Assembly (NCBI GenBank): GCA_009778595.1 | Contig: WRJI01000020.1 | Location: forward strand, 1 to 34,428 | Length of the DNA stretch: 34,428 nt | Source: Peptococcaceae bacterium | GTDB lineage: Bacteria > Bacillota > Desulfitobacteriia > Desulfitobacteriales > Syntrophobotulaceae | Direction: 5' to 3' | Part shown: one piece after another, positions 1 to 34,428 of the stretch | Position numbering within the stretch: position 1 is the first letter of the stretch | Layout of the letters: every line of letters starts with the position of its first letter | The notes under the pieces: generated by a model | Told to the model about the DNA's origin: nothing | Databases searched by the model: none | The model's input: the letters and a program-made list of their open reading frames with translations, nothing else | Position numbers and translations under genes: made by a program

Positions 1-15
1 CCTTAGTCGCTTAGT

Positions 16-112
16 CGCTTAGGTTGCAACAACATTAATAAAAAACAAAAAAATCCACATTCTGAATCCTGAATCCTGAATACCGGATACTTGCGGTCGA
101 AGACCGCGTTAG
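16..112 (-). repeat. Dispersed ~97-bp repeat, copy 1
   Basis: Near-identical to 10138-10234 (opposite orientation) and 22907-23002, and largely to 23012-23100. Read on the minus strand it has a hairpin (GCGGTC-TTC-GACCGC, 93-107), then a run of 7-bp ATTCAGG/ATTCAGT-like units, a T-rich stretch, and a GTTGCAAC palindrome ending in CTAAGCG. It starts 2 bp after the stop codon of the minus-strand YyaL-type gene, so it forms that gene's 3' end. Three 8-bp TTAGTCGC-like units (about 3-22) lead into it. The hairpin followed by T-rich sequence could act as a weak terminator or 3'-end stabiliser; that is inference. Confidence 0.85.
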
Positions 113-114
113 CT

Positions 115-2460
115 TCAAAGGAGTTTGAATAAGGCTTCCTTTTCTGTGATTGGCATGGAGCATTGCTGGTTTCGACAGACATAGGCGGAGGTTTTGTCTG
201 CCAGGGACTCGTAGTCGCTGGTGTAGGGAGCGAGCTCAGACATTTCTTCGTGACCGGGGCCGCAGAGGGCGATAACGGTAAAGGGCATGAACTCTTTATG
301 GAGTTCTGACGCCATGGAGATGCTGCCGGCTTGAGCCCGATCCGCTTCGACAACAACGATTTCAGTGCCGCCGTCTTCCAGCCAGAGGGCAGTTTCGGCC
401 AAAGCGACGGTGGCAGAGGCGAAAGAAGCCGGAACCTCCTGTTCGGCAGCGTTGAAGATGCCGTGGACGTATTCTTCCCAACGGGTTTCGCCGGTCAGGC
501 GAGACAGTTGTATGAAGGATCTGGCGGCGACAGCGTTGCCGGAAGGCAGGGCACCGTCCCAGAAGTTTTTGCTGCGGATAATGACATCGTCAACATCGTG
601 AGCCGACAAATAGAGACCACCGGATTTGCTGTCCCAGAAAAGCTCTATGGCTGTGTTGGCAAGCTCCAACGCGCGGCGAAGCCAAACTTCTTCGAATGTC
701 GCCCGGTAGAGTTCAAGGTATCCGTCAATGAGATAGGCGTAATCGTCAGAGCAAGCCGGATGGGCGCTTTCCCCTTCGCAATATCGAGCCAACAAACGAC
801 CTGCGGGTGTGCGCAAGCGGTGCCAGACGAATGTGGCGGCTTGCCAGGCGATATCAACATAGGTTTTTTCCCGCATAAGACGGCCGGCCACAGCCAAGGC
901 AGCGATCATTAATCCGTTGCTTGAAGTAAGGATTTTGTGATCTCGCTGGGGTGCGATGCGGCGGGCGCGAACTGTACGAAGTTTTTCCAGCATGGGTTTC
1001 ACGGTCTGCCTCTGCGCCTCTGTGAGGGGTTTGCCAATGGTGTTCAGGATGATCTTGTCTTCATAGTTCCCTTTGGGGCTGATAGCGTACAGGCGGCTGA
1101 AGAGTGCAGCGTCTTCGGGACCCAGAATGTTGACAATCTCCTGGGCTGTCCACAAATAGTATTTCCCTTCGACGCCTTCGCTGTCGGCGTCCTGAGATGT
1201 GTAAAAAGCTCCTCCCGGGTCGCTCAGTTCCCAGAGAACATATTGGATGATATCCCGCGCCACGTCGTTGAACCATTGCGCTTTTTCCGGTTCGTCGTTC
1301 CTAAGAAAACTACCGGCTTCTGTGTATACACGGGCTAGGAGAGCGTTATCGTAGAGCATTTTTTCGAAATGGGGAACAAGCCAGACAGAATCTGTGGAGT
1401 AACGGGAAAAACCGCCGCCCACATGGTCATAGATGCCGCCGTTAACCATGGATTCCAAGGTTCGGACGAGCATTTCCCGGCCGGTATCGATTTCGCCGCC
1501 GCCGTTTTCTTGAGAAGTCCGCAACTGAATATAGCGCATCAGAAAAGATAGTTTGTGGGGTGTGGGAAACTTGGGTGCCGAACCAAAACCGCCATATTGT
1601 TCACTGTAGGAGTTGACCAAGGATTGATAAGCGTTGCGGGCTATTTGACTGAACGGCGCGCTGGTGGTGTAAGCACGAGAGAACAAACCCCTTATTTCTT
1701 GATCGACAGAGGCCTGACTGCCGGAGGCCTTGTAGACGGCTGCCTGTTTGGGGGACGTCTGGCTGGCGGTTGCCTGGTTAGAGGACGTCTGGCTGGCGGC
1801 TGCCTGGTTGGAGGATGTCTGGCTGTTGGCTGCCTGTTTGGAGGATGTCTGGCTGTTGGCTGCCTGTTTGGAGGACGTCTGGCTGGCGGCTGTCTGGTTG
1901 GGGGACTGGCCGCTGTCCCTGGTGGGGGAGAGGTTCTCTATATAGTCGATGACGATGGAAGCCTGCTTCTCTAAGAGGGGTCGCTGATTATGCCACATGC
2001 CGGCCAATTCCACGATGAGGCTGGCAAATCCGGGCATATTGTTGTGGTCGTTTTTTGGAAAATAGCTGCCGGCAAAAAAAGGCCGCAGGTCGGGAAAAAG
2101 AAAGAGGGACAGGGGCCAACCGCCTTGACCCGTCATAGTTGTGCAGACAGTCATGTAGAGATGGTCCACATCGGGGCGTTCTTCACGATCGATTTTGACA
2201 CTGACAAAAGATTCGTTGAGCAAGCGGGCAATCTCGTCGTCCGCAAAGGATTCTTTCTCCATAACATGGCACCAATGGCAAGCGGAATACCCGATTGAGA
2301 GAAATATTGGTTTGTCCTCGGTTCGCGCTTTGTCAAAAGCTTCTTTGCCCCAAGGGAACCAGTCTACCGGGTTGTAGGCATGTTGGCGGAGATAGGGGGA
2401 CTTTTCCTGCAAGAGTCTGTTGGGTGTTTGTGTGTTTGTGTCCGAAACTTGGTTGGCCAT
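115..2460 (-). CDS. YyaL/SPATA20-type thioredoxin-domain protein (DUF255) with an internal minisatellite
   Basis: The N-terminal thioredoxin-like domain (about residues 15-165) carries the family hallmark CHWCHVME with C61-x-x-C64 after PVDWFPWG. The rest (about 255-781) reads like the alpha/alpha-barrel, glycosidase-like part of the YyaL/SPATA20 family, with [24 protein letters not shown] and HFEKMLYDN. The biochemical role of this family is not settled; a redox or sugar-related function is only suggested by the folds. At 781 aa it is longer than the roughly 690 aa usual for the family. The excess is largely a Ser/Gln/Thr/Ala-rich linker at about residues 182-242, made of 10-residue units such as [10 protein letters not shown]. 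The start is fixed by GAGGAGGG 7 bp upstream. The gene ends against a copy of the dispersed repeat. Confidence 0.93.
1741..1920 (-). repeat. 30-bp coding minisatellite inside the YyaL-type gene
   Basis: Five successive 30-bp units (1741-1770, 1771-1800, 1801-1830, 1831-1860, 1861-1890) and a decayed sixth differ by only a few bases each. The unit is a multiple of three, so copy-number change keeps the frame. It encodes (N/A)SQTSS(K/N)QAA on the minus strand, a flexible linker between the thioredoxin-like domain and the C-terminal barrel. Confidence 0.9.
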
Positions 2461-2524
2461 AGGTTTCCCTCCTCAATTCGCGTGTCTACCGATTTTAGCC
2501 TCCCCTTGCGTTGGCATATTATTC

Positions 2525-2552
2525 TTGATTTGTTGTCTCTTAATGGTATAAT
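2525..2552 (+). promoter_or_regulatory. Candidate promoter of the polysaccharide deacetylase gene
   Basis: TTGATT (2525-2530) and a perfect TATAAT (2547-2552) are separated by 16 bp. The expected start of transcription lies almost on the ribosome binding site AAAGGAG (2559-2565), which would give a very short leader before ATG 2573. The -10 is convincing; the short leader lowers confidence. Confidence 0.45.
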
Positions 2553-2572
2553 TATCTTAAAGGAGAAAGGCA

Positions 2573-3619
2573 ATGGAGAACAGGGTTCTGGCTGTGTCTA
2601 AAGATATTATAAAACGAATTATTACAAATAGAAAAAGCGTTGTTGTCATGGCTGTGATTTTGGTTGCCATCTGTTTAGCGGCTGTGTCCGGTGCCGGATA
2701 TAGCGATGCGGTTGTTCCTGTTACGGGTTTGTTACCGGATATAACGGTTGCGGATGTGATGTCGCCGGAGATTATCGGGCTGATGGATCTGGATCTGTTC
2801 ATTGGGGAGCCCTTCGATTTTAGCGGCGGAGTCTTGGTGATTGACGATACCGATGAAGATCCTGTTCTGGAGATTGACGCCGATTCGGTTGATTTCTACA
2901 CAGCCGGGGTTTATGAAGTTGTCTATCGCGCCTGGGATCAAAGCGGTAATAGAACAGAAAAGATCATTATGGTTACGATCAGACCAAAGTCGGCAACCGA
3001 TTCGGATAAAATAATCTATCTGACGTTTGACGACGGACCCTCTGCCCGGACCCTTGAGATGCTGGAGGTTCTGGCGGCGTATCAAGTCAAGGCGACTTTT
3101 TTTGTGTCAGGTCTTCATAACAGGGATGATCTGTTTAAAGATATTGTTGATCAGGGTCATGCTATCGGGCTGCACACGAATACGCATAATTACGCGGAGA
3201 TCTATGCCAATGAAGAGGCGTTCTTCGCTGATTTAAACGCCATTGGAAAAAGAGTGGAAGATGTGGTGGGTTTTCGGCCGACGATCATGCGATTCCCCGG
3301 AGGATCCAGCAACGGTATCAGCGCGAGCTACAATGTGGGGATTATGAGCCGGTTGAGCGAACTCGTGCACAATCATGGGTACAAGTATTATGATTGGACC
3401 ACTTCTGTGGCGGATACCGCCATTAATGTCACCGTGGAAACAGAAATCGGTGTTCTCGAGAATTGTTCGGCGGATGTGATTTGTCTGTTAGGCCATGAAG
3501 AAAAAGCGGTTACGGTTGAAGCGATGAAGACGATTATTCCTATGATGATCGAGCGGGGGTATCAATTCAAGGTGATTGAGGCGGTTACACCGGAATTTCA
3601 TCATCGGATCACGAATTGA
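2573..3619 (+). CDS. Membrane-anchored polysaccharide deacetylase (NodB domain, CE4 type)
   Basis: Predicted to deacetylate a cell-surface polysaccharide such as peptidoglycan or another N-acetylated glycan outside the membrane. A cytoplasmic tail and one membrane segment (about 21-44) are followed by a small beta domain ending VYEVVYRAWDQSGNRTEK (about 75-137), of the Ig-like DUF5011 kind. The NodB domain (about 145-340) has motif 1 TFDDGP (151-156), motif 2 H201-TNT-H205, motif 3 RFPGGSSN (240-247) and motif 4 DWT (274-276). The last motif, normally LLHD-like, reads LLGHEEK (305-311), so the usual His is displaced by one position. The start is supported by AAAGGAG 7 bp upstream. It is divergent from the YyaL-type gene and probably has its own promoter. 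Confidence 0.9.
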   Translation: MENRVLAVSKDIIKRIITNRKSVVVMAVILVAICLAAVSGAGYSDAVVPVTGLLPDITVADVMSPEIIGLMDLDLFIGEPFDFSGGVLVIDDTDEDPVLEIDADSVDFYTAGVYEVVYRAWDQSGNRTEKIIMVTIRPKSATDSDKIIYLTFDDGPSARTLEMLEVLAAYQVKATFFVSGLHNRDDLFKDIVDQGHAIGLHTNTHNYAEIYANEEAFFADLNAIGKRVEDVVGFRPTIMRFPGGSSNGISASYNVGIMSRLSELVHNHGYKYYDWTTSVADTAINVTVETEIGVLENCSADVICLLGHEEKAVTVEAMKTIIPMMIERGYQFKVIEAVTPEFHHRITN

Positions 3620-3637
3620 GCAATTGAGCAAATTGAG
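3614..3637 (+). repeat. Three 8-bp tandem units (AATTGAGC-like)
   Basis: AATTGAGC, AATTGAGC and AAATTGAG lie end to end and include the stop codon of the deacetylase gene. Probably slippage. Confidence 0.6.
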
Positions 3638-3666
3638 TTATGGTAGGCTCTGTAACGTGGGCAATC

Positions 3667-3696
3667 TTGCGGTAACAAGCCGTTCTGTGTTATAAT
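3667..3696 (+). promoter_or_regulatory. Candidate promoter of the SGNH-like hydrolase gene
   Basis: TTGCGG (3667-3672) and TATAAT (3691-3696) are separated by 18 bp, placing the start of transcription near 3703, a few bases before ATG 3717. Confidence 0.55.
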
Positions 3697-3716
3697 ACCC
3701 TTATAAAGAGAGTTGA

Positions 3717-4679
3717 ATGAGGGTGATTATAGTAAGCAGTGTTCAGGATGTCAAACGGCGTGGAATGATGTACTTATGGGTTGTTGTTATTATTGGAATG
3801 CTTGTACTGGCCGGTGGGTTTGTGATTCTTTCAATTCATAACGGCAAGAGTTATGCTGAGGATATAAGCCTATACGATGAGACTTATCAACCTGGGCGCG
3901 TTGTTGATCATCGGGATGTTATGTTCATTGAGGAGTACTTGCATCATCATCCTGAGGTTGTACAGGGGATTGCAGAAACAAGCTGGTTTTTTGCTCATGG
4001 GTCATTGGGGGTAAATATTTTAGATGGTATGGAGGCATTACACAAGGAAAATCCAGAACTCTATCCTTTGGTGGTTCGGGTGATCAGTCCTTCGGTTGCC
4101 TCTAAGAAACCGGCTGATGTGGTGCCTGGTACGATCTATGCTGTGAATCGCGGCAATCCGGATGAAAGTGCCAAAAGGGAGTTGTTTGAAACATTCACGG
4201 AAAAAGGCTGGGGTCGGCAGGTGACGGCTGTTATGAACAAACTCAGTTATACAGACAGAAGTGATATCGATGCCAAGTTGGATTGGGACGAAAATATCCG
4301 GAAAGCAAATGATGTGGCTGAGTATTATCGCTATACAATGGTGAAAATACAATTAGCGAATCCCGAGCTTAAGGTTGTCTCAACAACGATGCCTTTGACA
4401 GCTAGAGAAGTGCCGGCAAATTTTATGCGATACGCCTTCAACCAGGAACTAAGGAGGATTTGTGGGGAGATGGATACATTCCTTCTGGACATTGCTGATG
4501 TGGAAAGCTGTTTTCCTGACGGAACGCCAAACAGGGATGTCCACAATCCTTCCGGGGTGATGGCTGAACAGTTGGTTGAGTTGTATTCGACGGATGGCGG
4601 CCATATGAACAGTGACGGGAAACGCCGATTGGCGAAGGCTTGGTATGCTATGGCGGCGTCAATCACATTGAACGACTAA
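3717..4679 (+). CDS. Membrane-anchored SGNH/GDSL-like hydrolase, putative
   Basis: A single membrane segment (about 19-40) precedes an extracytoplasmic domain. WFFAHGSLGVNILDG (90-104) resembles the first block of a group of SGNH-fold esterase-like proteins whose nucleophile lies in an FxHxSxG motif, making S96 the candidate nucleophile. Near the C-terminus DGGHMNSDGKRRLAKAWY supplies a D293-x-x-H296 pair like block V of SGNH hydrolases. The substrate is unknown; an acylated surface glycan would fit the deacetylase next door. ATG 3717 has only a weak Shine-Dalgarno (AAGAGAG); an in-frame ATG near the membrane segment (about 3765) is an alternative start. The assignment rests on these short blocks, so only the fold class is proposed. 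Confidence 0.6.
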   Translation: MRVIIVSSVQDVKRRGMMYLWVVVIIGMLVLAGGFVILSIHNGKSYAEDISLYDETYQPGRVVDHRDVMFIEEYLHHHPEVVQGIAETSWFFAHGSLGVNILDGMEALHKENPELYPLVVRVISPSVASKKPADVVPGTIYAVNRGNPDESAKRELFETFTEKGWGRQVTAVMNKLSYTDRSDIDAKLDWDENIRKANDVAEYYRYTMVKIQLANPELKVVSTTMPLTAREVPANFMRYAFNQELRRICGEMDTFLLDIADVESCFPDGTPNRDVHNPSGVMAEQLVELYSTDGGHMNSDGKRRLAKAWYAMAASITLND

Positions 4680-4693
4680 GTAGGATGGTGATC

Positions 4694-5848
4694 ATGGATA
4701 CTCGCTCTTATAAAGGCACTTCAGATCATGTTTCTTTGCTGGGGTTTGGATGCATGAGATTGCCTACAATTGATGATAACCCGAAATTCATTGATATGGA
4801 TAAAGCTCTGGAAATGGTGGATTATGCTTTGGAGCAAGGGGTTAATTATTTTGATACGGCTTATCCATATCATATGGGGGCTTCCGAGAGTTTTGTCGGC
4901 GAAGCTTTAAGCAGGTATCCCCGTGAGAGCTATCATTTGGCGACTAAGATGCCGATTTTTGCTTTGAGACATCAAGAGGAAGTCGAACGGATTTTTCTGA
5001 AACAATTGGAGAACTGTCGAACGGACTATTTTGATTTTTATATGTTGCATAGCGTTAATGAAGAAATGTTTGAGGTGGCGGAAAAATATGCCGTGTATGA
5101 GTTTTTGAAGCAGAAGCAGGAGGAGGGGGTCATCCGACGGTTGGGGTTCTCCTATCATGGAGGGACGGAGCTGCTGGGACGGTTGGTGGAGCGTTATCCT
5201 TTTGATTTCGCACAGCTTCAAATTAATTATGTGGATTGGGATCTTCAGAATGCCGGACATCATTATGAGATCGTGACCGCGAAAGGGATTCCGGTTATTG
5301 TTATGGAACCGGTGAGGGGCGGGGCCTTGGCGACGTTAACCGAGTCGGCTCGCGAGATTTTCCGGGCCGCGGATGCGGGGGCCAGCCCGGCATCTTGGGC
5401 GTTACGATATTGTGCTTCGTTGCCGAATGTGTTCTGCATTCTTAGCGGGATGACGACATTAGAGCAGCTTAAGGACAATGTGGCGACTCTGAGCGGGTTT
5501 AAGCCTTTGTCGGAAGCGGAGTATGATGTCATTAATAGAGCTCTTGTCGCCTACAGATCAGCGGGTGTTGTGCCCTGCACCGCCTGCGGGTATTGTATGG
5601 ATTGTCCGTCGGGGGTGGATATTCCGCGGGTTTTTGGGTTATTTAACGAATGGCGTGCCACCGGCAATAATACGGAATATTCTATTGGCGTAGAGCAACT
5701 GGGGGAGGAAAAGAATGCCGGACGTTGCACGGCGTGCGGTGTATGTGTTGATCTTTGCCCTCAAGGGATTAATATTCCGGAATGGATGCAAGAGATCGAG
5801 TACAGCATCACGGACCACTTGATCAAAAATGTGTTGTTGAAGAAATAA
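4694..5848 (+). CDS. Aldo/keto reductase fused to a C-terminal 4Fe-4S ferredoxin-like domain
   Basis: Predicted cytoplasmic oxidoreductase of the AKR superfamily, of the group common in anaerobes that carries iron-sulfur clusters. The barrel begins LLGFGCMRLP; NYFDTAYPYHMG holds the catalytic Asp and Tyr (D54, Y57 or Y59) and LATKMP the Lys (K85), followed by DFYMLHSVN. The C-terminal part has two cysteine clusters, CTACGYCMDCP (about residue 295) and CTACGVCVDLCP (about 347), the second in canonical C-x2-C-x2-C-x3-C-P form. ATG 4694 is preferred because AGGA lies 8 bp upstream; ATG 4685 in the same frame has no usable ribosome binding site. The gene follows the SGNH-like gene by 14 bp, so co-transcription is likely. 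The physiological substrate cannot be read from the sequence. Confidence 0.9.
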   Translation: MDTRSYKGTSDHVSLLGFGCMRLPTIDDNPKFIDMDKALEMVDYALEQGVNYFDTAYPYHMGASESFVGEALSRYPRESYHLATKMPIFALRHQEEVERIFLKQLENCRTDYFDFYMLHSVNEEMFEVAEKYAVYEFLKQKQEEGVIRRLGFSYHGGTELLGRLVERYPFDFAQLQINYVDWDLQNAGHHYEIVTAKGIPVIVMEPVRGGALATLTESAREIFRAADAGASPASWALRYCASLPNVFCILSGMTTLEQLKDNVATLSGFKPLSEAEYDVINRALVAYRSAGVVPCTACGYCMDCPSGVDIPRVFGLFNEWRATGNNTEYSIGVEQLGEEKNAGRCTACGVCVDLCPQGINIPEWMQEIEYSITDHLIKNVLLKK

Positions 5849-5854
5849 AGGCTT

Positions 5855-6190
5855 CTATTTCATGAGCAGTTCAACGGCGCGATTGAGTTCTTCCAAGGAT
5901 TCTTTGAGGGTTTCCCGGTCGCCGGTATTTATCGCGTCAATAATGCAGTGGTCCAGGTGGTCTTTGAGGATGACTTCGCAGGTTTTGTTGATGGCAGAGC
6001 GGACAGCGGCGAGTTGAATCAGCACTTCCGAACAGTCGCGCCCTTGTTCGACCATATTGCGTACAGCGTTAAGATGCCCGATGGCGCGGGCGAGGCGGTT
6101 GAGCACGGTTTTGGTGTTTGTGTGGGCGTGGCTGTGATCACGGATGTGGTCTTTGTTGTGGTCGTGGTGGCTATGTTCATGTTTGCTCAC
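5855..6190 (-). CDS. CsoR/RcnR-family metal-sensing repressor with a His-rich N-terminus
   Basis: A small all-helical DUF156 repressor expected to bind DNA when metal-free and release it on metal binding. C53, H78 and C82 have exactly the 25- and 4-residue spacings of the CsoR Cys-His-Cys site. H81 is an extra potential ligand. The first 25 residues are very rich in His (HEHSHHDH, DHSHAH), a feature associated with Ni/Co sensing members such as InrS and RcnR and with metal buffering. Its divergent position beside cbiMQO makes nickel or cobalt the likely effector, though copper cannot be excluded. The start is GTG 6190 with GAGGG 9 bp upstream. It converges on the AKR gene with a 6-bp gap. Confidence 0.88.
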   Translation of the reverse strand: MSKHEHSHHDHNKDHIRDHSHAHTNTKTVLNRLARAIGHLNAVRNMVEQGRDCSEVLIQLAAVRSAINKTCEVILKDHLDHCIIDAINTGDRETLKESLEELNRAVELLMK

Positions 6191-6220
6191 GTTTTATACC
6201 CTCGCGGTTTATTTTTCTCC

Positions 6221-6250
6221 ATTATAGTCCTTTGCGGATGAGGAACGCAA
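6221..6250 (-). promoter_or_regulatory. Candidate promoter of the CsoR-family gene
   Basis: On the minus strand TTGCGT (6245-6250) is followed after 18 bp by TATAAT (6221-6226). The start of transcription would be near 6214, 24 bp before the GTG start. Confidence 0.5.
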
Positions 6251-6329
6251 ATAGAAGCTTCCTGCTACAGGGATCGTATAAAGTCAGATGGTTGGGAAAA
6301 AGTAAAAAAATGTTTGGAATTTGTCTGGA

Positions 6330-6358
6330 AATATCCCCCCACCGGGCTTACGGATATT
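6330..6358. promoter_or_regulatory. Candidate metal-sensor operator beside the cbiM promoter
   Basis: AATATCC (6330-6336) and GGATATT (6352-6358) form a perfect 7-bp inverted repeat around a C-rich stretch beginning with six C residues (6335-6340). A G/C tract flanked by inverted A/T-rich arms is the known pattern of RcnR/CsoR-type operators. The right arm overlaps the probable -35 region of cbiM, so binding could block transcription. Assignment to the neighbouring sensor is inference. Confidence 0.45.
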
Positions 6359-6375
6359 TTTTTTGTTTGTATAAT
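6348..6375 (+). promoter_or_regulatory. Candidate promoter of cbiMQO
   Basis: A perfect TATAAT lies at 6370-6375. The best -35 at suitable distance is the poor TTACGG (6348-6353, 16-bp spacer), inside the inverted repeat described at this site. The weak -35 fits a regulated promoter. Confidence 0.45.
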
Positions 6376-6435
6376 TAGAAGAGGGTAGCTTAGTGTTGCG
6401 GGAAAGAGTACTTATTGAGGGGGTTTGAATCAACT

Positions 6436-7509
6436 ATGCATATGGCTGACGCGCTACTTTCACCTGCGGTGGGTTTGACCATGGGGGCGGTGAGTGTGGC
6501 GGCAATCAAAGTGTCGGTGTCGAAAGTCAGAAAGAGTGAGTTGAGCGAGAAGATGGTTCCCATTATGGGTGTGGCAGGGGCGATGGTGTTTGCCGGACAG
6601 ATGATCAACTTCGCGATACCGGCGACGGGGTCTTCGGGACATATTGGAGGCGGAATAATGCTGGCGGGTTTGTTGGGAGGTGTACCGGCTTTTCTGTCTA
6701 TAACGGCTGTACTTATTATTCAGTGCCTCTTCTTTGCCGATGGCGGTTTGTTGGCGCTTGGGTGCAATATTTTCAATATGGGGGTCGTGCCGTGCCTTAT
6801 CATCTACCCGTTGGTTTTTAAACCTTTGCTCTCGAAAGGTATTGACTTGAAACGGCTGTCGGCGGCGTCGATAGCATCAGCGGTGATTGGGCTGGAGTTG
6901 GGGGCTTTTTGTGTGGTGTTGCAAACGGTGGCATCGGGTATTACGGTGTTGCCTTTTGGAACCTTTATGGGGCTCATGCTGCCGATTCATTTGGTTATCG
7001 GGCTTGTTGAGGGTTTTGTGACAGCGGCAGTGTTGTGTTTCATATATAAGATGCGTCCGGAGATTCTCCATGCAGCCCATCACAATACGCCTTATTTCGG
7101 ATCGCAAAATCTTGCTCCGGCGAAGGATGGCCCTGCTCAGGGAGGGGGGGGGTCAACGAAGAGAGTTGTTGTGATTCTTGCTGTGGTGACGGTTTTGGTG
7201 GGGGGCGGATTGTCTCTGTTTGCTTCCACGCATCCGGATGGGTTGGAATGGGCTATCGGGAAGACGACGGAACAAGCTTTCGGTGTTGAGACAGGGCTGG
7301 AAACGGATGGATCTTTCTATGAAAGCGTGGCGGGGGTGCAGAACAGTACCGCTTTTATGCCGGATTACGCTTTCGCTTCTGATCCGGAGAACGTGGGGGG
7401 GACTTCTGTGGCCGGTCTCGTTGGGGCGGGAATAACTTTTGTTTTGGCGGCGGCGACAGGGCTCGTTATCGCCAAAGTGAAGAAGAGAAAAAGCAAATGC
7501 CCGACATAA
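6436..7509 (+). CDS. cbiM: CbiM-type Co/Ni ECF importer substrate-binding membrane protein with fused PDGLE domain
   Basis: Membrane S-component of an energy-coupling-factor cobalt or nickel importer. It begins MHMADALLSP; in this family the mature N-terminus and His2 ligate the metal. This fixes the start at ATG 6436 rather than at an in-frame ATG 21 bp upstream, although GAGGGGG sits rather far (13 bp) from it. FAIPATGSSGHIGGGIM (59-75) is the conserved second metal-binding segment. After the CbiM core the protein continues through an extra membrane segment (about 239-258), STHPDGLEW (264-271) and a last membrane segment. This is the PDGLE/CbiN-like module, fused here instead of encoded separately. 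The stop overlaps the start of cbiQ. Whether Co or Ni is carried cannot be decided from the sequence. Confidence 0.93.
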   Translation: MHMADALLSPAVGLTMGAVSVAAIKVSVSKVRKSELSEKMVPIMGVAGAMVFAGQMINFAIPATGSSGHIGGGIMLAGLLGGVPAFLSITAVLIIQCLFFADGGLLALGCNIFNMGVVPCLIIYPLVFKPLLSKGIDLKRLSAASIASAVIGLELGAFCVVLQTVASGITVLPFGTFMGLMLPIHLVIGLVEGFVTAAVLCFIYKMRPEILHAAHHNTPYFGSQNLAPAKDGPAQGGGGSTKRVVVILAVVTVLVGGGLSLFASTHPDGLEWAIGKTTEQAFGVETGLETDGSFYESVAGVQNSTAFMPDYAFASDPENVGGTSVAGLVGAGITFVLAAATGLVIAKVKKRKSKCPT

Positions 7510-8276
7510 GTGCCCGTGTCCGCGAGCTACGATCCTTGGAAAATCTGGCGGCGGGACAGACAGTGATCCATCGGTTACATCCGTTGGCAAAACTGTTATC
7601 CGCTTTTGTATTTATTGTTTTCGTGGTTTCTTTTGGGCGGTATGAATTTGTAGGATTGGTGCCATATTTGTTCTATCCTTTTGTTTTGATGGCTATGGCG
7701 GATTTGCCCTATAAGGTGTTGTTAACCCGTGTTCTGGTGGCGGTTCCTTTCTGTTTGTTTGCAGGGGTGTCCAATGTCTTTTTCGACACAGGTGCGGCCT
7801 TTGCGGTTGGTGGGGTCGCTGTGAGTCTGGGGATGTTGTCATTAGCGACAATACTGCTGAAAATGTATTTGACGGTGATGGCGGCGTTGCTGCTTGTGGC
7901 GACGACACCTTTTACGGAATTGACGGCTCAGTTGCGGCGTCTTTTTGTGCCGGTGATTTTTGTCATGGTGTTTGAGATGACGTTTCGGTACATTGGGGTT
8001 TTGTTTGAAGAGGTATATTCGATGATGACGGCTTATCGGTTGCGGTCCGGCACCGGGAAAGCGTTGGATATGCGGCATATGGGGTCTTTCGTCGGGCAAC
8101 TGTTGCTGCGGGGGTTCGACCGGGCTGAGCGTGTTCATGGGGCTATGTGTTGTCGCGGCTATTCGCTGAAGCATAGTCCTCCCGCCCGGCATCGGTTTCG
8201 GGGGGCGGATGTGTTGGCGTTGGCGACGGTTTGTCTGCCGGTGGTGGGATTGCGGATCGTGGGGGTTTTACTATGA
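7497..8276 (+). CDS. cbiQ: CbiQ-type ECF transporter T component
   Basis: Polytopic membrane protein (259 aa) that couples the ATPase to CbiM in the Co/Ni ECF importer. It has the family opening around IHRLHPLAKLL, several hydrophobic segments between about 30 and 165, and the C-terminal coupling-helix region containing RGFDRAERVHGAMCCRGY with its Arg-Gly motifs. The start overlaps the last 13 bp of cbiM, and the stop overlaps the cbiO start as ATGA, so the three genes are translationally coupled. Confidence 0.9.
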   Translation: MPDISARVRELRSLENLAAGQTVIHRLHPLAKLLSAFVFIVFVVSFGRYEFVGLVPYLFYPFVLMAMADLPYKVLLTRVLVAVPFCLFAGVSNVFFDTGAAFAVGGVAVSLGMLSLATILLKMYLTVMAALLLVATTPFTELTAQLRRLFVPVIFVMVFEMTFRYIGVLFEEVYSMMTAYRLRSGTGKALDMRHMGSFVGQLLLRGFDRAERVHGAMCCRGYSLKHSPPARHRFRGADVLALATVCLPVVGLRIVGVLL

Positions 8277-8965
8277 TTCAGGTCAGAAATCTGATTGTTG
8301 AATACCCCGATGGGACGAAAGCGGTAGATTCGGTGGGGTTCTCTGTCGGCCCGGGGGAGAATGTCGCTCTCATCGGCGCGAACGGTGCGGGGAAGTCATC
8401 GTTGGTGTTGGCTCTTGTTGGGGTGTTGCTTCCGGCTCAGGGAGAAATTCATGTGGGGGAGACGGTGCTCCATAAGAAAAGTCTGCGGGAAATTCGTTCC
8501 CGGGTGGGGTTAGTGTTTCAAAACCCGGATGACCAGCTTTTTATGCCGAATATTTTTGAGGATGTGGCCTTTGGACCTCGCAGTTTCGGATGCGATGAAG
8601 AGGAGACGACTCAACGGGTTCGTGCCGCGCTGTCGAAGTTGGGCATTGAACATCTCGCCGAACGGTCGCCTCTCAAGCTTTCCGGCGGGGAGAAACGGTT
8701 GGCGGCGATTGCTACTGTCCTGGCCATGGATCCGGACTATTTGTTGTTTGATGAACCCACTGCCTTTCTGGATCCCCGGGCTCGGCGCAACTTGATCGAC
8801 ATCCTTGGGGAGTTGCCTCAAGGTAAACTGATTGCGACTCATGATCTGGCTTTCGCGGGTGAGATGTGTTCTCGTGTGTTGTTGCTGGAAAGAGGGGAGA
8901 TTGTCGCGGATGCGGGGATTGAACTGCTGAGGGATGGGGTGGCCCTTGAGAGGGTGGGGCTGTGA
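8273..8965 (+). CDS. cbiO: CbiO-type ECF transporter ATPase
   Basis: ABC ATPase powering the Co/Ni importer on the inner face of the membrane. It has Walker A GANGAGKSS (35-43), Q-loop VFQNPDDQLF (81-90; the NPDDQ form is typical of ECF A components), signature LSGGEK (136-141), Walker B YLLFDEPTAFLD (from 156) and the switch His in ATHDLAFA. ATG 8273 overlaps the cbiQ stop (ATGA); an upstream in-frame start at 8231 would add 14 residues lying inside cbiQ and is unlikely. At 230 aa it is a single compact ATPase with no second one nearby, implying a homodimer. No clear terminator hairpin follows. Confidence 0.93.
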   Translation: MIQVRNLIVEYPDGTKAVDSVGFSVGPGENVALIGANGAGKSSLVLALVGVLLPAQGEIHVGETVLHKKSLREIRSRVGLVFQNPDDQLFMPNIFEDVAFGPRSFGCDEEETTQRVRAALSKLGIEHLAERSPLKLSGGEKRLAAIATVLAMDPDYLLFDEPTAFLDPRARRNLIDILGELPQGKLIATHDLAFAGEMCSRVLLLERGEIVADAGIELLRDGVALERVGL

Positions 8966-9144
8966 AAATACAGGTTCGCCGTTAAGCATGGGAAACTGAG
9001 AATTATGCTATCCCAAAGAAGGAGTGCGTACTACTGTCCCTTAAGTATCTTGGCCCCCAGTTTAATTTCCTTTATGACCGCAGTGGTTTTGATTCCTTTA
9101 ATATCTCAGCAGTACCCCATCGTACTCTTCGCCTGTGGCCTTTC

Positions 9145-9663
9145 TCACGTCAGTCTCAATTTCATCGCGATCTTCTGCTCATTGCCCGGCATATAATAGA
9201 CTTCTATGACGCTGCCGGGTTGAACATAAGCGACACTGGCCTGGGGTACTGCTTTGTTCACAGTCGTTTCAAATGTGCCGCCGTTAGCCGGCCGTGTTAC
9301 TTTAATATGCAGCGTCATTTCCCCCATGCCATTGATAATATTGCCGGTGGGCTGTGCTGAGAGAATGACCCCTTGCGTTATGACGCCGTTATTGGCAATA
9401 TCAATCATTTCCTGAGTTGTTGTCCCGCTTGCAACCATCTGTCTGTCAAGAGCCGCTTGCATACCCGCCTGATCGGCATTCTTGTCAATCATAATCTTCT
9501 GCGGATTTGCGGGATCGTACCGGAGAGGAAGCATCCCGCCAGGCTGAACCCTCGCCAGATCGGTCAAATAAACGATGCTTCTGCAAGAAGCGATCACCTG
9601 CTGCCCGTCGATGGTGGTATATTGTAGAGTGATATCCAATTGGGGTTGTTCATTAATAAACAA
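9145..9663 (-). CDS. Two-repeat beta-domain protein, probably 5'-truncated (DUF3592-like)
   Basis: Unknown function. Two copies of one domain are visible. Copy one runs from INEQPQLDITLQY to VQPGGMLPLRYDPANPQKIMI. Copy two runs from GVILSAQPTGNIINGMGEMTLHIKV to VQPGSVIEVYYMPGNEQKIAM. The pattern TG..IN....L.L.V ... PG..(V/L).YDP.NP is that of small bacterial DUF3592-like domains usually placed after membrane segments. The first copy lacks its opening strand. The frame continues upstream only as TGLF before a stop, so the open frame starts at a TTG without a ribosome binding site. This suggests a deletion or frameshift relative to an intact ancestor. The same domain recurs at 10232-10420 on the other strand. 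Confidence 0.5.
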   Translation of the reverse strand: MFINEQPQLDITLQYTTIDGQQVIASCRSIVYLTDLARVQPGGMLPLRYDPANPQKIMIDKNADQAGMQAALDRQMVASGTTTQEMIDIANNGVITQGVILSAQPTGNIINGMGEMTLHIKVTRPANGGTFETTVNKAVPQASVAYVQPGSVIEVYYMPGNEQKIAMKLRLT

Positions 9664-9832
9664 ACCAGTCTATTATCAAGACCATTGACCCCCCAAAGAA
9701 AACGGCCATGAGAACAATGTGAAGGGGAGTTTCAAAAGGTTTTTCACTCATCATTATTAGCAGAAACGGAACAAGGAAACCAAGAACAAAAAGCCCCCAG
9801 CCGATTGCGCGTATTCTTCCATATGTTTTCAT
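9653..9832 (-). CDS. Small two-helix membrane protein, unknown function
   Basis: A 59-aa protein from ATG 9832 (AAAGGGG 9 bp upstream; ATG 9841 is too close to that site). It has two hydrophobic segments: about 10-28 (GWGLFVLGFLVPFLLIMM) and about 39-57 (IVLMAVFFGGSMVLIIDWF). Its stop overlaps the beginning of the following domain frame by 11 bp. It could be a true small gene or the membrane-anchor part of a protein whose frame was broken just before the beta domains. Confidence 0.45.
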   Translation of the reverse strand: MKTYGRIRAIGWGLFVLGFLVPFLLIMMSEKPFETPLHIVLMAVFFGGSMVLIIDWFVY

Positions 9833-9877
9833 GAGCAACATCCCCTTTGATTGATTTAAGCTAAATAGAGCGCCCTA

Positions 9878-9907
9878 TGTCATGTCATGACATGACATGA
9901 CATGACA
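9878..9907. repeat. TGTCA/TGACA pentamer repeat forming a perfect palindrome
   Basis: Two TGTCA units are followed by four TGACA units; the first 20 bp (9878-9897) are a perfect palindrome. It lies in the spacer between two divergent degenerate genes. Confidence 0.8.
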
Positions 9908-9939
9908 TATTATGTCCTTATTATACTTAACGCTTTTCA

Positions 9940-10041
9940 CCTTGTATAGAGTTTGGGACGAATACAATAGATTTGCGAAAAACGTCAACTGAGTTGGCGT
10001 TTTCCGCTAATCTATTGTTTTTCCCCAAGCCCTATACAAGG
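9940..10041. repeat. 102-bp imperfect palindrome (MITE-like)
   Basis: The segment reads nearly the same on both strands. The ends CCTTGTATAG and CTATACAAGG are perfect 10-bp inverted repeats. The arms of about 48 bp pair with a handful of mismatches and one 1-nt gap, closing at GTCAAC-TGA-GTTGGC (about 9984-9998). No target-site duplication is obvious (left flank TTTTCA, right flank AGACAC). It may be a small non-autonomous element, or an RNA hairpin or bidirectional terminator. Confidence 0.7.
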
Positions 10042-10068
10042 AGACACAAATCGGCTACAATAGTGTTT

Positions 10069-10420
10069 ATGAAAATCCTTATCATAATATCTGTCATAGG
10101 CGGAGTTTATATTTCTTGGGAAATGTTCTCTTGGTTACTAATGCGGTCTTCGACCGCAAGTATCCAGTATTCAGTATTCAGGATTCAGAATGTGGATCTT
10201 CTTGTTTTTTATTGATGTTGTTGCAACCTAAGCGACCATAACCCTGCAGTTCATGACACCAGGAGGACAGACAGTTACAACAACAAGCCGGCAATGGGTT
10301 ATGCTCACAGATATTGCGCGGATTCAGGCGGGTGCGTCGGTACCTATCCGGTATAATCCGCTGAATCCTGAGCAGTGTATGATAGACTTTGTGCCGGGAA
10401 GCCTTGTTGTCGGGGATTAA
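10069..10420 (+). pseudogene. DUF3592-like membrane protein gene split by the dispersed repeat
   Basis: The 5' part (ATG 10069) encodes a membrane segment, MKILIIISVIGGVYISWEMF, then runs into the dispersed repeat (10138-10234) and stops inside it at 10215. Immediately after the repeat an open frame (10232-10420) gives TITLQFMTPGGQ, VMLTDIARIQAGASVPIRYN and PLNPEQCMID. This matches the first domain at 9145-9663 (ITLQYTTIDGQQ, VYLTDLARVQPGGMLPLRYD, PANPQKIMID). There is no ribosome binding site at a normal distance (AAGGAGA is about 24 bp away). The stop TAA overlaps the stop of the convergent hemerythrin gene. Confidence 0.6.
10138..10234 (+). repeat. Dispersed ~97-bp repeat, copy 2 (inside a gene)
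   Basis: Opposite orientation to the other copies. It begins CTAATGCGGTC with the GCGGTC-TTC-GACCGC hairpin (10143-10157), continues through ATTCAGTATTCAGGATTCAG and a T-rich stretch, and ends at the GTTGCAAC palindrome and CTAAGCG. The sequence on both sides belongs to one broken gene, so this copy arrived by insertion. No clear target-site duplication was found. Confidence 0.85.
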
Positions 10421-10818
10421 TGGGCGCCGGCGTAGTGCTTCCCGAACTTGACGTCTTCCCTCTTGATATGCGTGATGAGCCAATGCGTGACCGTGTTGGA
10501 CAGGGCGAAGCTCAGTTTGGCGGAAGGGCCGTTTTTCTCGAAATCCGCGTACAGGTCTTTGAATGTTTTGATGAAGTCGTCATGAATTTTTTTGTGCTGG
10601 GCATAGTTCGGGTAAGAGCTTTCTTTTTGCAGCTTTTCTTCTTCTTCGAAATGTTTGACAACGTATTGGCCTAAAAAATCAAGGCAGTTTTTCATCTCTT
10701 CTTTGCTTGGGTTGGTAACGCCGACAGAAGCGGCTCGATTGACGAGATCGACCAGCTCTTTATGCTGATTGTCGATGTGTTTGATGCTGGTTTTCATATC
10801 GTCAGTGTATTGAAACAT
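10417..10818 (-). CDS. Bacteriohemerythrin
   Basis: A single-domain, 133-aa cytoplasmic O2-binding protein with a non-heme di-iron centre, common in anaerobes and microaerophiles as an oxygen buffer or sensor. All expected ligands are present at family spacing: H19 (IDNQH), H56-x3-E60, H75-x3-H79, and H117-x4-D122. GAAAGGAC lies about 9 bp before the ATG. It is downstream of, and on the same strand as, the four-gene tubulin-like operon, but a 116-bp gap separates them. It converges on a broken gene with overlapping stops. Confidence 0.93.
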   Translation of the reverse strand: MFQYTDDMKTSIKHIDNQHKELVDLVNRAASVGVTNPSKEEMKNCLDFLGQYVVKHFEEEEKLQKESSYPNYAQHKKIHDDFIKTFKDLYADFEKNGPSAKLSFALSNTVTHWLITHIKREDVKFGKHYAGAH

Positions 10819-10934
10819 CCGCGATCAGTCCTTTCAGTAATATGACATCCTCTGGGTTATTCATTCCATGATTCGCGGAGATTATGCGTTGGCAGGGGAA
10901 ACATTGTTTTTCCGGGTGAGTTGGTTTGCCCCGT

Positions 10935-13900
10935 TTAGTGATTAATTGGCTTGGAGGCGGGTGTTTTTCGTTCCAAAGGCCACTCTTTCTGAAATGGGGA
11001 GGTTCTCCCATATTCCGGTCCCGACTCGAAGGGATACTGTCTGGCATATACCATAAATCCTCGTCCATAAACATCGTGGCGGCTTCTTGCGTGCATTTCC
11101 TGTCGTTTGGCATAGGCCGGTTCAATTGAATACAGAAACTGAATCTCCGCCCAAGTTGACATTCCTTCGTAAACCATGGGGGTATTCTTTTCGCCATACC
11201 GGGCAATGATTTTTGTTCTGTCCCAGTTGATGAGCTGCCATATATGTGTCAATTCGTGGACAATGTTTGCCATGGCGGCGATCTTGGGCGCACCGTTCTC
11301 AATGGTGATAGCGTACCCCTTCGGTTCTTTGGCAGCAAAAGCAAGGGCCCGGCTTTTATATTCCGGGGATTGAACAAAAGGCACGCCTGTGAGTTCCGCA
11401 ATCTTTCCGGCATCGGCCATGCGGAGCTTGATGGGGGCTTTGATGCGGATTCCATACAGTGTTTCCATATGGCGGAGAGCATATTCGTACAGTTGATAGA
11501 ATTTCTCAACAGTTTTCAGAGATGATTTCGCGCACTGGGGACAACGTTCGCGGCCGTCGGCCAATACGTCATATTCGCCTCCGGCTAATCCGATACCGCA
11601 GAAATCGCAGAAATGAATGACGGAGGATGCGGGCGTTGTTGCGCCGGGCAGACCTTGAGCGGGCAGGGCGCCTGGGTCCGGCGAAATGTCGGTGATATGA
11701 CGGTTCTGTTCGGAGCTCGCACGGGCTTGTTCCAGCGCGTTTTTATCGTAACCGTAACAGGAAAGAAACCGTAAGGTTTCCTGAACACTGAGCATGGGGT
11801 CAACTTGGCTGTATCCATAGAGAAGGAAGCAGCTGTCTGCGTATTTTTTAGGCAGCGTCAACGGTATAGTCTCCTCAACATTGTCCTGCTGAGACGCTGC
11901 GGTTACAGAGGCTGCTGAGGGGCCGGAGCGGGGCAACCGACCCTCATACCACGCCAGGCAGTCGGTAATGATCTCAAGGAATCGCGTGAGATTGCGGTCA
12001 ACGGAAACAAGCAACCCCAAGTCGATGTCACAATCCTCGATAATGTAGACGGCGTCCTCATCTGCGAAACCGTCCAGATGCAGGGGACTCATTATGTCCG
12101 CAATAGGGGATACACTGCCGGCGTCTCTAACAACAGTGGCTGTTATATACTGGTGGCTCTCCGGGTATAGGGTCACAAAAATCTCATTGAGCATCAACGC
12201 TATGGTGAACCGCACTTTCTCACTGACCCCCATCAGTTTCAGACGCAGCACCGCTTTGTTCTTATACCGCCGGGGAGGGATGCTGCTCAAATCTACCCGG
12301 TGGGCAGATGCGAGATTGTCCAAAGATGTGAGATCATAATAACCCTGAGTCGTCACCCCAATATCGCAGAATCCACGGTTCAACTCAAAACCCTTTCCTG
12401 TGCGCCGGGATCCCATGGCCGGATCCTGTGCAAACCCGGAAAGGGAATATTCCCGGCGCTGCCGGTAGGCCTTTCGGTCTGTTATATGATCGGCCGCTCG
12501 GCGCAGGACGACACCGCTTTCCGGGGTGATGGTCTGTACCTGATAATATTTTCCCGAGTAGGTCAAGAATTGACCGGGCAGATATTTTTGGAACACTTGA
12601 CCGTAGAGCATGGCTCCAAGATAATAGTTTTTGTCTTTGTCGTCCTCGATAATGAAATAAGCGTTGGAGAAAGTGCGGGCATAGTCCGCCAGTTGGGTGT
12701 CGTTGTCAAGGATGGCGTAATAGATGGATTTCACCAGCTCCATATCGTCGCCGATGATCTCGTCCCGGAAGCAGGGTGCGATAGAGACAGTATCCACATG
12801 GCAGTGTTTGATGACAAGCTCGCAAAGCTTATGGAAGGGGTCGCAGAACTCTATTCCGGCTAGGGACAACTTGTGTTTCAACTCCGTTTCGCTGATACAG
12901 CCGCCAAACATTCCCATGATGAGTTCAACCACCGTGTTTTTCTCTGTGCGGGTGTAATCCGCAACGATTGAGGGAATGACCTTGGAATCGGTAGCAAAAA
13001 GTGAGGCGTTGTCTATCATATAATCCCGCAACAGGTAATTCTCGCTGATGACATTCACGAATCCTTGTTTTTTGGCTCGGGTGGCGTAAAGGCGGGTCAT
13101 TTCAAAAAGGTTGTTGAATTCATCTTCAACAGTGATGAAGACGTTGTCCTTGGTGTCCAGGTTCCAAAGATTTGATTCGACTCGGAAGGCTCCGGCTAGA
13201 GCTTCTTGGCTCTGGGGGAAGTTAATGTACCGGCAGATGGTTTGGTGATATTGCCCGGCAATCCAGCGGATATCCAGTACAGGGAAACGGTCGCTGCTTA
13301 CCCAAAGTGTCTTGGCAACCTGATTTCTTAGAGCTACAGCGGATAATTCGGTTCCTACCCCCAGATAATGCGCGATGTTGGGCAGGATTGTATGGTGCAG
13401 AAAATTCCCGTGGGCGTTCCAGTACATCAGAGAACAGTTCGCCGGGGAGGGAACCGTGGCGAAGACTTCCGTCAGGTTGACTTTGAGGATATGGGAAAGG
13501 GTATCAACAAGACCGTCACAGTTGCGGTCACAGGAACAATAGACGATATTGTCGGAACCTTTCGCGAGTCGGTCACCAAGAAGAGTCAGGCCGGTTTGGC
13601 CGGTGGAGATGATTCGGGAGGGTTCGATCAGAAGGACGAATCCCACCTGATCGAGAAACGCCGCGCCGGCCTCTAATACTGATCGGTTGTAGACGTCGGC
13701 AAACCGGAGAACAGCCACATCCCACCCGGTTTCTTGCTCGGTTAGAATCCCGGTTTTCCACAATTCCGACGTCCCGCATGTTGCGGCAATACCTTCGTGG
13801 AGCCAACACCGCACATCTTCGGCGGCGCTGTCCCGCCCAACGATGATCAGGGCTTTGTCATAGGAAAGGAGCCGTCGGACAAGGGGGAGGATGATATACC

Positions 13901-14822
13901 CTGTCAGGTCTTGATAGAAGGGCACATTCAGAAGGACGGATTTCCCGTTGGCCATATCGATGGAAGCCCGTACGAATCCGGGGTCTACGGTTTGGCCTTT
14001 TCCTTTGAGAGCCGAAAAATACCCGGAGACAACAACATCTAATTCCTTCGTGCTGTCAGCGAGGGTGTCGAGCATATCAAATGAGGACAGTCCCGAAAGA
14101 GCATCGGCTTGGTTGTCATAGAGGATCCGGTCGTCAAACAAATCGTGAAAGACCCGGCGCAGCATACCATAGTTGGTGACCCGATATGATTCGTCAACAT
14201 CGCCGTTTATGTCCGGTGAATCCTGCCCGGTGGGACCTGACAGGAAGAAGAAGATCTCACCCAGAACCAGGATCCCAAAAACCGGGTAAAAAGGCGTCCG
14301 GAAAACCAACCAATCAGGATAGAGCTGTGAGAGAGCCAGGATCAGGGATGAAATGCCGATACCGAACCAATAGAACCCTTTCCACAGAGCTTTAGCCTGA
14401 CCGAATTCCTTTTTGAGGATCCACATGTCCTCGTATTCGCTGAATTCATAGATTTTGCCGGAGATGTAATGGAATAAGAAGCCGGGTTTGCTCCAGATCT
14501 TATCGATTAAGGGCAGGAGGGTGGATTTAAGGGCGAGGAAGAGCAGGATCAGGAGGATGTTATTAATAAGGCCTGCCCATGGGGTCAAAAAAAGGAGAGG
14601 CGGGACGTATTCACCAATGGTTTCCAGAATAACGGTGACCAGACCGGCGGTTTGGTCGGCAAGGAGTAGAGCGGGAATACTATAGAGGACCGCCACCAAG
14701 GGCATAAGGAATTGCTTCGGACGGTTCTCTTGATCCAGGTTCGCCTTGCCGGACAGTGCCAGGAGCAACACAAACAGACCGACAGCAAGACCCGTTATGA
14801 TTAATTCGGTTAGTAGAGCCAT
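10935..14822 (-). CDS. 1295-aa polytopic protein: helicase-like middle, zinc ribbon and HELTH metallopeptidase domain
   Basis: Last gene of the operon. About five or six membrane segments lie at roughly 3-22, 39-56, 58-80, 88-106, 151-168 and 177-195. The long soluble part opens with a segment (about 225-460) resembling a superfamily 2 helicase core, with KSVLLNVPFYQDLTGYI, KALIIVGRD, WDVAVLRFADVYN and VGFVLLIEPSRII. It lacks a Walker A motif and a DEAD box (IEPS instead), so it is probably not an active helicase; this reading is tentative. A zinc ribbon follows: C1072-x2-C1075 and C1094-x2-C1097. The C-terminal domain has H1189-E-L-T-H1193 and, 26 residues on, E1219 in VYEGMSTWAE, a gluzincin-type zinc peptidase layout. 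A LIM-like ribbon before such a domain recalls DA1-type peptidases. AAAGGAG overlaps the preceding stop (5-bp gap). Confidence 0.75.
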   Translation of the reverse strand: MALLTELIITGLAVGLFVLLLALSGKANLDQENRPKQFLMPLVAVLYSIPALLLADQTAGLVTVILETIGEYVPPLLFLTPWAGLINNILLILLFLALKSTLLPLIDKIWSKPGFLFHYISGKIYEFSEYEDMWILKKEFGQAKALWKGFYWFGIGISSLILALSQLYPDWLVFRTPFYPVFGILVLGEIFFFLSGPTGQDSPDINGDVDESYRVTNYGMLRRVFHDLFDDRILYDNQADALSGLSSFDMLDTLADSTKELDVVVSGYFSALKGKGQTVDPGFVRASIDMANGKSVLLNVPFYQDLTGYIILPLVRRLLSYDKALIIVGRDSAAEDVRCWLHEGIAATCGTSELWKTGILTEQETGWDVAVLRFADVYNRSVLEAGAAFLDQVGFVLLIEPSRIISTGQTGLTLLGDRLAKGSDNIVYCSCDRNCDGLVDTLSHILKVNLTEVFATVPSPANCSLMYWNAHGNFLHHTILPNIAHYLGVGTELSAVALRNQVAKTLWVSSDRFPVLDIRWIAGQYHQTICRYINFPQSQEALAGAFRVESNLWNLDTKDNVFITVEDEFNNLFEMTRLYATRAKKQGFVNVISENYLLRDYMIDNASLFATDSKVIPSIVADYTRTEKNTVVELIMGMFGGCISETELKHKLSLAGIEFCDPFHKLCELVIKHCHVDTVSIAPCFRDEIIGDDMELVKSIYYAILDNDTQLADYARTFSNAYFIIEDDKDKNYYLGAMLYGQVFQKYLPGQFLTYSGKYYQVQTITPESGVVLRRAADHITDRKAYRQRREYSLSGFAQDPAMGSRRTGKGFELNRGFCDIGVTTQGYYDLTSLDNLASAHRVDLSSIPPRRYKNKAVLRLKLMGVSEKVRFTIALMLNEIFVTLYPESHQYITATVVRDAGSVSPIADIMSPLHLDGFADEDAVYIIEDCDIDLGLLVSVDRNLTRFLEIITDCLAWYEGRLPRSGPSAASVTAASQQDNVEETIPLTLPKKYADSCFLLYGYSQVDPMLSVQETLRFLSCYGYDKNALEQARASSEQNRHITDISPDPGALPAQGLPGATTPASSVIHFCDFCGIGLAGGEYDVLADGRERCPQCAKSSLKTVEKFYQLYEYALRHMETLYGIRIKAPIKLRMADAGKIAELTGVPFVQSPEYKSRALAFAAKEPKGYAITIENGAPKIAAMANIVHELTHIWQLINWDRTKIIARYGEKNTPMVYEGMSTWAEIQFLYSIEPAYAKRQEMHARSRHDVYGRGFMVYARQYPFESGPEYGRTSPFQKEWPLERKTPASKPINH

Positions 14823-14827
14823 CGCGG

Positions 14828-16948
14828 TTAGACTCCTTTCTTCTCGTAGATTTCCTCACGGATAAGACACAACCCGGAAATGAAGCTGTAGGGCGCATCG
14901 AGAGGTTCACCGGTGTTGTCCAGTTTCAAGGTCTTCGAATCCGTGTTGGGCACAAGTTCATACAAGGGACTGGCCGACGGATGCTCCTGCAAAAAACGGT
15001 CGGGGATACTTATGAAAGGGTTATTCAGAGCGGGGGTATCGGTGGGGATCCCGTGCAAAGAGCATAGGAGCCTGCTCAAGGCGATCTCATCCTCCAGGGC
15101 GGCCATATGAGCCTTGCGCAGTTTCTCCGCCGCGGTGTCGCTGTCTTGTTTCAACCGGGACCCCATAAGCAATGAGCGGGCATACATATAGGTGCAAACC
15201 TTAGAAAAATAGTCGCCATAGACTTGAGCGCCGGCATTGGCTTGGTCAAAAACAGCGATCACGGTTTCATTGTAGGTTTTGATTTTCTTCAATAGTTTTC
15301 GGCGCACGGCCCACAGAATCAGGAGGCCGCCTACCGCCAGGAGCCCGAGAGCCGACCCGGTCAGACCCAGGGAAGCCCAGAAAACGTTCCGGCTCATATC
15401 CCAGGCGTTGATCAGGTAAGGCACAAAACCGCCGAGGAAAATGATTAGGGCGAACAGAGAGATGTAGAGGATGTTGCGTTTGGTTAGGCGCAGACCCAAG
15501 GATTGGCGGACAGTCTGCCCGGCTGCGTCAATCTCCGCCATATAGACATTGGGATCGAGAAGTCCGTAGATTCTGGCGTTGATAATCCGGGGCTCAAGCT
15601 CGTCCAGTCGCCTTTGGATCCGCTCGATCTGAAACCGGTCCAGGGTTTGTTCTTTGCCGGCAAAACCGGAGATCCTGTTGCGGGTTTCGATAGCTTTGGC
15701 GGCCACAAGCTCCCGGAGGCCTGACAAAAGGTGTTCGATCTTCCGGTTGGCTTCTTGTTTGTGCTCGCGCCAAAATCGTATTTCCGGGATGGGACAATCC
15801 GAGGCGAGACCCAACATAGTCGTGTCTGCGACGATCGTCTCATCGTCAAGAGGTTCAAATCTGACCGAGACTTCTTGCATCGGCACAAGGTCTTTTCTGT
15901 CGGTGGTGACCTGGGAGGCGCGTTGTTTCTGTTCTTGAAGGATGCCTTGAATGGAGAGCAGGTTGGCCCGGTGGTTCTCAAGCACCCTGGCAAGTTCACC
16001 GCTCTTTATACTGAGATCGGCTCTGTACAGATGGTAGGCCTGGAGGGCCTGGCTGGGGATCTGATTGATCGCCAAGGTGAGGGTCAACAGGCACAGCCGC
16101 CAGAGTTCCCTGGGATACAGGGTGTGTTCCCGGTTGATCAGATCGTAACAAAGGAAGCGGCATGTGTTGGGGTAGATCTTCCAGAACCCGGAGCTGTCTT
16201 TCTCATCATGGAAATTCCAGGCATGGTTGACGGCCTGGCGGGTGGCTTCCCTGTCGTCTGTCGCGAGGATTTCTCTGGTGGATAACACAAGAATTTCTAC
16301 AGGGCGGTTTTCTTTGAGGGCGTACTTCCTGGTCAGACGTCTGTATTCGGTTTTTTCCTTCTCGGAGTAGGGGACTTCAAAGAGGCGCAGCTTGATATGA
16401 CCTCCAAATCTCTCAAATACTTTTTCGTAGTCTTCGGGGGCGAGAGTCCCCACATCGCTTTCCAGGATAGGAGTCCCATCTTCGTGGAGGCAATCTAAAA
16501 AAGCCCCGGTCTGTTCATCGTAATAGGTATAACCCGTCGCATAATCTTTGACCCCAAGGGAGGGAAACCCCGCCAACATATGTGTCAAGCGAACCAGGGG
16601 TATCGGGTTCTCCTGAATCAACAGGTCAAAACTATGGTTGCAGACAAAATCGAAAGGGTTGTGGGGGCTATAGAGGGCCAAGCTGTTGTCGGCCAGGCTG
16701 TCGCCGGCCAGGCTGTTGTCAGCCATACCATCTCCAACCGAGTTGACAAATATTATGGCCCGCCATTCCGGGTACCCTTTGATGGATTTATACAGTTCGG
16801 GAACAGCCTGTTCAATATCGGTTCCGGCTTCATGCCAGGAACACTGGCATACGCTGCCGCCCCGTTCAGGGAGAAAGGGGGCGAATAACCGCCTATGTGT
16901 GGCAAATAAGGCAGTCGTATGCTGATCGGTGATAATGACGGTGTGCAT
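14828..16948 (-). CDS. 706-aa coiled-coil protein with two membrane segments, operon partner of the tubulin-like protein
   Basis: Not recognised as a named family. The N-terminal part (1-70, HTVIITDQHTTALFATHRR to EWRAIIFVN) looks like an alternating alpha/beta fold. It is interrupted by a three-unit repeat (residues 76-90, ADNSL/AGDSL/ADNSL). A mostly helical region follows, with a charged coiled-coil-like stretch at about 395-455. Two membrane segments (about 493-513 and 524-547) form a hairpin, leaving both large ends on the same, presumably cytoplasmic, side. The C-terminal 150 residues are helical and soluble. The start is supported by GGAGGGAGGG just upstream. It lies 30 bp after the tubulin-like gene and 5 bp before the 1295-aa gene. 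A membrane adaptor or scaffold role for the tubulin-like protein is inferred from context only. Confidence 0.75.
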   Translation of the reverse strand: MHTVIITDQHTTALFATHRRLFAPFLPERGGSVCQCSWHEAGTDIEQAVPELYKSIKGYPEWRAIIFVNSVGDGMADNSLAGDSLADNSLALYSPHNPFDFVCNHSFDLLIQENPIPLVRLTHMLAGFPSLGVKDYATGYTYYDEQTGAFLDCLHEDGTPILESDVGTLAPEDYEKVFERFGGHIKLRLFEVPYSEKEKTEYRRLTRKYALKENRPVEILVLSTREILATDDREATRQAVNHAWNFHDEKDSSGFWKIYPNTCRFLCYDLINREHTLYPRELWRLCLLTLTLAINQIPSQALQAYHLYRADLSIKSGELARVLENHRANLLSIQGILQEQKQRASQVTTDRKDLVPMQEVSVRFEPLDDETIVADTTMLGLASDCPIPEIRFWREHKQEANRKIEHLLSGLRELVAAKAIETRNRISGFAGKEQTLDRFQIERIQRRLDELEPRIINARIYGLLDPNVYMAEIDAAGQTVRQSLGLRLTKRNILYISLFALIIFLGGFVPYLINAWDMSRNVFWASLGLTGSALGLLAVGGLLILWAVRRKLLKKIKTYNETVIAVFDQANAGAQVYGDYFSKVCTYMYARSLLMGSRLKQDSDTAAEKLRKAHMAALEDEIALSRLLCSLHGIPTDTPALNNPFISIPDRFLQEHPSASPLYELVPNTDSKTLKLDNTGEPLDAPYSFISGLCLIREEIYEKKGV
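16680..16724 (-). repeat. Three 15-bp in-frame tandem units in the 706-aa gene
   Basis: 16680-16694, 16695-16709 and 16710-16724 are near-copies of AGGCTGTTGTCGGCC. Each adds five residues (ADNSL or AGDSL) without changing the frame. Confidence 0.85.
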
Positions 16949-16978
16949 AGGGCCCTCCCTCCGGGCGACGGTTCCTTG

Positions 16979-19900
16979 TTACCCTTCGCAAAACTGTTGT
17001 TTGGAGAAGTCGTTGATTTTGTCGGCCATTTCAGAGAATCCTTTGCTGATCAGGACTTTTATGAGGACTTGCAGAAGCATCCGCAGATAATCGTCTATGA
17101 TCGAGGGGTGTTTCTCCTTATAGAGCTCGAAGTTGTTGACGAACAAATCCAGCTGTTCTTGAATCAGCCCGGTATAGGTGGCGTCCCGTTCGTTTTCGGG
17201 GCAGAGGATACCAATTTGTTCGTAGAGAGCTTCCAGAGTGGTTTCCAAAAGCATAAGACCTTGTTCCAGAATGAAGTCGTCCGGGGGCATGGTTGCTTTG
17301 AAAGCCGCGGCGATACCGAAGATGCTCATGCGGCGGTTTTCTCCGGAAAGCTCCCGCAGGGTGAAGGTATTGAGCCCTTTGTAGAGGGCACCTTCTTCGT
17401 ACTTAACCACATTGTCTTTGCGAGCGGTTTCCAGTTCGTTGTCCACAGCGCTGAGGATTCTTTTGACCACCACCGGGTTGATAGTGAGGGCGTCGATGAT
17501 GCGGTAGAAGGTGTCACAGGGGGCTCCTGTGGAAACCTCAAGAGGAATTTCTTTGATGCTGTCTTTGAGCCAAAGGCTGTATTTATACTTTTCACCGGTT
17601 TTTTCGTAGCGAATGCGTTCGTAGAGCAGACCTAACACAAGGGCCTTGAAAATGTTTCTCTCTTGTTCTCTTTGGAGTTCGTCGTTGAGGTCGGGCATTT
17701 CGGAGATGAGGTGCCAGTGTTTATGCAAATGGGGGGTAATGACCGGCGTGGTGAGGGTGTTGGGTTCGATCCGGTTGATCATATCGAAGTAGGCTTTGTT
17801 GTATTCGCCGGCTTCAAGGACGACGGTCTTGCTTTTTTGTGGTGGGGAGAATTTGAGAAGATCGTAGGGGAATAGGCCGTAGATGGCGCTGTAGAAGAGA
17901 ATCCGCTCGATATCAATCTCGTCATCTTCACTGGGAACGCCGCCAAAGGTAAGGAGTTCGGCATTGACAAAAGACTCTCGCCTGGGGTTGTCGGTGAGAT
18001 AGAGTCTCTTATTGAAGGCGCAGGCGTGGATGGGTACGGGTTCTTCACCAACGGGTCTGTTGATAAAGGGGTCGGAAAGTTTTTTGGTGTCGGCTATGAC
18101 TTTTTTGACGTATTCGGTGATGAGGCTTCGTTCCCGAATGTCTTCCTCATATTCGGCTTCCACTTCCAAGGCCCGAATGATGTCCATTTTGATGTCTGTG
18201 CTGTAGGCTTCCATAACTGAGGTCTGAAAATGCCGTAGAATCTCGTTGTCGAAGATGTCTTTGAAAAAAGTGCCGGTGGCGGCTTCGGCCACCGTGAATG
18301 ATCGGACCTGGTTGTAGATCCTCATACAGAGGTCTCCGGGCAAATGGAGAGCGCTGCCGGTGAACTCCATTTTCTCGTAAAACTTGTCAAGGCATTTTTT
18401 GGAGGAACAGACGTAACGGACGGCACTGCCTTTGTTGTGGCGGTATTTTTCTTCTGAGGTTTTAATTTGCCGTTCAATATCGCTGACGTTGGTGTCGAAA
18501 GATTTGTAGAACAACTCAAAGGATTTGTTGAGGTCGCGGATATATTTGACGGCGGCTGTAAGGACGGCCACATAGGGTGCGTTGACGCGGTAATCGCCGA
18601 TGGTTGCCAGGAGGGACTCGTATTGTTCGGTATAGTCCATGATTTCACCGGCGAATTTCTTGGACATACGGGCCCAGAGACCGGCGTTGTCGATTTTGCG
18701 TAAGAAATCCCCAATGTTTTCCACAATATCGGTATCCGGGTCGTCAAACAAGGTGTCGAAGCGTTTAAATATTTTTTCGGCGAGATCTTTTTTCTTTTCT
18801 GCTTCGGCGAGTTTTTTCAGGAGGGTTTGGAGGGTTTGATAGAGGAAATAGCGGGTGGCGTTGGGATGCATGAATTCTTTGGCGTTGTCCCGCAGATAGG
18901 TTTCTATCTGTGTGGGCAGCCCGCCTAAGGTGACGTCTTCGTCTTCGTTGAATTTAAAAAGTTCATAGGCGGCCACCCGGCCGATGTCACCGACTCTCCG
19001 AACCACCAGTTCTTTGTAAGCTAACAGATAGTTGTAGGCGTTGCGGAAGATGTCCATGTCGGGTTTTTCTCTGCCCACCGAGGTAAGGGCTTCTACCGCG
19101 CTCTGCGCTGTGTCGCGGCTGTTATCGATTTCGCTTTGGCCGCTTCTGGCGATGCGTTGGACATATTTCATCAAAGCGTCGGCGTATTCAGTCCATTTGC
19201 AGCCGATCTCTGTAAAACCGTCTTTGTCAAAACGGTAGGAGGCGTTGCGGACAAACATGGCGAAGGCGTTGCCGTTTTCAGCGGCGGCGTCTACGGATCG
19301 GATATATTCCTGGGCCGGATCGATCTCTGCGACATTGTGGCCTTTGAGACGGGCCCGGTTATTCTCGACACTTTTCTTGTGGAAGTCCCGGTCAAATACC
19401 GTCCAGTGATCCGAGACGGTTTGGGCCGCCCATTTCAGGGCGATATAGCGGAGAATATGGTCGGAAGGGTAGACGAGTTCGGAAGCCCCGGCTCCGGCGT
19501 AGCGGTTGCGGCTCTGGCCGGATACCAGGGTGCGGATGGTGTTGTCTTCGGAAGAGTTGCTGCGGGTGTTCATGGGGCCGATGGATTGGGCGTAGATGCA
19601 GGTGGCGGCGTGATCCAGGTATTGTTCGGTGGAGTTGAGTTTCTTGCCTTCGATGTTCTGAGCGTCAAACATGAATGTGAAATCCATGGGGAGAACATCG
19701 TATTCTTCGAATTCGTTGGTGCCGACTTTGGGGAACAGTAAGTGAACCTTATCTTGGTAGCGTTGGGGCAAGTTGCCGTCGGCTTTTAGGATGAAGGCGT
19801 TGAGTTCCCGGAGTACGGCGTAGGCGTTGGCCTTGAAAGCGTTGCGCATAGGTTCGGCAGTGACGGCGCCGTAGAGAATTTCCGGCAAAATGAAGAAGCC

Positions 19901-20437
19901 GCGGGTGATGCTGCCGGGAATTTGGATTTTGGTTTTGAGAAATTGTTTGATGTACATGGAGATGGGCAGGATGAGTCCTGAACCGGTGCCCCCGGCCAGG
20001 GTGCTGACAATAATGACCCGTAGCACCTGAGCGCTTGGGGTGTTTTCCAGCTTGTACAGATCATAGATAGCGCTGTCCAGGGGTTCCAGGCAGCCCCGTT
20101 TCATGGCGGTCACGAAGGCGAGGTGAGATATGGCCCGGACTTGACCGGCGCCTTCGCTGAGGGTTTTGCGATACAGGTTGGGATTCACGGGGAAAGAGTT
20201 GTCTCTGGTGAATTCGTCCAGGTGCAGGTAGTCGCCGACGGTCATATTGGTTGAGGTCTGGACGGTGCGAATGAAGGGGTTATCTCTTTTGATCTTGTTG
20301 AGTTCGTTGACATCGGTGTCAAACACCACGAAATTTATGCGTTCCCGTTGTCGTTCATCGTTGATCATTGCCGACAATTTGGCTGTGATCTGTGATCCTA
20401 TACCGCCAAGTCCTATGATTAATGTTGGTGCTAACAT
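16979..20437 (-). CDS. Large tubulin/FtsZ-superfamily protein (Tubulin_2-like, FtsZl)
   Basis: The first ~220 residues show the tubulin-type GTPase signature: LIIGLGGIGSQ (7-16), VFDTD (38-42) and STLAGGTGSGL (145-155), the counterpart of the G-box GGGTGSG. NAYAVLREL (204-212) follows. At 1152 aa it is several times longer than FtsZ; the remaining ~900 residues are helical, soluble and unrecognised. No signal peptide or membrane segment is seen. The start at MLAPTLIIGLGG (20437) is fixed by AAAAAGGAGG about 7 bp upstream; an in-frame ATG at 20470 would add 11 basic residues and has no such site. Known context for such FtsZ-like proteins is a vWA protein and membrane remodelling, and a vWA gene precedes it here. 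It may polymerise in a GTP-dependent way beneath the membrane; this is inference. Confidence 0.85.
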   Translation of the reverse strand: MLAPTLIIGLGGIGSQITAKLSAMINDERQRERINFVVFDTDVNELNKIKRDNPFIRTVQTSTNMTVGDYLHLDEFTRDNSFPVNPNLYRKTLSEGAGQVRAISHLAFVTAMKRGCLEPLDSAIYDLYKLENTPSAQVLRVIIVSTLAGGTGSGLILPISMYIKQFLKTKIQIPGSITRGFFILPEILYGAVTAEPMRNAFKANAYAVLRELNAFILKADGNLPQRYQDKVHLLFPKVGTNEFEEYDVLPMDFTFMFDAQNIEGKKLNSTEQYLDHAATCIYAQSIGPMNTRSNSSEDNTIRTLVSGQSRNRYAGAGASELVYPSDHILRYIALKWAAQTVSDHWTVFDRDFHKKSVENNRARLKGHNVAEIDPAQEYIRSVDAAAENGNAFAMFVRNASYRFDKDGFTEIGCKWTEYADALMKYVQRIARSGQSEIDNSRDTAQSAVEALTSVGREKPDMDIFRNAYNYLLAYKELVVRRVGDIGRVAAYELFKFNEDEDVTLGGLPTQIETYLRDNAKEFMHPNATRYFLYQTLQTLLKKLAEAEKKKDLAEKIFKRFDTLFDDPDTDIVENIGDFLRKIDNAGLWARMSKKFAGEIMDYTEQYESLLATIGDYRVNAPYVAVLTAAVKYIRDLNKSFELFYKSFDTNVSDIERQIKTSEEKYRHNKGSAVRYVCSSKKCLDKFYEKMEFTGSALHLPGDLCMRIYNQVRSFTVAEAATGTFFKDIFDNEILRHFQTSVMEAYSTDIKMDIIRALEVEAEYEEDIRERSLITEYVKKVIADTKKLSDPFINRPVGEEPVPIHACAFNKRLYLTDNPRRESFVNAELLTFGGVPSEDDEIDIERILFYSAIYGLFPYDLLKFSPPQKSKTVVLEAGEYNKAYFDMINRIEPNTLTTPVITPHLHKHWHLISEMPDLNDELQREQERNIFKALVLGLLYERIRYEKTGEKYKYSLWLKDSIKEIPLEVSTGAPCDTFYRIIDALTINPVVVKRILSAVDNELETARKDNVVKYEEGALYKGLNTFTLRELSGENRRMSIFGIAAAFKATMPPDDFILEQGLMLLETTLEALYEQIGILCPENERDATYTGLIQEQLDLFVNNFELYKEKHPSIIDDYLRMLLQVLIKVLISKGFSEMADKINDFSKQQFCEG

Positions 20438-20475
20438 GGAGGGCCTCCTTTTTTGTTTAACGGGCGCCACCCGTC

Positions 20476-20506
20476 GGTATTCAGGATTCGAGATTTTAGA
20501 TTCAGG
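20476..20506. repeat. Relic of the dispersed repeat in the vWA/tubulin-like gap
   Basis: GGTATTCAGGATTCGAGATT followed by TTAGATTCAGG matches the ATTCAGG-rich middle of the ~97-bp repeat but lacks its hairpin and GTTGCAAC end. It occupies much of the 76-bp gap between the vWA stop and the tubulin-like start. Confidence 0.5.
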
Positions 20507-20513
20507 AGGGAAC

Positions 20514-22697
20514 TTATCGCCGTTTCTTCTTTTTCTTACGTTTCTTAGAGAAGGAGCAAGTGTGGGTCGAGGAGATGCCGCCGCTGTAGTAGACGGATTT
20601 GATCCGGGCCGTACAACTCATTTCCTTCTTCTTGGTCGATCCCTCCGGCAAGGGTTGATCGTTAATGAAGAAATCGGTGCTGCCGAGGCGTTCCGGGGCA
20701 AAGTCCCCGGTGTTGGTCAGCTCCATACGTTCGTTGCCGACGGCTTTGATCTTCAGCGATGGCAGCGGTTTCCCGTCTGCCGCCGCGATCAATGTGCCTG
20801 ATTCCGGACAAAGAGGCAACCATTTGGTTTTGGAAATGATTCGAAACGAACCATATTTGGTGACTGTGTTGTAGTCTGATTCTACCAATATGGTTGGTTT
20901 AGCGGACATGTATTTCGGGAACCGTTTCTTTCTGCCCCAGAGGAGCCAGTACAATAAGACACCCATCAACAAGGCCAACAGCGGCCAGATTTTCTTCAGG
21001 ACATTGAGAAAACGTTCCCAAAACCCTATGTCATCTATAATGGTCACCGTGATCGTGCCTTGACCCCGATAAGGTTGTCGGTCATAGGTGAATTCGGCGG
21101 TGGCGGTAAGGATGATGTCGCCGGTTGAGGTCGCGAATTTGTCGTTGTTTTGTTGTTTGAGGAAAAACTCGTAGGTGGAGACGCCGGTCCCGTGCCTGAC
21201 TTCGGTAATAGCCACTTTGTCAACGGTGGTTATCGTCGGCAGGGGCATATTCTGCCATTGGTCCCACGTAAGCAAGGCGCCGTCTTGTTTGATGGTTACG
21301 AGAAAGGCGCCGGAATCGTTCAGGGTGGTCACAGTTAAGTCTTCGTTTGGCGCGGTTATGTCGATTTCCAGAGGAAGCGACGCCGAGGCGACACTCCGGG
21401 TGATGATGTGTTCGGCGGTGTTGATGTCCAAAAAGCGGGAGGAGACGGATATCGTCAAATCCCCGGGTGTGATGCTGACAGTATCACCTGATTGAATCGG
21501 AACGGTCTGATCGTTGTTCCGGTAAAAGGCGTCGTATTGGATTTTGCCGAGAAGAGAGGATTCAAAAAAGTCGCCGTTATCATCAATCATGCCGAAGCGG
21601 ATTTGATAGTCGCCCTCAGGGATATCCTGGCTGTCGATTTCTTCGCCGTTCTGATAGAGTTTGATATCAACATTGACATCCGGTTTATAATAGATATCAA
21701 CGGTTTGCGCTCCGGCGATATCCAAGGTGTAGGTGCCCTTGGGGATATTGCGGAAGGCGGCGATCATACCGGTCAGGTCACGGGAAATCACAACTTTCGG
21801 ATCGTTTCGATAGCTTGTCGAGGCAATCTCGCTGTACTGAACATAGACAGACTCGCTGAGGGTGTATGTGCGGCCTGTACCGCTGTTATTGCTGTCGCCG
21901 CCTGTGAGGGTATTAACCCGGACGTTGGCGCCTTGCGCGAAGACCAGAAGTTCCATCATCGGAATATCGAACGTGAACTCTTGTCGGCCACTGTTGGTGA
22001 AACTGAGCTGGTTTCTGTTGAAAATTCGATTGCAGATGGACGTAATTTTCCCAAGGATTTCGCTGCTGTTTGTGGCATGCTCAAAATAGATGTTCCTGCC
22101 GGGATCGGCGTGTATGACAGTGGCGTCGCGGCCCATAGCCAGGAACATGATTTTGATGTCGCCGGTGGAGACATACTGCGAAAAGAAGTCGTCCACATCG
22201 ATGGAATAGTTTTCCTTCCCGTCCAAATAGTTGAATTCTCCGTCGGTTAAGACGACCAGCCATTTTTCATCGGTGTTGGCTTTTTTGAGATCCTCATAAG
22301 CTTTAGCCACCGCGTCGAAGGGGGTTCCGGAGGAGGGGGTGACCGTATTGTGGATTTTGGCAACGCGGGTTTCGGCAGGTTCTGAGCCTGAGATGGTTAA
22401 TTTGGGAGGCACGCTGGTATTCGCGGATACCATGAAGTCGCTCATATAGTAGACGCTCATGGTGTCTTTCTCTTCCAGCATAGCGGCAAAGACTTCCATG
22501 GCGTACTTTGCTTGTCCCCATCTGTCAAGGTATGTGTCGTTGGCGTCGATGATCATGCTGCTTGAATCGTCATACACAACATTAATGGTTTTGCTGCGTT
22601 GATTGGTGGTGTAGGCTTGGGCGGTGCGGGAATGCATAGGTATGGATAAGGCACAGAAGAGGAAGAGGCACATAAGTAAGGAAACCGGTTTTTTCAT
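20514..22697 (-). CDS. Exported, membrane-anchored vWA-domain protein
   Basis: First gene of the four-gene operon. A signal peptide (about 1-28, cleavage after AQA) leads into a vWA domain (about 36-230). Its metal-ion-dependent adhesion site is complete: D43-x-S45-x-S47 in VVYDDSSSM, a Thr in SSGTPFDAV (about 125) and an Asp in VVLTDGEFN (about 148). A long beta-rich stretch (about 230-560) follows. One membrane segment (about 570-590, IWPLLALLMGVLLYWLLW) ends in basic residues. The last ~137 residues form a presumably cytoplasmic domain with a Lys/Arg-rich C-terminus. This topology puts the ligand-binding domain outside and a tail inside that could contact the tubulin-like protein. AGGAGGACTC directly precedes ATC-ATG. 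Confidence 0.88.
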   Translation of the reverse strand: MKKPVSLLMCLFLFCALSIPMHSRTAQAYTTNQRSKTINVVYDDSSSMIIDANDTYLDRWGQAKYAMEVFAAMLEEKDTMSVYYMSDFMVSANTSVPPKLTISGSEPAETRVAKIHNTVTPSSGTPFDAVAKAYEDLKKANTDEKWLVVLTDGEFNYLDGKENYSIDVDDFFSQYVSTGDIKIMFLAMGRDATVIHADPGRNIYFEHATNSSEILGKITSICNRIFNRNQLSFTNSGRQEFTFDIPMMELLVFAQGANVRVNTLTGGDSNNSGTGRTYTLSESVYVQYSEIASTSYRNDPKVVISRDLTGMIAAFRNIPKGTYTLDIAGAQTVDIYYKPDVNVDIKLYQNGEEIDSQDIPEGDYQIRFGMIDDNGDFFESSLLGKIQYDAFYRNNDQTVPIQSGDTVSITPGDLTISVSSRFLDINTAEHIITRSVASASLPLEIDITAPNEDLTVTTLNDSGAFLVTIKQDGALLTWDQWQNMPLPTITTVDKVAITEVRHGTGVSTYEFFLKQQNNDKFATSTGDIILTATAEFTYDRQPYRGQGTITVTIIDDIGFWERFLNVLKKIWPLLALLMGVLLYWLLWGRKKRFPKYMSAKPTILVESDYNTVTKYGSFRIISKTKWLPLCPESGTLIAAADGKPLPSLKIKAVGNERMELTNTGDFAPERLGSTDFFINDQPLPEGSTKKKEMSCTARIKSVYYSGGISSTHTCSFSKKRKKKKKRR

Positions 22698-22802
22698 GAT
22701 GAGTCCTCCTGTCCCGGGGGATTTTCGTGCAAGGGGTTGCGTGACGGGGGTATGAAAAAAAGCACAAAATCATGAGAGGTTTTGCGGAAAGCACCCTTTT
22801 TG

Positions 22803-22831
22803 ATTATACAAGACCTGGGGCTGATGGGCAA
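22803..22831 (-). promoter_or_regulatory. Promoter of the vWA/tubulin-like operon
   Basis: On the minus strand TTGCCC (22826-22831), a 17-bp spacer and a perfect TATAAT (22803-22808) form a good sigma-A-type promoter. The leader would be about 100 nt. No other convincing promoter is seen within the operon. Confidence 0.65.
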
Positions 22832-22840
22832 GAAAAAACT

Positions 22841-22914
22841 CGGGATAAGGCGGGATAAGGAGGAATAAGCGGGATAGGCGGGATTGGCGGGATTAGCGGG
22901 ATTAGCCGCTTAGG
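22841..22914 (+). repeat. Eight tandem 9-10 bp units (CGGGATAAGG / CGGGATTAG)
   Basis: Units at 22841, 22851, 22861, 22870, 22879, 22888, 22897 and 22906 drift from CGGGATAAGG through CGGGATTAG to CCGCTTAGG, where they merge with the start of dispersed repeat copy 3a. The array begins 10 bp upstream of the -35 of the operon promoter. The 399-bp spacer 22698-23096 otherwise holds only this promoter and two copies of the dispersed repeat. Confidence 0.8.
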
Positions 22915-23002
22915 TTGCAACAACATCAATAAAAACAAGAAAATCCACATTCTGAATCCTGAATCCTGAATACTGGATACTTGCGGTCGAAGACCGCATT
23001 AG
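22907..23002 (-). repeat. Dispersed ~97-bp repeat, copy 3a
   Basis: Same layout as copy 1 and in the same orientation: CGCTTAGG, GTTGCAAC palindrome, A-rich stretch, CTGAATCC units, and the GCGGTC-GAA-GACCGC hairpin (22983-22997) ending in ATTAG. It is followed 9 bp later by a second, variant copy. Confidence 0.87.
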
Positions 23003-23011
23003 TACCTTACA

Positions 23012-23100
23012 GACGCGAAGCGTCGATAAAAAACAAGAAAATCCATATTCTGAATACTGAATCCTGAATACTGAATACTTGCGGTCGAAGACCGCATTAG
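23012..23100 (-). repeat. Dispersed repeat, variant copy 3b overlapping the dapL stop
   Basis: Like copy 3a from ATAAAAAACAAG to the terminal ATTAG, but the GTTGCAAC end is replaced by a different small hairpin, GACGC-GAA-GCGTC (23012-23024). The gene-proximal hairpin is at 23081-23095. The last bases supply the TAA stop codon of dapL (23097-23099, minus strand), so the gene end and the repeat end coincide. Confidence 0.85.
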
Positions 23101-24281
23101 CAGGATAATAGGTTCTTGAACCGATCCATAGCCTCTACCGTATTGACGCGGCTCCCAAAAGCCGTCAACCGGAAGAATCCTTCGCCGTTGCCCCCAAACC
23201 CCGAACCGGGTGTGCCGACGATGCCGGCGGTCTCAAGCAACACATCAAAATACTGCCATGAGGTCATTCCCTCAGGGCATTGGAGCCAAATATAGGGTGA
23301 GTTGTCGCCCCCGAAATAGGTTATACCTTTCTCGCGCATGGTTTGGGCAATGATTTTGGCATTTCCCATATACATATCGATATTCTCGTGAATCTGGCGT
23401 CGGCCCTTCTCTGTGAACACGGCGGCGGCGCCGCGTTGGACGATATAGCTAACACCGTTGAACTTGGTGGATTGGCGGCGCATCCACAGTTGATGCAGAC
23501 GGACGCCTTCCCGGGTCAAATCCCTTGGAACGACGCACCAGCCGCAGCGGGTGCCGGTGAATCCCGCTGTCTTCGAAAAAGAACCTATCTCAACGGCACA
23601 CGATTGCGCGCCGGGAATTTCATAAATGCTTCTGGGCAAGGAAGGATCTTGAATGAAAGCTTCATAAGCTGCGTCAAAGAGAATCAAAGCCTCCTGTTCC
23701 CGGGCATAATCAACCCATTGAGCAAGCTGCCGGCGGGTATACACGGCCCCGGTGGGGTTATTAGGGGAACAGAGATAGATGATATCGGCCCGGACTGCGG
23801 AATCTGGCAATGGCAGGAACCCATTCCTCGTAGTGGCGTCGCAAAAACGAATTGTCCGTCCGTCCATAATATTGGTATCGAGATAGACAGGATAAACCGG
23901 ATCGGGAATCAGGACGACATTGTCTCCGGCAAGGATATCAAGAATATTGGACACATCGCATTTGGCTCCGTCACTGACAAACACCTCATCCGCCTCAAGA
24001 GAGACGCCTTTTTGCTTATAGGATTCACAAAGGGCTTCCCGCAAGAAGTCGTACCCTTCATAAGGGCCGTAGCCGCGAAAGCTCTCCCCGATACCCATTT
24101 CATCCACAGCATCTTTCATCGCCTCTGTAACAGCCGGGCACAATGGCAGGGTCACATCGCCGATGCCCAAACGAATGAGAGTTGCATCAGGGTTCGAAGT
24201 CATGTACTCGGCGACCTTCCTGGAGATGTCGGCAAACAGATAGTTTTCCTTCAGACTCAAATAATTCCGGTTTATCTTCAT
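23097..24281 (-). CDS. dapL: LL-diaminopimelate aminotransferase
   Basis: A PLP-dependent aminotransferase that makes LL-2,6-diaminopimelate directly from tetrahydrodipicolinate in the DapL variant of lysine and peptidoglycan precursor synthesis. It is a class I/II aminotransferase of 394 aa with the DapL-type opening (INRNYLSLKENYLFADI), LIRLGIGDVTLPL, GYGPYEGYDFLREAL, SPNNPTG (172-178), the D203/Y206 pair and the Schiff-base lysine K237 in GSFSKTAGFTGTRCGW. G-rich sequence (GGGGGGT) precedes the ATG. The stop codon lies inside a copy of the dispersed repeat whose hairpin follows at once. Confidence 0.95.
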   Translation of the reverse strand: MKINRNYLSLKENYLFADISRKVAEYMTSNPDATLIRLGIGDVTLPLCPAVTEAMKDAVDEMGIGESFRGYGPYEGYDFLREALCESYKQKGVSLEADEVFVSDGAKCDVSNILDILAGDNVVLIPDPVYPVYLDTNIMDGRTIRFCDATTRNGFLPLPDSAVRADIIYLCSPNNPTGAVYTRRQLAQWVDYAREQEALILFDAAYEAFIQDPSLPRSIYEIPGAQSCAVEIGSFSKTAGFTGTRCGWCVVPRDLTREGVRLHQLWMRRQSTKFNGVSYIVQRGAAAVFTEKGRRQIHENIDMYMGNAKIIAQTMREKGITYFGGDNSPYIWLQCPEGMTSWQYFDVLLETAGIVGTPGSGFGGNGEGFFRLTAFGSRVNTVEAMDRFKNLLSC

Positions 24282-24303
24282 AAGTCATACCCCCCAAGAT
24301 GAT

Positions 24304-24333
24304 ATCTTACTATCTTGTTTCTGCTATTGTCAA
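24304..24333 (-). promoter_or_regulatory. Candidate dapL promoter
   Basis: On the minus strand a perfect TTGACA (24328-24333), an 18-bp spacer and TAAGAT (24304-24309) stand just upstream of the dapL ribosome binding site. Confidence 0.55.
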
Positions 24334-24442
24334 TTGTTTTGATTTTCGCGGCGCGTCAATTGTCACAAGTAGCCTGTTCACACATAGGGCGATTACCGAA
24401 TAGACTATATGAAATAGGAATAGGAGGGGAATCTAATATAAA

Positions 24443-25351
24443 ATGGATATAAATACCATTCTCTCAATGAAAGCGGTTTTCGAAGAAAAGGCTTTGCCGG
24501 TGGTAACAACTGTAGGTCTATCTTTGGGTGCTTTATCCCTGCTCGCTTATGGCGGAAGTAAAATCATTCAACCCCATGTCCGATCTGTGGAAAAAGGCGG
24601 GGATGGCCTGAATTTGGCAAGCTCGGGTTTTGCTTATGATGCCAAACAGGATATCTTCTATTCGGAGAAGAAATCCTGGCAGAGGAAATTTGGCTATCTT
24701 CAGGCCTACGATGAAGCCGCTCCGTTCATGAATTGCATTTTCCATTCAGAACCTATCCGTTTTGAATACGAAGGAAAAAAGTGGCTTATCGAACTGTGGA
24801 AAGGTCAATATGGGATGGCTACCGGTTGTGAAATCGGCGTGTACACGAAAGAGATAGGGAACCTCTTACCGGGATACAAGGCGGCCAAACAGCAAGATCA
24901 TTTATTCTTGACTGCGACGTTGGTAAAGAACGGCAAAGTTCTCTTTACCCGCGCGGATACCCATTGGTGGTTGACCGGGTTCGTCCTGGGCGAATACTCC
25001 GAGCCTGAAGAATTGTCGGCTTATGTAAGGATTACCCTGAAAACATCGGCTATGTGTGATGTTTTTGTTGAAGAGCTGGAGAGACTGGGATATCAGAATT
25101 ACCAAGTGTTGCGTGACAGAAAAACGGTTGCGTTTGTTTTCGATGTGCCATATTCCAAACAGCCGGTTATGCATTCCGGCATTGTACGGAACTGGATTAT
25201 GGGCATCAACAGGAATTATTGCGACTTATACCAGGCTTCCGGAATCGAAATCGGTCATTATCTCAAAGAAAACGAAGAGTTGCCGACTGAGCTGTTTCCT
25301 TACGGCAGTACCCCATTTGGCGGGGCGCCGGATTGGTCCGGTTGTTGTTGA
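24443..25351 (+). CDS. DUF4474-like protein with N-terminal membrane segment
   Basis: A hydrophobic segment (about 19-40, VVTTVGLSLGALSLLAYGG) precedes a conserved globular domain. That domain holds GFAYDAKQDIFYS, SWQRKFGYLQAYDEAAPF, IRFEYEGKKWLIELWKGQYGMATGCEIGVY and TRADTHWWLTGF. These blocks match what I remember of DUF4474, a domain of unknown function found in clostridia. The domain probably faces outward or sits at the membrane. A purine-rich AGGAGGGG lies about 13 bp before the ATG. A strong hairpin follows the stop, so the gene is probably a single transcription unit. No function is proposed. Confidence 0.75.
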   Translation: MDINTILSMKAVFEEKALPVVTTVGLSLGALSLLAYGGSKIIQPHVRSVEKGGDGLNLASSGFAYDAKQDIFYSEKKSWQRKFGYLQAYDEAAPFMNCIFHSEPIRFEYEGKKWLIELWKGQYGMATGCEIGVYTKEIGNLLPGYKAAKQQDHLFLTATLVKNGKVLFTRADTHWWLTGFVLGEYSEPEELSAYVRITLKTSAMCDVFVEELERLGYQNYQVLRDRKTVAFVFDVPYSKQPVMHSGIVRNWIMGINRNYCDLYQASGIEIGHYLKENEELPTELFPYGSTPFGGAPDWSGCC

Positions 25352-25365
25352 AATCATGGAATTCC

Positions 25366-25415
25366 CGGACAACAGTGGTCATTACAATCAGTGACCACTG
25401 TTGTCGGCGATTTTT
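25366..25415 (+). terminator. Intrinsic terminator after the DUF4474-like gene
   Basis: A perfect 14-bp stem (25368-25381 with 25392-25405, GACAACAGTGGTCA and its complement) closes a 10-nt loop and is followed by five T residues at 25411-25415. Confidence 0.8.
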
Positions 25416-25437
25416 GGTGGAAGGGATGTAAAGAGAT

Positions 25438-26340
25438 ATGTGGACGCAGCTTGGACACCGTGACAAAAAAATATCTGACGCCTTTGTGGGTGCTCCGGAA
25501 GTCTTTGTTGACGATTCTTCAAGAATTGTTTTTATGAGTGATATACATCGGGGCGATTCGAATGGAGCCGACGCCTTCTATCCTCAAAGAAATATTTTTA
25601 TGGTGGCCCTAAAATATTATGATTCAGAGGGATTCACTTATGTGGAATTGGGGGACAGCGATGAGCTCTGGGAGAATCGCCATTTTTCAGACATTCGGGA
25701 GACCTACGGAAGCATCTTTGAGATGTTGGCTTCAATGCACGAAGCCGGCCGTTACTATAGTGTTATAGGCAACCATGATATCGTTAAAAAGGAACCAAAA
25801 TGGCCGGAAGAGAATATGACGGCGGGTAAAGCGGATCGAGCGGCAGAATTGTTCCGGGGTCTCTTTTTTCCCCAAGGAATCGTGTTCAAAAATCCGGCGA
25901 AAGGCTGGAAAATTCATGCTTTGCATGGGCACCAAGCTGATCGCTTCAACAGTGATTTTTGGAGGATAGGCCGGTTCTTGGTGCGCTATATCTGGAGACC
26001 TTTGACCCTTATCGGGGTGAAGGATCCTTTGAGTGCCTCATCCAACAAAAGGAAAAGAGGAGTTATCGAGTGGGAGCTGGCGTATTGGGCTCAGAAACAC
26101 AAGACAATGATTGTCGCCGGCCATACCCATCGTGTCGCCTTTCCCAATCCCGGGGCCCCCCTCTATTTCAATGACGGATGTTGTGTGCGGCACGAGGTTT
26201 TGACAGCGATTGAGATCATGAACGGAGAAATTGCCCTGGTCCGGTGGGGCATCAAAAGCAACGAAGAAGGGTTCTTATATGTTTCACGAGAAGAGATCCA
26301 CGGACCTGTGGCACTTGACGTGTATTTTCAAACCCTATGA
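25438..26340 (+). CDS. Metallophosphoesterase (calcineurin-like)
   Basis: A binuclear-metal phosphoesterase of about 300 aa. The ordered motifs are SDIHRGD (34-40), GDSDELW (72-78), GNHD (111-114), HGHQ (163-166) and GHTH (228-231), which supply the expected Asp, His and Asn ligands. The GDSDELW form and the overall length resemble UDP-2,3-diacylglucosamine hydrolase-like phosphoesterases seen in many Gram-positives, but the substrate cannot be assigned. No signal peptide is seen, so it is probably cytoplasmic. It starts 23 bp after the terminator of the preceding gene, with AAAGAGAT close to the ATG. Confidence 0.88.
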   Translation: MWTQLGHRDKKISDAFVGAPEVFVDDSSRIVFMSDIHRGDSNGADAFYPQRNIFMVALKYYDSEGFTYVELGDSDELWENRHFSDIRETYGSIFEMLASMHEAGRYYSVIGNHDIVKKEPKWPEENMTAGKADRAAELFRGLFFPQGIVFKNPAKGWKIHALHGHQADRFNSDFWRIGRFLVRYIWRPLTLIGVKDPLSASSNKRKRGVIEWELAYWAQKHKTMIVAGHTHRVAFPNPGAPLYFNDGCCVRHEVLTAIEIMNGEIALVRWGIKSNEEGFLYVSREEIHGPVALDVYFQTL

Positions 26341-26412
26341 GGCAATGTTGACAGCAGAGCCGGAGCCGAGAGCTGAGATTTGCGGGAAAACAGACGTGAA
26401 TCATCCTGAATA

Positions 26413-26472
26413 ACAGGTAAGCGAGAGTTTGCCTGTCGTTTTTTGCCTGTCGTTTTTTGCCTGTTGTTTGTT
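26413..26472 (+). terminator. Terminator with three tandem 14-bp tail repeats
   Basis: ACAGGTAA (26413-26420) pairs, with one G-T pair, with TTTGCCTGT (26428-26436), and T-runs follow. The segment GCCTGTCGTTTTTT is repeated at 26431-26444 and 26445-26458, and in decayed form at 26459-26472, so the tail and the right arm have been copied. It lies about 70 bp after the phosphoesterase stop. Confidence 0.5.
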
Positions 26473-26828
26473 ATATTACCTCACTTAAATATTACATTAA
26501 TATATATATTAATATTAAATAAAATAGGCCAATAGGCTTATTGTGTGATGAAATTTCGTGAAAGCCCTTGTTTCGTGAGGAAGTTTGGTAAATGAATGTT
26601 CATGAATTAAATAATAAAAAATAAAATATTGACGGCAACGGCAACGAGGGAAAACCAAATATGCTGGAAATAATCAGACAGGCATGCTATTATAGCAGAA
26701 AAAGTAGCAATAGGAAGGTAAACTGGAATTACGAGATGGGAGGATGATGACTGAGGAGCGTCTGAGGAGCCTTGTGAAAATTGTCGTTAGGACAAGACAG
26801 AGAGAAATAGGACAAGACAGAGAGAAAG
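26473..26828. other. AT-rich spacer with short duplications, no gene seen
   Basis: 26473-26640 is strikingly AT-rich compared with everything upstream and includes the palindrome TTAATATATATATTAA. TGCTATTATAGCA (about 26685-26697) is another palindrome. TAGGACAAGACAGAGAGAAA is present twice in tandem (26788-26807 and 26808-26827), and CTGAGGAGC occurs twice about 11 bp apart near 26751-26770. It probably contains the promoter of the following secreted protein, but no good -35/-10 pair could be singled out. Confidence 0.6.
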
Positions 26829-27587
26829 ATGATCAAATTAATGAAAGGGTGGAGTATTTTGAAGAAGCGCGTAATGTGTTTTCTGTTGACAGTTTGCTTA
26901 ATGATGTTCATGTTTCCTGCGGCTGCCGGAGCCGCTGATGAAGTTCTCGGTACCTTGCGTGACACGTCAGACGGCAGCGCTTGGATGGTCAAGTATTTAG
27001 GCGGCCCCAACAAGGGAACGAGCACCGAAGCGACATCAGACGAAAGCTTTAATTGGGCGGCACAGAGGTCTTACAGCAATGGCTTGTTGAATACAGCCGG
27101 GTATACCAATGGGTTTGCGATTTCGGACGCCACGGCCCAAAGCCTTGTCTGGAACAGAAACAATCAGTGGATTAGTATCAACAGCGCCGGGAGAGCAGCG
27201 AACGGTTACTATTCATATGTAACAATTCTTGCTGACGATGTTGCAAACAAAATTGCTCCCGACAAGAAATTATCGTTTAACGGTCTCGGCATCGGCTACG
27301 CTTCTGATGATCACCTCCATGCTATCATCATCAATGGTGTTAAGTATTCCGGTTTTTCGCCTCAGGCTGTGGATCACAAAGGCTGGCTTCAGAATCAAGT
27401 CAATATTAAATTGAGCAGCGTTCCTTGGAACGTAAACGGTTCAAATACCGTTGAGTTTATTGTTCACAATAACAACAGTGGCGATCCCAAGTATGGGGAT
27501 GTGAGTAATCCGACAGGGTTCTCGGCCAGCATTCGTGCTATATATCTTTCGGAAGACGGTCCCAATGTTCCGAAATCGGGATTTTAG
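26829..27587 (+). CDS. Secreted protein of unknown function
   Basis: A 252-aa protein. The first ~36 residues form a signal peptide (basic KGWSILKKR, hydrophobic VMCFLLTVCLMMFMF, cleavage after AAAGA). The mature part is rich in Asn, Ser, Gly and aromatic residues with alternating polar and apolar stretches (for example NTVEFIVHNNN, HLHAIIINGVKYSGF, ASIRAIYLSE), suggesting a beta-sandwich. No catalytic motif was recognised. The start is preceded by AGAGAGAAAG; other in-frame Met codons at residues 5 and 16 are possible starts. An intrinsic terminator follows. The gene stands between an AT-rich spacer and an insertion sequence. Confidence 0.75.
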   Translation: MIKLMKGWSILKKRVMCFLLTVCLMMFMFPAAAGAADEVLGTLRDTSDGSAWMVKYLGGPNKGTSTEATSDESFNWAAQRSYSNGLLNTAGYTNGFAISDATAQSLVWNRNNQWISINSAGRAANGYYSYVTILADDVANKIAPDKKLSFNGLGIGYASDDHLHAIIINGVKYSGFSPQAVDHKGWLQNQVNIKLSSVPWNVNGSNTVEFIVHNNNSGDPKYGDVSNPTGFSASIRAIYLSEDGPNVPKSGF

Positions 27588-27638
27588 TGGTCAAAGACGG
27601 TTATTTCCGGATCCATAATGGTTGAGTGGGAACAGTGA

Positions 27639-27671
27639 GGAGCTGCCGCATGTTGTGGCAGCTCCTGTTTT
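27639..27671 (+). terminator. Intrinsic terminator after the secreted-protein gene
   Basis: GGAGCTGCC (27639-27647) pairs perfectly with GGCAGCTCC (27657-27665) across a 9-nt loop, followed by TGTTTTT. Confidence 0.85.
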
Positions 27672-27724
27672 TGTGTGACGGCGTGTTGGGAAGGGGCAGA
27701 TACCGCGTGGGCTCGTAACAGTCC

Positions 27725-27796
27725 CTAGTACTCCGTCCAGTCAAAATCACTTAATGTCTTGCGTCGTCTTTCGACACGCTGCTTCGTCAGCTCCTC
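27725..27796 (-). pseudogene. C-terminal remnant of an unidentified gene cut by the IS
   Basis: On the minus strand an open frame coming out of the IS end reads EELTKQRVERRRKTLSDFDW then TEY and a TAG stop at 27725-27727. The charged, helix-like character suggests a real C-terminus. Its 5' part is absent: the frame meets a stop inside the IS terminal repeat. The parent family is not recognised; another mobile element is possible. Confidence 0.35.
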
Positions 27797-27911
27797 CTAG
27801 CGTGACTTTCAGACTTTCCACAGGTTGAATTGTCCAACCCGTTGATAATTCAATCTTTTTCGCGTCCATTATGTAGTGATAACTCATTTGCTAATAAAAT
27901 CGCGTTAACTA

Positions 27912-27940
27912 TTGACATGAGTTAATACTTTGTGTACAAT
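27912..27940 (+). promoter_or_regulatory. Transposase promoter
   Basis: A perfect TTGACA (27912-27917), a 17-bp spacer and TACAAT (27935-27940) lie upstream of the transposase start. Confidence 0.7.
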
Positions 27941-27977
27941 ATATCTTATATAATAAGCCAAGAAAGGTTATCACGAC

Positions 27978-29627
27978 ATGGCGTATCTCATCAGCAAAAA
28001 GGTCAAAGGCCGCCACTATTGGTATATAGTCGAATCCAAAAGAATCGACGGAAAAGTGACACAAGTCGTGTTGGAATACATAGGAAACCAAAAGAAGCTA
28101 TCCGAGCGGCTTCTGGGCGCCTCATCAGGCCGGGAACTGGACAACATCATAGTAAAGTCCTATTCCCACGGTCCTGCAACAGCATTTCTTAAAATCTTCC
28201 AAATGCTTGGCGTACCTGAAATCCTCAACTCCTGTTTACCACCGCGTACAAGGAATTCAGTAACAAGAGGGTGCAGCCTGATGCTCGCCGCCATTCACCG
28301 GGCAGTCGATCCAGGCAGCAAGAATGAGTTTCGCAGCTGGTTTGAACAGACCACATTGCCCAGCCAACTCAACATCAAAAACCAAGCCATGACCTCACAA
28401 CATTTCTGGGATCAGATGGACGAAATCACAGAAGAAAATCTCAGGGACGCCGAAGACGCCATCATAGCCAAAGTCCTTGAAAAATATCCGACAAGCATGG
28501 AAAGACTGGCGCTTGACTATACAAACTATTTCACATATATCAGCACCGGCAATGACGCCTGCACACTTGCACAACGGGGAAAAAACAAGCAAAAGCGCCA
28601 CGACCTGCGCCAGTGCTCTCTGGCCATCGTGACCGCAAAAGACCTCGGGATCCCTTTGTTCTCTCACGTTTACGAAGGCAACCACAATGACCAAACCGAA
28701 TTTGGCGAATATGTACAACTATTAAAAGAACGGTTGCCAAACTATGACCCTCAAAAGATCACACTCGTATTTGATGGCGGCAGTAATACCAAAAAAAATC
28801 TAAATTCACTTGAAACGCACTACATATGCGCCTTTTCGCTCACATCCTGCAAAGAGCTCTATCAGATTCCGCTCGAATCCTACGAAACAATAATCTTAAA
28901 AAAAGGAAAGAAAGAACAAGCCTACAGGACAGAAAAAACCATATGGGGAAAAGAATGCACCTGTATACTGACATTAAGCCCTGCCCTGTATGCAGGGCAG
29001 GAACGGGAATTAAAGCAAGACAGAAAAAAGACCTTAGAAGAGCTGAAAACTCTCAATGAACAGATCAAGAATCCCAAATCGAGGATCAAGAAAACAGAAG
29101 AATCTCTCACAAAAAGGGTGGAAAAGATTCTGAAGCGGAAACATATGCGCGAGATCATACAGATTCAGATCACAGAAGCAGGGCTAACCTATGAGGCAGA
29201 TGTCCAAAAAGAAGCAGATATCAAGAAACAATATTTTGGGAAAAAGCTGCACATAACAGATCATAAAGATTGGTCTACAGAAGACATCTTAGAAGCTTAT
29301 TATGAACAAGACAGTATCGAAAAAATATTCCGATCAAGTAAGGACCCCGAACATTCTCCATTTCAGCCAATCTATCATTGGACAGATCAAAAAATCCGAA
29401 CACACATCTTCATCTGCTTGTTAGGACTGACAATGACAATCGTTCTGCAAAAGGAGGCCGAAAAAAGAGGAATAAAGATATCCCAAAACAGACTGCTGGA
29501 AGAGTTAATCGGTATCAGGGAGAGCTGGATAAAAGAAGATGACAGCACAACCGGAAAGGTAGTGCGAAAGCTGGAAAAGATGAGTGATATGCAAGAAAAA
29601 CTCTGGGAGATGGTACAAGAACTATAA
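27978..29627 (+). CDS. IS1634-family (IS4-like DDE) transposase
   Basis: A full-length 549-aa transposase with no frameshift. It has the family opening KVKGRHYWYIVESKRIDGKV and VVLEYIGNQKK. The first catalytic Asp is in LALDYTNYFTY, the second in LVFDGGSNTKKNL, and the Glu near the C-terminus in AYYEQDSIEKIFRSSKDP, separated from the second Asp by the beta-rich insertion typical of IS4-like enzymes. AAAGG precedes the ATG. The lower GC content and A-rich codon choice differ from the genes upstream, as expected for a mobile gene. It appears intact, so the element may be active. Confidence 0.92.
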   Translation: MAYLISKKVKGRHYWYIVESKRIDGKVTQVVLEYIGNQKKLSERLLGASSGRELDNIIVKSYSHGPATAFLKIFQMLGVPEILNSCLPPRTRNSVTRGCSLMLAAIHRAVDPGSKNEFRSWFEQTTLPSQLNIKNQAMTSQHFWDQMDEITEENLRDAEDAIIAKVLEKYPTSMERLALDYTNYFTYISTGNDACTLAQRGKNKQKRHDLRQCSLAIVTAKDLGIPLFSHVYEGNHNDQTEFGEYVQLLKERLPNYDPQKITLVFDGGSNTKKNLNSLETHYICAFSLTSCKELYQIPLESYETIILKKGKKEQAYRTEKTIWGKECTCILTLSPALYAGQERELKQDRKKTLEELKTLNEQIKNPKSRIKKTEESLTKRVEKILKRKHMREIIQIQITEAGLTYEADVQKEADIKKQYFGKKLHITDHKDWSTEDILEAYYEQDSIEKIFRSSKDPEHSPFQPIYHWTDQKIRTHIFICLLGLTMTIVLQKEAEKRGIKISQNRLLEELIGIRESWIKEDDSTTGKVVRKLEKMSDMQEKLWEMVQEL

Positions 29628-29654
29628 AAGTTACCACTACAACCGAGACGGCCA

Positions 29655-29690
29655 CAGCCCTTGGTAATAGAGGGCTGCAGACATTTTTCT
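29655..29690 (+). terminator. Terminator at the 3' end of the transposase gene
   Basis: CAGCCCT (29655-29661) pairs with AGGGCTG (29671-29677), followed after six bases by TTTTTCTTT. It lies just inside the right terminal repeat. Confidence 0.6.
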
Positions 29691-29717
29691 TTGGGAAAGT
29701 CTGAAAGTCACGCTAGG

Positions 29718-30090
29718 GGAGAGGAAGGCCAAAGTCGCAGGACAGATTTTTCTGGAAGTGGCGCTGATCGCGTTGGTGGCCATTACACTATCGTTATTCA
29801 CCGGCAACCTGTTGTCCGGAGCGGTCTCAGAACAAATGCTTACGGATCAGATCGTTGCCGACCAGGCCGGCCAGAGCAATTCGAATGACTTCATGTTTTC
29901 CTCGGAATTGGAATACAATGGGTACGCAAAGAACCCCAGCCATGAGGATCTTGTGGAGACATATCAGGTGCCCTTGAACATGAGGATTGTGCTTCTGTTT
30001 TACCTTATTGGCCTTGGGACAGTCTGCGTTTCAACGCTGATCCCCATTCTATATACGACCCGGCTGAATCCCAAGAAGATACTCATGTAA
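29718..30090 (+). pseudogene. 3' remnant of an FtsX-type ABC permease
   Basis: An open frame continues directly out of the IS end as GERKAKVAGQIFLEVALIALVAITLSLFTGN and ends LIPILYTTRLNPKKILM. It matches the last quarter of the intact permease at 32638-34110 (GERKTKVAAQVVLEVVVIAVVAITLSLFSGN to LIPIVYTTRLNPKKILM). Two membrane segments remain; the N-terminal three quarters are missing. The other side of the IS carries unrelated sequence, so the missing part was lost and not merely split off. The ATPase gene that follows the intact copy is also absent here. Confidence 0.85.
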
Positions 30091-30148
30091 GTAAAGTTTC
30101 AGGATGTTCTGCTATTTGGCTTGGCAGCGTATAGTGATTCAATTATTA
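30052..30148 (+). repeat. 97-bp direct repeat at the permease 3' end, left copy
   Basis: Identical to 34072-34168 except at 30112 (C versus G at 34132). It covers the last 39 bp of the permease coding sequence and 58 bp beyond the stop. Flanking coding sequence is clearly more divergent. Confidence 0.92.
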
Positions 30149-30626
30149 GTCATTCTGGGAACATTTTGTTACCTGACGGGCCCATCTGGTATTCTGATCA
30201 GTATGAAGCTGTCATTAGTAGCAGTGCCTTGGTCATCTATGCCATAATAATTATCAGTCTATTGGTATCCATGCTTGCGTGTCAGAAAAAGAAAGAACTT
30301 AAGGATGGCAAGATCAATGAGTGGGAGGACAGTATCAGTCTTGAAAAACATCAATCTGGCCATAAACGAAGTGATGAAAGATTAATTCTTATTTCATAGG
30401 ATGTTAAGGATTTGTTAATAATTGGCGTGGTATTATGGATTTGGTGGGGAAACGAGACGCAGAATGGAATTTGGAGGTGGGGCTGGCTGCCCATGGATTT
30501 CGGTGGTTACAGCTTGCAGGCTCCTGAATAATCACAATGCAGGGTATAGGATGGCCATCTTGCTCTGCGAGAACACATTACTCGCTAAACATTAAGCGCT
30601 AAATCTAGAAGGAGGAAGATGTAATT
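30091..30626 (+). other. Spacer with a possible decayed membrane-protein frame
   Basis: The first 58 bp belong to the 97-bp direct repeat. After that an open frame (30121-30399, in phase with the permease remnant beyond its stop) encodes one hydrophobic segment (SSALVIYAIIIISLLVSMLA) and a charged tail. It has no ATG or GTG start and no ribosome binding site, so it is more likely a leftover of a fused or decayed gene than a working one. The rest (30400-30626) holds no recognisable gene and presumably the promoter of the C39-like gene. Confidence 0.4.
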
Positions 30627-31238
30627 ATGAAAAAAATCACTAAGATCTGCGCGGTGCTGACAGTTTTATTTCTATTGAGCAGCACACCGGTTTTTGCGGC
30701 GGGGTCCAAGGTTAACAAAGTGGGGACAGCGAAACAAGAACTCTCATACTCTTGCGGTGCTGCGGCTGCGCGAAATTCTGTGGCAGGATATTATCTGCCG
30801 GCGAGGTCGATGGCTTGGGGATTTGAAGATCAATTCAGAGTAAAATTGGCTACAAGTACAGGCGGAACAGAATTTAACGCAACTAGGTGGCAAAACACAC
30901 TAAACGCAGCTGCCCCAGGAAACAATTACACTTTGAAGTGGGGAGGAGGCTGGAGTGGCACAACTATGGCATATTATGTTAACCAGACACTCAATAAAGC
31001 GAAGAACTATAATGTCATAGCGAATCCCAATCATGCCGCTACCAACTATTCGAATCAGTATATTCATCCGTATTATGCGGGCAAAAAGGTTGCACATTAT
31101 GTTGTCATATACGGCTACAACGACAACACGAGACAATTCTATATTAGCGATTCCAATTACAATCACAATTACCGAACGTATTCTTGCAGCTATGAACAAG
31201 CGGCATGGGCAACAAAAACCCAAGGGATTATATACTGA
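30627..31238 (+). CDS. Secreted papain-like (C39-type) cysteine peptidase, putative
   Basis: A signal peptide (1-24 or 25, cleavage around VFA-A) precedes a small domain with a papain-like triad. C43 is in SYSCGAAAARNSVAGYY, H157 in KVAHYVVIYGYND and D175 in FYISDSNYNH. This Cys...HYVVI.GY...ISDS order is that of C39-like peptidases. At 203 aa it is a single domain without the ABC-transporter fusion of bacteriocin-processing C39 enzymes. It acts outside the cell if exported. The start has a strong AAGGAGGAAG. Its stop overlaps the start of the lipoprotein gene (TGATG), and a permease and ABC ATPase follow, so it may process or modify something handled by that transporter; this is inference. 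Confidence 0.75.
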   Translation: MKKITKICAVLTVLFLLSSTPVFAAGSKVNKVGTAKQELSYSCGAAAARNSVAGYYLPARSMAWGFEDQFRVKLATSTGGTEFNATRWQNTLNAAAPGNNYTLKWGGGWSGTTMAYYVNQTLNKAKNYNVIANPNHAATNYSNQYIHPYYAGKKVAHYVVIYGYNDNTRQFYISDSNYNHNYRTYSCSYEQAAWATKTQGIIY

Positions 31239-32560
31239 TGGACAAGACTATTAAAATCACTACTCCGAGCAATTTGCTCGGAGTAGTATCCAGAAGAATG
31301 TTCTTGTGTATCGCCTTATTTGGCTTATGCTTCTTGTGCTGCTCATGCAACTCGCCCGATAACCAATTTGCCTCCCCTACTGAATCTGCCTCTAGGACGG
31401 AGTCGTATCCTCTCGAATTGATAAAGGTGAGAGCGATTGAGGTGCCCGACTTATACTATAGTTTTCGGAATAACAATGGCGGCGATAAGTTGGTAGGCCT
31501 AGGCATGAATGCTCAAGAAGAATTGGCGACCCTGTATTTATACAACCCGAAAACTAGGGATCTTGAGACACTTTATTCATGCCCCAACGGATACCACATT
31601 ACAAATAGTGCCTCAGATCCTTACTGGATTGTCTGGGTTGAAAGCAACGAGGAGTACGATTTCGGTGGAACAGAAGCGTACAACTGGAGTATGAAGGCGA
31701 TGAATGTGGCCGACCGAAGAATTCATGAGGTTGATGCCGGCATTACTCCTAAAAGAAGTGATGTTCTAGGCTTTAGATACATTCCTGATGAGATGTCTAT
31801 TTCATTAAACAAGTTGATTTATTGCAAGACACTTGTTGAGGATCGGAACCAAACGGCCAGTCAGGTGATCTGTTATATGCTGGATTCTCAAGTCGGGGAG
31901 GTTATACAAGCCATTGACTATGTTGATGTTAGTGAAGAATGGTTGAAAGAGTGTTCCATATATAACAATAAAGTGGTCTGGTGCAAGATGTCAATTTGTA
32001 ATGATGATAATGATTTTCGTATGTCCCATTATAAGTATGCCGATATCTATCTATATGATTGCGACACCCGGCAGGTCGAACAGTTAACTTCCGGAGATTA
32101 TTACTTCAACCCGTTCTTGTTTGAAGATAAGCTGGCCTTAATCAGGATGCCGCAGACGCGGCCGGATCAATATGTGGGCGATGGCGAAGTCGCTTTCATG
32201 GATCTCAAAACAAGGGATATTGAGATTGTTGCCGATAGATACTCCAATTTCTACGAAACAAATATTATTGGAGAAGATATCGCCAGAGGCTTCCCAATCA
32301 TCAACGCAAGATATATCTCTTGGAGTAACACATTTCCGAACCGTAATCTCGTTGATTATCATAATAACAAGATGGTAGCCCTTGAGTTGGTCGATTTCAA
32401 CTGGGTTCCTCAAGATCCGACGCGGGCTGATGAGTATGAAATCAATATTGTGTGTCTGTATGATGACGCAGTTCTTATTCAGGTAAATTATACAGGCGAG
32501 AACACGTCCTCATATGATTATGAATCGTTGACTAAAACGTTCTATGTTGAGCTGCCCTGA
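31238..32560 (+). CDS. Lipoprotein, probable beta-propeller-like
   Basis: The N-terminus has a hydrophobic segment (FLCIALFGLCFL) ending in CCSC followed by NSPDNQFASPTES, consistent with lipid attachment to a cysteine and a flexible tether. The rest shows recurring blade-like segments (LATLYLYNPKTRDLETLYS, WSMKAMNVADRRIHEV, ADIYLYDCDTRQVEQLTSG, GEVAFMDLKTRDIEIVADR), reminiscent of TolB-like propellers. ATG 31238 overlaps the previous stop. A later ATG at 31298 is an alternative that would leave the hairpin at 31259-31287 outside the gene. With the longer start the leader contains SRRMFLC, close to a twin-arginine motif. It probably works with the permease downstream; the ligand is unknown. 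Confidence 0.75.
   Translation: MDKTIKITTPSNLLGVVSRRMFLCIALFGLCFLCCSCNSPDNQFASPTESASRTESYPLELIKVRAIEVPDLYYSFRNNNGGDKLVGLGMNAQEELATLYLYNPKTRDLETLYSCPNGYHITNSASDPYWIVWVESNEEYDFGGTEAYNWSMKAMNVADRRIHEVDAGITPKRSDVLGFRYIPDEMSISLNKLIYCKTLVEDRNQTASQVICYMLDSQVGEVIQAIDYVDVSEEWLKECSIYNNKVVWCKMSICNDDNDFRMSHYKYADIYLYDCDTRQVEQLTSGDYYFNPFLFEDKLALIRMPQTRPDQYVGDGEVAFMDLKTRDIEIVADRYSNFYETNIIGEDIARGFPIINARYISWSNTFPNRNLVDYHNNKMVALELVDFNWVPQDPTRADEYEINIVCLYDDAVLIQVNYTGENTSSYDYESLTKTFYVELP
31259..31287 (+). promoter_or_regulatory. Perfect inverted repeat at the start of the lipoprotein gene
   Basis: 14-bp arms (ACTACTCCGAGCAA, 31259-31272, and its complement, 31274-31287) with one base between them form a stable hairpin starting 20 bp after the C39-like stop. 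There is no T-run, so it is more likely an RNA-processing or stability element, or an operator, than a terminator. Confidence 0.6.
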
Positions 32561-32637
32561 TAGGAACACAGCCTGCACGGTATCGTGACAGTGCTTCTGC
32601 TCTATATTTTTGCGATTAATCCAGAAAGGAGTATAGT

Positions 32638-34110
32638 ATGGATTTTATCAGAAGAGGGTTTGCCGGCGTTATCAGAAAACCGACGAAAACGGTGATACTG
32701 CTGGGTATTGTTTTCGTTCTGGGGAATATGATCGCCGGTGCGATTTCAATCCAGCAGGCCGTCAGGAATACCGAAGCCAACCTGTATAACAAGATGAGCC
32801 CGATTACAACGATATCTGTCGATTGGGAACAATATGCCGTTTATACCGAGAAGAATTCCGGGCCTGTGACATTATCGCTCCCCTTGGATAAACTTCAAAA
32901 AATCGGCGAGTCGCCCCATATCAAGTATTATGACTATTCTTATTCGATAAACCTTGTCAGTGCGCTGAACAGATATGAGGGTGGCCGGGAGGATTATAGT
33001 GAATCCTCTATGAGATCCTTCTCCTTTAAAGGCGTAGGCAATCCTGATATGCTTGACATCAAGGAAGGTCAGATCAAGATTGTTGCTGGTCGGGCTTTCA
33101 ACGAAGAGGAGCTGCAGAATCTGACATATGTCGTGCTTATCTCTGATACTGTTGCCCGGGAGAATAATCTTGGAGTGGGAGCTACGGTTATATTTGATAA
33201 TGAGATTGATATTCCGATTTCATATACAGTCGATGAAGCCGGTTATGTTCCCTATGTTACAAAGTCCCAAAACTACGAATTTGAGGTAATCGGCATTTAT
33301 GAAACGAGCCGGCAATACAGACAACTGGAAGATAGCGCCAGATGGGATCCTCAAGGAAGGGATATTGATTTAGAGAATGTCATGTACGTATCCAACAGGG
33401 TGGTGGTTGAAGCGAATAATTTCCTTAGAGATGCGGCGAGACAAGGCGCGTCTGAAAGGGTTTCGCATTATCCGCCGCCTGAGTACACCGTCTTATATGT
33501 TCTCAACGATCCGAAGGGGCTGGAGGCGTTCAAGGATGATGTTGCCGCTCTGGTTCCCGATTACTATAAGGTTGTTGCTTCCGGATCCTTCGACGCTGTT
33601 GCTGTGCCCATGAAATCCATTGGAGATATAGCGTCCATGATATTATATGTTACTGTGGGCGCAGCGTTGGTCATACTAAGCCTTCTGATAACATTGTTCC
33701 TGAGAGACCGCAAACATGAAATCGGCATATATCTGTCATTGGGTGAAAGAAAAACGAAAGTTGCCGCGCAGGTTGTTCTGGAAGTTGTTGTTATCGCGGT
33801 CGTTGCCATCACGCTTTCTTTGTTTTCCGGCAATGCGCTTTCCGGTGCGCTTTCTGAAAAAATGCTCATTGATGAGGTCGCCGCTGAGCAAGCGAGGGCT
33901 TCCGAGCAAAAACAAATCTATTCTGATCTGGATTGGATGGGATATAGCGACAACCTTAACAGCGAGGAGATCATAGAATCTTACACCGTATCGATTGATT
34001 GGCGGACAGTCTTCCTATTCTATCTCATCGGCCTTGGGGTTGTTTGCATATCCACACTGATCCCGATTGTTTATACGACCCGGCTGAATCCCAAGAAGAT
34101 ACTCATGTAA
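32638..34110 (+). CDS. FtsX/MacB-type ABC transporter permease
   Basis: A four-segment permease of the FtsX/MacB/LolE type. One N-terminal membrane segment (about 17-38) precedes a large extracytoplasmic domain (about 40-330). Three further segments follow (about 335-357, 380-402 and 460-480), the second after the cytoplasmic loop RDRKHEIGIYLSLGERKTKV that contacts the ATPase in this family. It ends TTRLNPKKILM, the usual FtsX-type finish. GAAAGGAG precedes the start. It lies 77 bp after the lipoprotein gene and 83 bp before an ABC ATPase gene. Such transporters move lipoproteins, peptides or signals across the cell envelope; which one applies here is open. Confidence 0.9.
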   Translation: MDFIRRGFAGVIRKPTKTVILLGIVFVLGNMIAGAISIQQAVRNTEANLYNKMSPITTISVDWEQYAVYTEKNSGPVTLSLPLDKLQKIGESPHIKYYDYSYSINLVSALNRYEGGREDYSESSMRSFSFKGVGNPDMLDIKEGQIKIVAGRAFNEEELQNLTYVVLISDTVARENNLGVGATVIFDNEIDIPISYTVDEAGYVPYVTKSQNYEFEVIGIYETSRQYRQLEDSARWDPQGRDIDLENVMYVSNRVVVEANNFLRDAARQGASERVSHYPPPEYTVLYVLNDPKGLEAFKDDVAALVPDYYKVVASGSFDAVAVPMKSIGDIASMILYVTVGAALVILSLLITLFLRDRKHEIGIYLSLGERKTKVAAQVVLEVVVIAVVAITLSLFSGNALSGALSEKMLIDEVAAEQARASEQKQIYSDLDWMGYSDNLNSEEIIESYTVSIDWRTVFLFYLIGLGVVCISTLIPIVYTTRLNPKKILM

Positions 34111-34168
34111 GTAAAGTTTCAGGATGTTCTGGTATTTGGCTTGGCAGCGTATAGTGATTCAATTATTA
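34072..34168 (+). repeat. 97-bp direct repeat at the permease 3' end, right copy
   Basis: Matches 30052-30148 at 96 of 97 positions. Beyond it the right copy continues to the ATPase gene and the left copy to unrelated sequence. Confidence 0.92.
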
Positions 34169-34193
34169 ATATGATATAGGGAGGACACCACCC

Positions 34194-34428
34194 ATGAGTC
34201 TGCTCACAGGACAAGACATCAACTACTATTATCAAGACGGCGATTCCCGAAGATACATCTTGAAAGATGTATCCTGCGCCTTCGAACGGGGCATATTCCA
34301 CGTCATTCTGGGGGAATCCGGTTCAGGCAAAACCACCTTCCTCTCCCTGCTCTGCGCTTTGGACAAGCCCCAATCCGGCCAAATCCTTTACGACGGCAGG
34401 GACATCGCCTCAATCGGCTTCGAGAAAT
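34194..34428 (+). CDS. ABC transporter ATPase (MacB/LolD type), cut by the window end
   Basis: The first 78 residues are present, beginning MSLLTGQDINYYYQDG. Walker A is GESGSGKTTF, followed by LSLLCALDKPQSGQILYDGRD, the typical region after Walker A in LolD/MacB-type ATPases. The start has TAGGGAGGAC a few bases upstream. It is expected to energise the permease encoded immediately before it. The signature and Walker B motifs lie outside the window. Confidence 0.9.
   Translation, partial: MSLLTGQDINYYYQDGDSRRYILKDVSCAFERGIFHVILGESGSGKTTFLSLLCALDKPQSGQILYDGRDIASIGFEK

Follow-up and report, generated by a model that had tools for sequence, protein, structure and literature searches.

FtsZl1 proteins (Pfam Tubulin_2) and the vWA systems to which they belong were described by Makarova and Koonin in 2010, with a role that is only predicted (PMC2875224), and a 2023 paper treats FtsZl1/Tubulin_2 as divergent, sparsely distributed homologues. 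Other tubulins take part in the GTPase-centric GAP1-N2 systems of Kaur et al. 2020 (PMC7159879). The YprA/MrfA (DUF1998) helicases include DISARM, Druantia and ARMADA (PMC12458937, a preprint). A LIM-type zinc knuckle located before an HExxH peptidase is the architecture of DA1. Here we describe a four-gene operon built around the vWA-tubulin pair that Makarova and Koonin described as FtsZl1; its two other genes, named CC3 and PEP4, make it an apparently unreported variant of this system. No description of CC3 and a pseudo-helicase protease was found in the literature searched, which did not cover the supplementary gene-family list of PMC2875224. An original prediction made from the sequence alone had cited the FtsZ-like/vWA association of Makarova and Koonin, which held, and had suggested an undescribed variant of such systems with a proteolytic output, which is supported.

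The window, i.e. the whole stretch of DNA that was analysed, comprises 34,428 nucleotides of contig WRJI01000020.1 from a Peptococcaceae bacterium. In the ORF listing the operon lies on the minus strand in the order vWA-TUB-CC3-PEP4, and the intergenic gaps vWA/TUB, TUB/CC3 and CC3/PEP4 are 76, 30 and 5 bp. The features are the following.

22803..22831, minus strand: promoter-like TTGCCC-17-TATAAT, 5' of the vWA gene
20514..22697, minus strand: vWA protein gene, 727 aa; the product is predicted to have a signal peptide, an exported part with the vWA and a beta-rich region, a single membrane segment near the C-terminus and a basic tail in the cytosol
22557..22571, minus strand: vWA MIDAS motif DDSSS (D43, S45, S47); DxSxS kept in 12/12 aligned homologues, window included
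20934..20990, minus strand: vWA C-terminal membrane segment, residues 570-588, from hydropathy; 3 basic residues before, 6 after
16979..20437, minus strand: Tubulin_2 (FtsZl1-type, PF13809) gene, 1152 aa, with a long C-terminal part
19976..19996, minus strand: tubulin/FtsZ signature AGGTGSG, residues 148-154, from the motif check across homologues
14828..16948, minus strand: CC3 gene, 706 aa; N-terminal alpha/beta part, long helices on either side of a membrane hairpin
15314..15472, minus strand: CC3 membrane hairpin, residues 493-545, from hydropathy; its outer flanks are basic, and the two ends are predicted to lie in the cytosol
10935..14822, minus strand: PEP4 gene, 1295 aa; the protein starts with a membrane region, followed by a pseudo-helicase, a linker, a zinc knuckle and a peptidase
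14226..14822, minus strand: residues 1-199 of PEP4, its membrane region; five hydrophobic segments with a predicted N-out/C-in topology
11943..14081, minus strand: residues 248-960 of PEP4, its pseudo-helicase part; fold predicted to resemble MrfA/YprA, with Walker A and DEAD/DEAH missing
11532..11609, minus strand: PEP4 LIM-like zinc knuckle CxxC-X18-CxxC, residues 1072-1097; four Cys invariant in 20/20 aligned
11244..11258, minus strand: metallopeptidase motif HELTH of PEP4, residues 1189-1193; E1219 is the probable third ligand

The four ORFs had been predicted with exactly these lengths and gaps, all on one strand. The claim of one good promoter failed: the TTGCCC-17-TATAAT sequence is present, but the promoter scan gave 13 promoter-like sites in the region versus 14.0 expected by chance. 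The Rfam scan of the window yielded nothing at gathering score, and PADLOC models matched the four operon proteins with 0 families at E <= 1. The Walker A pattern is absent from all four proteins; among window ORFs of at least 100 aa it occurs only in that at 8231-8965, a probable cobalt-transport ATPase. No GTPase, protein kinase or OmpA partner was detected by Pfam scan among the 18 larger window proteins.

The gene order is intact in 25 of the 31 genomes bearing PEP4. Five of the other six are interrupted by the ends of contigs or of the fetched stretches, and one (G002) is truly split, with the genes as two pairs at two places; linkage of all four genes is therefore not essential. Since the order recurs with proteins only ~22-46% identical to those of the window, the arrangement is not a matter of chance. 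Tubulin_2 is present in all 31 genomes with PEP4, mostly in the same operon, and PEP4 was never found without Tubulin_2 in the genomes searched. One order as sampled (394 genomes) contains 33 Tubulin_2-positive genomes, and all 23 PEP4-positive ones are among them. An exact test gave 9.3e-30; it takes no account of common descent, and the value does not serve here as a probability. In the phylogeny, a branch supported at 100/98 sets 28 PEP4-linked tubulins apart from 13 without PEP4. A strict two-row PEP4 profile matched 2 of 398 genomes of the phylum; a broader eight-row alignment found more elsewhere. The PEP4 operon is spread over several Firmicutes families and two spirochaete MAGs. Finding the large partners unlinked to tubulin-like genes elsewhere would have refuted the original prediction, and this did not come true; conservation of the order in several phyla, which would have supported it, is not firmly met. 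Presence of the operon is patchy, and its location differs within one genus. G001 has the aminotransferase, DUF4474 and metallophosphatase genes, but what follows the aminotransferase is unrelated, and this neighbourhood without the operon indicates that the operon is accessory. No PEP4 match was found in 72,556 plasmid and 50,697 phage records.

The vWA protein matched no Pfam family above cut-off and was identified by alignment and by its MIDAS pattern, which was not seen in the vWA pieces of G584 and G591, both incomplete. Its profile matches vWA proteins of other Tubulin_2 operons, e.g. with 96.6% probability in the profile comparison. Residues 6-341 of the second protein match Tubulin_2 (PF13809) at 6.2e-53; its length is counted from ATG, the longest frame (1163 aa) beginning at GTG. 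AGGTGSG or SGGTGSG was present in 13 of the 14 tubulins checked and missing from L105. The whole source genome gave one Tubulin_2 match, and the operon has one vWA gene. The CC3 protein contains long helices together with a pair of hydrophobic segments (493-511, 527-545), and its homologues occupy the same operon slot in other genomes. Its structural model gave no Foldseek match at E <= 0.001. After structural re-alignment its best neighbours were F-BAR and other helical proteins (top Z 10.4, 5i7d), within the range expected of long helices. No match was confident; families missing from the structural match lists are not excluded. Homology of CC3 with the third gene of other Tubulin_2 operons (~767 aa in L017, L018, L020 and L021, 744 aa in L024, 599 aa in L025) was rejected, with at most 0.3% probability in comparisons of sequence profiles only, without structure comparison. 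Separately, CC3 stretch 18-67 is identical between congeners; recent recombination was rejected as its origin because 20 of 50 codons differ synonymously. For these three proteins the original prediction held: a surface vWA protein with intact MIDAS (its topology being predicted), a tubulin/FtsZ GTPase signature, confirmed as Tubulin_2 by the Pfam profile, and a coiled coil with a membrane hairpin, borne out by helices and hydropathy. That the AGGTGSG region would not be a tubulin fold, which would have refuted it, did not come true on profile evidence only, without a fold model.

The topology of PEP4 was derived from hydropathy averaged across 19 homologues and from their basic loops, a simple hydropathy scan of the window protein alone having missed the fourth membrane segment; the C-terminus is predicted to be inside the cell. 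With the PEP4 model, the four best Foldseek matches were all MrfA, at E from 1.9e-14 (6znp) to 3.6e-10, and DEAD-type chains matched at Z up to 17.9 in structural comparison. The model is weak (mean pLDDT 57.5). Neither Walker A nor DEAD/DEAH stands at its expected place: almost all of the 20 homologues have NPFYxDL- and EPS-type sequences there instead, and two of them (L095, L099) have Walker-A-like strings at other positions. HHalign of PEP4 with two DUF1998 helicases of related genomes gave ~1% probability versus 3.9% for a tubulin control. Comparison of residues 855-962 with MZB gave 2.4%, against a background of 0.1-0.8% for 15 of 16 other PEP4 stretches and 2.9% for the overlapping stretch 880-987, none of these being significant, and Pfam matched neither DUF1998 nor MZB in PEP4. 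A (Y/F)xxED-x4-DxGL stretch in PEP4 resembles MZB by eye and is not counted as evidence. A relationship of the middle part with MrfA helicases is thus a prediction that rests solely on the modelled fold and is not confirmed by profiles.

The C-terminal module of PEP4 was assigned as a peptidase mainly from its motif and from Pfam matches that are below cut-off for the window protein. All 20 PEP4 members matched PF20573 (DUF6782) at E <= 1, with 7.2e-08 as the best value, and the window protein scored 13.4 bits, under the cut-off of 27; BSP matched 17, and DA1-like PF12315 matched 2 of 20 (best 0.024). Zinc knuckle and HExxH peptidase occur together in 21 of 29 genomes checked, three of which also carry an added transglutaminase-type domain, and in six of the 29 such a domain replaces HExxH. 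In the distant group, each of the six checked loci that lost HExxH carries a transglutaminase-type domain as a fusion, in which Cys-His-Asp is conserved. G464, G467 and G689 encode the peptidase module in an ORF of its own or in one that overlaps. Locus L036 has a subtilase in frame ahead of the predicted outside N-terminus of PEP4, and L041 an S8 protease nearby. Both PEP4 copies of G468 are without zinc knuckle and peptidase, and none was present in the DNA examined around them. In G713 a separate transglutaminase-type gene adjoins PEP4; its start resembles by eye that of an exported lipoprotein, so part of the action may be outside the cell. A proteolytic output is likely because peptidase-type domains vary and are repeatedly gained or exchanged at this end of PEP4. 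This repeated exchange strengthens the proteolytic output of the original prediction, activity being inferred from domains and motifs without protease activity data. The membrane segments, helicase-like part without P-loop and zinc metallopeptidase foreseen for the fourth protein also held, with the reservations given for the last two.

The sequences show that the genes are linked and in which order, what domains they encode, which catalytic motifs are intact or lost, and that the C-terminal module is exchanged. Our best reading, which may equally prove wrong, is a trans-envelope, tubulin-scaffolded protease under pseudo-helicase control: the four genes would encode one complex coupling an outside signal or membrane state to controlled cytosolic proteolysis, a proposal to which we give no more than an even chance. 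The MIDAS of the vWA protein would bind an outside ligand, and the change would be passed via the one membrane segment to the cytosolic tail, promoting GTP-dependent Tubulin_2 assembly beneath the membrane. CC3, anchored by its hairpin with both ends inside, would link the filament to PEP4, whose pseudo-helicase, without the usual ATPase motifs, may serve in binding or regulation, with nucleic acid as one possible partner. Assembly would then free or concentrate the peptidase carried on the C-terminal linker, and cytosolic targets would be cut, by the zinc knuckle and HExxH metallopeptidase or, in other lineages, by a putative transglutaminase-type cysteine peptidase. That the four proteins form a physical complex, in which direction the signal runs, how the protease is activated and what it cuts are inferences made without data on interaction, activity or phenotype; GTP binding, filaments and proteolysis are likewise only inferred. 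A bolder reading is possible, no more: a new class of membrane-anchored surveillance machine in which a tubulin polymer, under the direction of the extracellular vWA sensor, gates a protease joined to a YprA-type helicase that has lost its catalysis and now senses nucleic acid or protein. This would be a filament-triggered bacterial protease.

Among the alternatives, a conflict (anti-phage or anti-invader) system remains conceivable. At the membrane, foreign nucleic acid would be sensed by the MrfA-like pseudo-helicase; the tubulin polymer would set a threshold, and the peptidase or a membrane-perturbing CC3 would halt the cell. In favour are GTPase systems with tubulin and vWA among the proposed conflict systems, several of which use inactive enzyme domains (PMC7159879), the exchangeable C-terminal domains, the patchy presence at different sites within one genus, and a TIR protein near L089, with a weaker TIR match near L037. 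Against it are the lack of any PADLOC match to the four proteins, the absence of PEP4 from the plasmid and phage records, and flanks that are not richer in defence models (17 families for 130 flank proteins versus 122 for 146 control proteins). These are counts of families, not of proteins with a match. The flanks were 30 stretches and not all loci (G002 and some others omitted), with 131 proteins found and one duplicate L038 gene dropped; the control, which includes a BREX gene, was 20 stretches of 15 operon-bearing contigs, with 196 proteins found, 148 drawn at random and two of the longest dropped. A machine for membrane remodelling or for the envelope, the role proposed for FtsZl1, seems unlikely. 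In it, tubulin filaments and CC3 would give the membrane its shape or position a surface structure, with the peptidase merely processing components. The FtsZl1 core (PMC2875224) and the F-BAR neighbours of CC3 speak for it, but the CC3 matches are no better than those of long helices, and the pseudo-helicase and exchangeable peptidase-type domains are left unexplained. Four unrelated genes that are co-directional by accident, a view to which the two pairs of G002 lend some support, are practically ruled out by the order common to 25 of 31 genomes at identities down to 22-46% and by PEP4 not being seen without Tubulin_2.

Within the tubulin superfamily the FtsZl1/Tubulin_2 proteins are divergent, and a conserved subtype with exchangeable peptidase-type domains on a partner offers a testable biochemical output. 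If the fold relation is true, an immune YprA-type helicase fold, minus its ATPase motifs and set in the membrane, would enter a cytoskeletal system. PEP4 shares with YprA/MrfA helicases the overall predicted fold of its middle part (Foldseek) and an effector-type C-terminal domain. It differs from them by lacking Walker A and B, by having no detected MZB zinc cluster, by its membrane anchor, by a peptidase instead of a nuclease, and by its tubulin and vWA partners; the main text of PMC12458937 has no words beginning with tubulin, vWA, peptidase or transmembrane. The HExxH with downstream acid and the zinc knuckle ahead of it are as in DUF6782 putative metallopeptidases and DA1-type LIM peptidases; the DUF6782 match of the window protein is below cut-off, though all 20 members match at E <= 1, and PF12315 matches few members. 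GAP1-N2 systems also have a Firmicute tubulin fused to a coiled-coil part, extracellular vWA proteins and, in the wider set, inactive enzyme domains and peptidases. However, they have a P-loop GTPase with N-terminal zinc ribbons beside GAP1, whereas the window operon is without Walker A, and two tubulin and two vWA genes in Firmicutes, against one each here. The likeness with FtsZl1 comprises a Tubulin_2 N-terminal domain with a long C-terminal part, a signal-peptide vWA neighbour with MIDAS, and extra membrane proteins. The window proteins scanned include no GTPase, kinase or OmpA, which are frequent and not defining partners of FtsZl1. The operon adds CC3 and a pseudo-helicase peptidase, undetected in the other FtsZl1 operons compared, and the PEP4-linked tubulins form a group of their own.

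The four genes of the operon, coding for a vWA protein, a tubulin-like protein (TUB), a coiled-coil protein with a membrane hairpin (CC3) and a protein combining a membrane region, a pseudo-helicase and a peptidase (PEP4), lie on the minus strand with intergenic gaps of 76, 30 and 5 bp. The same-strand layout and spacing of the original prediction agree with the ORF coordinates. The Tubulin_2 match of TUB (6.2e-53) is the sole above-cut-off Pfam match among the four proteins, its Tubulin/FtsZ match (3.5e-07) being slightly under cut-off. None of the four matches any NCBIfam family above its cut-off, and PADLOC returned zero families at E <= 1 for all of them. The window genome (G000; 142 contigs, the window being G000:C20) holds one copy of CC3 and one Tubulin_2 match.

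Features of the window
14828-16948, minus strand: CC3 gene
24443-26340: DUF4474 protein and metallophosphatase adjoining an aminotransferase, a cluster also present in the congener G001
27978-29627: IS1634-family transposase (2.2e-77), about 5 kb from the first gene of the operon

The order vWA-TUB-CC3-PEP4 is intact, on one strand, in 25 of the 31 PEP4-bearing genomes, including two (G500 and G709) in which PEP4 itself extends past the contig end.

Genomes with intact gene order
G000, G464, G466, G467, G468 (two tandem copies), G148, G486, G857, G513, G651, G553, G605
G845, G600, G757, G500, G736, G689, G709, G713, G706, G584, G591, G733, G796

Five genomes are interrupted, by contig ends (G465, G779), by a tubulin front on a separate contig (G616, G707) or, in G483, by the edge of the DNA stretch examined, which truncates the first gene. 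Only G002 is truly split, its two pairs being intact and on different contigs, each inside its contig amid other genes.

Gene pairs of G002
L022:6811-12467: vWA-TUB
L035:6951-12880: CC3-PEP4

This split could be a natural test of the pairs as separable modules. In G468, a Turicibacter MAG (L080, L081) in which the operon is present as two tandem copies, the tubulin of the first copy reads as two overlapping ORFs. In a distant group of nine genomes (G713, G483, G706, G584, G591, G733, G796, G616 and G707) the CC3 slot is occupied by a protein tied to CC3 solely by profile comparison (143 columns, 70.5% probability, E 3.9e-05); a profile built from five members recovered the remaining four at 134-266 bits. 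A general vWA profile matches the vWA genes of G713, G706, G591, G733 and G796 at 79-113 bits, and those of G584 and G591 are matched by a profile of the distant vWAs.

The co-occurrence search suggested with the original prediction, large partners against Tubulin_2 genes, was run: every PEP4-bearing genome (31/31) has Tubulin_2. For G796 this count is circular, since that genome was discovered via its tubulin. A scan of the contigs of 84,980 species, seeded by two short peptide patterns, gave six PEP4 loci (Peptococcaceae MAG G002, two Treponema MAGs, a Clostridiales MAG, Erysipelotrichaceae RD49 and a Turicibacter MAG). With a wider profile, PEP4 was found, in 20 genera, in 23 of 394 genomes sampled from the order of G148; Tubulin_2 occurs in 33 of the 394, among them all 23 PEP4-positive genomes, and G796, another of the 33, holds a distant PEP4. 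In the family of G464, PEP4 occurs in 2 of 195 genomes, namely the two Treponema MAGs picked up by the scan. Their tubulins cluster in a tree with those of G000 and G002, which fits either transfer or misbinned contigs. Tubulin_2 is matched in 13 of 82 genomes of the window's class. CC3, however, turned up in just two of the 61 near relatives, namely G000 and G002, and among 14 stretches examined only that of G002 has PEP4 and CC3 homologues. The operon is accessory in the window's genus: among three of its species, one (G001) lacks CC3 and Tubulin_2 and the other two carry the genes at differing sites.

A tree was built from 41 tubulins, each cut to its first 420 residues: 28 linked to PEP4 (three incomplete ones were left out) and 13 chosen from those without it. 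A branch with support 100/98 sets all 28 apart from the 13. Long branches occur in several of the 13 and in G713, and according to the tree tool such groupings may be spurious. Other Tubulin_2 operons (L017, L018, L020, L021) share the vWA gene by profile comparison (96.6% probability), and neither CC3 nor PEP4 was detected in those compared in this way. Stretch L026 (G006) has two tubulins with many genes between them, a layout that resembles, by arrangement alone, the tubulin systems that Kaur et al. described in Firmicutes.

Averaged over 19 homologues, residues 1-199 of PEP4 contain five hydrophobic segments. The loops at 26-37 and 107-149 carry basic residues, from which an N-out, C-in topology is predicted. 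In a Treponema MAG (L036:8066-13150), subtilase, Big_2 and copper amine oxidase-N domains precede PEP4 in frame, the subtilase being on the side predicted outside; this single frame may be a fusion or an assembly effect. For residues 216-1295 the model is weak overall (mean pLDDT 57.5, pTM 0.33): in ten-residue blocks, pLDDT is 65-86 across model residues 41-190 and below 45 over 241-410. The top four Foldseek matches of this model all belong to one DUF1998 helicase, MrfA (chains at E 1.9e-14 to 3.6e-10), the remaining helicases being far behind, starting at 7.8e-05. Structural re-alignment gave Z up to 17.9 for DEAD-type chains (171 residues, 2.8 A) and 16.4 for MrfA (350 residues, 18.8 A), the latter value meaning that the domains are differently placed relative to each other. 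Sequence-profile comparison with DUF1998 helicases gave no significant match. Across an alignment of 20 homologues, with few exceptions, the Walker A site resembles NPFYxDL and the Walker B site EPS; two of the 20 have Walker-A-like strings at other places.

The C-terminal part of PEP4 consists of a linker of 62-283 residues, then CxxC...CxxC, then HELTHxWQ...EG. All 20 aligned members share the four Cys, the H/E/H of HExxH and the downstream Glu. DUF6782 ("putative metallopeptidase") matches 20/20 members at E <= 1 (best 7.2e-08) and BSP 17/20, and among solved chains the VgrG2b effector domain gives the best profile match (E 0.2, HExxH helix only). HExxH was surveyed in 30 PEP4 sequences from 29 genomes, leaving out G707 and G500, whose peptidase piece is on another contig, and was found in correct context in 21 genomes.

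Genomes with HExxH
G000, G002, G464-G467, G148, G486, G857, G513, G651, G553, G605, G845, G600, G779, G757, G736, G689, G709, G713

In this survey HExxH was absent from both G468 copies, which also lack the zinc knuckle and the rest of the peptidase, from the G616 piece (a different contig of this genome has a peptidase match) and from G483 (a chance HEVEH elsewhere was not counted), G706, G584, G591, G733 and G796. The last six all have a C-terminal transglutaminase-type domain with Cys, His and Asp kept; G651, G553 and G605 have this domain and HExxH together, and in G713 a separate transglutaminase-type gene adjoins PEP4. Pfam Transglut_core was matched in five PEP4s, four above cut-off and G651 at 20.1 bits versus 23; a custom profile built from these five recovered the other four independently. 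In G467, G464 and G689 the peptidase module has an ORF of its own, separate or overlapping; sequencing error is not excluded there.

In the CC3 model (pLDDT 67.3) the N-terminal part is alpha/beta, and long helices surround the membrane hairpin. No Foldseek match reached 0.001. Structural neighbours (Z up to 10.4) are helical proteins, F-BAR proteins among them; such matches do not exceed what a common arrangement gives. Codons 18-67 encode 50/50 residues identical to those of a congener, versus about 65% identity for the whole protein. Synonymous differences in 20 of the 50 codons argue for strong constraint and against recent exchange of this stretch between congeners. The vWA protein has a signal peptide, a MIDAS and a single late membrane segment.

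Seven genomes have, near the operon, a member of one protein family that may be an optional fifth part; four of the seven members give weak matches to TrkA-N or RyR, all under cut-off.

Loci of the seven-genome family
L037:4275-6227
L038:323-2230
L083:1824-3764
L091:15444-17216
L092:1-1413
L097:1514-3898
L105:4330-6600

A second family is near the operon in three genomes (weak RCK-channel matches in two of three members), an FtsK-like ATPase in two; a TIR-LRR protein is near L089 and a weaker TIR match near L037.

No description of the gene combination was found in the part of the open-access literature that was searched. Neither tubulin nor peptidase is named in the main text of a YprA survey preprint (PMC12458937); PMC9871819 and PMC8195603 were also consulted. 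Kaur et al. described GTPase-centred tubulin/vWA systems (PMC7159879); the corresponding GTPase was not seen here. For FtsZl1, Makarova and Koonin listed vWA, GTPase, kinase and OmpA partners, most others being lineage-specific and without recognisable domains (PMC2875224). CC3 or PEP4 could be among the unnamed partner families in the supplement of that work. The original prediction of an undescribed variant with a proteolytic output is supported in these terms: the output is probably proteolysis steered by the pseudo-helicase, an activity that is inferred without activity data, and the operon is likely a variant of the FtsZl1/vWA system, new in that no description was found in the literature searched.

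Follow-up and report, generated by a model that had tools for sequence, protein, structure and literature searches.

A predicted membrane pseudo-helicase with interchangeable protease modules is encoded in a tubulin/vWA operon of Bacillota

The window analysed here, a 34,428-nucleotide stretch of DNA from a Peptococcaceae bacterium, carries four tightly packed genes that encode, in order, a vWA protein (P4), a tubulin-like protein (P3), a two-TM protein (P2) and, as the last gene, P1 (Table 1). The gaps between them are short, with 43 bases between P4 and P3, 30 between P3 and P2 and 5 between P2 and P1. Ribosome-binding-site-like sequences precede P4, P2 and P1, and a promoter-like site, recognised by consensus match only, lies ahead of P4. 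An initial annotation of this DNA had described P1 by itself, mentioning neither its location on the minus strand nor the operon. The GTP loop of P3 is intact (AGGTGSG at 159), as is the MIDAS of P4 (DDSSS at 43). The first in-frame GTG of P3 has no ribosome-binding site and homologues start at the position of Met12, which is probably the true start. P2 has no Pfam matches, and P1 gave no match above cut-off in Pfam, NCBIfam, PADLOC or PDB sequences, the PDB sequence searches returning chance-level matches only, with no helicase among them.

Table 1 Features of the P1 operon in the window (unprefixed coordinates) and the recurrent neighbour at other loci.
Feature	Coordinates	Strand	Basis
P1, membrane pseudo-helicase/zinc-ribbon/HExxH protein, 1295 aa	10935..14822 (frame 10938-14822)	-	single open frame; homologues
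P1 residues 7-188, five hydrophobic segments	14259..14804	-	hydropathy and loop charges, 20 homologues
P1 residues 205-460, RecA lobe 1 of SF2-helicase-like type, lacking Walker A and DExH	13443..14210	-	profile alignment, model, Foldseek
P1 residues 301-309, PFYQDLTGY at the place of motif I (PTGxGKT)	13896..13922	-	family and helicase alignments
P1 residues 399-402, IEPS at the place of motif II (DExH)	13617..13628	-	family and helicase alignments
P1 residues 461-965, conserved across homologues, no fold assigned	11928..13442	-	family alignment and low-confidence model
P1 residues 1072-1097, zinc ribbon CxxC(18)CxxC	11532..11609	-	Cys invariant 12/12; weak zinc-ribbon Pfam matches
P1 residues 1189-1193, HELTH, predicted zinc ligands H1189 and H1193, catalytic E1190	11244..11258	-	invariant 12/12
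P1 residue E1219, predicted third zinc ligand	11166..11168	-	invariant 12/12
P2, 706 aa, two hydrophobic segments near 495-545	14828..16948	-	no known family
P3, 1163 aa, tubulin-like FtsZl1 (Tubulin_2, PF13809, E 6e-53)	16979..20470	-	Pfam cut-off passed
P4, 727 aa, signal peptide, vWA domain, one hydrophobic segment, basic cytoplasmic tail	20514..22697	-	sequence; relative matches PF00092
RyR-like neighbour	L043:3-1898, L044:1671-3413, L045:15444-17216, L054:4330-6600, L004:14419-16359

The membrane segments first attributed to P1 are evident from hydropathy as five N-terminal stretches, all of them before residue 190. Loop charges, compared over 20 homologues, predict that the N-terminus lies outside the membrane and that residues after about 190 lie inside. 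AF2 models of P1, built from three aligned sequences, reached mean pLDDT values of only 38 and 44; within the conserved central region, the low-confidence model contains a winged-helix-like H-H-H-E-E run at residues 625-705.

The lobe that follows the membrane segments had been described as part of a dead helicase core. For residues 205-460, the helicase reading is moderately supported by profiles, secondary structure and low-confidence fold matches. When profiles were compared with those of 33 helicases taken from related genomes, the E value was 0.0055 for the family as a whole and 3.8e-4 for its distant branch, against 0.16-0.77 in the reversed control, and the alignment is collinear over the regions of motifs I, Ia and II, extending to motif III in the distant branch. 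In one-by-one comparisons of the lobe with 241 proteins, helicases were enriched towards the top of the ranking (Mann-Whitney p about 8e-4), the top two entries being short matches to non-helicase proteins; one distant P1 member also matches PF00270 at E 0.1. The predicted succession of strand SVLLN, loop PFYQDLTGY, helix, strand ALIIVG, helix, strand VAVLR, helix and strand FVLLIEPS resembles RecA lobe 1 of SF2 (DEAD/DEAH) helicases in its strand and helix order, as in its collinear motif regions, and the elements over residues 320-400 are the best-predicted part of the lobe model, at about 60 pLDDT. Foldseek searches with this low-confidence model returned mostly SF2 RecA-1 lobes (HERA, rck/p54, Mtr4, Hel308, MrfA and CshA), several at probability 1.00 and the best at E 7e-3; because the AF2 models are poor, we take these matches as support and not as proof.

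Unlike SF2 helicases, the P1 family has neither Walker A nor DExH box, shows no detectable second lobe and carries attached membrane segments. The family alignment lacks both boxes in the lobe of every homologue: PFYxDLTGY is the family form of the motif-I replacement, IEPS or other residues occupy the place of motif II, and the pattern [AG]xxxxGK[ST] is absent throughout P1. An NGKS sequence before PFY was considered as a displaced P-loop and rejected, as it precedes the strand rather than following it and the distant branch does not conserve it. The helicase alignments bear out the earlier observation that the ATP-binding motif is missing and that IEPS stands at the DEAD-like position. Of the proposed dead core, only lobe 1 (about 205-460) draws support, from profiles and from Foldseek with the low-confidence model; for a second RecA lobe the profile comparison gave no signal. 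The first lobe is very probably helicase-derived and incapable of canonical ATP binding.

At the C-terminal end, HELTH, E1219 and the four-cysteine ribbon (C1072, C1075, C1094 and C1097) are as the initial annotation had described them. E1219 falls 26 residues after the second His of HExxH, within VYEGMSTWAE in the window's P1 and YEGM.KW.EIQ in the family. In an alignment of 12 homologous C-terminal regions that share 32-63% identity with that of the window, the two His, the catalytic Glu, the downstream Glu and the four ribbon Cys are all invariant, and HELTH is therefore not a chance motif. Over the whole family, HExxH is kept in 17 of 22 members (as HELIH in L050), so that it is lost in five only, and not in most homologues. 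Those five are the deepest members, in which the motif is eroded to RELTH (L058 and L059) or to RMITE or RIIAE (L132-L134). The deepest three, L132, L133 and L134, have the zincin site erased and retain the zinc ribbon and a transglutaminase triad.

In DA1 ribbon-peptidases, a cysteine ribbon is followed by HExxH and then by a downstream Glu in a helix, and P1 shares this layout. Membership in DA1 was rejected, as the cut-off of PF12315 is unreached by any member: three of the 12 match at E up to 1, the best at 0.036, with L011 scoring 11.3 of 25 bits. Scanning 83 genomes from the class for PF12315, without a positive control, also gave no match. The best Pfam matches of the zincin are to DUF6782, DUF6055, BSP and, weakly, DA1 (PF20573, PF19527, PF04450 and PF12315), with L043 reaching 21.4 of 27 bits against DUF6782 as the best of six members scored. 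The HExxH helix is common to P1 and the first three, and some of the flanking region to P1, DUF6055 and BSP. As all these matches fall below cut-off, the C-terminal domain is a predicted zincin that forms a family by itself and resembles DA1 in layout; a Foldseek search with the C-terminal model returned nothing usable. Of the ribbon-peptidase originally likened to DA1, the conserved ribbon and HExxH...E arrangement therefore stand, and the kinship reduces to a resemblance of layout.

Protease modules vary among the homologues. A transglutaminase-like domain with Cys-His-Asp present follows the zincin in nine of them, including all five that have lost the zincin site, and in L054, which keeps HExxH, a neighbouring gene encodes a stand-alone transglutaminase-like protein whose N-terminus is of lipoprotein type. 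In L004, a copper-amine-oxidase-N/S8 subtilase/Big_2 region is fused before the first membrane segment; the predicted N-out/C-in topology fits a subtilase outside and a zincin inside. The ribbon-peptidase is itself a separate, overlapping gene with its own ATG in L004, L051 and L053, the split falling at the acidic linker before it (L004:13089-13150, L051:1443-1510 and L053:8562-8707). A frameshift or sequencing error was rejected as the origin of the split, given that the second gene's own ATG overlaps the stop by about 8-17 bases in all three cases. The protease module of P1 is exchangeable, and the best reading of P1 is that of a pseudo-helicase platform in the membrane that bears interchangeable proteases, with a cytoplasmic zincin.

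The subtilase fused outside the membrane in L004 would also suit a role of P1 and its proteases in processing or gating exported proteins, as accessories of a secretion or surface machine. Directly after P1 in L043 lies a gene (L043:13849-18426) for a 1525-aa FtsK/SpoIIIE-type ATPase with two ATPase stretches, resembling a type VII secretion ATPase, which points the same way; however, this neighbour occurs at that single locus, where no small secreted WXG100-type gene was recognised, and we regard a secretion role as very improbable. Other neighbours were seen as well. A recurrent one (Table 1) has hydrophobic segments at its N-terminus, TrkA-like Rossmann regions and, at its C-terminus, a RyR-like part (EHRRWNAYM), and in one case matches PF02026 at E 1e-5, just below cut-off. 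In a Peptococcaceae MAG, a 3018-aa open frame directly after P1 (L003:13029-22085) encodes what looks like a cyclic glucan synthase/GH94-type protein.

Relatives of P1 are known from about 20 Bacillota genomes, at identities to the window's P1 from 66% down to about 16%. P1 was present in two of 61 close genomes and, among 300 genomes from across the phylum, in one more; in the order to which this last genome belongs, it was found in 17 of 295 genomes, or in 20 of 295 when the profile was that of the family's helicase region. A scan of viral contigs yielded no P1 relative. The order vWA-tubulin-P2-P1 recurs in all 17 loci with enough flanking sequence, P2 of the most distant loci being assigned partly from position, with one exception, G002 of the same genus, in which vWA and tubulin (L086) and P2 and P1 (L003) are on separate contigs. 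The L004 operon (contig JAITFK010000074.1) comes from a MAG labelled Treponema, with tubulin and P1 60-65% identical to the window's; either the operon was transferred horizontally or the contig stems from a different gut bacterium and was mis-binned.

Operons pairing FtsZl1 with vWA proteins were described in 2010 by Makarova and Koonin, who proposed a role in membrane remodelling (PMC2875224). The present operon resembles them in its Tubulin_2 (PF13809) protein with a GTP loop and a long alpha-helical tail, its adjoining vWA gene with an intact MIDAS and its membrane proteins, and differs in that no GTPase, kinase or OmpA gene was recognised in it. A protein like P1, with a dead helicase lobe and a ribbon-zincin, was not found in the article text of that description. 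On the published proposal, the tubulin-like protein would deform the membrane, with P1 and P2 as anchors and the peptidase maturing or recycling the complex; the FtsZl1, vWA and membrane-protein composition of the operon agrees with this, as do the deep homologues that retain the scaffold and lose the zincin site. Against it, protease modules of differing folds recur on P1, which suggests that proteolysis is an output rather than housekeeping, and we consider membrane remodelling fairly unlikely.

Firmicutes tubulin/vWA systems with GTPase and GAP1 partners have also been described, and were classed as conflict systems (Kaur et al. 2020, PMC7159879). By analogy with their GTPase/tubulin and MoxR-vWA systems, the complex would sense infection or damage, with the proteases as effectors of an anti-phage or self-limiting response. 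The P1 operon shares with the GAP1-N2 systems (PMC7159879) its occurrence in Firmicutes, a tubulin with a helical/coiled-coil tail and a membrane-bound vWA protein, and the effector-like swapping of protease domains and the patchy distribution (20 of 295 genomes of one order) would suit such a role. It differs from them in having one tubulin instead of two and a fixed four-gene order with P2 and P1, and membership was rejected on the absence of the DO-GTPase2 partner (PF19993) from all 18 P1-bearing genomes; the same search did detect it in G006 and in C. glutamicum, which served as control. G006, of the same family, carries a locus of the Kaur type (L084) that lacks P1 and combines DO-GTPase2 with a vWA gene and two tubulin-like genes. 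PADLOC, moreover, matches none of P1-P4, and no classical defence genes were recognised beside the operon, which leaves a conflict system an unlikely explanation. Neither a dead helicase nor a DA1-like protease is mentioned in connection with tubulin systems in the article passages of PMC2875224 and PMC7159879 compared here. Tubulin/vWA operons are already known, and P1 and the GTPase-less subtype were not found described in those passages; P1 or P2 may be among the unnamed 'B' families listed in the 2010 supplement.

The initial annotation had suggested a scaffold or ligand sensor controlling proteolysis, an idea made more plausible by an operon that includes a vWA and a tubulin-like protein. 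We tentatively favour P1 as the membrane-anchored, protease-bearing subunit of a four-protein complex around the tubulin-like GTPase, a reading to which we give slightly less than an even chance. In such a complex, the vWA protein would read a signal outside the membrane and the tubulin-like protein would assemble on its cytoplasmic face, while the dead helicase lobe of P1, instead of acting as a motor, would provide a platform to which P2 or the tubulin binds, and the ribbon-zincin would cut a cytoplasmic protein upon complex assembly. A broader reading, conceivable and somewhat unlikely, is a class of bacterial machines that use a tubulin-like filament, linked across the membrane to a vWA receptor, to control proteolysis by way of a pseudo-helicase platform with exchangeable ribbon-zincin, transglutaminase-like and external subtilase modules.

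A literature search found no experimental function for FtsZl1/vWA operons, and a fixed, protease-bearing partner gives them a concrete, testable output. If true, a membrane-bound helicase lobe that lacks its ATP site in every member of a family would be a seldom-seen way of reusing the fold. The operon suggests a bacterial machine about which little is known, whose tubulin-like scaffold may control the cutting of proteins.
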